NCBI RefSeq assembly: GCF_007625205.1
Contig: NZ_VMNI01000007.1
Location: 62,001-126,000 of the forward strand
DNA: 64,000 nt
Origin: Denitromonas ohlonensis
Lineage (GTDB): Bacteria > Pseudomonadota > Gammaproteobacteria > Burkholderiales > Rhodocyclaceae
Direction of reading: 5' to 3'
The notes under the pieces are model-generated. The model saw only the letters and a program-made list of their open reading frames with translations, did not search any database and had not been told where the DNA came from. A program made the translations under genes and the position numbers. This document shows, piece by piece, positions 1-64,000 of the stretch. The first letter of the stretch is position 1; every line of letters begins with the position of its first letter.

Positions 1-1743
1 CTGGTCGAGGCGTCGCCGGCCGCCGAGACACCCGCGCCCGCCGTTGCCGCGCCACCTGCGGCATCCAGCGCCTTGACGGCTGGTGTGTTCGATGTGCGCT
101 TTGTGCCGGAACCGCATGTGGCGTCTCAGCCCGAATTGCTCGACAACATGCTCGATGAGCTGGGTCGGTTGGGCGGCGTCGAGATCGTGTCGCGCCCCGC
201 AGTGGATTCGGATGATCCGCAGTGGTGGCTGAAGATTACCTCGATGATGCCGGCCGATATGTTGCGCGATGTGCTCGACTTCATGGCCGAGCCGGGCTCC
301 GTAGACATCTCGCCGGTCGGTGGCGAGCCGCCGGCAGGTGAGGAGACCGCGTATGGCTTTTTTGAGCCCTTGCCTGATGCGCTGCCGCAGGCCGCGGCCG
401 AGGGGGAGGGTGCGGCGCGTGCCGAATGCGTCGTCGTGGAAGAAGAAGCCTACGGATTTTTCACGGAACCAGGCCCGGCGGTCGAGTCCCGGTTGGTCGA
501 GGCAGAGGTCTCGCCGGAGAGCGTCGCTGTGGCCGAGGCCGCCATGCCGGCCAAAAGCGGCGGTGATACCTCGATTCGCGTCGGGGTCGAAAAGGTTGAC
601 CAGATGATCAATCTGGTCGGCGAACTGGTGATTACCCAGGCCATGTTGGCGGCGTCGGCGCAAGGCATTGATCCGGTGCTCTACGAGCGGCTGCTGGCCG
701 GAATCAATCAGCTGCAACGCAACACGCGCGACCTGCAGGAAACCGTGATGTCGGTGCGCATGCTGCCGATTTCGATGGTGTTCTCACGCTTTCCGCGCGT
801 GGTGCACGATTTGTCGCGCAAGCTCGACAAACGGGTCGAGCTCAAGTTGCTGGGTGAGCACACCGAACTGGATAAAGGCCTGGTCGAACGCCTGGCCGAT
901 CCGCTGACGCATCTGGTGCGCAATAGCCTCGATCACGGTATCGAGACACCGGAGCAACGTCGCGCGGCCGGCAAGCCGGAGACCGGCATCATCACATTGT
1001 CGGCCTCGCATCAGAGCGGCAACATCGTCATCGAGGTCGGCGACGACGGGGCCGGTCTGGACCGGGCGCGGATTCTCGCCAAGGCGCGTGAAAAGGGCTT
1101 GACGGCCCCCGACAGCCTGAGCGATGCCGACGTCTGGATGCTGATCTTCGAAGCCGGTTTTTCCACCGCCGAAGTGGTCACCGAGGTGTCGGGCCGTGGC
1201 GTGGGGATGGATGTTGTCCGCCGCAACATTTCTGCCATGGGCGGGCGCGTGGATGTGCAATCGATCCTCGGCGTGGGCACGCGCTTTACCGTGCGCCTGC
1301 CGCTCACGCTCGCCATCCTGGACGGGATGTCGGTGCGGGTCGGTGGCGAAACCTACATTCTCCCGCTGGGTCATGTGGCGGAGTCCCTGCAGCCAACGGC
1401 CGACATGATCCACAGCATCTCGGGGGTGCCTCGCCTGATCCGCCTGCGTGGGCGCTACGTGCCGGTGATCGAGCTGTATCGAGAATTCGGTGTGGCCGAC
1501 GGCTGCGCCGACTGGACTCGCGGGATCATGGTGGTGATCGATGTGGATGGCTCGCAGGCGGCATTGTTTGTCGACGCGTTGCTCGGGCAGCATCAAGTGG
1601 TCATCAAGAGCCTTGAAGCCAACTTCCGGCGAATCAAGGGGTTCTCCGGCGCCACCATCCTTGGCGACGGTCGTGTTGCGATGATTCTCGATCTCCCCGC
1701 GCTGGCCAGCAGCGCCCGGCGCCTTCAGTCTGTGGCTGCCTGA
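1..1743 (+). CDS. cheA: Chemotaxis histidine kinase CheA, first copy (5' end outside window)
   Basis: Sensor kinase that phosphorylates CheY and CheB in response to MCP arrays. The frame is open to the left edge, so the start and the N-terminal phosphotransfer (P1) domain are not visible. What remains is a P2-like segment over roughly the first 75 codons, a long acidic linker, P3 dimerisation helices beginning near VEKVDQMINLVGEL, an ATPase with N box HLVRNSLDHGIE, G1 box GDDGAGLD and the SGRGVGMDVV box, and a C-terminal CheW-like domain. It is not a mere duplicate of the second cheA at 13944: the linkers and the P3 surroundings differ. A strong terminator follows directly, so this gene ends an upstream transcription unit rather than leading the cheW operon. 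Family assignment is secure; the pathway it serves is inferred from location. Confidence 0.95.
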   Translation: MVEASPAAETPAPAVAAPPAASSALTAGVFDVRFVPEPHVASQPELLDNMLDELGRLGGVEIVSRPAVDSDDPQWWLKITSMMPADMLRDVLDFMAEPGSVDISPVGGEPPAGEETAYGFFEPLPDALPQAAAEGEGAARAECVVVEEEAYGFFTEPGPAVESRLVEAEVSPESVAVAEAAMPAKSGGDTSIRVGVEKVDQMINLVGELVITQAMLAASAQGIDPVLYERLLAGINQLQRNTRDLQETVMSVRMLPISMVFSRFPRVVHDLSRKLDKRVELKLLGEHTELDKGLVERLADPLTHLVRNSLDHGIETPEQRRAAGKPETGIITLSASHQSGNIVIEVGDDGAGLDRARILAKAREKGLTAPDSLSDADVWMLIFEAGFSTAEVVTEVSGRGVGMDVVRRNISAMGGRVDVQSILGVGTRFTVRLPLTLAILDGMSVRVGGETYILPLGHVAESLQPTADMIHSISGVPRLIRLRGRYVPVIELYREFGVADGCADWTRGIMVVIDVDGSQAALFVDALLGQHQVVIKSLEANFRRIKGFSGATILGDGRVAMILDLPALASSARRLQSVAA

Positions 1744-1772
1744 TGCTGTCTCCTCTCAGGTAGTGTGATTTG

Positions 1773-1798
1773 CGGCCCGAGTTCGGGCCGTTCTTTTT
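1773..1798 (+). terminator. Rho-independent terminator after first cheA
   Basis: A perfect 8-bp stem (CGGCCCGA / TCGGGCCG) with a 2-nt loop is followed by a T-rich run, 30 bases after the cheA stop. It separates the first cheA from the cheW block. Confidence 0.85.
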
Positions 1799-1858
1799 TC
1801 CGCTCGGCATTCAACCCTTCAGAAGCCCCGCCAAGCTGCCGTTGTTCAGGGTGAGAAT

Positions 1859-2091
1859 TTGAACCTGGAAACCGCAGCTGAGCGCTTGTGCCCATGAGCA
1901 AGGTATTGAACATGCGAACCTATTCGGCTTCGAGGCCGATCACCCGATGTGTGATAGCGCTACGCGCCCGATTGCGCGTCTGGCGGGCCGCCTTGCTGTG
2001 TTGCGCCTCCTTGCAGCGTGCAGGTTGTGCGTCGTCGCGCCTTGCCAGACAGCCCGCCAGACGCACACTCGGGCGCGTCCAACTACGGTCT
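1859..2091 (+). repeat. Dispersed repeat, copy A (inverted partner at 16504-16659)
   Basis: Positions 1859-1975 and 2052-2091 match the reverse complement of 16504-16659 at roughly 85 percent by hand alignment. Copy A carries about 76 extra bases (1976-2051) that copy B lacks. Small frames run through both copies (for example one reading ACAHEQG-I/V-EHA on the plus strand here), but differences include non-synonymous changes and no start or ribosome site is convincing, so I treat it as a non-coding repeat. It fills most of the 369-base gap between cheA and cheW. Its family is unknown to me. Confidence 0.8.
1976..2064. repeat. Internal inverted repeat bounding the extra segment in repeat copy A
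   Basis: GCGTCTGGCGGGC at 1976-1988 is the exact reverse complement of 2052-2064. The arms are 13 bp and enclose about 63 bases. The left arm belongs to the segment missing from copy B; the right arm has a near-match in copy B. It could be a small insertion, or a hairpin that copy B lost by deletion. Confidence 0.7.
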
Positions 2092-2112
2092 CTAGGTTGA
2101 AAGGGTTTTGCA

Positions 2113-2616
2113 ATGCAATATGAAGCCACGGCCCACCGCGATTCCGCGGAAGACGACGGACTTGCCCAGGAGTTCCTGACCTTCATTCTGGGTGACGAGG
2201 AGTACGCCATCGACATCCTGAAAGTGCAGGAAATCCGAGGCTACGATCCGGTGACGTCGATTGCCAATGCGCCGGCATTCATCAAGGGCGTGATCAACCT
2301 GCGGGGCACGATCGTGCCGATCGTCGATCTGCGCATCAAGTTTGGTGTGGGAAAGATCGAGTACACCGCGTTTACGGTGGTGATCATTCTCAACATCGGC
2401 CCACGTGTGGTCGGTGTGGTTGTGGACAGCGTGTCGGATGTGCTGACGCTGTTGCCGCGGGATATCCATCCGGCGTCGGACATTTCGGTCGGGATTGGTG
2501 CCGGTTTTCTCAAGGGCCTGGGCACCGCAGGGGATCGCATGCTGATCTTGCTCGATATCGATTGCATGATGCGCTCGCCCGAGATGGCCTTGATCGACAC
2601 CGACGATGTGGCGTGA
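2113..2616 (+). CDS. cheW: Chemotaxis coupling protein CheW
   Basis: Adaptor that bridges MCP signalling tips and CheA kinase at the cytoplasmic face of the membrane. It is 167 residues, the normal length for CheW, and a single CheW domain covers nearly all of it: [20 protein letters not shown] at the start, then [18 protein letters not shown] and [13 protein letters not shown]. An AAAGGG Shine-Dalgarno sits 7-8 bases before the ATG. It is the first gene after the terminator and repeat copy A, and 111 bases upstream of the large MCP. It likely opens the transcription unit cheW-mcp-cheR-cheD-cheB. With two CheV proteins downstream, the locus has three couplers. Confidence 0.95.
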
Positions 2617-2727
2617 TCGCAGGGTCGTCGCGCGGCGTTCAAGTCGCTCTGGCGCAGGCCGTAAATAGCTTCACATCAGAAACACGCCGATGGGCGACCA
2701 ATGGTCGCGTATTGGAAGGACACAGCC

Positions 2728-5592
2728 ATGAAAACCAACCTGCCGGTAACGGACCGTGAGATCGAGGTCGGCGACGAGCAAATGCTCGTCTCAATGACCG
2801 ATCTCAAGGGGCGGATCACCTACGCGAGCCAGGATTTCTGCGATATCAGTGGCTATACCCAGGCCGAACTGGTTGGCAAGTCTCACAACGTGATTCGTCA
2901 TCCGGACATGCCGCCCGAGGCTTTCGAGGACTTGTGGCAGCATCTCAAGCAGGGGCGCGCCTGGTCGGGCTACGTCAAGAACCGGTGCAAGAATGGTGAC
3001 TATTACTGGGTGCAGGCCAATATCGCGCCGGTTCGTCAAGGCGCCGACGTGGTGGGATACCTGTCGCTGCGTAGTCGAGCTGATCAGCAGGCGATTGCCA
3101 GGATCGGCGCTCAATACCAGTTGTTTAGACAGAACCGCGCCAAGGGGCTGACGATCTGTGGCGGCCGCGTGGTGTCGGAGCGCACCGCGAAGTGGCGCAG
3201 TCGGTTTGGTGGCATCACCATTCGTCAGCGGCTGACGGCATCCTTGCTGACCGTGTTTGCGGTGATCGTATTTGGCACTGTGCTGGGTGTGGGCGGCATG
3301 CGCTCGGCCGAGAGCGGCATGGCATCGGTGTACAACCTGCGCATGGTGCCGACGGCGCAACTGGTAGATATCAACGATCAGTTGGCCGATATTGGCGCGC
3401 TGATGCGCCTGGCCACCGCGGGCGATGGGGCGACGGGGCAACGAGCCCCCTTGAACGAGAGCATTGCTCAGATCGAAAAGGACATGCGCCTGATCGATGA
3501 GCAACTGAAACGACGTGGTACGGAGGTATTACCCGAGCGCGAGCGCGCGCTGGTTGATGGGTTTGCCGATGCGCGCGATGCGTTGTTCAACGACGGTATT
3601 CGACCGGGCGTGGCCATGTTGCGCGAAGGGCGCCTTGATGCGTTCAATGCCCACTACCTGACCACCTTCTTGCCGGTCTACGATCAGGCCAACAAACTCG
3701 TTGGTGAGTTGATCAAGGTGCATCAGAGTCTGGCCAAGGAGGATTATGCCGAGGTGCAGTCGCTCGCAAGCAAGTTGCAATGGGCGGGTATTGCTGGCGG
3801 GGCGCTGGCGCTGGCGTTGATTACGTTTCTCGGCCTGACGACACTGCGCGCTGTGAGGCAACCGCTCGACACTGCCAATGCGGCGCTTCGTAAAATCGCG
3901 GGCGGCGACTTTTCGTCGGCGCTGACGGTTCATCAGCGCGATGAGCTGGGCGAGGTGCTCAATAGCTTGCAATGCATGCAAGTCAAGCTGGGTTTTGATC
4001 TGAACGATGCGATCCGTGCCGGCGAGGCGTCGCGGCGCATCAAGATTGGTCTCGACAACGTGGCGACCAATGTGATGATTGCTGACCGGGATCTGAACAT
4101 CATCTATCTGAATCGGGCGATTGTTCAAATGTTTGCCGACGCCGAGAGTGATATCCGCCAGGATCTGCCGAACTTCACCGCCAGCGAACTGATGGGGCAG
4201 AACATCGACGTTTTTCATACGGATCCGGCATATCAGCGCAAGTTGCTTGAACGGCTCACCAAGACCCATCGCGCCACCATCCATATGGGCGGACGAACCT
4301 TCAACCTGACCGTCACGCCGGCGCTGGATGATGATGGTGATCGGTTGGGGACGGCCATCGAGTGGGTTGATCGCACGGTTGAAGTGGCCGTTGAGAACGA
4401 GTTGGCCGCGCTGGTCAAGGCGGCTGCGAATGGCGACCTGAGCCAGCGGGTGCCGGAGGAGGGCAAAAGCGGGTTCTTCCGTCAGCTGTCGGGCGACCTG
4501 AATGCCCTGATGGATACCATTCATGCCGGATTGAGCGATGTCGCCGATGTGCTTAACAGTGTCGCCAATGGCGATCTGACCCGCAGCATCACGGCCCAGT
4601 ATGGCGGCACCTTTGGGCAGCTGAAGGAAGACACCAACGCGACAGTGGCGCGCTTGCGCGAGGTGGTGGGGCAGATCAAGGAAAGTGCCGAGATGGTCAA
4701 CAGCACGGCCGAGGAGATCGCGGCGGGCAACGCCGATCTGTCGAGCCGGACCGAAGAGCAGGCCAGCACGCTGGAAGAGACCGCGAGCTCGATGGAAGAG
4801 CTGAACGCGACCGTCCAGCAGAACGCGGCGAGTGCGCGTCAGGCGAATGAGCTGGCCGTCGCGGCCAACACCGAAGCCGAGGCGGGCGGCGAAAAGATGA
4901 CGCAAGTGGTGGCGATGATGCAGACCGTCCAGTGCTCGGCACGCAAGATCAGCGACATCATCGGCGTGATCGACACCATCGCCTTCCAGACCAACATCCT
5001 GGCGCTCAACGCGGCAGTCGAGGCCGCACGGGCAGGCGAACAGGGCCGCGGATTTGCCGTGGTGGCCTCGGAGGTGCGGGGTCTGGCGCAGCGCAGCGCG
5101 CAGGCCGCCAAGGAGATCAAGTCGCTGATCGCCGATTCGGCCAGAACCATTGAAGACGGCTCGCAGCTGGTGAATGACACCGGTGAGACGATGACGACCG
5201 TGGTCGGGAACTTCAAACGGCTCACCGCACTGGTGACCGATATCGCCAATGCCAGCCGAGAGCAGAGCTCGGGTATCGAGCAAGTGACCGGGGCCGTCAG
5301 CCAGATGGATGAAGTGACTCAGCACAATGCGGCGCTGGTTGAGCAGGCGGCAGCCGCCGCGGCGAGCCTGGAGGATCAGGCGCGTGCCTTGGTGGACGTG
5401 GTTCAGCAGTTTCAGCTTGGCACTGAGGCCGTTGAGAATGCGCCCGCTTCGGTGACACAGGGCAGCTCCCGCAAGTCCAAGGTGGCGACCTTGCCCACGC
5501 GCAGCGCACGACGCACGCATGTGGCTGCGCCCTTGCCCAAGGTCAAGCGTGCGCGGGGCAGTGTGCTCGAAGACGAGTGGGAGGAGTTTTGA
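2728..5592 (+). CDS. Methyl-accepting chemotaxis protein with two PAS domains and CheR-docking tail
   Basis: A 954-residue transducer. I chose the ATG at 2728 over the frame-open codon at 2701 because GGAAGGA lies 7 bases before it. Order: an Aer-like cytoplasmic PAS (about 20-125; [20 protein letters not shown], then [14 protein letters not shown]), TM1 (about 170-192), a periplasmic helical region (about 195-355, 4HB-like), TM2 (about 358-380), HAMP, a second PAS (about 450-555), a second HAMP-like stretch, and a full signalling hairpin with the conserved [20 protein letters not shown] tip. The protein ends EDEWEEF, matching the xWxxF pentapeptide that tethers CheR and CheB in enteric receptors. 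The first PAS probably senses redox or energy (FAD in Aer), which is inference. cheR follows at once. Confidence 0.93.
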
Positions 5593-5594
5593 GC

Positions 5595-6518
5595 ATGGCT
5601 GAAGAGTTCAAGCGGCCACTGACCGCCCAGACCGTGGGCGGCGCGGCAGGCCGAAACGCTGGGCTGTCGCCGGTCCAGGTGGCTTCACCGCTACGCGAGT
5701 TTCAATTCACGACTGCGGATTTCGACAAAATCCGGAAGCTGATTCATCAGCGCGCCGGCATTTCCTTGTCGAGCGCCAAGCAGGACATGGTGTACAGCCG
5801 CTTGTCGCGCCGCTTGCGGGCGTGCGGCGACAAAACCTTTGCCGACTATCTGGGGCGACTCGAGCGGGACAAGGCGGAGGCGGAAACCTTCATCAACTCC
5901 TTGACCACCAACCTCACGTCGTTTTTTCGTGAGGCGCACCATTTCGATATTCTGGCTGAATGCCTCAAGAAGATGGGTGACCGGCAGCCGATCAAGATCT
6001 GGTGCACTGCGGCGTCCACCGGCGAAGAGCCTTATACGCTGGCGATGACAGCCTGCGAGGCCTTCAACACACTGACGCCCCCGGTGCAGATTCTGGCCAG
6101 TGACATCGATACCAATGTGCTGGCCCATGGTCGGGCGGGAGTCTATCGCGCCGACCGAATCGAGCGGATGGACCCGGCGCGGGTGCGGCGGTTTTTTCTC
6201 AAGGGCGTTGGCACTCAGACGGACCAGGTGCGGGTTCGCCCGGAGTTGCAGCGCTTGATCAATTTCAGGCAGGTGAATCTGCTGGATGCGCGTTACACGG
6301 TGTCGGGTCCGCTGGACTTCATCTTCTGCCGCAACGTGATGATCTATTTCGACAAGCCGACGCAATACGGCATATTGCAGCGCTTTTCGCCGCTACTGAA
6401 GCCTGAGGGCTTGTTGTTTGCCGGGCATTCCGAGAGCTTTCTTCATGCGGCAGACCTGTTCCGGTCCCGTGGTCGAACGGTGTACGAGCGCAGCGATGCT
6501 CCCCGCAGCAAGCCCTGA
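5595..6518 (+). CDS. cheR: Chemotaxis protein methyltransferase CheR
   Basis: Uses S-adenosylmethionine to methylate glutamates of MCPs. The start at 5595 is set by a GAGGAG ribosome site (5581-5586) that lies inside the last codons of the preceding MCP, whose stop is only 2 bases away, so translation is probably coupled. It has 307 residues: an N-terminal helical CheR domain (about 38-112), SAM-binding WCTAASTGEEPYTLAM (136-151), and FCRNVMIYFD near 244-253. The segment around 202-216 (KGVGTQTDQVRVRPE) aligns with the beta-subdomain of enteric CheR that binds the receptor pentapeptide, consistent with the EWEEF tail of the neighbouring MCP. It overlaps cheD by 23 bases. Confidence 0.96.
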   Translation: MAEEFKRPLTAQTVGGAAGRNAGLSPVQVASPLREFQFTTADFDKIRKLIHQRAGISLSSAKQDMVYSRLSRRLRACGDKTFADYLGRLERDKAEAETFINSLTTNLTSFFREAHHFDILAECLKKMGDRQPIKIWCTAASTGEEPYTLAMTACEAFNTLTPPVQILASDIDTNVLAHGRAGVYRADRIERMDPARVRRFFLKGVGTQTDQVRVRPELQRLINFRQVNLLDARYTVSGPLDFIFCRNVMIYFDKPTQYGILQRFSPLLKPEGLLFAGHSESFLHAADLFRSRGRTVYERSDAPRSKP

Positions 6519-7140
6519 AGTCTCAGAGCATCTGGCGACTCAGCGCTATTTTGATCGGGCGTTTGATCGTGCGGCGGTGAAGGTGTTGCCGGGCGAGTAT
6601 TACGTCAGTGCCACTGACGAGGTGATCGTCACCGTACTGGGCTCTTGTGTCGCGGCGTGTATTCGCGATGTGCGCCTTGGCGTGGGCGGCTTGAATCATT
6701 TCATGCTGCCCAGTGGTGGCGCCGGATCCCAGGTGTCGTCGGCCTCGGCGCGCTACGGCGTGTTTGCCATGGAGGTGCTGGTCAATCACCTGTTCAAGCT
6801 CGGCGCACGTCGCGAGCATCTCGAAGCCAAGGTGTTTGGCGGGGGCAAAGTGGTGGCGTCCTTGTCGCGCAGCGAGGTGGGCGCGCGTAATGCCGCGTTT
6901 GTGCGGCACTATCTCGCCACCGAGGAGATTGCTTTGGTGGCCGAAGATCTGATGGACGATCACGCGCGCAAGGTGGTGTTTTTTCCGGCCACCGGGCGAG
7001 TGCTGGTGAAGCGGGTCGGCGGCGCGTCGCACAGCGCCGAACTCCAGCGTGAGCAGCGCTATCAGCGTCGCTTGCAGTCCGCGCCCATCGCTGGCGAGGT
7101 GGAGTTGTTTGATACCGATCTGACAGGGGCGCGACGATGA
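6496..7140 (+). CDS. cheD: Chemoreceptor glutamine deamidase CheD
   Basis: Deamidates specific MCP glutamines so that they become methylatable, and in some species works with CheC. It has 214 residues from the ATG at 6496. The catalytic set is visible: Cys51 in [11 protein letters not shown], His68 in GGLNHFML, and Thr46 in [18 protein letters not shown] and the C-terminal GRVLVKR are also typical. An earlier in-frame ATG at 6418 would add 26 residues buried in cheR and not family-like, so the shorter start is preferred. The stop overlaps the cheB start as ATGA, which indicates coupling. No cheC is present in the window; CheZ is the phosphatase here. Confidence 0.95.
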
Positions 7141-8210
7141 CCATCAAAGTGCTGGTCTGTGACGACTCGGCTGCAACGCGCCTGATGCTTCGCCGGGTGA
7201 TCGACGCGCAACCGGACATGACCGTCGTCGGTGTGGCGGCCGACGCATTGATTGCGCGGGAGATGATCAAAACGCTCAATCCCGACGTGCTGACGCTGGA
7301 TGTCGAAATGCCGCGTATGGATGGTCTGGAGTTTCTCGAGCGGCTGATGCGGCTGCGACCGATGCCGGTGGTGATGGTTTCGGCCTTTACCGGCAAGAAT
7401 TCCGATACATCAATCATGGCGCTGGAGCTGGGCGCCGTCGAGGTGCTCGGCAAGCCTGACGCCCGAAGCTCCTCGGCGCTGGCGGCCTATTCTGACGAAA
7501 TCTGCGACAAGATTCGCGCGGCCCAGGCAGCGCATGTGCGGCGCCATGTGCCGGAGCGCGCGACGCAGCCGATTGAGCATGCGGCGGGATCGCTCAGTGC
7601 GCGTACGGCTCAGGGGCGCATCGTCTGCATCGGCGCATCGACGGGCGGGACGGAGGCAATCCGCGAGGTATTGATCCGGCTGCCCAAGCATTGCCCGCCA
7701 GTGCTGATCGTGCAACACATGCCGGAGATGTTCACCGGGGCCTTCGCCAAACGCCTGGACAGCCTCAGTCAGATCCATGTCAAAGAGGCTGAAGATGGCG
7801 AACGCATTGAGCCCGGTTGCGCCTATCTGGCGCCCGGGCATTCACATCTGCTGCTCAAGCGGCGCGGACTGGCCTATCATTGCGAGCTTTCGCGCGCCGA
7901 TCCGGTCAATCGGCATCGGCCCTCGGTGGATGTCTTGTTTCACTCGGCGGCGGAACAGGCCGGCAAGGCCGCGCTGGGTGTTTTGCTGACAGGCATGGGC
8001 AAGGATGGCGCGCAGGGCTTGCTGGCCATGCATCGCGCCGGGGCATGGACCATTGGCCAGGACCAGGCCAGCTGTGTGGTTTATGGCATGCCGCGAGAGG
8101 CTGCGACGATTGGGGCGGTGTCGGAGGTGGCGCCGCTCACGGATGTGGCACAACGCATCATGAGCCGGCTGACCGGTACTGTGCTTGCCACTGCGAAACA
8201 GGTCGGGTGA
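7137..8210 (+). CDS. cheB: Chemotaxis response regulator / protein-glutamate methylesterase CheB
   Basis: Removes methyl groups from MCPs when phosphorylated by CheA. It has 357 residues. Receiver domain: acidic pair in VCDDSA, phospho-acceptor Asp55 in [11 protein letters not shown], and KPDA at 107-109. Methylesterase domain from about 160: Ser168 in [10 protein letters not shown], His194 in [13 protein letters not shown], and Asp290 in [12 protein letters not shown]. The start overlaps the cheD stop (ATGA). Together with cheR and cheD it completes a receptor-modification module beside its presumed substrate MCP. Confidence 0.97.
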
Positions 8211-8238
8211 GCTGGATAGAACAGGATAGGGGATCAAT

Positions 8239-8538
8239 ATGGACGTGACGGTTAACCAGAGTGAGGCGGGCGCAGTGATCAAGCTCGTCGGGCGATTCGA
8301 TTTCAACGCGCACCGTGAGTTTCGCGATAGCGTCGATCGCGCCCTCGGGCAAAAAGGCGACGTCAATGTCGATCTCGGCGAAGTGTCTTACCTCGACAGT
8401 TCCGCGCTGGGCATGCTGCTCATGCTGCGAGACAAGGTGAAGACCGACGGCCATGTGGTGAAGCTTGTCAATGCCCGCGGCAGTGTTCGTCAGGTGCTCG
8501 ATATCGCCAATTTTGGCAAGCTGTTTGCCATCAGCTAG
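8239..8538 (+). CDS. STAS-domain protein (anti-sigma-factor-antagonist type)
   Basis: A 99-residue single-domain protein of the SpoIIAA/RsbV fold. The phospho-acceptor loop is intact as YLDSSALGM, with Ser54/Ser55 at the position phosphorylated in SpoIIAA. Length and the C-terminal region are typical of free-standing antagonists. It follows cheB by 28 bases, on the same strand and before a strong terminator, so it belongs to the chemotaxis unit. No partner HATPase kinase or PP2C phosphatase is in the window. It may couple a partner-switching pathway to chemotaxis; the role is inference, the fold assignment is firm. Confidence 0.9.
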   Translation: MDVTVNQSEAGAVIKLVGRFDFNAHREFRDSVDRALGQKGDVNVDLGEVSYLDSSALGMLLMLRDKVKTDGHVVKLVNARGSVRQVLDIANFGKLFAIS

Positions 8539-8586
8539 GTAGCCGTCGCGCGTTCATTCGCGCAGGATTACCGCTAAAGACATAGA

Positions 8587-8628
8587 AAGCCGCTGCTGGC
8601 CCGATGGGGCCAGCAGCGGCTTTTGTTC
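8587..8628 (+). terminator. Strong terminator after the STAS gene
   Basis: A perfect 16-bp stem (8587-8602 with 8607-8622) and a 4-nt loop, then TTTTGTTCTT. It divides the chemotaxis locus into two transcription units. The leader between it and the next MCP holds two small hairpins (8733-8746 and 8756-8771), the second just before the GGAGG ribosome site. Confidence 0.93.
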
Positions 8629-8786
8629 TTCAATTCCTGTCATTGCGGGGCAATCGTTCGTCGCCTCGCAAGAAAACGCCGCTAAAGATTGCGTCCCCCG
8701 ACCCGTAATCCGCCTTACAGCAGCAAGGTACGGTTTGCATACAAACAGAAAGTATCCCGATCAAAATCGGGCGGAGGAAAAGGATC

Positions 8787-10466
8787 ATGGGGACGTTTCT
8801 CGGATTGGGTCTTGTCGGGCTGATTGTTGCGGCCGCGGGTGTTGCGATATCACTGGCCGCAGGTGCGCCCATGGGCGCAACACTGATTGCGGGGCACGGC
8901 GTGCTTGGTCTGGCCTTGGCGGGCATCCTGGCCGGTTTGCTCAAAGCGCGTTTTCTGGCGCCGCTCGATGCGCTGCAAGCGGCGTTTGCGCGGATGTACC
9001 GCGATGGTGACCTGTCTCAGCGGGTGCAACTTGGCGGTGGTCCGGTGGGCGCTTGTGCCGAACGCTTCAACGAGCTCATTGGCAGCTTTCAGGGCATTGT
9101 CGGCAAGGTGATCTTTGATGCCGATTGCGTGGCAGAAGCAGCGGACAAATTGTCGGCCCATGCCGGGAAGGTGGCGGAAGGTTCTCGCACTCAGCGCATT
9201 GAGTCTGAAAGCATGGTGCATTCCATCGAAGAGATGACCGCCGGCGTCAATGCTGTCGCGGAGCACGCCGGTCAGACCGCGCAGAACGCGCAGCAGGCGC
9301 GCGAATTGTCGCTCGAAGGCGGGCGCATCGTGTCCGAGGCATCCAACGAGATCGAGCGGATCGCCAAGTCGGTTGAGCAATCGGCACAGGTGATTGCGGC
9401 CCTGGGCGAGCGTTCGGAAGCGATCAGCGGCATCGTCAAGGTGATCCGTGAGATTGCCGATCAGACCAATCTGCTGGCGCTGAACGCGGCCATCGAAGCG
9501 GCACGCGCCGGTGAGCAGGGCCGAGGCTTTGCGGTGGTGGCCGACGAGGTGCGCAAGCTGGCCGAGCGGACATCGACGGCAACAACCGAAATCAGCGCCA
9601 TGATCGAAGCGATCCAGGTCGAGACGCGTACCGCCATCGGATCCATCAAGGCCGGTAGCGACCAGGCGCGGTCGGGCGCCGAGCTGGCCCGTCAGGCGGC
9701 CGATTCGCTCGACAAGATCAACCGGGGTGCGACCGAGACCATGGAGAAAATTGACGCCATCGCGGTCGCGATCAGCCAGCAGAGTCGGGTCGCGGACGGC
9801 GTGGTCTCCAACGTGCGCGAAATCATGGTCATGGTGGAGCGAAACACCGAGGGCGCTTCGGCGACCTTGGGCGAAGCGCAACGGCTTGAAAGTCTGGCCG
9901 TCAATCTGCATGACATCAGCAAGGTATTCCGGCTGGGGGCGACGGGTGAGGCTGCCATGAAGGTTCATGCGCAAATGCCAGACCTGGCCAAAGCCGCAGC
10001 GGCAAAAGTGGCTGCGGCGTTTGAGCAGGCGGTGAGCAACAAGCGGATCACGGCCGAGGCGCTGTTTGATCGCAAGTACGACCCGATCCCGAATACCAAG
10101 CCGCAGAAATTCAGTTCGCGCTATGACAAGTTGGCGGATGAGATCCTGCCGGCGATTCAGGAGCCGATGCTCAAGGACAATCTACAGGTCGCTTACGCCA
10201 TCAGCATCGACAACAAAGCCTACGTGCCGACACATAACAAGGTGTTCTCGCAGCCGCTGACGGGGGACTACGAGAAGGACTTCGTCGGCAACCGGACCAA
10301 GCGTGTGTTTGACGACCCAGTGGGACGCCAGTGCGGTGCGCATGAGCTTGAATTCCTGATCCAGACCTATCGCCGCGACACCGGTGAAATCTTCCATGAC
10401 GTGTCGGCGCCGGTGTACGTGAATGGAAAGCACTGGGGCGGATTCCGGGTCGGATATCGCGCCTAA
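8787..10466 (+). CDS. Methyl-accepting chemotaxis protein with C-terminal sensor-like domain
   Basis: A 559-residue transducer with unusual order. Two closely spaced membrane segments sit at the N-terminus (about 4-27 and 31-54) with almost no periplasmic part, then a HAMP-like stretch and a signalling domain whose tip reads [20 protein letters not shown] (near 229-249). The signalling region ends near 400 and is followed by about 150 residues (from [17 protein letters not shown] to [11 protein letters not shown]) that look like a globular ligand domain, possibly PAS/Cache-like, and necessarily cytoplasmic. I have seen similar tails on other proteobacterial MCPs but cannot name the Pfam family with certainty. 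The ATG follows GGAGGAAAAGG. It starts the second chemotaxis unit, ahead of two cheV genes. Confidence 0.9.
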
Positions 10467-10557
10467 AGGTCTATCGGCTACGTGCCGTTAGTAGTAGCAG
10501 AGATTGCCAAGAGGATGCCTGGCCACTGAGTTGGTAACGCATCAACGGAGAAACAAG

Positions 10558-11526
10558 ATGTCGGATTTGCTCAAGAATATCGATGCGCGTACCCGCCTGG
10601 CAGGTACCAATAAGCTGGAGATCCTGCTGTTTTCGCTCGGGACGGATTCGCGCACCGGACGCCGCGAGACATTTGGCATCAATGTTTTCAAGGTGCGTGA
10701 AGTCATGCGCACGCCGAACATTACGGCTGCGCCCGAAATGCCAAGCTCGGTCGAAGGCATGGTCAGTCTGCGCGGCACCCTGGTGCCGGTGGTCGATCTG
10801 GCCAAGTACGCCGGAATCGGCCTGGAGTCGCAGCGCGAAATCATGATCGTGACCGAATACAACGGCCACACTCAGGGTTTTCTGGTCGAAGCGGTCGACA
10901 CCATCCTGCGTCTGGACTGGTCGCAGATGCGCGTACCACCGCAGATGCTGGCGGCCAAGCTGGGCGGGCTGGTGACGGCGGTCACCGAACTGCCCAACGG
11001 CGAACTGGTGATGATGCTCGATGTCGAGAAGGTGCTGTCGGAGACCTCCGGTTACGACGATGACCACTTGTTCAAGGGCATCGAGCCGATCGGCAATCCG
11101 GAAGCGACGGTGTTGTACGCCGATGATTCGTCCGTGGCACGCAATCAGATCGCTCGCACGCTTGAAGTCCTGGGCGTGAAGGGGATTGTGGCGGTGAATG
11201 GTCGTATGGCCTGGGACGAGCTGCAAAAGATCGCCATCGTCGCGGACAGTACGGGCCGCAAGGTCAAGGATCTGGTGGGTGTGGTGCTGACCGACATCGA
11301 GATGCCGGAAATGGATGGCTACATCCTGACCAAGAAAATCAAGTCCGACCCCCGCTTTGAAGGGCTACCGGTGCTGATGCACTCCTCCTTGTCGGGGATG
11401 TCGAACCAGCAGCTCGGCATGTCGGTCGGGGTCGATGAATACGTCCCCAAGTTCGAACCCCAGCGCCTGTCGTCGACGTTGCGACGCTTGCTGAACAAAG
11501 GCGAATCGGACGCTGCGGCGGCCTGA
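10558..11526 (+). CDS. cheV: CheV coupling protein (CheW-receiver fusion), first copy
   Basis: A coupler with a phosphorylatable domain, thought to tune array activity. It has 323 residues from the ATG at 10558, chosen because GGAGAAAC lies just before it. The N-terminal CheW domain (about 15-165) includes FGINVFKVREVM and LRGTLVPVVDLAK. The receiver domain (about 180-315) has LYADDSSVARNQ and the acceptor Asp in VVLTDIEMPEMDGY. An 'SRTGRR' insertion in the first strand pair of the CheW domain distinguishes it from the next gene. It is separated from the MCP by 91 bases and from the second cheV by 15, so the two are co-transcribed. Confidence 0.94.
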   Translation: MSDLLKNIDARTRLAGTNKLEILLFSLGTDSRTGRRETFGINVFKVREVMRTPNITAAPEMPSSVEGMVSLRGTLVPVVDLAKYAGIGLESQREIMIVTEYNGHTQGFLVEAVDTILRLDWSQMRVPPQMLAAKLGGLVTAVTELPNGELVMMLDVEKVLSETSGYDDDHLFKGIEPIGNPEATVLYADDSSVARNQIARTLEVLGVKGIVAVNGRMAWDELQKIAIVADSTGRKVKDLVGVVLTDIEMPEMDGYILTKKIKSDPRFEGLPVLMHSSLSGMSNQQLGMSVGVDEYVPKFEPQRLSSTLRRLLNKGESDAAAA

Positions 11527-11541
11527 GCGAGGATCACGCAC

Positions 11542-12519
11542 ATGAGCAAAGTGCAAGCAAAAACCAAGAGCGACGCCTACGCGGTGGCAGAGAAGAATCT
11601 GCTCGACGCGGTGGATGCACGTACCACCCTGGCCGGCTCCAACCGGATGGAGATTCTGCTTTTCTCCCTCGGGACGGGCGAGACCTTCGGCATCAACGTG
11701 TTCAAGGTGCGCGAGGTGTCCAAGGCGCCTTTCGTCACCAAGGCGCCGAACATGCCCAAGGGCGTCGAAGGTCTCATCTCGTTGCGCGGCAACGTCATTC
11801 CGGTGCTGGCCCTGGCCAAGGTGCTTGAGCTGACCCAGCCGGGCGATCCGCTCGGTGGCTCGATGATGGTGACCGAGTACAGCAAGCGCACGCTCGGTTT
11901 CCTGGTCGATGAAGTCGATCGCATCATCCGTGTGGATTGGGACAAGGTGCGCACGCCCGAGAACGTGTCGAGCGGGGTGAATAGTTTCATTACCGCGATC
12001 ACCGAATTGCCCGATGGCACGCTGGTGTCGATTCTCGATGTCGAAACCATCTTGGCCAACACTTTCGGCGAAGCGATCATTGGCAATATCGAGCCGCTTA
12101 ATGCCGAACACGATGTGAATATTTTCTTTGTCGATGACTCCGCCGTAGCGCGCAAGAAGATCGCTGAAGTCCTCGACAAACTCGATGTCAAGCACAAGCA
12201 CGCCCAGAACGGACTCGAAGCCTGGACCCGTCTCGAAGGCATGGCCAAACACGCGCATGCCTGTGGCCGGCCGCTGATCGACGAAGTGGATCTGATCCTG
12301 GTCGATGCCGAAATGCCCGAAATGGACGGCTATGTGCTGACGCGCAACATCAAGGCCGATATTCGCTTTGAAGGCATTCCCGTGGTGATGCATTCATCGC
12401 TGTCGTCCGAGGCCAACCGGGCCATGGGCAAACGTGTGGGTGTTGACGCCTACGTCGCAAAATTTGATGCAGACAATCTCGCGGACACGCTGCGTCCGCT
12501 GCTGATGCGCAACCGCTAA
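11542..12519 (+). CDS. cheV: CheV coupling protein (CheW-receiver fusion), second copy
   Basis: A tandem paralogue of the preceding gene, 325 residues. CheW domain: ILLFSLGTGETFGINVFKV and LRGNVIPVLALAK. Receiver domain: FFVDDSAVARKKIAEVL, and the acceptor Asp in ILVDAEMPEMDGYVL. Both copies retain the acidic pair and the acceptor, so neither looks degenerate. Tandem CheV pairs may serve different receptors or different adaptation roles; which does what cannot be read from the sequence. cheY follows after 33 bases. Confidence 0.94.
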   Translation: MSKVQAKTKSDAYAVAEKNLLDAVDARTTLAGSNRMEILLFSLGTGETFGINVFKVREVSKAPFVTKAPNMPKGVEGLISLRGNVIPVLALAKVLELTQPGDPLGGSMMVTEYSKRTLGFLVDEVDRIIRVDWDKVRTPENVSSGVNSFITAITELPDGTLVSILDVETILANTFGEAIIGNIEPLNAEHDVNIFFVDDSAVARKKIAEVLDKLDVKHKHAQNGLEAWTRLEGMAKHAHACGRPLIDEVDLILVDAEMPEMDGYVLTRNIKADIRFEGIPVVMHSSLSSEANRAMGKRVGVDAYVAKFDADNLADTLRPLLMRNR

Positions 12520-12552
12520 GCCGTATCAGGCACAAGCAATACTCCGGAGAAA

Positions 12553-12957
12553 ATGATGGCGGATCCCAACATGAAGTTCCTCGTTGTCGATGATTTTTCG
12601 ACCATGCGCCGAATCGTGCGCAACCTCCTCAAAGAGCTCGGCTACACCAACGTGGACGAAGCTGAAGACGGCGTTGCCGCGCTTCAGAAGCTTTCCAGCG
12701 GCGGTTTTGAGTTTGTGGTCACCGACTGGAACATGCCCAATATGGATGGGCTGACCCTGCTGCAGACCATTCGCCAGACGCCGCAATTCAAGGATTTGCC
12801 GGTGCTGATGATTACCGCCGAGGCCAAGAAGGAAAACATTATCGCCGCGGCCCAGGCCGGCGCCAGCGGCTATATCGTCAAGCCCTTCACGGCTGCCACG
12901 ATGGCTGAAAAACTCGAGAAGATCTTCGAGCGTATGGGGAAAAAGGCGGCCGCTTGA
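12553..12957 (+). CDS. cheY: Chemotaxis response regulator CheY
   Basis: Phospho-CheY binds the flagellar switch (FliM/FliN) and changes rotation. It is a 134-residue stand-alone receiver. Motifs: [16 protein letters not shown], acceptor Asp in [11 protein letters not shown], Thr in [12 protein letters not shown], and Lys in GYIVKPFT. The WNMPNMDG and FSTMRRI signatures are those of true flagellar CheY. CGGAGAAA precedes tandem ATGs at 12553 and 12556; either may be used. cheZ follows after 28 bases. Confidence 0.97.
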
Positions 12958-12985
12958 GCGCCGTTGGACAACAGGAGGCTCAAGC

Positions 12986-13879
12986 ATGTCTAAGAAATTG
13001 AAGTTCGATGAAACCGGTGACTCCGACGATCTGCAGGCGCTGTTCGACAGCATTGCCGCGGTTCCGGAAAAGCCGAAGCTCGAAGTGATCTCTCAAGCGG
13101 TGGTGGACGACGGCAGCGATTCAGATGACCTGCAGGCCTTGTTCGATGCGGTGGCGGAGGATTTTGCCGCCGCCCCGGAGGCCGCGCCCGAGCCGGAACC
13201 GGAGCCCCCGCTTCAGACAGCGCCAGCATCTGCTGCCGCGCCAATGTCGGGTGTGCCGGGCGATGATCACAGCTGCGAAGTGGTTTACAAGCGTCTCGGC
13301 CAGATGACCCGAAAGGTGCATGACTCATTGCGTGAGCTGGGCTACGACCAGCACTTGCAATCGGCGGCCGAGGCCATGCCGGATGCCCGCGAGCGGCTGA
13401 ACTACATCGCGCAAATGACCGAGCAGGCGGCCAGCAAGGTGCTCAATGCCACCGATATCGCCAAGCCGATGCAAGACCGGATCGAAAGCGGCGCGATCGG
13501 CCTCAAGACGCAGTGGGACAAGCTCTTTGCCAATCAGCTGTCGCCCGATGAATTCAAAGCCCTGGCCGCGCAGACGCGGGACTTCCTCGGCAAGACGGTG
13601 GATGACAGTCGTGCCACCAATGCCCAACTGACCGAAATCATGATGGCCCAGGACTTCCAGGACCTGACCGGTCAGGTCATCAAAAAAGTCGTCGCGATGG
13701 CGCAGCAGCTGGAAAAGCAGTTGCTCGACGTACTCATCGAAACGGCACCCAATGACAAGAAACCCGTCCGCAAAGAGGACGGCCTCATGAACGGCCCGGT
13801 GATCAGCGCCGAAGGCCGTGACGATGTGGTGTCCAGCCAGGAGCAGGTCGACGATCTGCTCGAGAGCCTGGGATTCTGA
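12986..13879 (+). CDS. cheZ: CheY-phosphate phosphatase CheZ with extended N-terminus
   Basis: Dephosphorylates CheY-P. It has 297 residues, longer than the 214 of Escherichia coli CheZ because of an N-terminal extension of about 90 residues. The catalytic helix reads MMAQDFQDLTGQVIKKV, placing the Asp and Gln that enter the CheY active site at Asp226 and Gln230. The C-terminal peptide QVDDLLESLGF is the classical CheY-P tether. The extension carries two near-identical copies of SDDLQALFD (13-21 and 46-54), which resemble both this tether and the CheY-binding peptide of FliM. A Pro/Glu-rich linker joins extension and core. AGGAGG precedes the ATG. Confidence 0.95.
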   Translation: MSKKLKFDETGDSDDLQALFDSIAAVPEKPKLEVISQAVVDDGSDSDDLQALFDAVAEDFAAAPEAAPEPEPEPPLQTAPASAAAPMSGVPGDDHSCEVVYKRLGQMTRKVHDSLRELGYDQHLQSAAEAMPDARERLNYIAQMTEQAASKVLNATDIAKPMQDRIESGAIGLKTQWDKLFANQLSPDEFKALAAQTRDFLGKTVDDSRATNAQLTEIMMAQDFQDLTGQVIKKVVAMAQQLEKQLLDVLIETAPNDKKPVRKEDGLMNGPVISAEGRDDVVSSQEQVDDLLESLGF

Positions 13880-13943
13880 CGATACGGCGTGACCGGCGCC
13901 AGTGGCCCGGTCACGTATCAGCAACACAGTGGAGTGAGCCAAA

Positions 13944-15818
13944 ATGAGCGATTTCGGTGGAATGGAAGACCTGCTGCAGGACTTTCTCCTCGAGGCCGGG
14001 GATCTGTTGTCCGATGTCGACAACAAACTGGTTGACCTGGAGCGGGCACCCGACGATCGCAGCATGCTCAACGAGATTTTCCGCGGCTTTCACACCATCA
14101 AGGGCGGCGCCGGCTTTCTGAACGCCACCGAGCTGGTGACCTTGTGCCATTTGACGGAAAACCTCTTCGACAAGCTGCGAAACGGTGAGCTGCGCGTGAC
14201 GGCTGAATCGATGGACGTCATCCTCTCGGCCACCGGCGCTGTGCGTGACATGTTTGGCTCGCTGGAAAGCGCCACCCAGCCGCGCGCTGCGGACCCCGCC
14301 CTGATCGACAGCCTCAAGCGCGCGATTGCCGGCGAACTCGGCAAGGCCGAGGCGCCCGCCGCGGCGCCGGCCGCCGCCGCACCCGTACCCGCTGGCGCCG
14401 AGCCCGATTGGGCCAAACTGCACCAGGCAGTGACGGGCGTGCCCGCCGTTGCCGCCGTCAGCGCGCCGGTTGAAGTCAAACCCGTCGTGGCGGAAAAACC
14501 TGAAGAAATCATCAAGGCCGCCATCGGGCGTCGTGCCACCGACAAGCCGGGCTACTCCGGCCCCACCGGCCGGCGCGACAGCGAAAAGCAGCGCGATAAC
14601 TCGATCCGTGTTGATACCACCCGTCTGGATCAGGTGCTCAACCTGTCCGGCGAAATCGGGCTGACCAAGAACCGGCTCAACGCATTGCGTAGCCAGATTC
14701 TGAACGGTGACGACGACCCGGAAACCATGCACGCGCTGGATGTAGCGGTGAGTCAGCTTGACCTGCTGGTGTCCGATCTGCAGAACGCGGTCATGAAGAC
14801 GCGCATGCAGCCGATCGGCCGACTGTTCCAGAAGTACCCTCGCATCGCCCGCGATCTGGCCCGCAACCTGGGTAAGGATGTGGAGCTGGTGCTGGCCGGC
14901 GAAGACACCGAAATCGACAAGACCATGATCGAAGATCTGTCCGATCCGATCATTCACTTGATCCGCAATGCGGTCGACCACGGTGTCGAAGGCAAGGCTG
15001 AGCGTCTGGCCAATGGCAAGGGTGAAAAATCCATCCTGCGTCTCGAAGCGCGTCAGGAGGGCGACCACATCATCATCCTCGTCGCCGACGACGGCCGCGG
15101 CATGAACGCCGAAAATCTGCGCGCCTCGGCGGTGTCCAAAGGTCTCATCACCGATGAAGAAGCCAACACCATGGACGAGCGCCAGAGCTACAACCTGGTG
15201 TTCCTGCCCGGTTTCTCGACCGCCGGCGTGGTCTCCGACGTCTCCGGCCGTGGCGTCGGCATGGACGTGGTGCGCACCAATATCCAGAAGCTCAACGGCC
15301 AGATCGACATCAAATCGGTCGCCGGGCAGGGCACCAGCTTTGTCATCAGTCTCCCGCTGACGCTGGCCATCTTGCCGGTCTTGCTGGTGCGTCTCGGCGA
15401 TCAGCCGCTGGCCGTGCCGCTGTCGATGGTCCGCGAGATCCTGCCGATCACGCCCGATGAGGTTCAGGAGGTCGGCGGTCGCGCCACCATGGTCGTGCGG
15501 GGTGAAGTCCTGCCCATCGTGCCGCTGGCCAATCTGCTCGGCTGGCCGCAGGACACCCAGCCGGAGTACGGCGTGCTCATGCAGACCGCAGAGCAGAGTT
15601 TCATCCTGGCGATCGACAGCTTCGCCGGGCGCGAAGACGCGGTGATCAAATCGCTCGACGACTTCCGCCCCAAAGGCGTGGCGGGTGTCACCACGCTGTC
15701 GAATGGTCAGATCGTTTTGATTCTCGACATGAAAGAGCTGCTCGGTGTTGGCGAGCGTCATGGGGTGTCGCGTGCGGTGCTGATTCAGCACTCGAAAAAG
15801 AAGCTGCTCGCCGCCTGA
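13944..15818 (+). CDS. cheA: Chemotaxis histidine kinase CheA, second (complete) copy
   Basis: A complete 624-residue kinase. It has a P1 phosphotransfer domain with His50 in GFHTIKGGAGF. There is no recognisable P2; an Ala/Pro-rich linker (about 130-200) joins P1 directly to P3 (IRVDTTRLDQVLNLSGEIG). The ATPase has N box HLIRNAVDHGVE, DDGRGMN and SGRGVGMDVV, and a CheW-like C-terminus contains PLSMVREILPI. Lack of P2 suggests that CheY is phosphorylated without a dedicated docking domain, or is supplied by another interaction. GTGGAGTGAG precedes the ATG. It is last in the unit before a terminator. Having cheY and cheZ immediately upstream makes it the likely flagellar CheA. Confidence 0.96.
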   Translation: MSDFGGMEDLLQDFLLEAGDLLSDVDNKLVDLERAPDDRSMLNEIFRGFHTIKGGAGFLNATELVTLCHLTENLFDKLRNGELRVTAESMDVILSATGAVRDMFGSLESATQPRAADPALIDSLKRAIAGELGKAEAPAAAPAAAAPVPAGAEPDWAKLHQAVTGVPAVAAVSAPVEVKPVVAEKPEEIIKAAIGRRATDKPGYSGPTGRRDSEKQRDNSIRVDTTRLDQVLNLSGEIGLTKNRLNALRSQILNGDDDPETMHALDVAVSQLDLLVSDLQNAVMKTRMQPIGRLFQKYPRIARDLARNLGKDVELVLAGEDTEIDKTMIEDLSDPIIHLIRNAVDHGVEGKAERLANGKGEKSILRLEARQEGDHIIILVADDGRGMNAENLRASAVSKGLITDEEANTMDERQSYNLVFLPGFSTAGVVSDVSGRGVGMDVVRTNIQKLNGQIDIKSVAGQGTSFVISLPLTLAILPVLLVRLGDQPLAVPLSMVREILPITPDEVQEVGGRATMVVRGEVLPIVPLANLLGWPQDTQPEYGVLMQTAEQSFILAIDSFAGREDAVIKSLDDFRPKGVAGVTTLSNGQIVLILDMKELLGVGERHGVSRAVLIQHSKKKLLAA

Positions 15819-15838
15819 TCTGCACCCGCTTCAAGACC

Positions 15839-15873
15839 AACCCAAGCGTGCTTTGGCCGCTTGGGTTTTTTCT
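15839..15873 (+). terminator. Terminator after second cheA
   Basis: A perfect 10-bp stem (AACCCAAGCG / CGCTTGGGTT) with a 9-nt loop, then TTTTCTTTT. It ends the chemotaxis cluster, 21 bases past the stop. Confidence 0.92.
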
Positions 15874-15955
15874 TTTCGTGACATCCTCGCCTTGCCGCGA
15901 CGAGAGTCCCGCCGTAGGATCGGACGCATGCACGAGCCGATGGAGGCGGGTGAGC

Positions 15956-16297
15956 GTGGCAGATTTCGATTTCGATGCCTGGAGCAATCTGGCCAGACGC
16001 AGCCCGGCGGCGTACTTTCGCGCGCGTGAGCGGGCGATCGACCGCATGATTGCATCGCACCCCCCCGCGGAGGCTGACCGCCTGCGCGAATTCCAGTCGC
16101 AGATCGACAGTGTCCGCGCCCTCGCGGGTTCACCGATCAAGGCCACCCGCGAGCTGGTCGGCATGATCGAAGATCGTCTCGAGGCCATGCGCTCGCGCGT
16201 GCGAGCCCTCCACCGGAACACCGACGAGCTCGAGGCACTGCGCCAGCGCTTGCTCTTGCCGCCACCCGACGGGTCTGATTCGGATCACCCCGGCTGA
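15956..16297 (+). CDS. DUF3135-like small protein
   Basis: A 113-residue protein read from a GTG at 15956, which has GGAGG nine bases upstream; the frame is open further 5' but that part overlaps the terminator. It begins ADFDFDAWSNLARRSPAAYF and is then a helical, Arg/Glu-rich protein. The pattern fits DUF3135, short proteobacterial proteins of unknown function. There is no signal peptide or membrane segment. It is last before repeat copy B. No function can be assigned. Confidence 0.7.
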   Translation: MADFDFDAWSNLARRSPAAYFRARERAIDRMIASHPPAEADRLREFQSQIDSVRALAGSPIKATRELVGMIEDRLEAMRSRVRALHRNTDELEALRQRLLLPPPDGSDSDHPG

Positions 16298-16503
16298 GCG
16301 TGGACTTTCGTTAATGCGATAGCGGCGGTTGCGTCAGGCGGCCGTGTGGGCTCGACTAATTTCACACGCCCCTCTCGGTGTCTCTCCTGAGCGCCACCGC
16401 GTTCTCCGGCAAGCGCAACGACGCTTGTCCCCGATGCGGCGCGATTGTGATGATGTGATCGGTTGTCGGTCGCAGCCTCGATGACGTCCACGCATTCCAC
16501 ATG

Positions 16504-16659
16504 GAAGCCGTAGCTGGACACGCCCGAGTGTGCGCCTGGCGGGCAATCGGGCGCGTCGCGCGATCACCTACCGGGTGATCGGTCTCGAAGCCGAAAAGCT
16601 TCGCATGTTCAACACCTTGCTCATGGGCGCAAGCGGTCAACTGCGCTTTGCAGGTTCAA
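16504..16659 (-). repeat. Dispersed repeat, copy B (inverted relative to 1859-2091)
   Basis: Reverse complement matches copy A on both sides of the latter's extra segment. A short frame at 16605-16685 on the plus strand (MFNTLLMGASGQLRF) has a counterpart in copy A, but start signals are poor. This copy lies in a 672-base gap (16298-16969). To its left (16298-16503) I see only weak open frames on the minus strand with no homologue I recognise; to its right lie the TRAP promoter and leader. Confidence 0.8.
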
Positions 16660-16804
16660 GCAACCGACTCGGCCGGGCCGCGTGATCGGCGGATCTGCGG
16701 TCGCGGGGATGATGGCGTGACGCCGTGTGAGTTCAATCGGCCGCGAAATTCTCGTTGGGCGTCGATGTATAACAAAACCGCATGCGATCGGCTTGATAAA
16801 TGAT

Positions 16805-16832
16805 TTGAGATTATGCCCTGCTTTCCCATAAT
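16805..16832 (+). promoter_or_regulatory. Candidate promoter of the TRAP operon
   Basis: TTGAGA, a 16-base spacer, then CATAAT (5 of 6 to the -10 consensus), in a locally AT-richer stretch about 140 bases upstream of the first permease gene. Confidence 0.5.
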
Positions 16833-16833
16833 G

Positions 16834-16868
16834 GAATCCAGTGCCAACAAGAGCACTTCAATGGATTC
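16834..16868. promoter_or_regulatory. Dyad just downstream of the TRAP promoter
   Basis: GAATCCA-GTGC (16834-16844) pairs with GCAC (16853-16856) and TGGATTC (16862-16868), with a 5-base bulge. It lies next to the -10 element, so it may be an operator or the start of the leader RNA. Confidence 0.4.
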
Positions 16869-16886
16869 AGACAGGGAGGCGACAAG

Positions 16887-16973
16887 ATGATTCAGCGCAG
16901 GCGGCAAGGCCATTCGGCGACTTGCACCAAGACTTGGGTTGCGGCTGGCATGTCCGGCCCGAGGGCGAGATGA
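16887..16973 (+). CDS. Possible 28-codon leader peptide upstream of TRAP small permease
   Basis: The ATG at 16887 has an excellent ribosome site (AGGGAGG, 7 bases away), much better than that of the permease gene. The frame ends in TGA at 16971-16973, overlapping the permease ATG as ATGA. The peptide (MIQRRRQGHSATC...) is basic and resembles nothing known to me. It may be a translational coupling device or an attenuation leader; it may also be chance. Confidence 0.35.
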   Translation: MIQRRRQGHSATCTKTWVAAGMSGPRAR

Positions 16974-17467
16974 TGGATCGCCTGTTCAAGATCGTTCTCA
17001 CCGGACTCCTGTTGATTGTCGCCTTCTTTCAGGCAGTGCAGGTGGTGACGCGTTACGTGCTCGAGATCCCGATGATGGGACTCGAAGAAATGCTGATCTA
17101 CCCGACCCTGTGGCTGTACGTCCTCGGCTCGGTCAATGCCTCGCGTGAAGACTCCCAGATTCGCGCCAATGTCCTCGACGTCTTCCTCAAGACGCAGCGC
17201 GCCCGGCTCAAACTGGCCGTTACTGCCGAGGTGATCAGCCTGGGCATCGTCGCCTGGTTGACCTGGTGGGGCTGGGACTTCTTCCGCTATTCGCTCCGGG
17301 TCTGGAAGGAAAGCCCGACGCTCTATGTGCCGACCTTCTATTCCGACTGCGCGGTGTTCATCGGCCTGCTGTTGATGACGCTCTGGACCGTGAAGTCCTT
17401 GATCAAGCACGTGCGCGTGCTCGCCGCTCATAACCCTTCTCTCGATGCCGAGGTGAACAATGGTTGA
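16970..17467 (+). CDS. dctQ: TRAP transporter small permease (DctQ family)
   Basis: Small membrane subunit of a tripartite ATP-independent periplasmic transporter, which uses an ion gradient and an extracytoplasmic binding protein. It has about 165 residues and four predicted membrane segments: KIVLTGLLLIVAFFQAVQVV, a second around LIYPTLWLYVLGS, a third at EVISLGIVAWLTWW, and a fourth at CAVFIGLLLMTLWTV. Tandem ATGs at 16970 and 16973 are both possible. It overlaps the large permease by 8 bases. The symbol is family-level only; the substrate is not a proven C4-dicarboxylate. Confidence 0.88.
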   Translation: MMDRLFKIVLTGLLLIVAFFQAVQVVTRYVLEIPMMGLEEMLIYPTLWLYVLGSVNASREDSQIRANVLDVFLKTQRARLKLAVTAEVISLGIVAWLTWWGWDFFRYSLRVWKESPTLYVPTFYSDCAVFIGLLLMTLWTVKSLIKHVRVLAAHNPSLDAEVNNG

Positions 17468-18758
17468 AAGTGCGTTGCTCGCCTTTGGCGTGCTGGTGGT
17501 CCTGCTGACGCTCGGCGTCCCGCTGCCCTACTGTTTTGGCGGCGGCATCATGGTGATGGTGTTCGTCGGTGGGGCGACCATGAAAGGCGCCATGCTGTGG
17601 GGCTTCGGTCAGCTGTCCTCCCCAGTGTTGCTGGCGATCCCGCTGTTCGTGCTGGCCGGCACGATCATGAGTTCCAGCGGCATTGCCGGCGCCTTGCTCA
17701 AGTTTGTCGATGTGTTCGTCAGCCGTATCAAGGGTGGGCTTGGGGTGGTGGCGACGGTCAGTTGCGCAATCATCGGCGCGATCTCGGGCAGTGGTCTGAC
17801 CGGCATCGCGGCGATCGGCCCGATCCTGATCCCGGAGATGGAGCGCAAGGGCTATCCACGGGCCTATGCCACGGCCTTGATCGCCAACTCGTCGATTCTC
17901 GGATTGTTGATCCCGCCCAGCGTCACCATGATCGTGTATGGCTGGGTGACGGACACCTCCATCCTGGCCTGTTTTCTGGCCACGCTCGGCCCGGGGCTGT
18001 TCATCATGGCGGCGTTCTCGGCCACCAATCTGGTGTGGGCGAGAAAGTTTCCGCTGGTGCTGGATGCGCCGGTGTCCTTCGGCGGTTTTGTCTCCGAAGC
18101 CTCGTCGCGTGCCCTGATCGCGGTGCCCGCCCTGGTGATGCCGGTACTGATTCTGGGCGGCATCTACGGTGGTGTGATGACGCCGACCGAGGCCGCCGCG
18201 GTGTCGGTGATCTACGCGCTGCCGGTGGGTTTCTTCATTTACCGCGGGCTCACCATGCGGGCCTTGTTCGACGCGGGCAAAGAGGCCGGCACCGCGGTTG
18301 GCGCGATCATGATCATGATTCTGTTCAGCCTCATCTTGAGTCAGATGCTGGTGTTGCAGAACGCACCGCAGGCGCTGGTGGACACGATCTTCGGCTTCAC
18401 TACCGACCGCACCCTGCTGCTGATTCTGGTCAACGTGATGTTGTTCCTGCTCGGCATGGTGGTCAATGACATCACGGCCATCATTCTGGTGGCGCCGCTG
18501 CTGATGCCGCTGATGCAGGCCATCGATGTGAGCCCGGTACAGTTCGCCGCCATCATCGGGGTCAATACCGCCATGGGCGGGGTGACGCCGCCCTACGCCA
18601 GCATCCTGTATCTGGGGGCGCGGATCGGCAAGGTCAAGGTCACGCAGGTGATCCGCCCGGCGATGATTCTGCTGGTGGTCGGTTATTTGCCGGTGGTCTT
18701 CCTGACGTCCTTCTGGCCGTCGCTGTCTCTCGCAATTCCGACGTTTTTCGGCTACTGA
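17460..18758 (+). CDS. dctM: TRAP transporter large permease (DctM family)
   Basis: Transport subunit of the TRAP system, 432 residues with about 12 hydrophobic segments. Recognisable family stretches include VPLPYCFGGGIMV near the start, AIIGAISGSGLTGIAAIGPI (about 101-120), NSSILGLLIPPSVTMIVYG, GVMTPTEAAAVSVIYAL and VTPPYASILYLG. Its ATG lies inside the end of the small permease gene. The length is normal for separate DctM (no QM fusion). Confidence 0.95.
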   Translation: MVESALLAFGVLVVLLTLGVPLPYCFGGGIMVMVFVGGATMKGAMLWGFGQLSSPVLLAIPLFVLAGTIMSSSGIAGALLKFVDVFVSRIKGGLGVVATVSCAIIGAISGSGLTGIAAIGPILIPEMERKGYPRAYATALIANSSILGLLIPPSVTMIVYGWVTDTSILACFLATLGPGLFIMAAFSATNLVWARKFPLVLDAPVSFGGFVSEASSRALIAVPALVMPVLILGGIYGGVMTPTEAAAVSVIYALPVGFFIYRGLTMRALFDAGKEAGTAVGAIMIMILFSLILSQMLVLQNAPQALVDTIFGFTTDRTLLLILVNVMLFLLGMVVNDITAIILVAPLLMPLMQAIDVSPVQFAAIIGVNTAMGGVTPPYASILYLGARIGKVKVTQVIRPAMILLVVGYLPVVFLTSFWPSLSLAIPTFFGY

Positions 18759-18836
18759 CCGGCACCGTCCGGCAGGCCTGAGGTGTTGTAAAAATCCGCG
18801 CTCAGAAGAGCGCCCATAGTAAGGAGGAGAACCAAG

Positions 18837-19832
18837 ATGATGCAGAAAAAACTCGCAGCGCTGCTGCTCGGTGCCGGACTCGTATTTGGTGCAAGCGCCG
18901 TGTCGGCCGCCAACCTGAAGATCTCGCATGTGCGGCCGCAAGGCGCGCAGGTGGACAAGGATCTGCGCGTCTTTGCCGAGCAGGTCACCCAGGCCACCGG
19001 TGGCAAACTGAAGTTCGACCTGTTCCCGGCCAACGCGCTGGGTGACTACACCGTGGTGCAGGAGCGCATCTCGGTTGGCGCGGTCGACATGGCGCTGCAA
19101 CCGGTCGCCACCGGGGTCAACAAGCGCCTGCAGATCGGTGCGCTGCCCTACCTGGCCACCGACTGGCCGAGCGCCAAGCGCGTCTTCGGCAAGGGCTCGC
19201 CCTTGCGCGCCGCCATGGAAGATCTGTATGCCAAGCAGGACATCACCGTGCTGGCGGCCTATCCGGTGTATTTCGGCGGCATCTCGCTGAACAAACCGCC
19301 GGTCAATCCGGGTGACCCGGATGCCAAGAAAGGCCTGAAGCTGCGCGTTCCGCCGATCAAATCCTTCCAGTTGCTGGCTGACAGCATCGGCTACATCGGT
19401 TCGCCGCTGCCATTTTCCGAAGCCTTCACCGCCGTGCAGACCGGGGTGGTCGACGGCGTGATCGGCTCGGGCGCAGAGGGTTACTACGCCTCGTTCCGTG
19501 ATGTGACCAAGTACTACCTGCCGATGAACACCCACTTCGAAGTGTGGTACCTGCTGATCAACGGCGAAGTGCTCAACGACATGGACAAGGCGGATCGCGC
19601 CAAGCTTGAAGAAGCCGCCGCGACGTTCGAGACCTCCCGTTGGGCGGCCGCCGAGGCGGATCAGGCCGGTAACGAGAAGAAGCTCCAGGACGCTGGCGCG
19701 CAACTGGTGCCGGTCAGTGCCGAGGCGCTGGCGGCCAATGCCCGCAATGCGCGCGCCCAGGTGTGGCCCGAAATCATCAAGGACATGGGCGAGGCATGGG
19801 CCCGTCCGATTGTCGACAGCGTCACCAAGTAA
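18837..19832 (+). CDS. dctP: TRAP transporter substrate-binding protein (DctP family)
   Basis: Periplasmic solute receptor, 331 residues. The Sec signal peptide is about 25 residues (LAALLLGAGLVFGASAVSA, cleavage before ANLKIS). The mature part has ISHVRPQGAQVDKDLRVFAE, the FPANALGDYTVVQERISVGA region, and a conserved Arg in KGLKLRVPP, which in this family contacts the substrate carboxylate. Tandem ATGs follow AAGGAGGAG. It lies 78 bases after the large permease, with a small hairpin (18798-18813) in the gap that may adjust expression. Gene order small-large-binding protein is less common than binding protein first. The ligand is probably a carboxylate handled by the downstream dehydrogenase. 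Confidence 0.93.
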   Translation: MMQKKLAALLLGAGLVFGASAVSAANLKISHVRPQGAQVDKDLRVFAEQVTQATGGKLKFDLFPANALGDYTVVQERISVGAVDMALQPVATGVNKRLQIGALPYLATDWPSAKRVFGKGSPLRAAMEDLYAKQDITVLAAYPVYFGGISLNKPPVNPGDPDAKKGLKLRVPPIKSFQLLADSIGYIGSPLPFSEAFTAVQTGVVDGVIGSGAEGYYASFRDVTKYYLPMNTHFEVWYLLINGEVLNDMDKADRAKLEEAAATFETSRWAAAEADQAGNEKKLQDAGAQLVPVSAEALAANARNARAQVWPEIIKDMGEAWARPIVDSVTK

Positions 19833-19891
19833 GATTGCCAACGGATTCGGGTGCAGCGGCACCCGGACAGTTCGTTGCACGTTGTCGTGCC

Positions 19892-19919
19892 GGCGAAGTC
19901 TCCTTTCGGAGGCTTCGCC
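19892..19919 (+). terminator. Hairpin between TRAP binding protein and LysR gene
   Basis: A 12-bp stem with one mismatch (GGCGAAGTCTCC / GGAGGCTTCGCC) and a TTTC loop, but no clean T-run follows. It may be a weak terminator or processing hairpin. Confidence 0.5.
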
Positions 19920-19958
19920 GTTGCCGTTTGTTCTGCCGTCAGCAAGGAGTGCCTGACC

Positions 19959-20861
19959 ATGCGCCTCAATCACCGCCAGCTCGAAGCCTTCCGCGCCATC
20001 ATGCAGACCGGCATGGTGACCCGTGCCGCCGATGTGCTTAATGTGACCCAGCCGGCCATCAGCCGCTTGCTCGCCGACCTGGAATACGCGGTCGGCTTTG
20101 CGTTGTTCGAGCGCGCCAAGGGCCGACTGACGCCGACCGCCGAAGCGCGGTTGCTTTACGACGAGGTCGAGCGCTCGTTCTCCGGCCTGGAGAAAATCGG
20201 CCGCTTCGCCGAGGGGATCCGGAACTTCGAGCAGGGCAGCCTGAGCGTGGCCTCGATGCCGGCCATGGCGCTGAGCTTTCTGCCGCGCGTGTTCAAGCGC
20301 TTTTCCGAATCCTATCCCAAGGTCGGCTTCAAACTTCTCACCTTGAGTTCTCCCGAGGTGCTCGAAACCTTGACGACGCAGCAGGTTGATATCGGCTTTG
20401 CGGTGTTGTCGGTCGAGCACGCTGCGGTGCGGATCGAGCCGCTGTTCGAGGCGTCGCTATGCTGTGTGCTACCTGCAGATCACCGCCTGGCCGCGCGTGA
20501 GCTGTTGCGTGTCGAAGATCTTGAAGGCGAGAACTTCATCACCCTCGGGCCCGAGCTTGGCATTCGTATGCAGATCAACCGCATGTTCGAAGAGGCCGGG
20601 GTGTCGCGGCGCCTGGTGGTCGAAGCCCAATTGTCGGCCACCGCCTGTGCCTTTGTGCGCGAAGGGGTGGGCGTCGCGCTGGTCGATCCGGTCACCGCCT
20701 CGCAGTTCGTATCGACCAATCTGGTGGCGCGGCGTTTTGAGCCGGCCATTCCCTATCAGTACAGTGTGATCTTTCCGTCGCATCGCCCGCGCTCCCGGCT
20801 GGTCGATCCGTTCCTTGAGGCATTGCGACAAGCGCTCGCCGAGAGTCCCTTGATTCAATGA
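19959..20861 (+). CDS. LysR-family transcriptional regulator
   Basis: A 300-residue LysR regulator, start fixed by AAGGAG 9 bases before the ATG at 19959. The N-terminal winged helix-turn-helix spans about 3-62 (NHRQLEAFRAIMQTGMVTRA, then VTQPAISRLLADLE); the rest is a periplasmic-binding-like effector domain. It sits between the TRAP transporter and the dehydrogenase genes, all on one strand, so it most likely controls both in response to the transported compound or a product. A TGCAT direct repeat lies just downstream, in the dehydrogenase promoter. Confidence 0.92.
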   Translation: MRLNHRQLEAFRAIMQTGMVTRAADVLNVTQPAISRLLADLEYAVGFALFERAKGRLTPTAEARLLYDEVERSFSGLEKIGRFAEGIRNFEQGSLSVASMPAMALSFLPRVFKRFSESYPKVGFKLLTLSSPEVLETLTTQQVDIGFAVLSVEHAAVRIEPLFEASLCCVLPADHRLAARELLRVEDLEGENFITLGPELGIRMQINRMFEEAGVSRRLVVEAQLSATACAFVREGVGVALVDPVTASQFVSTNLVARRFEPAIPYQYSVIFPSHRPRSRLVDPFLEALRQALAESPLIQ

Positions 20862-20878
20862 TGCGGCCCGTCATCGAG

Positions 20879-20946
20879 TGCATAACATTCGTGCATTCAG
20901 TGAGTTGAACATATCATTTGTTGTTATTTGCTGGCTTGCTTAGCAT
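20879..20946 (+). promoter_or_regulatory. Candidate regulated promoter of the dehydrogenase genes
   Basis: TTGTTG (20918-20923), a 17-base spacer and TAGCAT (20941-20946). Upstream are two TGCAT elements 13 bases apart (20879-20883 and 20892-20896), which could be a LysR-family binding site. Assigned from sequence pattern only. Confidence 0.45.
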
Positions 20947-21011
20947 GAAGTTCATGGGCAGCGGTGTCGGGTGACCCGCTGCAATCCGGATGATGGACGA
21001 CAGGCGGGCAA

Positions 21012-22130
21012 ATGGCTTCTGGACAGGACACCGAATTTCTCGTGATCGGCGGTGGCGTGGTTGGCGCAGCGATCGCCTACGGGCTGCTGCGCCGAGGGCG
21101 AACGGTGCGTCTGCTCGACGAAGGCGATGACGCCTTTCGCGCCGCCCGTGGCAATTTCGGGCTGGTGTGGGTGCAGGGCAAGGGTGCAGGTAACCCGGGC
21201 TATGCGCGGTGGTCCTGCGCCGCCGCACGTGACTGGCAGGGGTTTGCCGACGAGCTCGAGCACCGCACCGGCACAGACCTCCAGCTTCAGCAGGCCGGCG
21301 GCATGCATTTGTGCCTGAACGATGACGAGATGGCGGCACGCCAGCTGGAGCTCGATACCGTCGCCAGCCGCATCGGCGAACCCTATCCCTACGAAATGCT
21401 CGACCCTGCCCAGTTGGCGCGATTGCTGCCCAGCGTCGGCCCCGAGGTGGTGGGCGGCTCGTTCTCGCCGCTCGATGGCCATGTCAGCCCGCTGCGCCTG
21501 CTCAAGGCGTTGCATCAGGCCATCGATGCCCTTGGCGCTCAGCACGAGGCCGGTGTGCGGATTGATGACCTGGCTCATGTCGGCGGCCGTTTTGTCGCCC
21601 GCGCGCCCAACCATGTCTTTGAAGCCGATCGTGTGGTGCTTGCGGCCGGGCTGGGTAATGCGCTGCTGGCGCCGATGCTTGGCCTTGAAGCCCCGGTGAC
21701 GCCGGTGCGCGGCCAGGTGCTGGTGTGCGAACGTGCGGCGCCGTTTCTTCCTTTGCCGACGCTGCATGTTCGCCAGACCGGCGACGGCAGCGTGCAGATT
21801 GGCGACTCCAAGGAAAACGTCGGCATGGACGACGGAACCAGTATCGACCAGCTCTCGCGGATCGCCGCACGGGCGGTGCGCTGCTTTCCGGTGCTGGCCA
21901 ACGTCAACGTGGTGCGGGCGTGGGGCGCGCTGCGCGTGATGACGCCCGACGGCCTGCCGATCTATGAAGAAAGCCCGACTTGCCCCGGCGCCTTCGTGGT
22001 GACCTGCCACAGCGGCATCACCCTGGCCTCGGCCCATGCCGGCGTGCTCGCTGCGTGGCTCGATGGCGGTGAGCGGCCGGCCCATATCGACACTTTTACT
22101 GCGGACCGATTCCATGTTCAGAGAAGTTGA
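21012..22130 (+). CDS. FAD-dependent amine/amino-acid dehydrogenase subunit (DadA/HcnC-like)
   Basis: A DAO-fold flavoprotein, 372 residues, with the N-terminal FAD motif VIGGGVVGAAIAYGLL (about 9-24) and ARGNFGLVWVQGKG typical of the beta subunits of opine, D-hydroxyproline and cyanide-synthase complexes. It would hold the catalytic FAD that oxidises a secondary or primary amine to an imine. It overlaps the small iron-sulfur gene by 17 bases and is followed by the third subunit, the arrangement HcnC-HcnA-HcnB. Family-level role is secure; the substrate is unknown. Confidence 0.88.
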   Translation: MASGQDTEFLVIGGGVVGAAIAYGLLRRGRTVRLLDEGDDAFRAARGNFGLVWVQGKGAGNPGYARWSCAAARDWQGFADELEHRTGTDLQLQQAGGMHLCLNDDEMAARQLELDTVASRIGEPYPYEMLDPAQLARLLPSVGPEVVGGSFSPLDGHVSPLRLLKALHQAIDALGAQHEAGVRIDDLAHVGGRFVARAPNHVFEADRVVLAAGLGNALLAPMLGLEAPVTPVRGQVLVCERAAPFLPLPTLHVRQTGDGSVQIGDSKENVGMDDGTSIDQLSRIAARAVRCFPVLANVNVVRAWGALRVMTPDGLPIYEESPTCPGAFVVTCHSGITLASAHAGVLAAWLDGGERPAHIDTFTADRFHVQRS

Positions 22131-22425
22131 TGCTTCGCGTCTTGATGAGGCGCCGGCCTGCCACATCGAGGTCGACGGTCACAAAGTCGCCGTCCGTGAA
22201 GGCGAGCCGCTGGCCGCCGCGCTGCTCAAGGCGGCCGTCATACCGATGCGCCATTCGGTGGTGTCGGGCGAGCCGCGTGCGCCGTACTGCATGATGGGCG
22301 TGTGCTTCGAGTGCCTGGTGGAAGTCGATGGCGTGCCCAATGTGCAGGCCTGCATGACGTCGGTCCGCGAAGGTATGACGGTGCGTCGGCAGCACGGCGC
22401 GCGGCAGATTGGAGGGCAGGCGTGA
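22114..22425 (+). CDS. Small 2Fe-2S subunit of the dehydrogenase (HcnA-like)
   Basis: A 103-residue ferredoxin-like subunit from the ATG at 22114, inside the end of the flavoprotein gene. The four cluster ligands are visible: Cys59, Cys64 and Cys67 in YCMMGVCFECLVEV, and Cys80 in VQACMTS. In HcnABC and in opine and hydroxyproline dehydrogenases such a subunit carries electrons between the two flavoproteins. Its stop (TGA) overlaps the next ATG by one base. Confidence 0.88.
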   Translation: MFREVDASRLDEAPACHIEVDGHKVAVREGEPLAAALLKAAVIPMRHSVVSGEPRAPYCMMGVCFECLVEVDGVPNVQACMTSVREGMTVRRQHGARQIGGQA

Positions 22426-23819
22426 TGCGTGAATACGATGTCGCTATCGTCGGCGCCGGGCCGGCCGGCATGTCTGCCGCCAGCCAGGCGGCTGCGCTGG
22501 GCTTGAGCGTGGTGCTGATGGACGAGCAGCCGCGCGCCGGCGGCCAGATTTATCGCAATGTGGGCGCGGCCTCGCGCGGTCGGCTCGACTGGCTGGGGCC
22601 CGACTATGCGCATGGTCGGGGGCTGGTCGAGCAACTGGCGAGCGCACCGGGCGTCACCCATCTCACCTCGGCGACGGTGTGGGATGTGAGCAGCGCGCTG
22701 GAGGTGTCGTACCTGCAGGGCGGCAGTGCCGCTCAGTGCCGCGCCAAGCACCTGATCGTGGCCACCGGCGCCATGGAGCGGCCGTCGCCGCTGCCCGGCT
22801 GGACCTTGCCCGGTGTCATGAACGCCGGCGCGGCGCAGATCATGATGAAGGTCGGCGGCGCCGTCCCGGAAGGGCGGATCGTACTGGTTGGCGGCGGCCC
22901 GCTGCTGTATCTGGTGGCGGTGCAATTGCTCGACGCGGGTGCACAGGTCGCTGCACTGCTTGAAACCTCGCCGAAGCACAATCGTCGCCCGGCCATGCGC
23001 CACCTGATGGGTGCCTTGCGTGCGCCGGGCTATCTGATCAAGGGCATGCGCTTGCTGGCGCGGATTCGTCGCGCCGGCGTGGCGCATCACTTTGCCGACG
23101 CCGAGGTGGCGATTGAAGGCGGCGACACCGCCGAGGCAGTGGTGTTCAATGCAGGTGGCAAGGCGAACCGCATCGCCGTCGATACCGTGTTGCTGCATCA
23201 TGGCGTGATCCCGAATGTTCAGCTGACACGCATGCTGCGGCTCGAGCACGACTGGGATGCGCGTCAGCTGGCCTGGCGGCCGCGCTGCGATGCGTACGGC
23301 GTGAGCAGCCACGAGGCCATCTCGGTCACCGGGGACGGCGCCGGCATTGGTGGCGCACGCGCGGCCGAGTGCAGCGGCGCGATCGCGGCGCTCGGTGCAG
23401 CCTGCCGGCTGGGTGTGATCGACGCGTCGGCGCTGCAAGCGAAGGCGGCCCCCTTGCTGGCAGAGCATCAAGCCCAGCTGCGTATCCGGCCGTTTCTCGA
23501 TACCTTGTACCAGCCCCCCGACTGGTTGCTGACACCGACCGACGACACCATCGTGTGTCGCTGCGAGGAGGTGACCGCGGGGCAGATACGCGACATGGCC
23601 CGGCTCGGGTGCACCGGGCCGAACCAGACGAAATTCTTCAGCCGGAGCGGCATGGGGCCGTGCCAGGGGCGGATGTGCGGTGTTACCGTGGCGCAGTTGA
23701 TCGCCCAGACCCGGGGCGTGTCGGTCGAGGACGCCGGCTATTACCGGATACGACCGCCGCTCAAGCCCATCCCGTTGGCGGCGCTGGCGAGCATGGATGA
23801 AACACCCCCGGCCGGCTGA
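22425..23819 (+). CDS. NAD(P)/FAD-dependent oxidoreductase subunit with BFD-like 2Fe-2S domain (HcnB-like)
   Basis: A 465-residue disulfide-reductase-type flavoprotein. The FAD site is at the N-terminus ([15 protein letters not shown]) and a second Rossmann site occurs mid-protein ([18 protein letters not shown]). A C-terminal BFD-like domain has [15 protein letters not shown] and GPCQGRMC, giving the C-x-C ... C-x4-C cluster pattern. This is the alpha subunit layout of opine oxidase (OoxA), HcnB and D-hydroxyproline dehydrogenase. The start is translationally coupled to the preceding gene. The complex probably passes electrons to the respiratory chain. Confidence 0.88.
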
Positions 23820-23860
23820 AGTCGGCGAGAGAATACGTTCCAAACAAACAAGGAGTCACG

Positions 23861-24217
23861 ATGTCTGAAATCGAACGGATGCACACCGGTCCGCGCATGT
23901 CCAAAATTGTCCGCCATGGCGGCTTGGTCTACTTGTGCGGGCAGACCGCAGGCGGCATCGACGAGCCGGGCGATGTGACGGCTCAAACAACTGAGATGCT
24001 GTCGCGGGTGGATCGTTTGCTGACGGAAGCGGGCAGTGATCGCGGCCGCATTCTGTCGGCGCTGATTCATGTGACCGATATGGCTGATTTTGCGGCGATG
24101 AACGCGGTGTGGGAGGCGTGGTTGCCTGAGGGGGCTGCGCCGGCCCGGACGACCGTTGAGGCGCGTCTGGCCTCGCCCGCCTTGCGGGTCGAAATTACGA
24201 TCGTCGCGGCCGTTTGA
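23861..24217 (+). CDS. RidA-family enamine/imine deaminase
   Basis: A 118-residue YjgF/YER057c/UK114-fold protein. The key residues of active RidA proteins are present: Arg96 in [12 protein letters not shown] and Glu112 in RVEITIV. Such enzymes hydrolyse reactive imines or enamines to keto compounds and ammonia. Located 42 bases after the imine-forming dehydrogenase, with AAGGAG at its ATG, it most likely clears that enzyme's product. Its first 10 residues differ from canonical RidA, which suggests one of the Rid1-7 subgroups. Confidence 0.88.
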
Positions 24218-24231
24218 GCGTTTGAATACCG

Positions 24232-24260
24232 GGCCAGCGGCGCAATGCCGCTGGCCGTTT
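24232..24260. terminator. Bidirectional terminator between ridA-like gene and transaldolase
   Basis: A perfect 10-bp stem (GGCCAGCGGC / GCCGCTGGCC) with a 5-nt loop lies between two convergent genes. The T-run on the plus side is short (TTTAATT). Confidence 0.7.
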
Positions 24261-24262
24261 AA

Positions 24263-25339
24263 TTACGCTGTCGCGGCGAGCAGTTCTGCAAAAGCGGTTT
24301 CGAACTGGGCCAGACCGGCCGTTTGAAGTTCATCCCCGATAGCGCTCATATCCAGCCCGCGGCGGGCCAGGCCTGAAAAGTGCGCCTGTGCGCCGACGGT
24401 GTTGCTGTCGACCGTGAGCTGCACCCGACCGTGGTCGAGCAGTGCGGCCAGGGTGGCGTCGGGCAGGGTGTTGACGGTTTCGGGGCCGATCAAGGGTTCG
24501 ACGTAGAGCAGGTCGCTGTAGGCGGGGTTCTTGGTGCCGGTGCTGGCCCACAGCAGGTATTGTGGGCGGGCGCCCTGGGCGCGCAGCGCGTCGAATTCTT
24601 CGCCATGGAAACGGTTGCGATAGGCCTGGTAGGCGAGCCGCGCCATGGCGACGGCGGTGCCGCCGCGCAATTCGCGGGCGCTGTCATCCATTTCGTCCAG
24701 ACGGCTATCGACCAAAGTATCGACCCGGCTCAGGAACAGGCTGGCGACCGAAAACACGCCGGTCACGGGTTTGCCGGCGGCGGCGCGTGCACTCAGGCCG
24801 CGCACATAGGCGGCGGCGACAGCGTCGGTCTGGGCGAGTGAGAAGAGCAGGGTGACATTGACGCTGATGCCGTCGGCAATCAGGCGCTCGATGGCGCGGA
24901 CGCCGGCGGGGGTGGCAGGCACCTTGATCAGCACATTGTCGCGGGCGACGGCGGCGTGCAGGCGGTGTGCAGCGGCCACGGTGCCGTCTTCGTCATGGGC
25001 CAGCGCGGGCGAGACTTCGAGGCTGACATAGCCGGCCTCGCCCTTGGCGTCGGACCAGGTGGCGTGCAGCAGGTCGCAGGCGGCCTGGACGTCGGGGATC
25101 ACCAACCGCTCATAGCGCGCTTCGGCCGTGATCGGCTCGGCCTTGAGGCGGGCCAGATCGTCTTCGTAATAGCGACCGCCGGCGATGGCTTTCTGAAAAA
25201 TGGCGGGGTTGGTGGTGACGCCGGCAACGCCGTTTTCTTGCACGAAGCGGGCGAGGTGACCATCACGAATGAGACTGCGGGACAGGTTGTCGAGCCAGAT
25301 TTGTTGGCCGAGTTTGCGAACTTCGAGAAGACGATTCAT
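24263..25339 (-). CDS. tal: Transaldolase
   Basis: Pentose phosphate enzyme that moves a dihydroxyacetone unit between sugar phosphates. It has 358 residues, of the longer monofunctional type. The N-terminus QQIWLDNLSRSLIRDGHLA and GVAGVTTNPAIFQKAI are signatures, and the Schiff-base lysine is in DNVLIKVPAT. The start at 25339 fits the family N-terminus, although I see no good ribosome site upstream. It is 68 bases downstream of the SelD-type oxidoreductase on the same strand, so read-through from that operon is possible. Confidence 0.95.
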   Translation of the reverse strand: MNRLLEVRKLGQQIWLDNLSRSLIRDGHLARFVQENGVAGVTTNPAIFQKAIAGGRYYEDDLARLKAEPITAEARYERLVIPDVQAACDLLHATWSDAKGEAGYVSLEVSPALAHDEDGTVAAAHRLHAAVARDNVLIKVPATPAGVRAIERLIADGISVNVTLLFSLAQTDAVAAAYVRGLSARAAAGKPVTGVFSVASLFLSRVDTLVDSRLDEMDDSARELRGGTAVAMARLAYQAYRNRFHGEEFDALRAQGARPQYLLWASTGTKNPAYSDLLYVEPLIGPETVNTLPDATLAALLDHGRVQLTVDSNTVGAQAHFSGLARRGLDMSAIGDELQTAGLAQFETAFAELLAATA

Positions 25340-25407
25340 GGGGAAAACGAGTCGAATAATTGTTAGCGGTCCATTGTGCCCGCAAACGCCGTCAATCGAA
25401 AGTCACC

Positions 25408-26508
25408 TCACCGACCGTGCTGGCTGAAACGGGCCATGAAGGCGCGGTCGATGCGGTCTTTCCAGCGCCACACCCAGGCGCCCTCGATGGACAACGGCCC
25501 CCACGCGGCGAGGGCGCGCCGGTCGCCGGTGCTGATCAGATACAGCGCGCGGCGCTGCGCTTGCCAGCGCTGGAGCGTGCCGCCCGTGATGCTGCGACGC
25601 AGATTGTCGGCCAGCGGCGGCCCGGCGCGCACGGCAAAGACGCCGGACTTCGGGCGCGGATCTGCGTAGGCAGCCACGTCGCCGGCGGCGAACACAAAGG
25701 GGTGGGATGTCGATTGCAGCGTCGGGCCGACGCGAATGAAGCCGCCCGCGTCGGTGGCCAGGCCGGACTGCGCAGGCCACTCGGGCGCGGCGGCGCCGGT
25801 GACCTGGAGCACATGGCTGGCACGGACGTGTTGGCCATCGTCCAGCCAGACGCCGTCGGTGTCGATGGCCTTGGCACGGCGCTGGCCGATCCAGCGGATG
25901 TGGCGTGCGTCGAGCAGGCGGCGCGCCCGGCGCTGCAAGCGGCCGGGAAGCCCGTCGAGCGGCAGGGCGGTACTGCCGATCAGCGCGAGCGGCAGCGTGG
26001 GCAGACGGGCGCGCAGGGCGAGGGCAAGTTCGACACCCGCCGCGCCGCTACCGATGATCGCGGCGCTGCAGGCAGGGTCGGCGCTGGCGGCGGCGATCAG
26101 TGCGTCGATTCGGGTAACGAAATCTTCGATCGGGCGCACCGGGATGCCGTGGTCGGTGCCGCCGGCGATGCGCGCGCTGGCGGTGGTCGGGCCGGTGTCG
26201 ATGGACAGCCAGTCGAAGGGGATCTCGCTGCCGTCGTCACACCGCACACGGCGGGCATCGAGGTCCAGCCCGACGCCGCGGGCCTGCTTGAAACGCACCC
26301 CGGCGCGCTCGGCCAGCGGTGGAAGTGCAATGGCGGTGTCGGCCAGGGCGTAGTGGCCGGCGATCCAGCCGGGCAGCATGCCGGAGTAGATCTGCCGCGG
26401 GTAGGGCGAGATGAGCGTGACCTCGGTGTCCGGCAGGCGCGCGCGGGCCAGCGCGTCGAGCACAACCACATGGGCGTGACCGCCGCCGAGCAGGACGAGG
26501 CGCTTCAC
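25408..26508 (-). CDS. Pyridine nucleotide-disulfide oxidoreductase of the SelD-fusion type
   Basis: A 366-residue NADH-dehydrogenase-like flavoprotein. It starts LVLLGGGHAHVVVLDALARA, has IYSGMLPGWIAGHY, a second Rossmann motif AAIIGSGAAGVELALAL, and FVFAAGDVAAYADP in the C-terminal FAD region. This matches the family that in some bacteria and cyanobacteria is fused N-terminally to selenophosphate synthetase SelD; here it stands alone. There is no redox-active CxxC pair. The start codon is GTG and overlaps the preceding gene's stop (GTGA). Its substrate is unknown. Context with the two 'selenodomain-associated' transferases supports the assignment. Confidence 0.85.
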   Translation of the reverse strand: MKRLVLLGGGHAHVVVLDALARARLPDTEVTLISPYPRQIYSGMLPGWIAGHYALADTAIALPPLAERAGVRFKQARGVGLDLDARRVRCDDGSEIPFDWLSIDTGPTTASARIAGGTDHGIPVRPIEDFVTRIDALIAAASADPACSAAIIGSGAAGVELALALRARLPTLPLALIGSTALPLDGLPGRLQRRARRLLDARHIRWIGQRRAKAIDTDGVWLDDGQHVRASHVLQVTGAAAPEWPAQSGLATDAGGFIRVGPTLQSTSHPFVFAAGDVAAYADPRPKSGVFAVRAGPPLADNLRRSITGGTLQRWQAQRRALYLISTGDRRALAAWGPLSIEGAWVWRWKDRIDRAFMARFSQHGR

Positions 26509-27239
26509 TGGACGATCGGAACCAGTTGCAGATCACCGAAGCGGGCTTCGACCGTGGCGCCGGTGTTGTCGGTGTCGGCGCCGAGCGCGATGCCGGTGAC
26601 GGCCGGGGCGGGCTCGCCAAACGCCGCCTGGAAGTCGGCAGCCAGATCGCGCGATTCGGCAATCCACTGGCCGGCTTTGGCGTCGCCGCGCTGGAGGACG
26701 ATCATGCGCACCCGATCGGTGTAGGGGTTGGGCGCGATGGCGCCGATGGCATCGGCCGTGCCCCAGACGTAGCACAGCGCGGCGGTGGGCAAATCGGCGC
26801 CGTAGAGCGTGCGCGCCATGTCGATCTTGACCCGGTCGGTGAAGGGCAGGCGCGACTTGTCGTAGTCGAAAAAGACATACACGCGGGCCGCGTAGTCATC
26901 GGTGGCCTTGTTGGCCATGGCCGATTTCGGCACGGCCTCGGAGACTTTCCAGCGCCATTGCAGTCGCGTGTTGGCGGTGACGGCGTCAGGCAAGGTATAG
27001 ACGAGGCTGGAGGCGGCGGACTTCGAGTAGGCGCGCAGCACCTTGCCGGTCGATTCTTGAACAATCGAGAAGTCAGTGCCAGGCAGATCCTTGTTGATTT
27101 GGGTGTACACCCAGCTGGCGGGGGGCGTGCCGGTGGGCGCGTCGGTAAAGGGCGCAGGCTGGGTGGTGAGCGCGGTGGCGCCCAGTGGCGTGATGAGCGC
27201 TGCACTGAGGCACAGGCGCGGGATGACGCGAGGCGACAT
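26505..27239 (-). CDS. DUF3047 family exported protein
   Basis: A 244-residue protein. I chose the ATG at 27239 because it gives a signal peptide (RLCLSAALITPLGATAL) and removes a long Arg/His-rich N-terminal extension that overlaps the upstream gene. The mature part is beta-rich: WVYTQINKDLPGTDFSIVQE, VYVFFDYDKS, and TALCYVWGTADAIGA. It fits DUF3047, whose function is unknown; it resembles a carbohydrate-binding or lipocalin-like sandwich, but that is a guess. It is probably periplasmic. Its stop overlaps the next start, so it is in one operon with the SelD-type oxidoreductase. Confidence 0.82.
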   Translation of the reverse strand: MSPRVIPRLCLSAALITPLGATALTTQPAPFTDAPTGTPPASWVYTQINKDLPGTDFSIVQESTGKVLRAYSKSAASSLVYTLPDAVTANTRLQWRWKVSEAVPKSAMANKATDDYAARVYVFFDYDKSRLPFTDRVKIDMARTLYGADLPTAALCYVWGTADAIGAIAPNPYTDRVRMIVLQRGDAKAGQWIAESRDLAADFQAAFGEPAPAVTGIALGADTDNTGATVEARFGDLQLVPIVQ

Positions 27240-27304
27240 GAATCGGGGCTCCGGCGGGCGGATTCGAATGCAATGTGACTGACAGGGGGCATGCGTGTTC
27301 CCGC

Positions 27305-27958
27305 TCATCGCGCGGTGAGCAGGGCGCTGCGTTGCAGGCGGTCGAGGTCTTGCGGGCGATCGACATCCCACACCGTGGCAGGCTCGGCCCAGCGCAAAGC
27401 GCACTCGCGCAGGCGGTCGCGGGTTTGCGCCATGACGGCGCCGCTGCCCCAGTCGATGTCGCGGAACACGTCCGGCTGTGGCTGGCGCAGGCCGACCAGC
27501 GCATAGCCGCCGTCTTCCGCGGGCAGGAAGACGGCGTCGTCGCCGCGCTGCAAGGCGCTGGCGCACGCTTGCAGCATGCCGGCGTCGAGCATCGGGCAGT
27601 CGGTGCCGATCAGTAGCGTGGGCGCGGTGGTGGTGAGCGCACGGAGCGCGTGATGCATGCGCTCGCCGAGGTGCGCGCCATGCTGCACGTGCAGGGGAAT
27701 GCCGGTGGTGGCTGCCAGTGCACGGAAGAAGCGGTGGGTGGCGTCGGGGGCGCACCACAGACTGACCGGCCCGAGCCGGGCGGTGTGCGCGGTGGCGACG
27801 GCGTGGCGGACGAGTTGCCGGTGCAGTCGTGCGGCGCCGGCTGGGCCGAGCGCGGGGATGAGGCGCGTCTTCGCGGTACCGGCGATCGGCGCTTTGGCAA
27901 AGACCGCGATGTGCACGGACTCAGGACTGGCGGGGCGCATAGCCATAGCGTCTCGCAA
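27305..27958 (-). CDS. TIGR04282-type transferase (rSAM/selenodomain-associated transferase 1, DUF2064)
   Basis: About 217 residues with a nucleotidyl/glycosyltransferase-A-like fold. Motifs: VFAKAPIAGTAKTRL (N-terminal nucleotide-binding loop as in CofC/MobA relatives), LIGTDCPMLDAGML (acidic metal site), and LPAEDGGYALVGLR. It overlaps the upstream GT2 gene; starts at 27958 or 27940 are both possible. In other genomes this family travels with radical SAM and selenium-linked genes, which is the source of its name. The donor and acceptor are unknown. Confidence 0.87.
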   Translation of the reverse strand: MRDAMAMRPASPESVHIAVFAKAPIAGTAKTRLIPALGPAGAARLHRQLVRHAVATAHTARLGPVSLWCAPDATHRFFRALAATTGIPLHVQHGAHLGERMHHALRALTTTAPTLLIGTDCPMLDAGMLQACASALQRGDDAVFLPAEDGGYALVGLRQPQPDVFRDIDWGSGAVMAQTRDRLRECALRWAEPATVWDVDRPQDLDRLQRSALLTAR

Positions 27959-28616
27959 GATCGACGGGATCGGCGCCGAGGGCGTAAGCGGCGCGCAGCC
28001 GCCACATCAGCACCATGGTGCGAAACACGCCGTGCGCCTCCCAGCGGCGGCCGGCGGTGGTGACGCGCTGGCGCAGGCAGGCCGGGCGGCCGAGGGCCTT
28101 CATGTTGCGCGAAAAGGCGATGTCTTCCATCAGCGGCTGATCGACGAAGCCGCCGACCTGCTTGAAGGCCTTGCGGGTGACGAAGATGGCCTGGTCGCCA
28201 GTGGCGATGCCGGTGAGCCGCGAGCGCCAATTCATCATCGTCGCGATGACGCTCAGCATGGGGTGTGTTCCTTCGATGCGCACATCGAAGCGTCCCCACA
28301 GGTGGGTGTCGAGTGCGGCATGGATGGCAGGGATCGCGCCGGCCGGCAGGCGGGTGTCGGCGTGCAGAAAGAGCAGCCGGTCGGCCCGAGCCATGGCCGC
28401 GCCAGCGTTCATCTGGCTGGCGCGTCCGCGCGGCGCGCTGACCGGCCGGTCGCTCAGCGGGGTGGCGAGATGGGCGGTGTAGTCCGTGCTGCCGCCGTCG
28501 ACCACGATCAACTCGACGCCCGCTGGCCGCAGCGCTTGCAGCGGGGCGAGCACCGACGCGATGCCGGCGGCTTCGTTGAGCACGGGGAGGATGATCGACA
28601 GCGTCGGTGTCGGCAT
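27921..28616 (-). CDS. TIGR04283-type family 2 glycosyltransferase (rSAM/selenodomain-associated transferase 2)
   Basis: A 231-residue GT2 enzyme: LSIILPVLNEAAGIASVL at the N-terminus, ELIVVDGGSTDYTAHLA, FLHADTRLPAGAI (DxD-like metal site), and the acceptor-region EDIAFSRNMKALGRP. A hydrophobic stretch near the C-terminus may associate with membrane. It lies between the DUF1223 gene (8 bases) and the DUF2064 transferase (overlap), so the two transferases are translated together. The pair probably modifies the same small molecule. Confidence 0.87.
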   Translation of the reverse strand: MPTPTLSIILPVLNEAAGIASVLAPLQALRPAGVELIVVDGGSTDYTAHLATPLSDRPVSAPRGRASQMNAGAAMARADRLLFLHADTRLPAGAIPAIHAALDTHLWGRFDVRIEGTHPMLSVIATMMNWRSRLTGIATGDQAIFVTRKAFKQVGGFVDQPLMEDIAFSRNMKALGRPACLRQRVTTAGRRWEAHGVFRTMVLMWRLRAAYALGADPVDLARRYGYAPRQS

Positions 28617-28624
28617 GGGCGCGA

Positions 28625-29356
28625 TCAGCTGTGGCAGTCGGGCAAGGCCAGGGCTTGTAGCACCTCGCCGCTGCGCAGGTCTTCGATAAAGGCGACGACG
28701 CCGCCCGTTTTCTCTTGCGGCAGGAAGCGTACATCGGCGTTCAGTGGGGCCTTGGTCGGCATGGCTCGGGTCTCCCAGTCGCGCACCACAAAGCTGTGGC
28801 TGAGCGTCTCGCCCCTATTTTCGCCGGCTTTGACTTCGCTTTGATGACCATTTTCATAGCGTGCGACAACAAGCTGCGTCTGGCGGTCGCTCGGCGCCGT
28901 GGCGCGCACGCTGACTGTCGCGCCGGCGGGTGCCTTGGCGGATGTGAGCTGGATATGTGCTGTCGCAGCGCCCCGGGTGACACCGGCCAGCGGGTCGTTT
29001 CCGCGCCAGGCGCGGCTGTCGCGGCCGTTGATCATGATTTGCGGGGTGTAGACCGTGCGTCCGCCGGTGAGCGCCACTTTGTTGCGCTGGCGTTGGCCAT
29101 TTCGCGGCTCGGCGAAGCGGTCTTTCCAGCCGATGTAGTCCCAGTAGTCGACATGGTAGGCGATGGCCACGGTGTCGCTGGATTGCTTGAGCGTGCCCAA
29201 CCAGCGATCGGCCGGCGGGCAGGAGCTGCAGCCTTCGGAAGTGTAGAGCTCGACCAGCGGGGTTTGCAGGGGGCCGCTGCTGGCGGTGCATTCGGCGGCC
29301 ACGGCACCACCGGCGCACAGCGCGGCGGCAAGGGCGAATAGCGGTTTAGCGGGCAT
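28625..29356 (-). CDS. DUF1223 secreted thioredoxin-like protein
   Basis: A 243-residue protein with a signal peptide (LFALAAALCAGGAVA) and a mature start at about AECTASS. The DUF1223 core has a thioredoxin-like beginning, VELYTSEGCSSCPPADRWL, with Cys43 and Cys46 as a CxxC pair, and VYTPQIMINGRD in the cis-Pro region. The ATG overlaps the end of the DUF547 gene by 11 bases. It probably acts in the periplasm as a thiol-disulfide or metal-binding protein; no biochemical role is established to my knowledge. Confidence 0.87.
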   Translation of the reverse strand: MPAKPLFALAAALCAGGAVAAECTASSGPLQTPLVELYTSEGCSSCPPADRWLGTLKQSSDTVAIAYHVDYWDYIGWKDRFAEPRNGQRQRNKVALTGGRTVYTPQIMINGRDSRAWRGNDPLAGVTRGAATAHIQLTSAKAPAGATVSVRATAPSDRQTQLVVARYENGHQSEVKAGENRGETLSHSFVVRDWETRAMPTKAPLNADVRFLPQEKTGGVVAFIEDLRSGEVLQALALPDCHS

Positions 29357-30155
29357 CGTTGAGCCTCCAGTCGTAATCGAGGTGCTCGATCTTCGGCGCG
29401 CTGGCGCGCAGTTTTTTTGCGGCTTCCGGCGTGTCGGCGAGCGCCTCGGCGTAGTGGGCGAAGGTGGCTTGGAGCGAGTCAAAACCCCTGTGGCCACGAG
29501 CGAAGTCGTCGGCGTACCAGTCGAAAATCTTCGAGACGTAGAGTGTGTTGCTGGCCGCGTCGAAGCGGTTGCGGCTGCGGTCGGAGAGGAAGCGGCGCAT
29601 GCCGTCTTCGAGCTGGGTGTCGAGCCGCTCGGCGACGAAGGCTTCGTTGCGCAGCATCGGGCAACCGATCGAGGCGCAGACCACGGCGGCATGGATGCGC
29701 GGGTCGTCGAAGGCGCCGGCGGCGCGAATGCGGCCGTGTTCGATGCCGTCCAGGCTCTCTTCCTGACCGAGCAGGGTGAAAAATGTCTGTTTCCAGGGCG
29801 AGGAGAACAGGCTGCCGAGGTCTTTGATTGAGTCCAGATCAGGATAGCGGGTGAGGATCAGTTCGACGGTGTAGGCGTTATAAGCGTTGATCAGGAAGGC
29901 GAGTTGCTGCGGCTTCGGCCAGCTGGCGTAGTCGGCGGGCGTGACGGCCGACACGGCGTCGAGGTAGGCCTTGAGCGGGGCGCGATCCTTCTTCAGCGCG
30001 GCGTAGCGCACCGCCGACGCGTTGCCGGCAGCATTGACCACGACGTGTTGCTTGAGCAGCGTGTTCCAGGCGGCATGGCTGTGATCAAAGGCCTGCGCAG
30101 CGGCGCTGAACAGGGTGAGGCTGGCCACCAGCAGGAGGGAAGTGAGGCGTGTCAT
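29346..30155 (-). CDS. DUF547 family exported protein
   Basis: A 269-residue protein with signal peptide LTSLLLVASLTLFSAAAQA. DUF547 features include WPKPQQLAFLINAYNAYTVE, HAAVVCASIGCPMLRNEAF and the C-terminal SKIFDWYADDFA. The conserved Cys and the NAYN region resemble a papain/transglutaminase-like fold, so an enzymatic function is possible but unproven. It lies 13 bases after the TVP38 fusion gene and overlaps the DUF1223 gene, so these are one transcription unit. Confidence 0.88.
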   Translation of the reverse strand: MTRLTSLLLVASLTLFSAAAQAFDHSHAAWNTLLKQHVVVNAAGNASAVRYAALKKDRAPLKAYLDAVSAVTPADYASWPKPQQLAFLINAYNAYTVELILTRYPDLDSIKDLGSLFSSPWKQTFFTLLGQEESLDGIEHGRIRAAGAFDDPRIHAAVVCASIGCPMLRNEAFVAERLDTQLEDGMRRFLSDRSRNRFDAASNTLYVSKIFDWYADDFARGHRGFDSLQATFAHYAEALADTPEAAKKLRASAPKIEHLDYDWRLNDAR

Positions 30156-30168
30156 CGTCCTACCTTCT

Positions 30169-32319
30169 TTACGCGCGGCGCCAGGCGTGAAAGCGGCCGA
30201 CCCATTCGAGCAGCTTCTGCGGGGCGTGGGCGCGCTTCCATTCGCCGGCGACGTATTTGTTGGCCTCGGCCATGGTCGGGTAGATGTGAATGGTGCCGAG
30301 GATCTTGTTCAGACCGATGCCGTGCTTCATGGCCAGCACGTATTCGGCGATCAGGTCGCCGGCGTGTTCGCCCACGATGGTGACACCGAGAATGCGGTCC
30401 TTTCCCGGCACGGTGAGCACTTTCACAAAGCCGTGGGCTTCCGAGTCGGCGATGGCGCGGTCGAGATCGTCGATGCCGAACTTGGTGGCTTCGTAGGCAA
30501 TGCCCTCGGCCCTGGCGTCGGCTTCATTCAAGCCCACGCGGGCGACTTCCGGCTCGACAAAAGTGGCCCAGGGGATCACCGAGTAGTCGGCCTTGAAGGT
30601 CTTGAACGGGTCGAACAAGGCATTGACCGCGGCGTACCACGCCTGATGGGCGGCAGTGTGGGTGAATTGAAAGGGGCCGGCGACATCGCCTGCGGCGTAG
30701 ATGTTGGGGTAGATCGTCTGCAGAAACTCGTTGGTTTCCACCGTCTTGCCGGTCGGGATGCCCATTTCCTCGAGGCCGAAGCCGGTCAGGTTGGCGGCGC
30801 GGCCGACGGCGACCAGCACGGCGTCGAAGGGGATGCGCACATCCTTGCCTTCGTGTTCGGCGATCAGCACTTTTTCGCCGTCTTCGATTACGAATTGCTT
30901 GGCTTTTGTGCCGACGCGCACATCGATGCCTTCGGCGATGAAGCGTTCCATCACCAGTTGCGAGACGTCTTCGTCTTCCCGCGCCATGATCCGCGGCAGC
31001 ATCTCGATTTGCGTCACCTGGCTGCCCAGGCGGGCGAAGGCTTGTGTCAGCTCGCTGCCGATCGGGCCGCCGCCGAGCACCAGCAGGCGGCGCGGCTGTT
31101 CGCGCAGCGCCCACAAATTGTCGGAGGTGAGGTAATCCATCTCGTCGATGCCGGGAATGGGCGGCACGAAGGGGCGGGCGCCGGTGGCGATGACAATGGC
31201 GCGGGTGGTGAGCGTCTCGATGCGGCCATCGTTGTGGGTCACTTCGACCGTCCAGGGCGAGGTGATTTTGGCGGAGCCTTCGACCACGTCCACGCCCAGG
31301 CCGGTGTAGCGCTCGACCGAGTCGTGCGGTTCGATGGCCTTGACTACCGACTGCACGCGTTCCATCACCTTGGCAAAGTCCATTTTCGCTTCGGCCGAGT
31401 CGATGCCGAATTCCTGGGCGCGCTCGACATGCGACAAAAACTTGGCCGAGCGGATCAGCGCTTTCGACGGCACGCAGCCGGTGTTCAGGCAGTCGCCGCC
31501 GAGCTTGTGGCGCTCGATCAACGTGACTTTCGACTTCACCGCTGCAGCGATGTAGGACGTCACCAGACCGGCCGAGCCGCCGCCGATGACGACGAGGTTG
31601 CGGTCAAAGGTGGCGGGCTTCTTGTCGGCCCATCGGGCATAGACTTTTTTGGCCTGCACCGCAGCGACAATCTTTTTGGCGATGAGCGGGAAGATGCCGA
31701 GCAGCGCGAAGGAGCCGATCAGACCCGGCGAGAGAATGCCGGAGAGCGAATCAATCTGGCCCAGCTGGGTGCCGGCATTCACGTACACGATGGTGCCGGC
31801 GAGCATGCCGATCTGGCTCACCCAGTAGAAGGTGGTGGTGCGGATCGGGGTCAGACCCATCACCAGGTTGATGACGAAAAACGGCAAGGCCGGCACCAGG
31901 CGCAGCGTGAAGAGGTAGAAGCCGCCATCTTTTTTGACGCCCGCGTTGAGCGCCTTGAGGCGATCGCCAAAGCGGCTTTGCACCCAGTCGCGCAGCAAAA
32001 AGCGCGAGGCGAGAAAGGCCAGCGTCGCGCCGATGGAGGAGGCGAAGGAGACGATGAGCAGACCGGTCAGCAGTCCGAAGATCGCGCCAGCGGCCAGGGT
32101 GAGCACGGCGGCGCCGGGAAAGGACAGCGCGGTCACGGTCACATACACGGCAAAGAAAATGCCGGCGGTCGCCCACGGGTTGGCGGCGCGATAGGTTTCG
32201 ATGGCCGCTTGCTGACTCTTGAAGAAATCGAGGTTGAAAAAGCGCCCCAGATCGAAGATGAAATAGCTGGTGATCAGGGCCAGCAGGACGATGACGAGTC
32301 CGAGTTTTTTCTTGTTCAT
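30169..32319 (-). CDS. TVP38/TMEM64 membrane domain fused to FAD-dependent disulfide oxidoreductase
   Basis: A 716-residue two-part protein. Residues 1-230 are a TVP38/TMEM64 (DedA-like) membrane domain with several hydrophobic helices and FPGAAVLTLAAGAIFG. Residues 240-700 are a pyridine nucleotide-disulfide oxidoreductase: GGGSAG at 246-251, redox pair Cys277/Cys282 in GGDCLNTGCVPSKAL, and the C-terminal HIYPTMAEANKY His-Pro region. It resembles mercuric reductase but lacks the C-terminal vicinal cysteines and the N-terminal heavy-metal domain, so mercury reduction is unlikely. The start at 32319 was chosen because upstream residues in the frame do not fit the membrane domain. It is the first gene of the DUF547-DUF1223-transferase operon. 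Confidence 0.9.
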   Translation of the reverse strand: MNKKKLGLVIVLLALITSYFIFDLGRFFNLDFFKSQQAAIETYRAANPWATAGIFFAVYVTVTALSFPGAAVLTLAAGAIFGLLTGLLIVSFASSIGATLAFLASRFLLRDWVQSRFGDRLKALNAGVKKDGGFYLFTLRLVPALPFFVINLVMGLTPIRTTTFYWVSQIGMLAGTIVYVNAGTQLGQIDSLSGILSPGLIGSFALLGIFPLIAKKIVAAVQAKKVYARWADKKPATFDRNLVVIGGGSAGLVTSYIAAAVKSKVTLIERHKLGGDCLNTGCVPSKALIRSAKFLSHVERAQEFGIDSAEAKMDFAKVMERVQSVVKAIEPHDSVERYTGLGVDVVEGSAKITSPWTVEVTHNDGRIETLTTRAIVIATGARPFVPPIPGIDEMDYLTSDNLWALREQPRRLLVLGGGPIGSELTQAFARLGSQVTQIEMLPRIMAREDEDVSQLVMERFIAEGIDVRVGTKAKQFVIEDGEKVLIAEHEGKDVRIPFDAVLVAVGRAANLTGFGLEEMGIPTGKTVETNEFLQTIYPNIYAAGDVAGPFQFTHTAAHQAWYAAVNALFDPFKTFKADYSVIPWATFVEPEVARVGLNEADARAEGIAYEATKFGIDDLDRAIADSEAHGFVKVLTVPGKDRILGVTIVGEHAGDLIAEYVLAMKHGIGLNKILGTIHIYPTMAEANKYVAGEWKRAHAPQKLLEWVGRFHAWRRA

Positions 32320-32442
32320 GGCCTCACGGCACTCCCTGAGTTGATTGCCGCATGGCGAGATGGCACGCCAGCGAGCTTGTGATGGTTCAGACCGTTCAGG
32401 GGGCGAAAACCTGACAGTGAATTGTCGCGCTATGGCAGGAGA

Positions 32443-32463
32443 TTTTTGTGCGAGGCACAAAAA
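32443..32463. promoter_or_regulatory. Palindrome overlapping the -35 of the infA promoter
   Basis: TTTTTGTGC (32443-32451), GAG, GCACAAAAA (32455-32463): a perfect 9-bp dyad. It lies between the divergent TVP38-fusion and infA genes and covers the -35 element, so it could be an operator, or less likely a terminator remnant. Confidence 0.5.
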
Positions 32464-32474
32464 TCGAGTAGAAT
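32446..32474 (+). promoter_or_regulatory. Candidate promoter for infA
   Basis: TTGTGC, a 17-base spacer, TAGAAT. The infA start is about 300 bases further on, giving a long leader. The gap 32320-32781 (462 bases) has no convincing gene. Confidence 0.5.
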
Positions 32475-32781
32475 GAAGCCCTTATCTCGGTCGCGAAACC
32501 GCCAGCAGGTGGCCGCATCGAATCAGCATGGCGCAACAAGCGCCGTCTTACTCGCCATTCTGGCAGGCCTTCGAGGCGCCGGGGTGGTCGGAACGTCGGG
32601 CGTGGTCCCGTCAATTGCGTCTGGACGTTGTCTGTCCGGGCAGCCCGTCGGCACCGGGCAACAATTGCCTGCCGCCAGCTAAAGAATTGAAACCGGCGCG
32701 CTCGCCAGTCGTGAGGGGCGTGTTTTTGACTGCCGCACCGATGGCATCGCCGGACCCACAACAGATTAGGAGAGAGCATTT

Positions 32782-33024
32782 ATGGCAAAAGAAGAAATGA
32801 TCCAGTTCGAAGGTGTAGTGCAGGAAGTGCTTCGCGATGCCCGGTTTCTGGTCAAGCTCGACAACGGCATGGATGTGGCAGCCTACGCTTCGGGCAAGAT
32901 GCGCAAGTTTCGCATCCGGATCCTGGCCGGTGATCGGGTGACGCTCGAAATGTCGCCCTACGACCTGTCCAAAGCGCGCATCAGCTTCCGTCACAAGGAA
33001 GTTCAGCAGCGCCGCCCGCACTGA
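32782..33024 (+). CDS. infA: Translation initiation factor IF-1 (extra copy)
   Basis: An 80-residue S1/OB-fold protein that occupies the ribosomal A site during initiation. [20 protein letters not shown] and [16 protein letters not shown] are diagnostic, but the tail ([12 protein letters not shown]) is longer and more basic than canonical IF-1. It stands alone, not in a ribosomal-protein operon, so this is probably the second infA common in betaproteobacteria. AGGAGAG precedes the ATG, and a terminator follows at 33042. Confidence 0.93.
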
Positions 33025-33041
33025 GCGCTGGCGACATCATG

Positions 33042-33069
33042 AAAAAACCCGGTCTAACCGGGTTTTTTT
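33042..33069. terminator. Bidirectional terminator between infA and HD-GYP gene
   Basis: A 12-bp stem AAAAAACCCGGT / ACCGGGTTTTTT with a 3-nt loop, A-run on one side and T-run on the other. It serves the convergent genes on both sides. Confidence 0.92.
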
Positions 33070-33091
33070 ACGTCCAGCGTGGGTGACGAAG

Positions 33092-34024
33092 CTAGGTGTC
33101 AATGACGCCGCTGGCCCACGCGCTGCGCGCTGCGCCGTTCAGAAAGCGCTGAATGAGTGCGTTGTCGGCGGCGGGCGCGAGATCCTCGGCCGAGGCGACG
33201 CCGCCGGTCTGGCGCGCTTCGAGTTGCCCCTTTGCGCCGGTGGCGAGGCGGTATTCGCCGCTGCACTGCGGGCAGAACAGGGTGCCGCCAGTGGTTTGCT
33301 CACGGCGCGCCACCAGGGTGGGGCCGCACATCATGCAGACGAGCAGCGGAATGCCTTCGTCGGTGTGGCCGACGATATGTTCCAGGGCGCCGGTGTCGAC
33401 CAGGCTGAGAAAATGCTCGCCGAAACGAGCGTCGAACTGGCTGCCGAGATTTTCCCGGATGTGGGTCAGCGCGGTGTCGATCGGCATGCCTTTGCGATAG
33501 GGGCGGGCGCTGGTCATGGCATCGAAAGCGTCGCAGATACCGATGATCCGTGCATCGCGCGGGATGTCGTCCGCAGCGAGCCCGGCCGGGTAGCCCTTGC
33601 CGTCAGGGCGTTCGTGATGCGACAGCACCGCGTCGACCGCCAGCGCCGCCAGGGGGTGGCCAGCGAGCAGCCGCGCACCGACGGCGGGGTGGGTGCGGAC
33701 GATGTCGAATTCAATGCCGGTGAGCCGGTCCGGCTTGCGCAGGATCGCGTCGGGAATGCCGACTTTCCCCAGATCATGCAGAAACCCGCCCACGGCGATG
33801 CGGGCCACGTCCCGCTCGCCCAAGCCAGCGCGGCGGGCGAGTGTTTCGGCCAGACGCGACACGCGCCACAGGTGACCGCCGGTGTAGGGGTCGCGCGCTT
33901 CCACCACCCAGGCCATGGCCAGCAAGGTGTGCATCAATTGCTGGGCGCCTTGAGCGTCCGGGCGACGTCGAGAAAAGGGCCAAAGTGGCATGGGGGCGGT
34001 GATTCCGGCGATGGTCGATACCAA
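33092..34024 (-). CDS. HD-GYP domain protein with C-terminal zinc ribbon
   Basis: A probable cyclic-di-GMP phosphodiesterase, 310 residues. The HD-GYP core has GHLWRVSRLAETLARRAGL, the HD pair in FLHDLGKVGIPD, and the GYP signature in HHERPDGKGYPAGL. Near the C-terminus two cysteine pairs (CMMCG and FCPQC) form a likely zinc ribbon, an unusual addition. There is no receiver or membrane segment, so the input signal is unknown. The ATG at 34024 or an inner one near 33991 may be used. It is convergent with infA and divergent from the PEP-CTERM genes. Confidence 0.9.
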   Translation of the reverse strand: MVSTIAGITAPMPLWPFSRRRPDAQGAQQLMHTLLAMAWVVEARDPYTGGHLWRVSRLAETLARRAGLGERDVARIAVGGFLHDLGKVGIPDAILRKPDRLTGIEFDIVRTHPAVGARLLAGHPLAALAVDAVLSHHERPDGKGYPAGLAADDIPRDARIIGICDAFDAMTSARPYRKGMPIDTALTHIRENLGSQFDARFGEHFLSLVDTGALEHIVGHTDEGIPLLVCMMCGPTLVARREQTTGGTLFCPQCSGEYRLATGAKGQLEARQTGGVASAEDLAPAADNALIQRFLNGAARSAWASGVIDT

Positions 34025-34188
34025 TATTATCGGCGCGGGCGCGCGGAAATTGAGTCAATCGGGGCATCTGTCCAACGGTGTATCAGCCCGTCGTCGAATC
34101 GTCACACATCATCGCTAGCATGGCGTCATCCATGGCCGATCGGGATCGGTCGGCGTGGTCTAAACAAAAAAACGATGAGGTCAGTGCG

Positions 34189-34860
34189 ATGAAGAAGACG
34201 CTTTGCGGTGTTGGTTTGGCCATGCTGCTGTCGGGGCCGGCATTTTCGGCGGTGTCAGTGGCGGACATCCAGATCACCGAATGGATGTACAGCGGCGGCA
34301 GTGGTGAATTCGTCGAGTTCACCAATATGGGCAACTCGGCGGTGGACTTCGCCGGCTGGAGTTATGACGACGAGAGCCGTCTGGCCGGTGTATTCGATCT
34401 GTCAGGCTTTGGCCTGGTCGGTGTCGGTGAGTCGGTGATCATTACCGAAAGTGCCGAGACCGATTTCCGTCTCGATTGGTCGCTGGCCGCCGGGGTGAAA
34501 GTCCTGGGTGGATATACCAATAATCTGAGCCGCGGGGATGAAATCAATCTGTTTGATGCGTCGGGCAGCCTGATCGACCGCCTCACTTATGGTGACCAGG
34601 TCTTTGCCGGCACGGTGCGCACCCAGAACGCTACCGGCAACCCGCTCAGCGCGGCCGACCTGGCCGGGACCACCGTGACCGCCAACTGGGTGCTGGCGAG
34701 CGCCGGCGACAGCTTCGGCTCTTATGCGGCGAAGAGCGGTGACGTCGGCAACCCGGGTTTCTACGTTGCCGCGCCGGTGCCTGAGCCCGAAACTTATGCA
34801 CTGATGCTGGCGGGTCTGGCCCTGGTCGGTGGCATTGCCCGCCGTCGTGCCGCGCGCTGA
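34189..34860 (+). CDS. PEP-CTERM protein with lamin-tail domain
   Basis: A 223-residue exported protein. Signal peptide about 1-20 (TLCGVGLAMLLSGPAFS). The body is a lamin-tail (LTD) beta-sandwich: IQITEWMYSGGSGEFVEFTN, AVDFAGWSYDDES, and GDEINLFDASGSLIDRL. The C-terminal sorting signal is VPEPETYALMLAGLALVG followed by RRR, the substrate tag of exosortase/archaeosortase systems. The ATG at 34189 is chosen for the signal peptide. Its neighbour also has a PEP-CTERM tag. Such proteins are usually sent to the surface or biofilm matrix; a biochemical role is unknown. Confidence 0.88.
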   Translation: MKKTLCGVGLAMLLSGPAFSAVSVADIQITEWMYSGGSGEFVEFTNMGNSAVDFAGWSYDDESRLAGVFDLSGFGLVGVGESVIITESAETDFRLDWSLAAGVKVLGGYTNNLSRGDEINLFDASGSLIDRLTYGDQVFAGTVRTQNATGNPLSAADLAGTTVTANWVLASAGDSFGSYAAKSGDVGNPGFYVAAPVPEPETYALMLAGLALVGGIARRRAAR

Positions 34861-34876
34861 TCGAGGAGACATGGCC

Positions 34877-35812
34877 ATGAAACGCATGCATTGTCTCGTC
34901 GCCACGCTGGCGCTTTTCGGCTCCGTTGCCCACGCCGCGAATTCGATTGATCTATCGACCTATTCGGTGACCGGCAATTACACGCTCGATTCGCTCGGGA
35001 CGATGGGCCTGGAAGCGTCCGCCGTCACCTATGCCCGCGATCGCAGTTCGCTGTTCTTTGTCGGAGACGAGGGCGAAGGTGTGGTGGAAGTGTCCTTGAC
35101 GGGCCAGACCCTCTCGTCAATGGCGTTCAGCGCCTGGCCGGCGACGACCCGTCACAACGATGCCGAGGGCCTGACCTATCTGGGTGGCGGTGTGCTGGTG
35201 GTGGCCGAAGAGCGCCTTCAGGATGCTTTCCAGTTCAACTACGTCGCCGGTGGCAGCGTGTCGCTGGCCAATGCACCATGGGCGTCGATCTCCGACTACG
35301 CTTATGCCAACAACGGCATCGAAGGCATCAGCTATGACCCGCGTGACGGCAGCTTCGTGTCGGTCAGGCAGGACAGCCCGATGGAAGTGCGTGCCGGTTC
35401 GCTGACGTTCGCCGCCGGTGGCGGCATCTCGACCATGACACCGCTGTTTGACGCCAGCATGCTCGGGGTGAGCACGCTGTCAGATGTTCAGACGCTGTCG
35501 CCCATCGATGCGCTGGCCGGCACCGCCGCGGCTGACAATCTGTTGGTGCTGAGTCTGGGGTCGCAGACCTTGCTGGAGATTGACCGCGCCGGCAACACGC
35601 TGAGCCGCTTCGACCTGGCCGGCATCACCAGCCAGGCGATCGAGGGCGTTACGGTGGATGAGCTCGGCCGCATCTACCTGGTGGCCGAAGATTCTGGCAC
35701 GCCGAACTCGCGCCTGTTCGTGCTCTCGCCGGTGCCCGAGCCTGAAACCTGGGCAATGATGCTGGTCGGTCTGGCCGGGCTGGCACATCGGGTGCGTCGT
35801 CGCAGCGTTTGA
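34877..35812 (+). CDS. PEP-CTERM protein with SdiA-regulated/phytase-like propeller domain
   Basis: About 311 residues. Two ATGs (34871, 34877) follow GAGGAG; spacing favours 34877. Signal peptide CLVATLALFGSVAHA. The body shows repeated beta-propeller-like strands: SSLFFVGDEGEGVVEVSLTG, HNDAEGLTYLGGGVLVVAEE, NNGIEGISYDPRDGSF and IEGVTVDELGRIYLVAEDSG, as in SdiA-regulated or esterase-like phytase families. The C-terminal tag is VPEPETWAMMLVGLAGL then RRR. It lies 16 bases after the LTD gene, so the two are co-transcribed. Metal-dependent phosphoester hydrolysis is one possibility. Confidence 0.85.
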   Translation: MKRMHCLVATLALFGSVAHAANSIDLSTYSVTGNYTLDSLGTMGLEASAVTYARDRSSLFFVGDEGEGVVEVSLTGQTLSSMAFSAWPATTRHNDAEGLTYLGGGVLVVAEERLQDAFQFNYVAGGSVSLANAPWASISDYAYANNGIEGISYDPRDGSFVSVRQDSPMEVRAGSLTFAAGGGISTMTPLFDASMLGVSTLSDVQTLSPIDALAGTAAADNLLVLSLGSQTLLEIDRAGNTLSRFDLAGITSQAIEGVTVDELGRIYLVAEDSGTPNSRLFVLSPVPEPETWAMMLVGLAGLAHRVRRRSV

Positions 35813-35835
35813 TATCGGTGCGGCATTGACGAGAA

Positions 35836-35865
35836 CGGCCGGGGCCATGCCTCGGCCGATTTTGT
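35836..35865 (+). terminator. Terminator after PEP-CTERM pair
   Basis: A 10-bp GC stem with one mismatch (CGGCCGGGGC / GCCTCGGCCG), then TTTTGTTT. The minus-strand gene at 35866 ends right beside it, so it may act in both directions. Confidence 0.75.
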
Positions 35866-36792
35866 TTACCCCGGCGCGGCTTGCGCCAGCGTGAAGATAG
35901 GGCCGTTCGCGATGCGGTCAAAATACGACTGATTCGCCGGGCTGCCCGGTGGCCAGTTGGCAATGAAATCGGCCTGCCACGCGGCGACGTCGTGATGCAG
36001 CGCCAGGGCCTCGATGCGATGCGCGCCAACGCGCACGCCATACAGCACCGGATGCGGGCAGGGGTGTCGGCTGATGCGGGTGAGAATGCCATGTTGCGTG
36101 CCGCTAAAGTTCGGCATGCCGGCAGCGCCATTGTTGATCAGCACCTTGCCGTCGGCGAACTGTCGGCATACGGGCAGGCAGGTGTGGCTGCTGGCAAAGA
36201 CGTCCACGTCGGCGGTGTGAAACTGTGGCGTCAAGCCTGCGCGATGGGAGGCGTCGTTCAGGCGGCTGACATCGAAATCCCAGCCCGCCAGCGCATTGGC
36301 GTCGCCGTGCACCACGCCGACGCGCAAGGCACCGATGCGGTAGCGCGCAAACATCGGCAAGGTGGCCAGTTTGGCGAGATGGGCCGGGTGGCGCGCGGCG
36401 GTGGCTTTGAGGCGGGCGTGGATCTGGTTTGAGCGTGCCACCACGTCGGCGTCGACGGTATCGGGATAGGCGCAACCGCAGCCGGCGTCGTCGGCCTCGG
36501 GCTGGAGTTCGGCTTCGACGTTGCCGAGGATGGCGTCGTGTTTAAGCACTGCGGTGTTGACGCGGTCGAAGCCGGCGTCATCGACATTGAACCAGTTGAA
36601 ATCGCCGTTGAAGCACAGGGTGACCGGCCCAGGTTCGGCGTCGGCCATGGCGAGCAGCGCATCGAGTGCGGCGGTGTTGCCGTACAGCCCACCGACCACG
36701 TACAGCGTTTCGGCGAGGCGCTCGGGTGCCGTGGCAATGGTCGCCGCGCCATAGCGGTAGCGCAGCGGACAGACGCGGCCGGCCGCGTTCAT
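35866..36792 (-). CDS. Metallophosphoesterase-like protein
   Basis: About 308 residues from the ATG at 36792, which overlaps the symporter stop as ATGA. ETLYVVGGLYGNTAALDAL and LCFNGDFNWFNVD correspond to the first metal-binding blocks of the calcineurin-like fold (with a Gly-Leu-Tyr-Gly-Asn variant of GDxHG). VVHGDANALAGWDFDVSRLN, FASSHTCLPVC and LINNGAAGMPNFSG correspond to later blocks. The first Asp-x-His looks altered, so activity could be changed. It is translationally coupled to the symporter and ArsS genes. Confidence 0.8.
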   Translation of the reverse strand: MNAAGRVCPLRYRYGAATIATAPERLAETLYVVGGLYGNTAALDALLAMADAEPGPVTLCFNGDFNWFNVDDAGFDRVNTAVLKHDAILGNVEAELQPEADDAGCGCAYPDTVDADVVARSNQIHARLKATAARHPAHLAKLATLPMFARYRIGALRVGVVHGDANALAGWDFDVSRLNDASHRAGLTPQFHTADVDVFASSHTCLPVCRQFADGKVLINNGAAGMPNFSGTQHGILTRISRHPCPHPVLYGVRVGAHRIEALALHHDVAAWQADFIANWPPGSPANQSYFDRIANGPIFTLAQAAPG

Positions 36793-38186
36793 GCGGCTTC
36801 GGCCGTGCTGCGCCGGTGGCCGAGCGCCAGTGGCAGCAGGAAGCCGGCGGTGCATAGGATCAGGCCGTACAGGTTGGTGCCCAGCAGCAGGCCGTACTTG
36901 CCGGTGCCGATGGCCCAGCTGGCGGGGATCGCGCCGAGCGCGAGCATCACGCCCAGCGTCATGCCGCTCCAGAAGGCGAGATGGAAGGAGAGCGGCGAGA
37001 AGCCGACCCAGCGCGAGAGCAGAAACACCGGCGCCAGGCCGATCACCATGGTGCCCGACAGCGTGGTGGCCTTGAGGATGTCGGTACCGGCGATCATCGG
37101 CAGGTTGCCGAGCAGGGCGAACACCGCCATGGTCACCACGCCGTTGCGGATGGCGCGGGTGCCCGGGGTGCGCCCGGCGAGTAGCGGCAGCTCGTGCGCG
37201 ACCGACTTGGACAGCGAGGTGAAGGTCGAATCCAGCGTTGAGGCGGCCGAAGAAATCATCACTACGCTCATGGCAAAGAAGCCGGCCAGGCCGAGGCCTT
37301 TGGCGACTTGTGCGGGCGCATTGCCGGCAGCGGCGATGCCTTCGAGTTTGGCGTGGACACCGACCAGACTGAAGGCGAGAATCGCAAAAAAGCCGAGCAC
37401 GCCCGCGACCACAAAGGCGCGCAGCATGGTTTTTTCGCGCGTGATGAAGCCGCGGTCGGTCAGCACCGGGTCGTGGAAGGGGTAGGACAGCACCTGCAGC
37501 AGCGCGACCAGCAGCAGGTCGGCGCCCGCGTCGAGCGCGAAATTACCCTCCGTGAGCAGCGCCACCGGGCCGTGGGTAGGCACGATCCAGATCAGCACCA
37601 GACCGAGGAAGAGCACGAACACCACGGCCTGGATCACGTCGGTAAAGATCGAGCTGCGCAGCCCACCCTTGAGGCTGTAGAGCAGCACGGCGGCGGTGAA
37701 CAGCAGTGCCGAGGCAATGAAGGCGAAGGAGCCGGACTCGCCGTAGTAACCGCCGACCACCGCGGTGTTGCTCCACACTTCGTTGTACAGGCGCACCAGG
37801 ATCGCGGCCGAAAAGGCCATGGCAGCGAAGCGCCCGTATTTGGCGATCAGGAAGGGCACCATCCCGGTCGCCCCTTCGCGGGTGCGCAGGCGGTAGATGA
37901 TCCAGCCGGCAAAGGGGATCGACAGCCAATAGGTGGCGTAGGCCAGCCCGCCGACGATGCCGTAGGCGGCGCCGAGGTTGGCCGCGTTGGTGACCGATTT
38001 GGCGAAGATCCAGCTGATGAAGATGCTCATCATCAAGGCCCAGGAGGACGCCGGCCGGCCTTCGGTGTCAGTGCCGCGAAAGAAGCCGCCCTCATCCTTG
38101 ACCTTGGGGGAGATGAGGTACATCACCACCCCGAAGACCACCAGGAAGCCCCAGAAGTACACGCCTTGTGTGTTGGAGAAGTCCAT
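36789..38186 (-). CDS. Sodium:solute symporter (SSS family)
   Basis: A 465-residue integral membrane transporter with about 12 hydrophobic helices. SSS-fold hallmarks: FISWIFAKSVTNAANLGAAY, GWIIYRLRTREG, LYSLKGGLRSSIFTDVIQAV, and SSAASTLDSTFTSLSKSV (the sodium-site region). It sits 24 bases after the ArsS gene and overlaps the metallophosphoesterase gene. The substrate cannot be read from sequence; context suggests it imports a precursor used by the ArsS-type enzyme, or moves its product. Confidence 0.9.
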   Translation of the reverse strand: MDFSNTQGVYFWGFLVVFGVVMYLISPKVKDEGGFFRGTDTEGRPASSWALMMSIFISWIFAKSVTNAANLGAAYGIVGGLAYATYWLSIPFAGWIIYRLRTREGATGMVPFLIAKYGRFAAMAFSAAILVRLYNEVWSNTAVVGGYYGESGSFAFIASALLFTAAVLLYSLKGGLRSSIFTDVIQAVVFVLFLGLVLIWIVPTHGPVALLTEGNFALDAGADLLLVALLQVLSYPFHDPVLTDRGFITREKTMLRAFVVAGVLGFFAILAFSLVGVHAKLEGIAAAGNAPAQVAKGLGLAGFFAMSVVMISSAASTLDSTFTSLSKSVAHELPLLAGRTPGTRAIRNGVVTMAVFALLGNLPMIAGTDILKATTLSGTMVIGLAPVFLLSRWVGFSPLSFHLAFWSGMTLGVMLALGAIPASWAIGTGKYGLLLGTNLYGLILCTAGFLLPLALGHRRSTAEAA

Positions 38187-38210
38187 TGTCGGCCTCGTGT
38201 CTTTCCGGGT

Positions 38211-39176
38211 TCAGCTCAGCGCGCCGCCGCAGCTCGAGCCTTGCCCGGCCGTGCAGCCGTAGCAGTGACCGGCCACCTGAATGCGCCCGCCTTCGAGTTG
38301 TTGTGCGGTGACCTGGCGAATGTTCAGGCGCTGGCCGTCGGCGTCTTCGGTATGCATTTCAAGCATCTGGTTGAAGTCGCAGTCATACAGATTGCCCTGC
38401 CAGTCGATGCTGATCTGGGTGCGGCACATCACGCCGGGCAGGTTGTCGTCGCGGTGCGCGGACTGGAGCAGATCCATGTAGCGGTTAAAGCTGCCTTTGG
38501 AGAGCAGGGTCGAGCCAAAGCGCTGGATGGGCATGTTGGCCAGCGTGAATAGCTGGTTGAAGACGATGCCGAAGTGTTCGCCGAGGTGGGTCTTGTAGGC
38601 CGCTTCGAGCGGCGCTTGCGGCGGCGGCAGGACGGCGCCCTGTGGGTTGAAGACCAGATTGAGCGTCAGCGCATTGCCCGGCTGGCCGTAGCCCAGGGCG
38701 TTGAGCTGTTTGAGGCCGTTGATGCTCGCTTCGAACACGCCCTTGCCGCGTTGCGCGTTCACATTGTCTTCGAGATAACAGGGGAGCGAGGCGACGACTT
38801 CCACGCCTTGCTCGGCCAGAAATTCGGCCAGCGTCTCGTAGCCCGGCTCGCTGAGAATGGTCAGGTTGCAGCGGTCGATCACACGCAGGCCGCGGGCGCG
38901 GGCGGCGGTGACCAGACGGCGGAAGCGCGGGTTGAGTTCGGGCGCGCCGCCGGTCAGGTCGAGCATGCGCACGTCGGGGTTGGCGTCGACAAAGCGCAGG
39001 ATGGCGTCGATGGTCTCGCTGTCCATCTCCTCGGTGCGCTTGGGGCCGGCGTTCACATGGCAGTGCAGGCATTGCTGGTTACAGCGGTAGCCGAGATTGA
39101 TCTGCAGGGTTTCGATGCGGCGGCGGGTCAGCGGGGGAAAAGCGGTCTTGCGAAGCAGGGGCAAGGTGGCGAGCAT
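38211..39176 (-). CDS. arsS: ArsS-type radical SAM/Cys-rich domain protein
   Basis: A 321-residue radical SAM enzyme. The 4Fe-4S motif is Cys32, Cys36, Cys39 in YRCNQQCLHCHVNAGPKR; the GGAPELNP block follows. The C-terminal Cys-rich domain has GVMCRTQ, YDCDFNQM and GHCYGCTAGQGSSCGG. This matches the family named ArsS, implicated in arsenosugar biosynthesis, where it alkylates a methylated arsenical with adenosyl. No arsM is in the window, so another role is possible. AGGAGA precedes the ATG. It is the first gene of a unit with the symporter and the metallophosphoesterase. Confidence 0.9.
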   Translation of the reverse strand: MLATLPLLRKTAFPPLTRRRIETLQINLGYRCNQQCLHCHVNAGPKRTEEMDSETIDAILRFVDANPDVRMLDLTGGAPELNPRFRRLVTAARARGLRVIDRCNLTILSEPGYETLAEFLAEQGVEVVASLPCYLEDNVNAQRGKGVFEASINGLKQLNALGYGQPGNALTLNLVFNPQGAVLPPPQAPLEAAYKTHLGEHFGIVFNQLFTLANMPIQRFGSTLLSKGSFNRYMDLLQSAHRDDNLPGVMCRTQISIDWQGNLYDCDFNQMLEMHTEDADGQRLNIRQVTAQQLEGGRIQVAGHCYGCTAGQGSSCGGALS

Positions 39177-39278
39177 GCGCCGTCTCCTTTATTGGGCGTT
39201 GTTCTTGGCCGATTCGAAGGATCGTCGGCCTGCTGTGGAGTCAGACCATCGCGGCGGCGAAAAGCTTACAGCGCTTCG

Positions 39279-40040
39279 CTATTTTTGTAATGCGGCGGTC
39301 CAGCCGAATTGCGCCAGCAGCGCCATGAAGTCGTCCGCCGGCGCGGCCTGCAGGTGCAGGCGCTTGTCGCTTTGCGGGTGGTTGAGCCACAGGTCGGTGC
39401 TGGCGAGCAACAGGCGCTGGCTACCGAAGTGCTCGGCAAACATCCGGTTGTGCTGCCCTTTGCCGTAGGTGGCGTCGCCGATGATGGGGTGGGCGATGTG
39501 CTTGAGATGGCGACGGATCTGATGCTTGCGGCCGGTTTCGGGCTCGACTTCGAGCAGGGCGTAACGGCTGGTGGGGTAGCGATCGACGGCGATTGGCAAT
39601 TCGATGGTGGCCAGGCGTCGGTAGGCGCTGCGGGCCGCCTGTGGCGCCGATTGCGCACGTGGATCGACCCACTCGCGGTCGTCGCGCTGTTTGCTGAGCG
39701 GATGGTCGATTACGCCGGATTCGGGCGGATGGCCGCGTACCACCGTGACATAGCGCTTGGCCACCGTTTGTGCTTCAAACTGCCGCCCGATGCGGCCGGC
39801 GGTGTCGGCGTCGAGCGCGAACACCAGCACGCCGGAGGTGCCCCGGTCGAGCCGGTGGGCCGGCCAGACGTGCTGGCCGATCTGGTCGCGCAGCAGTTGC
39901 ACCGCGAAACGGGTTTCGTGGCGATCCAGCGCAGTGCGATGGACGAGCAAGCCCGCGGGCTTGTGAATGGCGACGAGGCTGTCGTCGCGATACAGGATCT
40001 CCAGCGGCGCGTCGTCCGCCGGCGCACCGACCTCCGGCAT
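39279..40040 (-). CDS. truC: RluA-family pseudouridine synthase, probably TruC
   Basis: A 253-residue synthase that makes pseudouridine at tRNA position 65 if TruC. The catalytic Asp is in AHRLDRGTSGVLVFAL; EPETGRKHQIRRHLKHIAHP and DATYGKGQHNRMF are TruC-like. There is no S4 domain, as expected for TruC. It follows the anti-sigma gene by one base, so it is co-transcribed with the sigma/anti-sigma pair. RluA or RluC specificity is the alternative. Confidence 0.85.
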   Translation of the reverse strand: MPEVGAPADDAPLEILYRDDSLVAIHKPAGLLVHRTALDRHETRFAVQLLRDQIGQHVWPAHRLDRGTSGVLVFALDADTAGRIGRQFEAQTVAKRYVTVVRGHPPESGVIDHPLSKQRDDREWVDPRAQSAPQAARSAYRRLATIELPIAVDRYPTSRYALLEVEPETGRKHQIRRHLKHIAHPIIGDATYGKGQHNRMFAEHFGSQRLLLASTDLWLNHPQSDKRLHLQAAPADDFMALLAQFGWTAALQK

Positions 40041-40041
40041 G

Positions 40042-40242
40042 TCAGCGGTCGACCGGGGTGTCGTCGTCGGCGGTGGACGGATAGCGGCGAATCGCGCCGC
40101 GCAGAAAATCCATCTGCTTGCGCAGGTTACTGCAGCCCTTGCACATGGCCAGGTGCAATTCGAGCTGCATGCGCTCGACGATGCCCAGCTCGCGATCTTG
40201 TGCTTGCGAGATGAGTTGAGAGGTTTCCTTGCAACTCAGCAT
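40042..40242 (-). CDS. Zinc-finger (zf-HC2) anti-sigma factor
   Basis: A 66-residue soluble protein: MLSCKETSQLISQAQDREL, then the zinc site HLAMCKGCSNLRKQM. It lacks a transmembrane segment, so it is a cytoplasmic redox/zinc-type anti-sigma like the ZAS group. Its start overlaps the sigma gene's end by 7 bases, the usual sign of a cognate pair. Zinc loss or thiol oxidation could release the sigma factor. Confidence 0.86.
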   Translation of the reverse strand: MLSCKETSQLISQAQDRELGIVERMQLELHLAMCKGCSNLRKQMDFLRGAIRRYPSTADDDTPVDR

Positions 40243-40841
40243 GCCGACGCCCCCTCCGCAAACCAGTTGGACTCAAGACAGCGGCGCAGGCCGTTGCGTG
40301 CCCGGTGCAGGATCACGTGGCAGTTGCTCATGCTGATCGACAAGGTCTCGCAGATCTCGTTGCTGTCGAGCTCAAGGAACTCGCGCATCATGAACACGCG
40401 TGCGGTATTTTCGGGCAGACGGGTGAGGCAGGCGTCAAACACCTTCCAGAATTGTTGCTCGCGCAGTGCGTCTTCCGGGTCGCCCCAGTCGGTGGGGCGG
40501 GCGGCGGGCGTCCAGTGTTCGTTGGCCTTGAACAGGGTGTCGAAGGCGCTGTCCATGCTCTCGCCTTCGGCAATGTAGTCGCCCGCATTGACAGTGCGAG
40601 AGCGCTGCTTGATGGCGTCGAGCACGTTGTTGCGCAAAATCGCGAATACCCAGGTCTTGACCGAGGAGCGGCCGCCGAACTGCTCGGCCTTGTTGAGCGC
40701 CGTGATCATGGTGTCCTGCACCATGTCTTCGGCCAGATGGCTGTCACGCAACTGCAAGGTGGCAAAGCGCAGCATGTCGTTGCGCATGGCTGCCAGCGCC
40801 TCGGGGGTCACTTTGGGGGTGTCAGGGGCGGGTGAAGTCAC
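40236..40841 (-). CDS. ECF-type RNA polymerase sigma factor
   Basis: A 201-residue sigma-70 family protein. The start is taken as the GTG at 40841, with AAGGA six bases upstream; longer frames overlap the perfect palindrome near 40950 and are not family-like. Region 2: MLRFATLQLRDSHLAEDMVQ and SSVKTWVFAILRNNVLDAIK. Region 4: RLPENTARVFMMREFLELDS and SMSNCHVILHRARNGLRRCL. It fits the TIGR02943-like subgroup, which is usually paired with a zf-HC2 protein, as here. The ArsS, symporter and truC genes lie downstream on the same strand and could be its targets. Confidence 0.88.
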   Translation of the reverse strand: MTSPAPDTPKVTPEALAAMRNDMLRFATLQLRDSHLAEDMVQDTMITALNKAEQFGGRSSVKTWVFAILRNNVLDAIKQRSRTVNAGDYIAEGESMDSAFDTLFKANEHWTPAARPTDWGDPEDALREQQFWKVFDACLTRLPENTARVFMMREFLELDSNEICETLSISMSNCHVILHRARNGLRRCLESNWFAEGASAC

Positions 40842-40933
40842 GGGACATCCTTGGGGCGCCGGGCAGCGCGTTGGGGCAGGGCGCAGGATACACCAATGCC
40901 CCGGGTATTCGCCGCCCGCCATGGCCGGAAAAC

Positions 40934-40965
40934 AAAAAGGCCGCGACACGTGTCGCGGCCTTTTT
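40934..40965. terminator. Perfect palindromic terminator after sodB
   Basis: AAAAAGGCCGCGACAC is followed immediately by its reverse complement: a 16-bp uninterrupted palindrome with an A-run on one side and a T-run on the other. It ends sodB on the minus strand. The sigma gene starts only about 90 bases beyond. Confidence 0.88.
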
Positions 40966-40986
40966 GCAGGGCGTTTCGACGAAAAA

Positions 40987-41571
40987 TCAGCCGAAGTTCT
41001 TTGCCGCAAAGTCCCAGTTCGCCAGGCTCTTCAGGAAGGTGGCGACAAAGTCCGGACGACGGTTGCGGTAGTCGATGTAGTAGGCGTGTTCCCACACATC
41101 GATACAGAGCAGCGCGGTGTCGGCGGTGGTCAGCGGGGTGCCGGCCGCGGTGGTGTTGACGATGTCGACCGTGCCGTCCGTCTTCTTGACCAGCCAGGTC
41201 CAGCCCGAACCGAAGTTGCCCACGGCCGACGCGGTAAAGGCCTTGGCGAAGTCTTCGAAGGACCCCCACTTGGCCTTGATGGCCGCAGCCAGTGCGCCGG
41301 TCGGCTCACCGCCACCGTTGGGGGTCATGCTGTTCCAGAAGAAGGTGTGGTTCCAGACTTGGGCGGCGTTGTTGAACAGGCCGCCAGCCGGTGCCTTCTT
41401 GATGATGGCTTCCAGATCCAGGCTGTCGTACTCGGTGCCCTTGATCAGGTTGTTCAGGTTGGTGGCATAGGCTTGATGGTGCTTGCCGTAGTGGAATTCC
41501 AGCGTTTCGGCAGAAACGTGCGGGGCCAGAGCATCTTTGGCGTACGGCAGTTGGGGCAAAACGTGTTCCAT
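40987..41571 (-). CDS. sodB: Superoxide dismutase, Fe type
   Basis: Detoxifies superoxide in the cytoplasm. It has 194 residues, the normal SodB length. Metal ligands: His in [16 protein letters not shown], His in [12 protein letters not shown], and Asp/His in [26 protein letters not shown] and SGWTWLV favour the iron rather than manganese form. Upstream is a promoter with two small dyads (41592-41628). A terminator lies downstream. Confidence 0.96.
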
Positions 41572-41591
41572 GGTTTCTCCTTGTTGAAGCC

Positions 41592-41646
41592 TTGACTGAA
41601 GTCAATTAACCCGACAATTCTAGTCGGGAATGAGGGGGGATGACAA
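41592..41646 (-). promoter_or_regulatory. sodB promoter with two dyads
   Basis: On the minus strand: TTGTCA (plus 41641-41646), 18-base spacer, TAGAAT (plus 41617-41622). A CCCGAC/GTCGGG dyad (41610-41628) brackets the -10, and TTGACT-GA-AGTCAA (41592-41605) lies between it and the ATG. Both dyads could bind a regulator. Confidence 0.5.
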
Positions 41647-41658
41647 CCGCGCCGCGGC

Positions 41659-43029
41659 TCAGTCGCTATCGATCGCCGGTTGTTGCTGGATGACCCGCGC
41701 GCTCAGCTTACCGCGATGCAGTTGCACCGTGATGTCATGATTGGTGGCCGTGGCAGCGGCGTCACGCAGGATGTGGCCGTGTTCGTCGCGAGTGATGCTG
41801 TAGCCGCGAGAGAGCACGGCCTCGGGGTTCAGGTGGTCCAGGTGGGCGGCCAGGGCGTCGAGCTGTGTGCGTCGCTGAGTGAGTTGGCGGGTGATGTTGC
41901 GTTGCAGTGCGTTTTGCAGCGCGTCGATGGCGGGCTGGTAGCGCGCCGGCGTCGGCCGTAAGGCGCTGAGTCGTGCGCCCAGGTGCATGTTCTGGCGCGC
42001 CAGGGTTTGGGTGTGGCTGGCCATCGCCATGCGCATGCGTTGTGCCAACGCGGTTACGGCGGCGCGGCTGTCGGCCAGACGTTGACGAGGATGGGTTAGA
42101 CGCAGGGCGATACGGTCGGTTTGCTGTTGCGCGGTGGTGAGGCGTCGTTGCATGGCGCGTTGCATGGCGATGTGGCGCCGGTCCAGCAGATCGGGCGCCG
42201 CGTAAAACCCGGCGCTGGCCAACTCGGCAGCGGCGGTGGGCGTGGTGGCGCGCAGATCGGCGGCAAAGTCGGCAATGGTGAAATCGGTTTCGTGGCCGAC
42301 GCCGCTGATCACGGGCAGCGCGCAGCGACGAATGGCCCGCGCCACGACTTCTTCGTTGAAGGCCCACAGGTCTTCAATGCTGCCGCCGCCGCGCACCAGT
42401 ACCACCACGTCCAGACCTTTGACGGGCGCGATGCGTGCCAGCCGGTCGAGCGCCGCGGCAATGCGCGCACCGGCGCCGTCGCCTTGTACGGGGGTCGGCA
42501 GCAAAACGAGCTTGAGGTGCGGCGCGCGGCGCGCGAAGCTGGCGCACACGTCTTTGAGCGCCGCCGCCTGCAGGCTGCTGATGATGGCCACGCCGCGCGG
42601 ATAGTGGGGTGGCGAGCGCTTTTTGTCGTTGGCGAACAGGCCTTCGGCCTCGAGCTTGGCTTTGAGGCGGACAAAGGCGTCGAACAGATGGCCAACGCCG
42701 GCCTCGCGCACCGACTCGACGCTGAGCTGGTAGTCCCCGCGCGGCTCGTACAGCGTGACCTGCGCGCGCAACTCCACCTGCATGCCGGCCCGCAAGCTGA
42801 TGCTGAGGCGTTGTGCACGGCTGCGCCACAAGGTACAGCGCACTTGGGCGCCAGCGTCTTTGAGCGTGAAATAGATATGACCCGATGGCGCGTGCGTCAC
42901 GTTGGAGAGCTCACCGCGCACCCATAAAGGAGGAAAGCTGGTTTCCAGCGTCTCGCGGGCAATTCGATTCAAGTCACTGACCGATAAGGTCATTGGCGGG
43001 GCGTTGGCGGGTGTTGGCTGGGTTTCCAT
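41659..43029 (-). CDS. xseA: Exodeoxyribonuclease VII large subunit
   Basis: Catalytic subunit of the single-strand exonuclease used in mismatch repair and DNA turnover. It has 456 residues from the ATG at 43029. An N-terminal OB-fold contains WVRGELSNVTHAPSGHIYFT. The catalytic core has IISSLQAAALKDV, VVLVRGGGSIEDLWAFNEE, VISGVGHETDFTIADF and ATTPTAAAEL. A helical C-terminus ends with VLSRGYSITRDEHG. xseB is not adjacent. Confidence 0.96.
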   Translation of the reverse strand: METQPTPANAPPMTLSVSDLNRIARETLETSFPPLWVRGELSNVTHAPSGHIYFTLKDAGAQVRCTLWRSRAQRLSISLRAGMQVELRAQVTLYEPRGDYQLSVESVREAGVGHLFDAFVRLKAKLEAEGLFANDKKRSPPHYPRGVAIISSLQAAALKDVCASFARRAPHLKLVLLPTPVQGDGAGARIAAALDRLARIAPVKGLDVVVLVRGGGSIEDLWAFNEEVVARAIRRCALPVISGVGHETDFTIADFAADLRATTPTAAAELASAGFYAAPDLLDRRHIAMQRAMQRRLTTAQQQTDRIALRLTHPRQRLADSRAAVTALAQRMRMAMASHTQTLARQNMHLGARLSALRPTPARYQPAIDALQNALQRNITRQLTQRRTQLDALAAHLDHLNPEAVLSRGYSITRDEHGHILRDAAATATNHDITVQLHRGKLSARVIQQQPAIDSD

Positions 43030-43118
43030 GGTCGCGATTGTATCGGCAATCCACACCGGACTGGTATTGTCAAGGCTTGCTGCGGTGCACCAGCAAAAAT
43101 GTAATGGAATACTTCGGG

Positions 43119-43180
43119 TGTTTTTCAAGTTATTGATTTTATTGATGTTTTATTGCTGCCTCATTTTTAATCTAAGTAGG
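43119..43180. other. AT-rich tract between xseA and exbB
   Basis: A clearly AT-rich stretch in an otherwise GC-rich window, with TTATTGATTTTATTGATG in its centre. It is 45-100 bases from the DnaA-box-like cluster. The full gap between the xseA and exbB starts (43030-43386) holds no gene. Confidence 0.6.
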
Positions 43181-43223
43181 AAAAGCCCTTTCATTTAGCG
43201 GGTTTAGGGGCATCACATCAAAC

Positions 43224-43258
43224 TCATCCACAAAGTTATCCACAGATTTTGTGGATGT
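43224..43258. promoter_or_regulatory. Cluster of DnaA-box-like sequences
   Basis: TCATCCACA (43224-43232, one mismatch), TTATCCACA (43236-43244, perfect) and TGTGGATGT (43250-43258, reverse orientation, two mismatches) to the consensus TTATNCACA. Three within 35 bases is more than expected by chance. Confidence 0.6.
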
Positions 43259-43386
43259 CTCTGCGAAGCCCTTGTGGCGACACGGTTTGCACTGCCTTTG
43301 CAATGCTTTGAGGTCACCGCGCTGGACGAGATCGCCTGCCCGGCGCTACAGTTCCGCCTTTGAAAGATTCGCAGGGGATTGCGCGC

Positions 43387-43995
43387 GTGTTCGAGATCAT
43401 CAAGGCGGCGGGCTGGCCAATCTGGCCGCTGTTGTTTGCATCTGTCATTGCCGTTGCGCTCATTATCGAGCGATCCATCACGCTGCGACGCTCCCGGATT
43501 GCACCGCGCGGCTTGCTCGACAAGGTCGTTGCCGACTTGCGTCGTCAGGGCGTGAGCGCGGAAATGATTCAGCGCGTGTCCGCGCATTCGCCGCTGGGCC
43601 AGGTGCTGGCGGCCGGCTTGCGTAATGTGAAGAGTTCGCGCGAGGTAATGAAAGAGGCGATTGAGGAGGCCGGCCGCACGGTGGTGCACGACCTCGAACG
43701 TTTCCTCACCACGCTGGGTACGATTGCGTCCATCGCGCCGCTGATGGGCTTGTTTGGCACCATCGTCGGCATGATCGAAATCTTTGGTTCGCAGACGCCG
43801 GGCGGCGCTAACCCGCAGCAGCTCGCGCACGGTATTTCGGTGGCGCTGTACAACACGGGTTTCGGCTTGATCATCGCCATTCCGGCCATGATCTTCTGGC
43901 GGCATTTCCGCGCGCTGGTCAATAGCTTTGTGCTCGACATGGAGCAGCAGGCTGTCAAGCTGGTTGAGGTCGTGCACGGCGAGCGCCGCGGCTGA
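43387..43995 (+). CDS. exbB: ExbB/TolQ-family proton-channel protein
   Basis: Energy-transducing channel subunit powering TonB-type or Tol-type uptake. I prefer the GTG at 43387 (VFEIIKAAGWPIWPLLFA, with AGGGGA nine bases upstream) over a TTG at 43360. It has about 202 residues and three membrane helices: PLLFASVIAVALIIERSI, LTTLGTIASIAPLMGLFGTI and TGFGLIIAIPAMIFW. The last two include the conserved Thr/Ala channel residues. It lies 12 bases before exbD. It is homologous to TolQ and MotA; pairing with the exbD gene supports ExbB. Confidence 0.9.
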   Translation: MFEIIKAAGWPIWPLLFASVIAVALIIERSITLRRSRIAPRGLLDKVVADLRRQGVSAEMIQRVSAHSPLGQVLAAGLRNVKSSREVMKEAIEEAGRTVVHDLERFLTTLGTIASIAPLMGLFGTIVGMIEIFGSQTPGGANPQQLAHGISVALYNTGFGLIIAIPAMIFWRHFRALVNSFVLDMEQQAVKLVEVVHGERRG

Positions 43996-44007
43996 TCGGG
44001 AACATCC

Positions 44008-44424
44008 ATGCGATTTCAGACCAACCGCCGGCAGGAAGAACCCGAGATCAACCTGATTCCGTTGATCGACGTGTTGCTGGTGATCATCATCTTCTTGATG
44101 CTCACCACCACCTATGCGAAGTTTTCGGGGCTTGAGTTGAATCTGCCGACCGCCAGCGCCGACGCCATCCAGACGCAGGCCAATGAAATCAATATCGCGG
44201 TGACCGCCGATGGCGACGTGCTGATCAATCGCGTGCCGGTGATCGGGCGGGACATCGACGCGATCGCCGCGGCGCTTGGGCGCGCTGCGCCAGCCGATGC
44301 CAAGCCGCCGCTGGTGGTGATCAACGCCGACGCCAAGGCGCAGCATCAGCGTGTGGTGGATGTGATGCAGGCGGCTCAACGGGTCGGCTTGCCGCAGATT
44401 ACCTTCGCGACCCGCGGCGAGTGA
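44008..44424 (+). CDS. exbD: ExbD/TolR-family protein
   Basis: Partner of ExbB, 138 residues. A single N-terminal membrane helix (INLIPLIDVLLVIIIFLML) holds the proton-carrying Asp in PLIDVLL. A periplasmic domain ends with VMQAAQRVGLPQITFAT. There is no tonB in the window. It sits 17 bases before lpxK, so this operon links envelope energisation with lipid A and Kdo genes, a common betaproteobacterial arrangement. Confidence 0.93.
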   Translation: MRFQTNRRQEEPEINLIPLIDVLLVIIIFLMLTTTYAKFSGLELNLPTASADAIQTQANEINIAVTADGDVLINRVPVIGRDIDAIAAALGRAAPADAKPPLVVINADAKAQHQRVVDVMQAAQRVGLPQITFATRGE

Positions 44425-44440
44425 GCCCGGTCGCGCACGC

Positions 44441-45457
44441 ATGACGGCGACAGCGCCGGCCCTGTGGCAGCGCCGAGGCTGGCGCGCGCTCCTGCTTCTT
44501 CCCGTATCCCTTGTTTTTGCCGCGCTCTCCGGCGCGCGCCGTATGGCCTATCGGCTTGGCGTGCTTTCGTCGCAGACTGCGCCGGTGCCGGTGATTGTTG
44601 TCGGCAATGTGGCGGTGGGCGGTAGCGGGAAAACGCCGGTGGTGATCTGGCTGGTCCAGCGTCTTGTCGAACACGGCTACCGGCCCGGCATCATCAGCCG
44701 CGGCTACGGCGGCCAGCGCACCGATGCGCGCTGCGTGGAGGCGTGCTCCCGGCCTGACGAGGTGGGCGACGAGCCGCTGTTGATGGCTCGACGGACCGGT
44801 TGTCCGGTGGCCGTCGGCCGAGATCGTCCGGCCGCGGCGCGTGAGCTGTGCGAGGGCCATCCCGAGGTCGACGTCATCATCAGCGACGATGGTTTGCAGC
44901 ATTACGCGCTGGCGCGCACGGCGGAAATCGTGGTGATCGACGAGCGAGTGCTGGGCAACGGCTGGCTGTTGCCGGCCGGGCCGCTGCGCGAAGGTATCGG
45001 GCGCGCCGGGCAGGCGGATCTGGTGCTCACGCATGGTCCGGTTTCGCCCGGTCTCGCGAGGCGTTTGAGCGGTGTCGAGTGTGCAGCGATGACGCTCGTC
45101 GGCGAGCGCTTTGAGCGCATCGAACAGGCCACGCAAGCGGCGGTCGCTGCCGATTTCGCCGGGCAAACGGTGCATGCCGTGGCCGGCATCGGGCGGCCGC
45201 AACGCTTTTTCGATCAGCTGACCGAGATGGGGCTGACGGTGATTGCGCATCCGTTTCCCGACCATCACGCCTTCACGCCGGCCGATCTGGCCTTCGGTGA
45301 GGGCGAAGCAACGATTCTGACCGAGAAGGATGCGGTAAAATGCGCCGCATTCGCGCCGGCGAACACATGGGTGTTTCCGGTGCGCGCCTCGATCCCCGAC
45401 GCTGCCCTGCAGCCAATTCTGGAGAAGCTTTCCCGTCATGGACGCCAAGCTGCTTGA
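44441..45457 (+). CDS. lpxK: Tetraacyldisaccharide 4'-kinase LpxK
   Basis: Phosphorylates the 4' position of the lipid A disaccharide at the inner membrane. It has 338 residues. Walker A is [50 protein letters not shown] and [14 protein letters not shown] are LpxK signatures. An amphipathic or membrane N-terminal stretch ([15 protein letters not shown]) anchors the protein. Its end overlaps the Trm112-like start by 20 bases. Confidence 0.96.
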
Positions 45458-45619
45458 AATTCTGGTCTGCCCCTTGTGCAAGGGGCCACTCGACTACCGC
45501 AAGACCGAGCAGGAACTGGTCTGCAAACCCTGCCGGCTGGCCTACCCGATTCGTGACGGCATCCCCGTCATGCTCGAAGACGAAGCGCGGACGCTGTCCG
45601 TGACCGAGGACGGCGGGCC

Positions 45620-45623
<4 letters not shown>
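45438..45623 (+). CDS. Trm112-like zinc-ribbon protein
   Basis: A 61-residue YcaR/Trm112 family protein: [18 protein letters not shown] and [20 protein letters not shown] give two CxxC pairs for zinc. Such proteins act as methyltransferase partners in eukaryotes; the bacterial role is not clear, but the gene is typically located between lpxK and kdsB, as here. Its stop overlaps the kdsB TTG start as TTGA. Confidence 0.92.
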
Positions 45624-47120
<1,497 letters not shown>

Positions 47121-47140
47121 TATACCCGCAGGACCCAAAG

Positions 47141-47181
47141 CGCGGCGGTGCCCGGTTTCGACCGGCCCGCCGCGTTTTTTT
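47141..47181 (+). terminator. Terminator after adk
   Basis: CGCGGCGG and CCGGT pair with ACCGG and CCGCCGCG around a TTCG loop, with a small internal loop; TTTTTTT follows. Confidence 0.88.
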
Positions 47182-47201
47182 GATCGACGGAGATTCGCCT
47201 G

Positions 47202-48458
47202 ATGGCGCCCAGAACCCTGTTGTATGCCCAGTCCGGCGGCGTGACCGCGGTCATCAACGCCACGGCGGCGGGGGTGATCACCGAAGCCCGCACGCACCCA
47301 GCGCAGATCGGGCGCGTGCTTGGCGCGCGCCAGGGCATACTTGGCGTGCTGGGAGAGGACCTGCTCGATACCGCGGGCTTGAGCGTCCCGGATCTGGCGG
47401 CGCTGGCCGGGCAACCGGGCGGGGCGTTTGGCTCCTGCCGTTTCGATCTCGATGCGCCGGACGATAACCCCGCGCAGTTCGAGCGCCTGTTCGAGGTGTT
47501 TGCCGCGCATGACGTGGGCTATTTTCTTTACAACGGCGGCAACGGTTCGATGGACACCGTCCTCAAGCTGTCGGCTGCCGCCCGCGCGCGCAACTATCCG
47601 CTGAGCTGTGTTGGTGTGCCAAAGACCGTGGACAACGATCTGGTGGGTACCGATGTGTCACCGGGCTATGGCTCCGCCGCCAAATATCTGGCTACCTCCA
47701 TGCGCGAGGCCGGCATGGACCTGCGTGCCATGAGCGGTCGGCGCGGGCGCATTTTTGTGATGGAGGTGATGGGCCGCAACTGTGGCTGGCTCGCCGCCGC
47801 CACCGTCTTGGCCCGGCAGGCGCCGGACGACCCGCCGCATGTGCTGCTGTTGCCGGAAGTGCCTTTTGACGCCGATGCCTTTCTCGCACGTGTCCAGGCC
47901 TGCGTCGAGCGCCTGGGCTATTGCGCGATCACCGCGGCCGAGGGCGTGCGAAACCAGGACGGCGTGTTGCTGGTCGAGCAGGACGAAGATGTGCGCGGCT
48001 ATGTCCAGTTGGGGGGCATCGGCCAGTGGCTGGCGCGGCTGGTGCATGACAGGCTCGGCTACAAGCATCACTGGGCGGTGCCCGACTACCTGCAGCGCGC
48101 GGCGGGCCATCTGGTGTCGGCGACCGACCGGGCGCAGGCCGAGGCGGTGGGGCAGGCCGCGGTGCGCTATGCGCTGAACGGGCGCGACGCGGTGATGCCG
48201 GCGATCGTGCGTGAAGGCGATGCGCCCTATCGCTGGCGCATTGAGCCGGCGCCACTGGGGCCGATCGCCAATGCCGAGCGACGGCTGCCGACCGACTTTA
48301 TCGCCGGCGCGGGTTTTGATCTCACCGGTGAGGCGCTGCGCTGGTTGCGACCGCTGATTGCGGGCGAGATCTACCCCGCGTTTTTTGAAGGCTTGCCGGA
48401 CTACCGGCCGCCGACCTTTGTTGCCGTAGGCAAGAAGCTCGCCCCCTACACCGGCTGA
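47202..48458 (+). CDS. 6-phosphofructokinase, PPi-type-like, with atypical donor-site residue
   Basis: Glycolytic phosphofructokinase, 418 residues. LYAQSGGVTAVINATAAGVI and YNGGNGSMDTVLKL form the phosphoryl-donor site; GVPKTVDNDLVGTD is the catalytic loop with the Lys typical of PPi-dependent enzymes (ATP enzymes have Gly there). In GGNGS, however, the residue that discriminates donors (104 in E. coli numbering) is Gly, as in ATP enzymes, where PPi enzymes usually have Asp. So the donor is uncertain. MGRNCGWLAAATVLA is the fructose-6-phosphate region. The gene is alone, after the adk terminator. Confidence 0.88.
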   Translation: MAPRTLLYAQSGGVTAVINATAAGVITEARTHPAQIGRVLGARQGILGVLGEDLLDTAGLSVPDLAALAGQPGGAFGSCRFDLDAPDDNPAQFERLFEVFAAHDVGYFLYNGGNGSMDTVLKLSAAARARNYPLSCVGVPKTVDNDLVGTDVSPGYGSAAKYLATSMREAGMDLRAMSGRRGRIFVMEVMGRNCGWLAAATVLARQAPDDPPHVLLLPEVPFDADAFLARVQACVERLGYCAITAAEGVRNQDGVLLVEQDEDVRGYVQLGGIGQWLARLVHDRLGYKHHWAVPDYLQRAAGHLVSATDRAQAEAVGQAAVRYALNGRDAVMPAIVREGDAPYRWRIEPAPLGPIANAERRLPTDFIAGAGFDLTGEALRWLRPLIAGEIYPAFFEGLPDYRPPTFVAVGKKLAPYTG

Positions 48459-48504
48459 CGCCATGCCGCGCCCGATAAGGGCGCCGCATTGAGGCGAGCG
48501 CGGA

Positions 48505-49140
48505 TCAGGCGGGAACGGCGGGATTCAGGCTGTAGCGAACGGTCAGCGCGGCCTGGCCCAGGATGTGCCCCGCCAGTGCGTCCCGGACTTGCTGGCCGGT
48601 AAAGCGCTCGCTCATCGGGCAACTGGCCAGATCCGTGGCGAACAGCGTAAACACATAGCGATGGACGATGCTGTCGTTCCATGGCGGGCAGGGGCCGTCG
48701 TAGCCGTGGTAGTCACCGCGCATGTCCGGGTCACCCGCGAACCAGCCGGTATAGTCATTGATGCCTTGTCGGGTGCCATGGGGCGCCGCCGGGCCGGGTT
48801 TGCCGCGCGCCGTGACGCCGGACGAGAAGGCGGCTTCGGCCAGTTCACCGAGGGCGGGATCAATATCGATGAGCACCCAGTGAAAGAAATCGACGCGCGG
48901 CAGATCGGCCGGCACCGAGCGGCCTTCCTGATTGACATCATCGCCCTGGCTCGGCACATCCGGGTCGTGGCAGATCAGCACCAGCGAGCGCGTGCCGGCG
49001 GGCAGGTCGGACCAGGCGATGTGCGGGCTGCGGTTGTCGCTGAGTGCGACATGGCCTTCGGTGGCCGGTACACAGAACGCGTAGGCACCGTCGATCGGCT
49101 GGCCGTCCTTGAGACTACGACTGGATATTTTCACGGGCAT
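48505..49140 (-). CDS. YbhB/YbcL-family (Raf kinase inhibitor-like, PEBP) protein
   Basis: A 211-residue PEBP-fold protein: SPHIAWSDLPAGTRSLVLIC, DPDVPSQGDDVN (anion-binding pocket), DFFHWVLIDI and YDGPCPPWNDSIVHRYVFTL. No signal peptide, so cytoplasmic. The biological role of bacterial members is poorly known. It is slightly longer than YbhB because of a loop near 90-120. It lies convergent to the phosphofructokinase gene. Confidence 0.9.
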   Translation of the reverse strand: MPVKISSRSLKDGQPIDGAYAFCVPATEGHVALSDNRSPHIAWSDLPAGTRSLVLICHDPDVPSQGDDVNQEGRSVPADLPRVDFFHWVLIDIDPALGELAEAAFSSGVTARGKPGPAAPHGTRQGINDYTGWFAGDPDMRGDYHGYDGPCPPWNDSIVHRYVFTLFATDLASCPMSERFTGQQVRDALAGHILGQAALTVRYSLNPAVPA

Positions 49141-49201
49141 CTCCTGATGGCTTGTCGGGAAAACGATGCCTGCATTCTAGGTCGACTTGGCCACGATGTG
49201 C

Positions 49202-50737
49202 TCAGGCGGCCCGACGGGAGAAGTCGCGCGGGCGGAAGCCCAGTGCGAACAGCGTGGCGAAATAGGTCGCCATCCCTGCCAGTACGACCAAGGACAGGCG
49301 GATTGCGCGCGCCCAGCCGCCTTCGGCGGTCCAGCTCAGGTCGGTGCCTTTGGCAAACCACATCACCCCACCCAGTGCGACAAGGGCGATGAGCAGCTTG
49401 AGGGCGAACATCCCCCAGCCGGGACGGGGCATGAAGACACCGCGTCGGCGCAGTCCGCGATACAGCAGGCCGGCGTTCAGGCAGGCAGCAACCCCAATCG
49501 ACAGCGCCAGACCGGCGTGTTTGAGCGGGCCGATGAAAGCCAGGTTCATCAATTGAGTGGCCGCCAGGGTGACCAGCGCGATCTTGACCGGGGTGCGGAT
49601 GTCTTGCCGCGCGTAAAAGCCGGGGGCGAGTACCTTTACTAGGATCATGCCAGTCAGGCCGACGCTGTAGGCGATCAGCGCGCTGCGGGTGTGGAAGACG
49701 TCGGTGGCGCTGAAGGCGCCGTAGTGGAACAGTGTGGCGATCAGCGGTACCGCCAGCATGGCCAGGGCGAGCGCCGCCGGCAGGGTGAGCATCAGGGTCA
49801 GGCGCAGGCCCCAGTCCAGCAGCTCGGAGAACTGGGTCGGGTCCTCATCGGCATGGCATTTGGACAGGCTGGGCAACAGGATGGTGCCCAATGCGACGCC
49901 GAGCAGACCGGCCGGAAACTCCATCAGGCGGTCGGCAAAATACAGCCAGGACACACTGCCGCTGGCCAGAAACGACGCGAAGATGGTGTTGATGAGCAGC
50001 GAGATCTGGCTCACTGACACGCCAAGAATCGCGGGCGCCATCAGATACAGGATGCGGCGCACGCCGGGGTCTTTGGTGTCCAGGCGGAAGCTCGGCAGCA
50101 TGCCGATGCGTGAGAGCGGGCGCAGTTGCAGAATGAGTTGCAGCGCGCCGCCGAGAAACACCGCCCAGGCCAGCGCCAGCACGGGTGGGTCGAATAGCGG
50201 CGCGGCAAACAAGGCCATGCCGATGAAGCTGAGATTGAGCAGCACCGGGGTGAAGGCCGGAATCGCGAAGCGGCTCCAGGTGTTGAGGACGCCGCCCGAG
50301 AGGGCGACCAGCGACATGAAGAAGATGTACGGAAAAGTGATGCGGGTCAGTTCGACCGTCAGCGCGAACTTGTCGGCGTCAGCCGAAAAACCGGGTGCCG
50401 ACACATAAATGATGAGCGGCGCGGCAAAGGCCCCGATGATCGAGATCAGCAGCACGATCAGGCCGAGCAGTGTGGCGACCTTGCTGACCAGTTGCTGCGC
50501 TTCGGTTTCGCCCCGGCGGTTCTTGTATTCGGCCAGAATCGGGACAAAGGCTTGCGAGAACGCGCCCTCGGCGAACATCCGGCGCAGCAGATTGGGGAGC
50601 CGAAAGGCGACAAAGAAGGCGTCGGTTGCGGCGCCCGCACCGAACGCGCGCGCGATCACGAAATCTCGGGCGAAGCCGAGAATGCGTGAAATCAGCGTCA
50701 TGCTGCTGACGGTGGCGAGGGCGCGAAGCAGGTTCAT
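49202..50737 (-). CDS. murJ: Lipid II flippase MurJ (MviN)
   Basis: Translocates lipid II across the inner membrane for peptidoglycan synthesis. It has 511 residues and about 14 hydrophobic segments. [20 protein letters not shown] at the N-terminus, [20 protein letters not shown] and [20 protein letters not shown] are MviN hallmarks, and LPSLSKCHA lies mid-protein. It is divergently oriented from rpsT, the standard arrangement in many betaproteobacteria. Confidence 0.97.
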
Positions 50738-50806
50738 CGAAGGAGGCGTCCGGCAAACTGCGCATGATACTGTGTTGTATCTAAATCAGTGGAATGCGGT
50801 TTTGGC

Positions 50807-50836
50807 TTGCGCTGTAGCGGGCTGACGCGCTATCAT
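50807..50836 (+). promoter_or_regulatory. Candidate rpsT promoter
   Basis: TTGCGC, 18-base spacer, TATCAT. The rpsT ATG is 39 bases further on, a short leader. Confidence 0.55.
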
Positions 50837-50874
50837 CTCGCGCTTTCAGTATCTACCAACACGGACGAAGACTT

Positions 50875-51141
50875 ATGGCCAATACGGCACAAGCCCGCAA
50901 GCGCGCTCGCCAAAACGACGCCGCGCGTGCTCACAACGCAAGCTTGCGCTCGCGTCTTCGCACTGCGATCAAGGCTGTGCGTAAGGCAGTCGATGCAGGC
51001 GATCAGGACGTTGCACGCACACTGTTTCAGAACTCGGTGAAAACCATCGACACCATCGCTGACAAGCGAATCATCCACAAGAACGCTGCTGCGCGCCACA
51101 AGAGCCGCCTGTCTGCAGCGATCAAAGGGATGGCCGCTTAA
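50875..51141 (+). CDS. rpsT: 30S ribosomal protein S20
   Basis: An 88-residue basic ribosomal protein binding 16S r[23 protein letters not shown] and [20 protein letters not shown] are diagnostic. Alone between divergent murJ and a terminator. In enterobacteria S20 represses its own translation; here the leader is short and shows nothing special. Confidence 0.97.
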
Positions 51142-51158
51142 GCACTGCTCGCGATGCA

Positions 51159-51186
51159 AAAAAGGCGACCTTCGGGTCGCCTTTTT
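51159..51186. terminator. Bidirectional terminator between rpsT and DUF3579 gene
   Basis: AAAAAGGCGACC, TTCG tetraloop, GGTCGCCTTTTT: a perfect 12-bp stem with A- and T-runs. Confidence 0.95.
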
Positions 51187-51225
51187 ACTTTGGGGTGCCA
51201 GCGTGTGGCGGGGCAGCCTGTTTGA

Positions 51226-51519
51226 TTAAACCGCGCTTTGTTCCGGATCGATGGTTTCGATGCTCAGATTGTTATCGTCGGCAAAGTTGATCAAGAATTT
51301 GTACGCAAGCGGTTCAATATCGTAGAGACGGGCATCGACCACGACGCTTTTGTCGCCGGTGAGCGTACAGCCAGGACGAACATAGGGTGAATACATCATG
51401 CGGTTGTCGGAGCCAAACGCCGACATGATGCCGCACAGGCGATCGGCCCAGTCGCTGGGGCGGAATTTCTTGCCGTCCCGTGTGACGCCGATGATGACAA
51501 AGCTATCGATCTTTTTCAT
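51226..51519 (-). CDS. DUF3579 family protein
   Basis: A 97-residue protein: SFVIIGVTRDGKKFRPSDWA, RLCGIMSAFGSDNRMMYSP and CTLTGDKSVVVDARLYD. It fits DUF3579, small proteins found mostly in betaproteobacteria with unknown function, often near arginine genes as here. It is divergent from argD; the 288-base gap between them has no other gene. Confidence 0.88.
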   Translation of the reverse strand: MKKIDSFVIIGVTRDGKKFRPSDWADRLCGIMSAFGSDNRMMYSPYVRPGCTLTGDKSVVVDARLYDIEPLAYKFLINFADDNNLSIETIDPEQSAV

Positions 51520-51807
51520 GTAGTTGTGTTTTCGCGCGACCGTGTTTGAGTCGCAGCCCCTCCCGAAAGCGCGACGGCTGAGACTCTGTACGGTCTCTGG
51601 TGAACGTCCCGCGACAGGGCGGGATTCTAGCAGAAATCATGGCGCTTCCGTCGGCGCCGAGTGCGTGGATGGGCGTGGGTTTGGCGGGCAATATGTACAT
51701 CAAAGCCTGTTTCACTTACCATCGAACGCTTACAGTTCACGGCGGCGACGGCCGCCGTACGTGTTTTGAACGGATCAATTTCTGATTCCTGATTTTGGGG
51801 CTTTTGC

Positions 51808-52980
51808 ATGTCGCATGTCATGAACACCTATGGCCGCCTGCCGGTCGCGTTTTCCCACGGTGAAGGGGCCTACCTGTTCGACACCGAGGGCAAGCGTTAC
51901 CTCGACGCGCTGGCCGGAATCGCGGTGTCCACGCTGGGTCATAACCATCCGGATCTGGTCAAGGCCTTGGCCGAGCAGGCCGGGCGTGTCTTGCATACCT
52001 CCAATCTTTACCGGATCCCTGCCCAGGAAGCGCTGGCCGATCGTTTGGCCGAGCTGTCGCAGATGGATGAGGTGTTTTTCTCGAACTCGGGCTGCGAGGC
52101 CAACGAGGCGGCAATCAAGCTGGCGCGTTACTACGGCCACAAGCGTGGCGTGACGCAGCCGGCCATCGTGGTGATGGAGCAGGCGTTTCACGGGCGGACG
52201 CTGGCCACCTTGTCGGCCACGGGCAACCGCAAGGTGCAGGCAGGCTTTGAGCCGCTGGTGCCGGGTTTCATTCGGGTGCCCTTCGATAACATCGCGGCAG
52301 TGGAGCAGGTGGCCAAGGCCAATTCCGATGTGGTTGCCGTGATGCTTGAGCCGATTCAGGGCGAAGGCGGCATTCGTGTGGCTCACACCGAGTATCTCAA
52401 GGCGTTGCGGGCACTGTGTGATGCACACCAGTGGCTGCTCATCGTTGACGAGGTTCAGTGCGGCGTGGGCCGGACCGGGAAGTGGTTCGGACACCAGTGG
52501 TCGGGCATCAAGCCGGACGTGATGACCTTGGCCAAAGGCCTCGGCTCGGGCGTGCCTATTGGCGCATGTCTGACCGCCGGGCGCGCAACTGGTGTGTTTG
52601 GCCCGGGCAATCACGGCTCGACCTTTGGCGGCAACCCGCTGGCGTGTACGGCAGGCCTGACAACGATTGATGTGATGTTGCGCGATGGCCTGCTCGACAA
52701 TGCCGCGGCGCGCGGTGTGCAGTTGCGCGATGGCATGGCGGCGGCCCTCGACGGCGTGGCCGGTGTTGTGGATATTCGAGGTGACGGTTTGATGGTCGGC
52801 ATTGAGCTCGACCGACCGTGCGCCGAACTGGTGGGTCAGGCACTCGAGGCTGGCTTGCTGATCAATGTGACGGCAGAGCGCGTGATTCGCCTCCTGCCGC
52901 CGCTGACGTTTACGGATGCCGATGTGACAGCGCTGATCGATGCGCTGGCGCCGTTGGTGCGTAAGTTTCTGTCGGCGTAA
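51808..52980 (+). CDS. argD: Acetylornithine aminotransferase
   Basis: PLP enzyme of arginine synthesis, making N-acetylornithine (often also used for succinyldiaminopimelate). It has 390 residues. The PLP lysine is in TLAKGLGSGVPIGA; EAFHGRT, LEPIQGEGGIRV and VDEVQCGVGRTGKW are class III signatures. It is first of three arginine genes in order argD-argF-argG, 19 bases before argF. Confidence 0.96.
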   Translation: MSHVMNTYGRLPVAFSHGEGAYLFDTEGKRYLDALAGIAVSTLGHNHPDLVKALAEQAGRVLHTSNLYRIPAQEALADRLAELSQMDEVFFSNSGCEANEAAIKLARYYGHKRGVTQPAIVVMEQAFHGRTLATLSATGNRKVQAGFEPLVPGFIRVPFDNIAAVEQVAKANSDVVAVMLEPIQGEGGIRVAHTEYLKALRALCDAHQWLLIVDEVQCGVGRTGKWFGHQWSGIKPDVMTLAKGLGSGVPIGACLTAGRATGVFGPGNHGSTFGGNPLACTAGLTTIDVMLRDGLLDNAAARGVQLRDGMAAALDGVAGVVDIRGDGLMVGIELDRPCAELVGQALEAGLLINVTAERVIRLLPPLTFTDADVTALIDALAPLVRKFLSA

Positions 52981-52999
52981 CCTACTCCAAGAGCGTGTC

Positions 53000-53923
53000 A
53001 TGAACGCCATAAAACACTATTTGCAGTTCAAGGATTTTACTCGCGACGAGTACGCCTACCTGTTTGAGCGTACGCGCTGGATCAAGGAAAAGTTCAAGCG
53101 TTACGAGCCGCACCACCCCTTGTTTGATCGCACCCTGGTGATGATTTTCGAGAAGGCCAGCACCCGAACGCGCCTGTCGTTCGAGGCCGGCATGCACCAG
53201 CTTGGCGGCTCGGCGATCTATCTCAACACCCGCGATTCGCAACTCGGGCGCGGTGAGCCGGTCGAAGATGCGGCGCAGGTGATCTCGCGCATGAGCGATG
53301 CGGTGATGATCCGCACCTTCGAGCAGTCGGTGATCGAGCGTTTCGCCGAGAACTCACGCGTGCCGGTGATCAACGGCTTGACCAATGAGTATCACCCCTG
53401 CCAGATCATGGCCGATATCTACACCTTCATCGAGCATCGGGGTGATATCAAGGGCAAGACCGTGGCCTGGATTGGTGACTCGAACAATATGTGCAACACC
53501 TGGCTGCAGGCCGCCGAGTTGCTGGATTTCAACGTGCATGTGTCGACGCCGCCGGGGTACGAGATTGAGCCCGAGCGCGCCGGTTTGTACGGCACGAATC
53601 ATTTCGAACAGTTTGCCGACCCGATGGACGCTTGCAAGGGCGCCGATCTGGTGACCACCGACGTGTGGACCTCCATGGGCTTCGAGGCGGAAAACGAAGA
53701 GCGGATGAAGGCTTTTGCTGACTGGTGTGTCGACGAGGACATGATGCAGGTGGCGGCAGCTGATGCGGTGTTCATGCATTGCCTGCCCGCGCACCGTGGC
53801 GAAGAGGTTACCGCCGGCGTGATCGACGGCGCCCAGTCGGTGGTGTGGGATGAGGCGGAAAACCGCCTGCATGCGCAGAAGGCGCTGCTGGAATATCTCG
53901 TTATTGGCCGCGTGGAAAGCTGA
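53000..53923 (+). CDS. argF: Ornithine carbamoyltransferase
   Basis: Forms citrulline from ornithine and carbamoyl phosphate. It has 307 residues, start ATG at 53000. Carbamoyl phosphate loop EKASTRTRLSFEAG, LGRGEPVEDAAQVISRMSD, the ornithine-site DVWTSMGFE, and HCLPAHRGEEV. The longer frame into argD's tail is not family-like. Confidence 0.97.
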   Translation: MNAIKHYLQFKDFTRDEYAYLFERTRWIKEKFKRYEPHHPLFDRTLVMIFEKASTRTRLSFEAGMHQLGGSAIYLNTRDSQLGRGEPVEDAAQVISRMSDAVMIRTFEQSVIERFAENSRVPVINGLTNEYHPCQIMADIYTFIEHRGDIKGKTVAWIGDSNNMCNTWLQAAELLDFNVHVSTPPGYEIEPERAGLYGTNHFEQFADPMDACKGADLVTTDVWTSMGFEAENEERMKAFADWCVDEDMMQVAAADAVFMHCLPAHRGEEVTAGVIDGAQSVVWDEAENRLHAQKALLEYLVIGRVES

Positions 53924-53946
53924 TCGCGCGGGTGAATTTGAATCTC

Positions 53947-53970
53947 GCCGCGTGATCCGCGGCATGTTTT
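53947..53970 (+). terminator. Weak hairpin between argF and argG
   Basis: A 6-bp stem GCCGCG / CGCGGC with a 5-nt loop and TGTTTTAT after it. Possibly an attenuating or processing site. Confidence 0.4.
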
Positions 53971-53986
53971 ATCGTCAGGGAATGCT

Positions 53987-55216
53987 ATGAGCGATGTGAA
54001 CAAGGTAGTGCTGGCCTATTCGGGCGGCCTGGATACTTCGGTGATCCTGAAGTGGCTTCAAGATACGTACCAATGCGAAGTGGTGACCTTCACCGCCGAC
54101 CTGGGGCAGGGCGAGGAGCTTGACCCGGCACGCGAGAAAGCGCTCAAGTTCGGCATCAAGCCGGAGAACATCTTCATCGACGACCTGCGCGAGGAGTTTG
54201 TCCGCGATTTCGTGTTCCCGATGTTCCGTGCCAATACCGTGTATGAAGGCGAGTATCTGCTGGGGACCTCCATCGCACGCCCCTTGATCTCCAAGCGCCA
54301 GATCGAGATCGCCCGTCAGACCGGCGCCGACGCGGTCTCGCACGGCGCCACCGGCAAAGGTAATGATCAGGTGCGTTTCGAGCTCGGTTACTACGCGCTG
54401 ATGCCGAACGTGAAGGTGATCGCGCCGTGGCGTGAGTGGGATCTGCTCTCGCGCGAGAAGCTGCTCAAATACGCCGAAGATGCGGGCATCTCCATCGACA
54501 TGAAGCATCGCCAGGGCGGCGCACCGTATTCGATGGATGCCAACCTGCTGCACATCTCCTACGAAGGCCGTCACCTCGAGAACCCGGCGGCTGAAGCCGA
54601 AGAGTCGATGTGGCGCTGGACGGTGTCGCCCGAGGCGGCCCCGGATGCGGCCGAATACCTGGATCTGGAATTCGAAAACGGCGATCTGGTGTCGATCAAC
54701 GGCAAGCGCATGAAGGCGCATGAGCTGCTGGCGACCCTGAACCAGGTCGGCGGCAAGCATGGCGTGGGCCGGCTGGACCTCGTCGAAAACCGCTATGTCG
54801 GCATGAAGTCCCGCGGCTGCTACGAGACCCCGGGCGGCACCATCCTCCTCAAGGCGCACCGCGCGATTGAGTCGGTGACGCTGGACCGTGAGGTTGCGCA
54901 TCTGAAGGACGACATCATGCCGCGCTACGCCAGCACGATTTACAACGGCTACTGGTGGGCGCCCGAGCGCCTGGCCATGCAAGCACTGATCGATCAGACC
55001 CAAAAGACCGTCAACGGCTGGGTGCGCATCAAGCTCTACAAGGGCAACGTGATTGTTGTCAGCCGCGACTCGAAAACCGATTCGCTGTTCGATCCGACCA
55101 TCGCGACCTTTGAAGATGACCAAGGCGCCTACGATCAGAAAGATGCGCATGGCTTCATTCGTCTCAATGCATTGCGCTTGCGTATTGCGGAGAATGCGCG
55201 CAACAAGCGCGGCTAA
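53987..55216 (+). CDS. argG: Argininosuccinate synthase
   Basis: Joins citrulline and aspartate using ATP. It has 409 residues. [15 protein letters not shown] is the PP-loop; [38 protein letters not shown] and [13 protein letters not shown] are ArgG landmarks. The size fits the ~400-residue type 1 class. The DUF2788 gene follows after 12 bases. Confidence 0.97.
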
Positions 55217-55228
55217 GGATGCAGTGGC

Positions 55229-55459
55229 GTGGAAAGTGATGTCATCCTGTTCGGTCTGACCGTTGCGGAATTTGAAGAAATTTCGCTCAAGGTCTGCTTT
55301 GGTGGATTGATCCTTTACATGCTGTTCATCATCGGCAATCTGGCCAAGGAATCGAAGGCCGGCAAGTACGGCACCGTGTGGATGTTTGCTGCCTTGGGGC
55401 TGGGCTTTGTCGGCTTTATCGCCAAAGGGCTTATCGCCCGTTTGTTGGGTATCGAGTGA
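55229..55459 (+). CDS. DUF2788 small membrane protein
   Basis: A 76-residue protein from a GTG at 55229 (AAGGA nine bases upstream). Two hydrophobic helices (KVCFGGLILYMLFIIGNLA and VWMFAALGLGFVGFIAKGLI) separated by a short basic loop. It fits DUF2788, of unknown function. Co-transcribed with argG by spacing. Confidence 0.85.
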   Translation: MESDVILFGLTVAEFEEISLKVCFGGLILYMLFIIGNLAKESKAGKYGTVWMFAALGLGFVGFIAKGLIARLLGIE

Positions 55460-55488
55460 CCCCGGGGAGGGGTTTCAGGGAGAGTGTC

Positions 55489-55812
55489 ATGACAGAAAAA
55501 ACGCTGATCGAAGGCGTGTCGGTAGCCAAGGAAGCCAATGTGTATTTCGGCGGAAAGTGCGTCAGTCACAACCTTACCTTGGCTGACGGTACGCGCAAAT
55601 CGGTAGGAGTCGTCCTGCCGGCGACACTCACCTTCACCACGGCATCGCCCGAGGTGATGGAAATCGTGGCCGGCGCGTGCAGTGTGCGCATGGGCGGCGA
55701 CGCCGAGTGGCGCAGCTTCGAGGCCGGACAGACTTTCAAGGTGGCCGGTTCATCCAGCTTCGATATTCAGGTGGTTGGTTCGCCGATGCATTACGTTTGC
55801 CATTTCGGTTGA
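55489..55812 (+). CDS. ppnP: Pyrimidine/purine nucleoside phosphorylase PpnP
   Basis: A 107-residue cupin of the DUF1255 (YaiE/PpnP) family that phosphorolyses nucleosides. EANVYFGGKCVSHNLTLADG, VGVVLPATLTFTT and GAEWRSFEAGQTFKV-like strands are present (here GDAEWRSFEAGQTF). The start at 55489 is preferred to a longer frame overlapping DUF2788, and matches family length. Confidence 0.93.
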   Translation: MTEKTLIEGVSVAKEANVYFGGKCVSHNLTLADGTRKSVGVVLPATLTFTTASPEVMEIVAGACSVRMGGDAEWRSFEAGQTFKVAGSSSFDIQVVGSPMHYVCHFG

Positions 55813-55835
55813 TCCGGCGCTGATGAGCCGAGGTG

Positions 55836-55863
55836 CGGCGGCTCAGGCCGCCGTTGCCTTTTC
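55836..55863 (+). terminator. Terminator after ppnP
   Basis: CGGCGGC, TCAG loop, GCCGCCG: a perfect 7-bp stem, then TTGCCTTTT. Confidence 0.7.
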
Positions 55864-55908
55864 TGCCATTCGTATGGCTTGAATAAATCAGAACAGACAG
55901 GAGTGCTT

Positions 55909-56394
55909 ATGCCGTCGTTTGATATCACCTCAGAAGTGGATATGCCGTCGCTCAACAACGCAATCGACAGCACCAACAAGAAGATCACCAACCGTTACGA
56001 CTTCAAAGGGACTGATGCGCGGGTCGAGCACAAGGACAAGATGCTCACCCTGCATGGCGACAACGATTTTCAGATCGATCAGATGAAGGCCATCTTGCTG
56101 CCTGAACTGACGGCCAAGAAAATCGATGTGCGCTGCCTTGAAGAAGAAAAGCTGCAGAAGGTCGGCGGGAACAAGGTGAAGCAGGAGATTCGCGTTCGTG
56201 TCGGCGTCGAACAGGATCTGGCCAAGAAGATCGTCAAGCTGATCAAGGACGGCAAGGTCAAGGTGCAGGCGGCGATTCAGGGTGAGTCGATTCGGGTGAC
56301 GGGCAAGAAGCGGGACGACCTGCAAGACTGTATCGCCCTGGTCCGCAAGGAAATTACCGACTATCCTTTGCAATACGAGAACTTCCGGGATTGA
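55909..56394 (+). CDS. yajQ: YajQ-family nucleotide-binding protein
   Basis: A 161-residue two-domain protein: PSFDITSEVDMPSLNNAIDS, TNRYDFKGTDARVEHKD and VRVTGKKRDDLQ-like C-terminus. YajQ binds nucleotides, and a Xanthomonas homologue binds cyclic-di-GMP. The ATG at 55909 gives the conserved MPSFD start. The YjfB-like gene follows after 4 bases. Confidence 0.95.
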   Translation: MPSFDITSEVDMPSLNNAIDSTNKKITNRYDFKGTDARVEHKDKMLTLHGDNDFQIDQMKAILLPELTAKKIDVRCLEEEKLQKVGGNKVKQEIRVRVGVEQDLAKKIVKLIKDGKVKVQAAIQGESIRVTGKKRDDLQDCIALVRKEITDYPLQYENFRD

Positions 56395-56398
56395 ACGC

Positions 56399-56587
56399 AT
56401 GGATGTTTCAGCGGTATCGGCCAGTGCATTGACCGACGTGCAAAGTCAGGCGGCCTTGCTGATGCAACGCAAGGCGCAGGATATCGCCGCGAGCAATGCG
56501 GCGCAGTTGATCGAGGCCTTGCCGCAACCGGCGGCTGCGCCCGATCCGAATGCGACGGTGGGTGGAAAGATCGACGTATTTGTCTGA
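56399..56587 (+). CDS. YjfB-like small protein (putative motility protein)
   Basis: A 62-residue protein: DVSAVSASALTDVQSQAALL and a C-terminal GGKIDVFV. It resembles the YjfB family, labelled putative motility proteins from Bacillus context. There is no signal peptide or membrane helix. Four bases after yajQ, so coupled. Function unknown. Confidence 0.75.
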   Translation: MDVSAVSASALTDVQSQAALLMQRKAQDIAASNAAQLIEALPQPAAAPDPNATVGGKIDVFV

Positions 56588-56613
56588 ATTCGCTCAGCGA
56601 AGTTTATTACGCT

Positions 56614-56650
56614 CGGCCGGGCACCTTCAGGGTGGCCGGCCGTTTCATTT
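56614..56650 (+). terminator. Terminator after the YjfB-like gene
   Basis: A 12-bp stem with one mismatch (56614-56625 / 56631-56642), 5-nt loop, then TTTCATTTT. Confidence 0.8.
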
Positions 56651-56703
56651 TATGAACTGACGCCAAGCGTTATGATGGAGACTGATTCGGTCGGGAGAGG
56701 GTG

Positions 56704-57351
56704 ATGTTGCAGCAGACCCGGTGGGTATTTTTTTGCGCCGCTGTATTGATGGCTGGCGCCGTTCAGGCGACTGATGTCGCGGTGGTGGGTCTGTTCCCCG
56801 GCAAAGCCGTGCTGGTCATCGATGGCGGGCGCCCTGCGACACTGGCGGTAGGGCGCAGCACAAAGAGCGGCGTGAAGGTGGTGTCGGTGCAGGGCGAGCA
56901 AGTGGTTGTCGAGATCAACGGCACGCGTGAAACCCTGCGCCTTGGCCAGCGGGTGGTGAAATCGGCGGCATCCACCGAGGCGCCGACCGTCAACCTCACC
57001 GCAGATTCGCGTGGCCATTTTCTTGCCGCAGGCAGTATCAACGGCGCCCCCATGCGTTTCCTGGTCGACACCGGTGCGAGCATGGTCGCGCTTGGGCGGG
57101 CGGATGCCGAGCGTGCGCGTATCGACTATCTCAAGCATGGTCGCCCAAGCGTTTCCCAGACCGCCAATGGCATGGTGCGAACCTGGGTCGTCAAGCTGGC
57201 GGAAGTCAATCTGGCGGGCGTGACCCTGCATCAGGTGGACGCTGCCATCCATGATTCCGACCTGCCGGTCGCCTTGCTGGGCATGAGTGTGCTCAACCGC
57301 ATGGAAATGCAGCGCTCGGGCGACACCTTGACCCTCCGAAAACGGTATTGA
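56704..57351 (+). CDS. Retropepsin-like aspartic protease (TIGR02281 type)
   Basis: About 215 residues with a signal peptide (VFFCAAVLMAGAVQA). The C-terminal retropepsin-like domain has FLVDTGASMVAL with the catalytic DTG and LLGMSVLNRMEM near the end, as in clan AA family TIGR02281. The N-terminal part (VAVVGLFPGKAVLVIDG) is a small beta domain. Start: ATG at 56704 fits GGGAGAGG better than the GTG at 56701. Probably periplasmic. Its stop overlaps the next gene's TTG. Confidence 0.88.
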   Translation: MLQQTRWVFFCAAVLMAGAVQATDVAVVGLFPGKAVLVIDGGRPATLAVGRSTKSGVKVVSVQGEQVVVEINGTRETLRLGQRVVKSAASTEAPTVNLTADSRGHFLAAGSINGAPMRFLVDTGASMVALGRADAERARIDYLKHGRPSVSQTANGMVRTWVVKLAEVNLAGVTLHQVDAAIHDSDLPVALLGMSVLNRMEMQRSGDTLTLRKRY

Positions 57352-57965
57352 TCGTGTCTCGGCCCGACGCACTCTCTGATCGATTACTGACCGCCGCCGC
57401 CCTGCGCGAGCGGTTTGCGCTGTCGCCAGCGCCTGCGGTGATGCGCGACGATGCTGCGCCGGATCGTTTGCGACCCGCAGCGGTGCTGGTGCCACTTGTT
57501 GATCGCGATGAGGGGCTGACGGTGTTGCTCACCCGGCGCACCGACCACCTGCATCACCATCCGGGGCAGGTGAGTTTCCCTGGTGGTCGGGTGGAGGCTG
57601 GTGACCGGGATGCGGAAATGACCGCGCTGCGTGAAACCCACGAAGAGATCGGCCTGCATCCCGAACGCGTCGAGTTGCTGGGCGCACTGTCCGAATACCA
57701 TACCGGCACAGGCTTTCGGGTGACGCCGGTAGTCGGGCTCATTCAACCGCCCTTTGATCTGACGCCGGACAGCTTCGAAGTTGCCGAAATTTTCGAGGTG
57801 CCGCTCAGTTTTCTGATCGATCCGGCGAATCGCCGTCAGGAGCAACTTCTGATCGACGGGCGGGCGCGAACCTACTACGCCATGCCATGGCAGCATCACC
57901 ATATCTGGGGGGCGACCGCAGGCATGCTGGTCATGCTCTCGCGTTTTCTCGGTGAGCCCGATTAG
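57348..57965 (+). CDS. Nudix hydrolase, CoA pyrophosphatase type (NudL-like)
   Basis: A 205-residue Nudix protein. The Nudix box GGRVEAGDRDAEMTALRETH followed by EEIGL is intact; HHPGQVSFPGGRVE is the UPF0035/CoA-diphosphatase signature. It probably hydrolyses CoA derivatives to 4'-phosphopantetheine. The start is TTG at 57348 (overlapping the previous stop) or GTG at 57354. Confidence 0.92.
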   Translation: MIVSRPDALSDRLLTAAALRERFALSPAPAVMRDDAAPDRLRPAAVLVPLVDRDEGLTVLLTRRTDHLHHHPGQVSFPGGRVEAGDRDAEMTALRETHEEIGLHPERVELLGALSEYHTGTGFRVTPVVGLIQPPFDLTPDSFEVAEIFEVPLSFLIDPANRRQEQLLIDGRARTYYAMPWQHHHIWGATAGMLVMLSRFLGEPD

Positions 57966-58077
57966 CGTTGCCCAGTATCGGATGTCAAATTGCCGCGGCT
58001 TGCGCTTTGAGACGCGGGCAATTGTGGTATGTTTCCCGTCGATTCCCGTCTGTCCAGACGCCGCGTAGTTGGCCTGA

Positions 58078-59004
58078 ATGAAACTCCTTGCGATCGTGTT
58101 GGCCTTGTTGGTCGAACAAGTACGTCCCCTGTCGGTAGAGCGCTGGGTTCACGCGCCCCTGCACCGATTGGCCGATGCCTGCGCGGGTCGGTTCTATGCC
58201 GGTCGCGGCGGCAGCGCGGTGTTTGTCTGGCTCGCTTTTGTCGGTTCCGCCAGTCTTGCAACGCTGGGCTTGTATTGGTTGTTGTGGTCAGTGCAGCCGG
58301 TGCTGGCCTTCGCACTCAACCTTCTTGTGCTTTATCTGACCCTGGGCTTCCGGCACGAAAGTCACTATTTCACCGATATTCATCTCGCGCTCGGCATGGG
58401 CGAGTTGACACGCGCCCGTGCCCTGTTGGGACAGTGGCGGGGTGCATCGTATTCAGAGGCGACAGACACCGAAGTGGCACGGCTTGCCATCGAAGAGGCC
58501 TTGCTGGCCGCCCACCGGAACGTGTTCGGGGTGATGTTCTGGTTCGTGATGTTGCCGGGGCCGGTGGGGGCGGTGGCGTATCGCCTGTCAGATTTCCTTG
58601 TGCGCCGCTGGCGCAAGGCGAGTGCTGATGAACCGAACACGTTCGATCGCTTCGCGCGCCGGGCCTTCAACGTGGTGGATTGGGCGCCGGCGCGTCTGAC
58701 CGGTATCTCATTTGCGATCGTCGGAAATTTCGAGGATGCAATCCTCTGTTGGCGGACCCAGGCAGCCCTATGGGCCGAACCGAGTTCGGGTGTAGTATTG
58801 GCCTGCGGAGGCGGTGCGCTCGGCCTGAGGCTGGGCTTGCCAATCCGTCAATCGGGCACTTTGCTTGAGCGTCCGGAACTGGGCGCAGGCGAAGATGTTC
58901 GTGTTGAATCCATGCAGGGCGCGATCGGATTACTATGGCGTGCCTTGCTCATGTGTTTGCTCATGCTGACTTTGGGTAGCGTGGTGGTATGGGTGGCACC
59001 TTGA
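58078..59004 (+). CDS. CobD/CbiB-family membrane protein
   Basis: A 308-residue integral membrane protein: LLAIVLALLVEQVRPLSVER, FALNLLVLYLTLGFRHES, ARLAIEEALLAAHRNVFGVM and WFVMLPGPVGAVAYRLSD. It resembles CobD/CbiB (adenosylcobinamide-phosphate synthase) and AmpE-like relatives. No other cobalamin genes are near, so a role in B12 synthesis is doubtful. The ATG at 58078 is the only good start. Confidence 0.82.
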   Translation: MKLLAIVLALLVEQVRPLSVERWVHAPLHRLADACAGRFYAGRGGSAVFVWLAFVGSASLATLGLYWLLWSVQPVLAFALNLLVLYLTLGFRHESHYFTDIHLALGMGELTRARALLGQWRGASYSEATDTEVARLAIEEALLAAHRNVFGVMFWFVMLPGPVGAVAYRLSDFLVRRWRKASADEPNTFDRFARRAFNVVDWAPARLTGISFAIVGNFEDAILCWRTQAALWAEPSSGVVLACGGGALGLRLGLPIRQSGTLLERPELGAGEDVRVESMQGAIGLLWRALLMCLLMLTLGSVVVWVAP

Positions 59005-59025
59005 GTTTTCCAGGAGGGAGTGTAG

Positions 59026-60210
59026 ATGGCTAATCGTGAAGTAGTGGTTTTGAGTGCCGTGCGTTCGCCGATCGGCGCGTTCGGTGGCAGCCTGGCCGAT
59101 TTCGAAGCATCGGAACTGGCCGGAATCGTCATGAAGGAGTCGGTCGCCCGTTCCGGTGTCGATCCTCAACTGATCAATTACGTGACCGTCGGTAACTGCA
59201 TCCCGACCGACGCGCGTTACGCCTACGTTTCACGTGTTGCGTCCATTCAGGCAGGTCTGCCGATGGAATCGGTGGCCATGCAGGTCAGCCGGCTGTGTTC
59301 GTCGGGTTTGCAGGGTATCGTGACCACCGCTCAGAACATTCTCCTGGGCGATGCCGACTACGGTATTGGCGGCGGCGTTGAAGTCATGTCCAAGGGTGCC
59401 TACATGCTGCCCGCGCTGCGTTCTGGCGCACGCATGGGTGACACCAAGGCCTTCGACAGCATGGTCGCCGTGCTGACGGACCCGTTTGGCGTCGGCCATA
59501 TGGGTATCACCGCCGAAAACCTGGCCGCCAAGCATGGCTTCAGTCGTGAAGAGCAGGATGCCTTCGCGGTCGAGTCGCAGCGTCGTGCCGCCGCGGCGCA
59601 AGAGGCCGGCTATTTCGAGTCCCAGATCGTCCCGATCGTCAAGCAGACGCGTAAGGGCGAAGTCGTGTTTGCCGCCGACGAGCACCTCAAGCCGGGCACC
59701 ACCATGGAATCGCTGGCCAAGATGAAGCCGGCATTCAAGAAAGACGGTACGGTGACCGCTGGTAACGCGTCGGGCATCAACGACGGTGCAGCCTTCTTCG
59801 TGTTGGCCGACAGTGAAGTGGCAGCCAAAGCCGGCCACAAGCCGATCGCCCGTCTGGTGTCGTACGCCATTGCTGGTGTGCCGAACGAGATCATGGGTGA
59901 AGGCCCGATCCCGGCAACGCGTCTGGCACTCAAGAAAGGCGGCCTGACGCTGGATCAGATGGACGTGATCGAGTCGAACGAAGCCTTTGCCGCTCAGGCA
60001 CTGACCGTCACCAAAGTGCTCGGTCTTGATCCTGCCAAGACCAACCCCAACGGTGGTGCGATTGCACTGGGCCACCCGGTGGGTTGTTCGGGCGCCTTCA
60101 TCGCGACCAAGGCGGTTTACGAACTGCAGCGCACCGGCGGCCGGTATGCGCTGGTGACCATGTGTATCGGTGGTGGCCAGGGTATCGCTGCCATTTTCGA
60201 GCGCATGTAA
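59026..60210 (+). CDS. Acetyl-CoA acetyltransferase (beta-ketothiolase)
   Basis: Condenses two acetyl-CoA or cleaves 3-ketoacyl-CoA. It has 394 residues. The acylated Cys is in SRLCSSGLQGIV; NEAFAAQAL, IALGHPVGCSGAF (His) and CIGGGQGIAAIFE complete the thiolase active site. GVGHMGITAENLA and the length fit biosynthetic/PhaA-like thiolases, but degradative paralogues cannot be excluded. AGGAGGGAG precedes the ATG. A terminator follows. Confidence 0.94.
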   Translation: MANREVVVLSAVRSPIGAFGGSLADFEASELAGIVMKESVARSGVDPQLINYVTVGNCIPTDARYAYVSRVASIQAGLPMESVAMQVSRLCSSGLQGIVTTAQNILLGDADYGIGGGVEVMSKGAYMLPALRSGARMGDTKAFDSMVAVLTDPFGVGHMGITAENLAAKHGFSREEQDAFAVESQRRAAAAQEAGYFESQIVPIVKQTRKGEVVFAADEHLKPGTTMESLAKMKPAFKKDGTVTAGNASGINDGAAFFVLADSEVAAKAGHKPIARLVSYAIAGVPNEIMGEGPIPATRLALKKGGLTLDQMDVIESNEAFAAQALTVTKVLGLDPAKTNPNGGAIALGHPVGCSGAFIATKAVYELQRTGGRYALVTMCIGGGQGIAAIFERM

Positions 60211-60227
60211 TCGGTTCAAAGCATCAA

Positions 60228-60255
60228 AAAAAACCCCGCTTCGGCGGGGTTTTTT
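60228..60255. terminator. Bidirectional terminator between thiolase and rsgA
   Basis: AAAAAACCCCGC, TTCG, GCGGGGTTTTTT: a perfect 12-bp stem with A- and T-runs. Confidence 0.96.
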
Positions 60256-60280
60256 CATGTCTTGTTCACGCCAGCTTGAA

Positions 60281-61171
60281 CTACCAGCCCTGCGACAAGC
60301 GTTTGGCGTTGTGAATCTCGTTGTGAAGCAGCCGGTAGTGCGAGAAGCGACGCGCCGAGATGATGCCTTCTTCGACCGCGGTGAGCAGTGCGCAGCCCGG
60401 CTCGGCATCGTGCCTGCAATTGCGGAACCGGCACTGACCGAGAAAGGGGGCGAACTCGCAAAAGCCGGCGAGCAGATCGTCTTCGGTCAGGTGGGCCAGG
60501 CCAAAGGCTTGCAGCCCGGGGCTGTCGATCAGCGCGCCACCGCTTGGCAGCGCGTACAGGCGGGTGGAGGTGGTGGTGTGTTTGCCGGTGTCCAGCGCTT
60601 CGGAAATCTCCCGCGTCGCTGCATTGGCGTCCGGGACGAGTGCATTGGTGAGTGTGGACTTGCCCATGCCGGACTGCCCGACCAGTATGCTGGTCTCGCC
60701 GCTCAGGACGGCCGCCAGCGTGCTGACGTCCTGCATGGCCGATAATTCGATGAGTTCGTAGCCAAGGGCGGTGAACATGGCCAGACGGCGGCGTGCGTCG
60801 TCCAGGCCAGCGGTGACGTCGGCCTTGTTCAGCACGATGCGCGCTTTCAGATTCTGGTGCTCCGCCGCGCACAGGCAGCGGGAGATCAGTTCGTCACTGA
60901 AGCTGGGCTCGGTGGCGACAACGATGAGAATCTGACTAACGTTAGCGGCCAGGAGTTTTTGGCGAAACGCGTCTGAGCGGTGAAGCAGGCTTTGGCGCGC
61001 TTCATTTTTCTGGATGACCCCGTGGCCGGCGCTGGTGGCCTTGAACTCGACCTTGTCGCCGCAGGCGAAATCGATTCGCTTGCCCCGGGTGACACATAGC
61101 CAGCGTTCGCCGTCGGTGTCGATAACTTCAAACTGACGGCCAAAGGAGGCAACGATGGTGCCTTGGTTCAT
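60281..61171 (-). CDS. rsgA: Small ribosomal subunit biogenesis GTPase RsgA
   Basis: Circularly permuted GTPase for 30S maturation. It has 296 residues. An N-terminal OB-fold, then G4 VLNKADVT before G1 VGQSGMGKSTLTNAL and G3 DSPGLQAFGL, the permuted order. The C-terminal zinc site CRFRNCRHDAEPGCAL is present. The M48 protease gene is 10 bases upstream, so the two are co-transcribed. Confidence 0.97.
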   Translation of the reverse strand: MNQGTIVASFGRQFEVIDTDGERWLCVTRGKRIDFACGDKVEFKATSAGHGVIQKNEARQSLLHRSDAFRQKLLAANVSQILIVVATEPSFSDELISRCLCAAEHQNLKARIVLNKADVTAGLDDARRRLAMFTALGYELIELSAMQDVSTLAAVLSGETSILVGQSGMGKSTLTNALVPDANAATREISEALDTGKHTTTSTRLYALPSGGALIDSPGLQAFGLAHLTEDDLLAGFCEFAPFLGQCRFRNCRHDAEPGCALLTAVEEGIISARRFSHYRLLHNEIHNAKRLSQGW

Positions 61172-61181
61172 CGGGTGTTTC

Positions 61182-62435
61182 TCAAAGCGTTTTTCCCTGA
61201 AGGTGGGCGATTCGGATGCTGGCCGGGGGGTGTGAGTCGTAAATACGTGAGTAGAGCGGATCGGGTGTCAGCGTGCTGGCGTTGTCTCGGTAGAGCTTGA
61301 CCAGTGCGCTGACCAGCGCTTCGCCGCTCGATTGCTCGGTAGCGTAGCGGTCAGCTTCAAACTCGTGCTTGCGTGACCAGGCGCTCATCAAGGGCGAGAA
61401 GGGGAAGCTGAAGACGGGCAGGGCGATCATGAACAGGGCCAGTGCCATGGCGGTGTTCTGCGCCGTTACGCCCAGGCCGGTGAAGAACCACGGGGTCGCC
61501 ATCAATGCCGAGAGCAGCCATAGCAGGCCCAGCATCATGGCGGACATCAGCACCAGGCGTTTGGTGACATGGCGATGCTTGAAGTGCCCCAATTCGTGGG
61601 CCAGCACGGCTTCGACCTCAATGGGCTCGAGTGTGTTGAGCAAGGTGTCGAAGAACACGATCCGCTTGCTCTGGCCAAAGCCGGTGAAATAGGCGTTGCC
61701 GTGGGCCGAGCGACGTGAGCCGTCCATCACGAACAGGCCGTTGCTGCGAAAGCCGCAGCGGGCCAGCAAGGCGTCGATGTGGCCGCGCATGCGTTCGTCT
61801 TCAAGGGGGGTGAAGCGGTTGAACAAGGGCGCGATGAAGGTTGGCCAGACGAGCAGCACCAACAGGTTGAAGCCAAGCCAGAATAGCCACACCGCCCACC
61901 ACCAGTGCGCGCCCATGGTGACCATCAGCCAAAGCACGGCGGCGATGACCGGAAGACCGATGATGGCGGCCAGTGCCAGCGTTTTGGCGGTGTCCGCCAC
62001 AAATAGCGCGGGCGTCATTTTGTTGAAGCCGAAGCGCGCTTCGGTGACGAAGGTGCGATACAGCGTCAGTGGCAGGTCGATGAGCGCGCCAAGTACCCCG
62101 ATCGATGCAAGAAACGCCGTGCCATGGAGGAGCGAGCCCTCGGCGAACACACCGGTCCAGGCCGCGTGAAGCCACTGCAGGCCGCCGCCGAGGGTCAGCA
62201 CGAGCACCCAGGCGGCGTTGATCAGCAGGTCGATGCGGCCGAGCCCCAGGCGAGCCAGGGTGTAGTCGGCCGCCTTTTGATGTGCGCCCAGGGTGATCTG
62301 TTGGGCGAACTCGCGTGGCACCTCGCTGCGGTGATCGGCGACATGCGTCTGGTGGCGATAGCCGAGCCAGAGTTTGAATGCGGCGGTGGCCACAAGAACG
62401 GCAAGAAACAGGCTGGAGAACAGGGTGTTGGTCAT
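61182..62435 (-). CDS. M48-family (Ste24-type) zinc metallopeptidase
   Basis: A 417-residue membrane protease. The zinc motif is VLAHELGHFKHRHV with the Glu ligand in HEFEADRYATEQ. N- and mid-protein hydrophobic segments (SLFLAVLVATAAFKLWL, LALAAIIGLPVIAAVLWLMV and WLFWLGFNLLVLLVWP) match the CAAX protease Ste24 layout. The start at 62435 removes an Arg/Pro-rich stretch upstream. It shares its promoter region with divergent orn. Confidence 0.93.
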   Translation of the reverse strand: MTNTLFSSLFLAVLVATAAFKLWLGYRHQTHVADHRSEVPREFAQQITLGAHQKAADYTLARLGLGRIDLLINAAWVLVLTLGGGLQWLHAAWTGVFAEGSLLHGTAFLASIGVLGALIDLPLTLYRTFVTEARFGFNKMTPALFVADTAKTLALAAIIGLPVIAAVLWLMVTMGAHWWWAVWLFWLGFNLLVLLVWPTFIAPLFNRFTPLEDERMRGHIDALLARCGFRSNGLFVMDGSRRSAHGNAYFTGFGQSKRIVFFDTLLNTLEPIEVEAVLAHELGHFKHRHVTKRLVLMSAMMLGLLWLLSALMATPWFFTGLGVTAQNTAMALALFMIALPVFSFPFSPLMSAWSRKHEFEADRYATEQSSGEALVSALVKLYRDNASTLTPDPLYSRIYDSHPPASIRIAHLQGKTL

Positions 62436-62528
62436 GCGCTGTCTGAAAATGGGAGAGGGCGGCGGGCGGGCCGAAAGGCGCACGAACTATGACACAATGC
62501 GCGATTATCAACGGCTTTTGGCAAAATT

Positions 62529-63080
62529 ATGGCACAGGATTCTAGCTACCTGATCTGGATCGACATGGAGATGACCGGGCTTGAGCCCGACACGGATCGC
62601 ATTATCGAGGTGGCGCTTGTGGTCACCAATAGCCAGCTTGAAACGGTGGCCGAGGCGCCGGTGCTGGCGGTTCATCAATCCGATGACGTACTGAACGGCA
62701 TGGACGAATGGAACACCCGCACCCATGGTCAGTCTGGCCTGACGGCGCGTGTGCGCGCCTCAGCGCTGGACGAAGCCGCCGTCGAAGCGCAGATGCTGGC
62801 GTTTCTGGCCGAGCATGTACCGGAGCGCGCGTCGCCGATGGCGGGCAATTCGATCTGCCAGGATCGCCGTTTCCTCGCTCGGCACATGCCCAAGCTCGAG
62901 GCGTGGTTCCATTATCGAAACCTGGATGTGTCAACACTCAAGGAACTGGCCAAGCGCTGGCACCCCGAGGTGCACAAGGGCGTTCAGAAGAAAGGCAAGC
63001 ATGAAGCGCTGGCCGATATTTACGAATCCATCGAAGAGTTGAAGCACTACCGGGCGAACTTCCTGCGCTTGCCGGAGTGA
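62529..63080 (+). CDS. orn: Oligoribonuclease
   Basis: 3'-5' exonuclease that finishes RNA and cyclic-di-GMP (pGpG) degradation. It has 183 residues. DEDD exonuclease motifs: [39 protein letters not shown] and [18 protein letters not shown]. Divergent from the M48 gene. In this window it and the HD-GYP protein are the visible links to cyclic-di-GMP. Confidence 0.97.
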
Positions 63081-63120
63081 GCTTGACGGGCTGAGTCGAG
63101 GCCGCGCTATGTGGCCTGTA

Positions 63121-64000
63121 TCACTCGCCCCGGGCGTACAGGCTGAGGACTTCCTTGCGGCTGCCACCGCCGCGCTCATAGCGCCACAGTGGCTCGCCCA
63201 TGTCGCGCACCTCGGTGCCGGCAATCAGTAGCAGCGGGCAGGTTTTGTCGGCCACGGCGTGGGGGCGGATGCCGGCGCGATAGTCCAGACTGACCTGCTG
63301 GCTCGGCGACAGGCCGAGGCCCGAGAGGCAACCCGCGGGCTGATCCTTGAGCGCTTCGCGCAAGGACAGCACGGCCGGATCGTGGCTCTTGCTGTAGTCA
63401 AACCAGGGTTGCAGGAGAATCACCGCCAGGCACCACAGCATGGTCATGCCGAGTGCGGAGTTCTGGGCGCCGCGATACGGGCTGCGCTTCGTGGTGGCGA
63501 CCAGCCAGGTCCAGCCCGCGCAAAGTGCAAGACCCAGTAGCGATGGCCACAGCAGCCTGTCGAGCGTGAAGGCAGGCGTCACTTTGGCAAAATGCCGACC
63601 GAGCCCCGGTGGCCACTCGAAAGCCAAGGCGCTCCATGCGAGCCATAGTAGTAGCGCGAACGCAGCAAACGTCATGCCGCCAAACCAGTCGAACGCGTTG
63701 GCCGCGCCACGCCGCAAGGTGCTTACGCCGGCGGAGGCCATCAGCGCCACCGGCAGCAGCAAGGGCAGAAAGCTGGCGGGGCGGAGTGCGCCGGTCAGGC
63801 TGGTGACCAGCAGCGCGAGCAGGGCCGCTGTACAGATGATCTGCCATGCGCGGCTGCCCAGATGTCGGCGCTCACGCCATAGCGCCCAGCCGGCGATAGG
63901 CCACATTGGCCAGATGAACCAGCCGAGCAGACCGAAGAGCGCCGCGGTGTCAGTGAATTTTTTGCCGTGCGGCACGGACGCTGCGACGCTCATGTCCCAC
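63121..64000 (-). CDS. Membrane glycosyltransferase-like protein (ArnT/PMT family), C-terminal part
   Basis: The frame is open to the right edge, so the start and the N-terminal catalytic part are outside. The visible ~293 residues have about six hydrophobic helices (ALFGLLGWFIWPMWPIAGWA, IICTAALLALLVTSLTGAL, LLLPVALMASAGV and others) and a soluble C-terminal domain with CLSGLGLSPSQQVSLDYRAG. The pattern fits the C-terminal half of family 39/83 glycosyltransferases that use polyprenyl-phosphate sugars. The first in-frame ATG (63993) need not be the start. Confidence 0.65.
   Translation of the reverse strand, partial: WDMSVAASVPHGKKFTDTAALFGLLGWFIWPMWPIAGWALWRERRHLGSRAWQIICTAALLALLVTSLTGALRPASFLPLLLPVALMASAGVSTLRRGAANAFDWFGGMTFAAFALLLWLAWSALAFEWPPGLGRHFAKVTPAFTLDRLLWPSLLGLALCAGWTWLVATTKRSPYRGAQNSALGMTMLWCLAVILLQPWFDYSKSHDPAVLSLREALKDQPAGCLSGLGLSPSQQVSLDYRAGIRPHAVADKTCPLLLIAGTEVRDMGEPLWRYERGGGSRKEVLSLYARGE

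Follow-up and report, generated by a model that had tools for sequence, protein, structure and literature searches.

The two gene units found on a 64,000-nt stretch of DNA from the betaproteobacterium Denitromonas ohlonensis (contig NZ_VMNI01000007.1, assembly GCF_007625205.1; "the window", within which all coordinates in Table 1 are given) are parts of one pathway of arsenosugar type, and comparison across genomes suggests that the version encoded here relies on a dedicated importer, rather than on synthesis, for its arsenic-like starting material. The core formed by the radical SAM/Cys-rich protein ArsS and the TIGR04282 and TIGR04283 transferases was counted as already known, because NCBIfam already names all three arsenosugar biosynthesis, and the putative sugar-linked metalloid product of the original prediction agrees with these curated names. 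In contrast to this core, names as ArsS partners were found for neither the SSS symporter nor the metallophosphoesterase-like (MPE-like) protein. That the window holds a single, split pathway of the import-fed variety is put forward tentatively, with somewhat less than even confidence.

The predicted gene content was borne out, as all ten genes were called, every one on the minus strand. The starts of the DUF1223 gene (at MPAKPLFALA) and of the DUF3047 gene were placed by inspection, while the called start of the MPE-like gene, 36855, is uncertain, with homology beginning only near 36828. In addition to scoring above the curated TIGR04167 cut-off, ArsS has the CxxxCxxC motif and a C-terminal Cys-rich region. 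Pfam thresholds were exceeded by DUF3047, DUF1223, DUF547 and the fusion of a VTT domain with a disulfide oxidoreductase.

Table 1. Genes of the two units, with positions in the window and the matches on which each assignment is based
Feature	Position	Strand	Evidence
ArsS, radical SAM/Cys-rich, Cys form not Sec	38211..39176	-	TIGR04167 459.7 bits, cut-off 300
SSS-type sodium:solute symporter, dedicated ArsS partner	36789..38186	-	Pfam SSF 27.6 bits (weak pass; gathering score 22.8)
MPE-like protein, dedicated ArsS partner	35866..36855	-	AlphaFold2 model; co-occurrence with ArsS
VTT (TVP38/DedA-like) and pyridine-nucleotide disulfide oxidoreductase fusion	30169..32319	-	Pfam VTT_dom, Pyr_redox_2, Pyr_redox_dim
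DUF547 protein	29346..30155	-	PF04784 81 bits
DUF1223 protein, putatively exported, CSSC motif (by eye)	28625..29356	-	PF06764 185 bits
TIGR04283 glycosyltransferase-like protein	27921..28616	-	267.1 bits, cut-off 182
TIGR04282 CofC-like nucleotidyl/glycosyl transferase	27305..27958	-	193.7 bits, cut-off 134
DUF3047 protein	26505..27239	-	PF11249 221 bits
SelD-N-terminal-type oxidoreductase, stand-alone	25408..26508	-	TIGR03169 385 bits, cut-off 310

Co-occurrence of the two units

In 169 genomes from the same family as the window genome, the units were found to correlate: ArsS and TIGR04283 occur together in 51 genomes and alone in 1 and 2, respectively, with 115 having neither. In 8 of the 11 genera of mixed ArsS status, TIGR04283 matches ArsS in every sampled member, and 38 of the 40 carriers of the TIGR03169 oxidoreductase in the family set are ArsS-positive. 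Moreover, both units form a single operon in three genomes (G003, G064 and G155), and a shorter single-operon form is present in G012, from the family, and in G382, from outside it. This near-perfect co-occurrence, together with the single operons in relatives, supports the claim that both units serve one pathway. Genes of the HAD-type-II, HD-GYP-like, ECF sigma and MbnB types also recur close to ArsS.

The predicted link to selenium fared less well. A pathway for selenium centred on functions of the SelD kind could draw on the SelD-N-terminal-type oxidoreductase in the operon and on the inclusion of selenoproteins in TIGR04167 (stated in an excerpt of PMC13188914). However, Cys takes the place of Sec in the window ArsS, and SelD, which is located elsewhere in the genome, is uninformative for the pathway. 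We rejected this reading, which we regard as barely plausible, because almost all genomes of the family (152/169) contain SelD, which barely tracks ArsS (51 of the 52 ArsS-positive and 101 of the 117 ArsS-negative genomes; p = 0.024, a value inflated, like all those given here, by kinship among the genomes).

Importers and the MPE-like partner

Relatives of the MPE-like protein (E 1e-25 or better) were found in 21 of the 169 family genomes and those of the SSS symporter (E 1e-50 or better) in 20, every one of them ArsS-positive, and all 117 ArsS-negative genomes were negative for both. Metallophosphoesterases carry the metal motifs DxH, GD, GNH, H and GHxH. In the MPE-like protein, DxH is replaced by GLY and the final His by Cys in 103/103 rows (93 distinct), with GD, GN and H retained, the conservation of G47, Y49 and D76 being partly imposed by the search patterns that gathered the sequences; cysteines C20, C117, C119 and C217 are invariant in all 93 distinct sequences. 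Its AlphaFold2 model (pLDDT 87) has a calcineurin-like fold, with the Ap4A hydrolase SapH (3qfm) as the best PDB match (Foldseek E 4.3e-11, TM 0.58/0.70). The original designation as a metallophosphoesterase stands with regard to the predicted fold, but searches of Pfam and NCBIfam gave no match at E 1e-3, and canonical membership was rejected on the metal motifs. As a partner family, the MPE-like proteins are highly conserved, and these searches matched them to no entry of Pfam or NCBIfam.

The SSS symporter scores below the cut-off of NCBIfam TIGR00813 (35.2 vs 184). Members of the SSS superfamily often transport sugars and nucleosides; the relatives of the window symporter span sugar, choline and urea carriers, with a sodium/glucose cotransporter as the best profile match (27 bits), and the profile comparison found no relative informative about its substrate. 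Elsewhere, the symporter slot before the MPE-like gene is filled by an unrelated ABC importer of the HtxB/PhnD type. Among 80 named MPE-like loci, including those from Denitromonas, Accumulibacter, Competibacter and Rhodoferax, ArsS is present in 53, SSS in 34, the ABC importer in 25 (21 with the binding protein and 4 recognised by the ATPase only, as counted in retrieved loci and not in whole genomes), and both importers in none; in 13, ArsS immediately precedes the MPE-like gene and no importer was found. The importer gene, whether SSS, as in the window, or ABC, as elsewhere, adjoins ArsS or the MPE-like gene. The proposal that the pathway imports a precursor gains support because one and the same position is taken by either of two importers that are unrelated to each other. 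Among the entries listed by searches of the open-access PMC literature, none showed an importer linked to ArsS.

The nearest solved relative of the ABC binding protein is HtxB (159 bits), followed by PtxB, PhnD, ArrX and AioX. The HtxB pocket, as listed in an excerpt of PMC6629693, consists of W52, P71, Y97, N128, T129, S130, F158, M176, R178 and D206. These ten positions are uniform in 24/24 rows (23 distinct) of the ABC binding protein, which keeps seven of them, including W52, Y97, T129, S130, R178 and D206, with the Trp cap, and differs by N128S, F158H and M176Y. The imported compound could belong to the reduced phosphorus oxyanions (phosphite, hypophosphite or a phosphinate), and an ArsS-type enzyme would add the deoxyadenosyl group to it, yielding a phosphorus analogue of an arsenosugar. 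The relatedness to hypophosphite-binding HtxB and the six kept residues agree with this, as do the three changes, which form the signature of "HtxB-like" pockets predicted to bind phosphite (same excerpt); methylphosphonate is not bound by HtxB, according to part of PMC5700983. However, the invariant residues of ArsS are common to the ArsS of ArsM-linked clusters, and a thiophilic ligand would fit the cysteines conserved in the MPE-like protein, leaving the phosphorus alternative improbable. We consider very improbable the proposal of an import-fed ArsS class, with interchangeable SSS and HtxB-like ABC importers and a cysteine-bearing pseudo-phosphoesterase, that turns reduced phosphorus into a phosphorus sugar. 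Alternatively, ready-made arsenosugars or arsenoribosides may be salvaged by the transporter, with ArsS and the transferases acting on occasional supply or in remodelling. The match to a sodium/glucose cotransporter is in line with salvage, but ArsS would become redundant, and a riboside would seem too large for an HtxB-like pocket (68 cubic angstroms in HtxB and 88 in an HtxB-like model, in the excerpt of PMC6629693); we regard salvage as improbable, to the same degree as the phosphorus alternative.

ArsM and the source of the putative arsenical

The original prediction placed neither selD nor arsM nearby. SelD is indeed distant, but present in the genome (C28:30523-31446), while ArsM was absent from the results of the whole-genome search: the best score with NF008823 was 60.5 bits vs 263 needed (13 of 22 first-look candidates scored), and with NF038099 it was 20.8 vs 400 needed (12 of 12 candidates scored). 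Because ArsM was not found, we infer that the importer may supply the metalloid substrate. No ArsM-like gene scoring at least 150 bits is present in 37 of the 52 ArsS-positive family genomes, and therefore the textbook order, ArsM and then ArsS, is not the whole story. ArsM, a name used here for any match to a profile that was derived from 12 ArsM-like genes at the loci concerned, lies within 10 kb of ArsS in 0/26 module-bearing loci vs 16/66 loci without the module (p = 0.0045, in a test devised after the neighbourhoods had been inspected), and within 10 kb of the MPE-like gene in none of the 80 loci. Over whole genomes, neither SSS nor the MPE-like protein significantly excluded ArsM (p = 0.12-0.23), and the result was likewise not significant with the ABC importer included (4/23 vs 11/29, p = 0.13); exclusion by the import module holds at the locus level only.

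An ArsS without ArsM could also use inorganic arsenite from general routes, the importer bringing in a building block for the aglycone (glycerol, glycerate, or a sugar or phosphate ester). This would accommodate the 18 of 52 ArsS-positive genomes in which the searches revealed no ArsM-like gene and no importer, the sugar, choline and urea carriers among the SSS relatives, and the CofC-like nature of TIGR04282. It does not account, however, for the lack of any observed linkage between the importer module and ArsM, and the ABC binding protein is closest to the group binding phosphite, hypophosphite, phosphonate and arsenic; we regard the arsenite route as rather unlikely.

ArsS itself, on which Cheng et al. 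2021 is cited in a portion of PMC12159101, has nine cysteine columns, those of CxxxCxxC and six more, invariant in 92/92 sequences. In the ArsS tree, genomes that carry ArsM-like genes and those that lack them contribute interleaved sequences, and the ArsM label is clustered beyond shuffles (20 changes vs a mean of 31). The columns most different between the two groups are variable ones, with the invariant cysteines unaffected, and a specificity switch in ArsS was rejected. Since both groups interleave and share the nine cysteines, the chemistry of the window-type ArsS is, judging by these alignments, probably the known adenosylation, and the suggestion that the product may be new was not upheld.

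The best reading of these data distinguishes two modes of ArsS, with the substrate either made, by ArsM, or imported, by SSS or ABC, and assigns the window to the import mode. Counting against it are the HtxB pocket literature, which favours reduced phosphorus, the lack of methylphosphonate binding by HtxB, the absence of an SSS relative informative about substrate, the non-significant exclusion of ArsM over whole genomes, the 18 ArsS-positive genomes with neither route detected, the 13 MPE-like loci with no importer found, and the clustering of the ArsM label on the ArsS tree. Methylarsonate and dimethylarsinate are tetrahedral oxyanions with hydrophobic substituents. The importer would bring in the metalloid substrate, with methylated arsenic as the likeliest candidate ligand, in the form of an oxyarsenical such as these two. 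The membrane-anchored, VTT-fused disulfide reductase and the CxxC protein DUF1223 would help to hold the arsenical trivalent, and ArsS would attach the 5′-deoxyadenosyl group to the arsenical, the step known from arsenosugar synthesis. The aglycone or glycosyl part would come from TIGR04282 and TIGR04283, and the cysteine-bearing MPE-like protein would bind or process the arsenical or a nucleotide intermediate. If this is true, freshwater and wastewater bacteria absorb methylated arsenic produced by others and fix it in the form of sugars, which would be a community-level step of the arsenic cycle. SSS and ABC provide candidate bacterial importers of methylated arsenicals.

Comparison with known systems

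At its C-terminal end, the VTT fusion is a flavoprotein disulfide reductase of the family that also includes the mercuric reductase MerA; however, the fusion was rejected as a MerA, with 379.6 bits vs the TIGR02053 cut-off of 454.45 and no Cys-Cys tail seen by eye. The MPE-like protein resembles SapH, a calcineurin-like asymmetric Ap4A hydrolase, in its predicted fold and in the presence of GD, GN, HG and SHT motifs, but differs from it in having GLY for the consensus DxH of the first motif, Cys for the last His, and three further invariant Cys. Where an ABC importer takes the place of SSS, it belongs with the HtxBCDE/PtxABC/PhnCDE importers of reduced phosphorus, and the HtxB pocket is largely retained; unlike them, it is linked to ArsS and bears the N128S, F158H and M176Y changes, and it is absent from the window's own locus. 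A further close parallel is with the ArsM-ArsS arsenosugar pathway (cyanobacteria; TIGR04167, TIGR04282, TIGR04283, NF038099), since ArsS and both transferases score above cut-off and the same core forms a single operon in related genomes, whereas the window genome, without a detected ArsM, has a dedicated importer and an MPE-like partner instead.

Gene layout and unity of the two units

The ten genes of the original prediction are all present, with family profile scores for all but the metallophosphoesterase-like gene. All are encoded on the minus strand and fall into two compact runs, with an HD-domain gene and a pair of PEP-CTERM genes on the opposite strand between them; the genome measures 4.4 Mb in 40 contigs.

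Features of the window in and around the two runs
Feature	Position	Strand	Remark
Sigma-70-family (ECF-like) factor	40236-41009		upstream of ArsS
Run 1: ArsS, SSS symporter, metallophosphoesterase-like (MPE-like) protein	39176-35866	minus	
Two PEP-CTERM proteins (lamin-tail domain; SdiA-regulated domain)	34078-35812	plus	between two units
HD-domain (HD-GYP-like) protein	33092-34024		between two units
Run 2: VTT-flavoprotein, DUF547, DUF1223, TIGR04283, TIGR04282, DUF3047, SelD-N-terminal-type oxidoreductase	32319-25408	minus	
Transaldolase	24263-25339	minus	PF00923

Relatives of the HD-domain gene were found in 18 of 146 scanned ArsS-bearing loci, some of which come from one genome, and 17 of the retrieved loci contain a member of the sigma factor's cluster (c6). 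The transaldolase gene follows the oxidoreductase gene on the same strand after about 70 bases.

In profile searches of 169 genomes from the same family, each at least 90% complete, the radical SAM/Cys-rich protein ArsS was present in 52 and the transferase TIGR04283 in 53: 51 genomes carry both, one (G021) only ArsS, two (G083 and G145, 91 and 93% complete) only TIGR04283, and 115 neither (p = 1e-39, a value inflated by relatedness). The orphan ArsS of G021 lies at C70:11970-12881 (L026), in a genome with no TIGR04283 match. Within 11 genera of mixed ArsS status, TIGR04283 was concordant in every sampled member for 8, and the oxidoreductase TIGR03169 occurs in 40 of the 169 genomes, 38 of them with ArsS; G083 and G145 are the two that lack it. 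Of 387 genomes sampled across the phylum, 83 carry ArsS, 129 carry TIGR04283 and 81 carry both; TIGR04283 therefore also exists without ArsS outside the family (48 genomes).

Three genomes (G003, G064 and G155) have an unbroken ArsS-SSS-MPE-VTT/flavoprotein-TIGR04283-TIGR04282-DUF3047-oxidoreductase order, and G382, from another family, a shorter ArsS-SSS-MPE-VTT/flavoprotein-DUF3047-oxidoreductase order, so that the gap in the window is best read as a split operon. The proposal that both units serve a single pathway is thus well supported, by co-occurrence as well as by these single operons.

In some ArsS-bearing genomes (e.g. G108:C10:100218-101333, G050:C67, G006:C16) the TIGR03169 domain lies in frames of about 760 aa which, judging from their length and a second SelD-like match, probably encode an oxidoreductase/SelD-related fusion, not a stand-alone protein.

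Making or importing the precursor

Scanning named genomes with the MPE-like alignment yielded at least 505 relatives, from which 80 loci, many of them short contigs, were kept; 53 contain ArsS. The gene immediately before the MPE-like gene is SSS in 34 loci, the ATPase of a three-gene ABC importer in 22 (of 25 loci with such an importer), ArsS with no importer found in 13, and something else in 8. SSS and ABC genes were never found together in any of the 80 loci, and neither was the arsenite methyltransferase ArsM found in any. The ABC set comprises a Phosphonate-bd protein, a permease and an ATPase; the binding protein was seen in 21 loci, and four (L178, L199, L204, L209) were recognised by ATPase only.

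The best solved relatives of the binding protein are the hypophosphite-binding HtxB (159 bits), then PtxB, PhnD, ArrX and AioX. Its alignment (24 rows, 23 distinct) has no conserved cysteine column, in which it differs from AioX with its Cys site. When HtxB pocket positions were mapped from PMC6629693, W52, P71, Y97, T129, S130, R178 and D206 were retained in every row, whereas N128, F158 and M176 were replaced by Ser, His and Tyr; for proteins with these three changes, the same paper predicts a larger, phosphite-capable pocket. A methylated oxyarsenical, with methyls replacing the hypophosphite or phosphite hydrogens, would suit such a pocket design, although PMC5700983 reports no methylphosphonate binding by HtxB.

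The original prediction placed neither selD nor arsM nearby. The window's own genome yielded no ArsM match near cut-off (two models, with 13 of 22 and 12 of 12 candidates scored), but SelD is present there, as in 152 of the 169 family genomes. ArsM above the curated cut-off occurs in five family genomes, all without ArsS; of the 52 with ArsS, 15 have an ArsM-like gene scoring at least 150 bits and 37 have none. Among 41 picked ArsS-bearing genomes of other families, 30 had an ArsM match with an E-value no higher than 1e-25; in 14 of the 30 it was only partial (about 97-110 bits).

For linkage, ArsS loci were drawn irrespective of the module, from the 52 family genomes and 40 of 81 further ArsS-bearing genomes of the phylum sample, and were called module-bearing if they had SSS, the ABC binding protein or the MPE-like gene. 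ArsM lay within 10 kb of ArsS in 0 of 26 module-bearing loci versus 16 of 66 others (p = 0.0045), and in 0 of 23 versus 8 of 29 for family loci alone (p = 0.006). Genome-wide, we observed a weak trend against importer and ArsM together (4 of 23 importer-bearing versus 11 of 29 other ArsS-bearing family genomes, p = 0.13), and 18 ArsS-bearing family genomes had neither importer found nor ArsM-like gene. On the ArsS tree, sequences from genomes that have an ArsM-like gene are interspersed with those from genomes that lack one, the label nonetheless being clustered (20 changes against a shuffle mean of 31). Nine fully invariant cysteines are common to all 92 ArsS sequences, and neither these nor the tree revealed a catalytic difference between the two sets.

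The window's two units are best read as one arsenosugar-type pathway in an import-fed form. Of the precursor-import idea, the import mode is moderately supported; the identity of the compound is offered as a hypothesis.

The MPE-like protein

The AlphaFold2 model of the MPE-like protein (pLDDT 87, pTM 0.88) resembles calcineurin-like phosphoesterases, with SapH (3qfm) as top match (E 4.3e-11). The residues GLY stand in place of the first phosphoesterase motif, usually DxH, and the last His of the motif set is replaced by Cys217, while GD76, GN103, H174 and H215 are retained. The four cysteines C20, C117, C119 and C217 are conserved without exception, both in a set of 20 sequences and in all 103 rows (93 distinct) of a wider set; the scan patterns favoured GGLYG and FNGDF, so that conservation there is biased, and the cysteines lie outside them. 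By inference, a single metal site would remain, and a putative thiol-lined pocket would take a thiophilic ligand.

ArsS partners and the known core

Relatives of SSS (E 1e-50 or better) and of the MPE-like protein (E 1e-25 or better) occur in 20 and 21 of the 169 family genomes, every one with ArsS, and in none of the 117 without it; one more MPE-like gene, a partial one next to ArsS in G108, was detected only with a custom profile.

Other neighbours were also seen. In some genomes without SSS or ArsM adjoining ArsS, the next gene after ArsS encodes a type II haloacid dehalogenase (TIGR01428, 202-219 bits; L023:10263-11189, L041:10520-11269, L059:3089-3778 and L073:8987-9832). Several genomes have near ArsS an MbnB/TglH/ChrH-family RiPP enzyme gene (PF05114, e.g. 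L024:107-1081) together with a gene resembling DoxX by eye (clusters c16 and c18), possibly a sign of a metal-stress island.

According to a review (PMC12159101), a radical SAM enzyme adenosylates arsenic in arsenosugar synthesis. Neither the SSS nor the MPE-like family is labelled an ArsS partner in Pfam or NCBIfam. The arsenosugar assignment of the core is already known from NCBIfam names: TIGR04167 is the "arsenosugar biosynthesis radical SAM (seleno)protein ArsS", and TIGR04282 and TIGR04283 are each an "arsenosugar biosynthesis glycosyltransferase".
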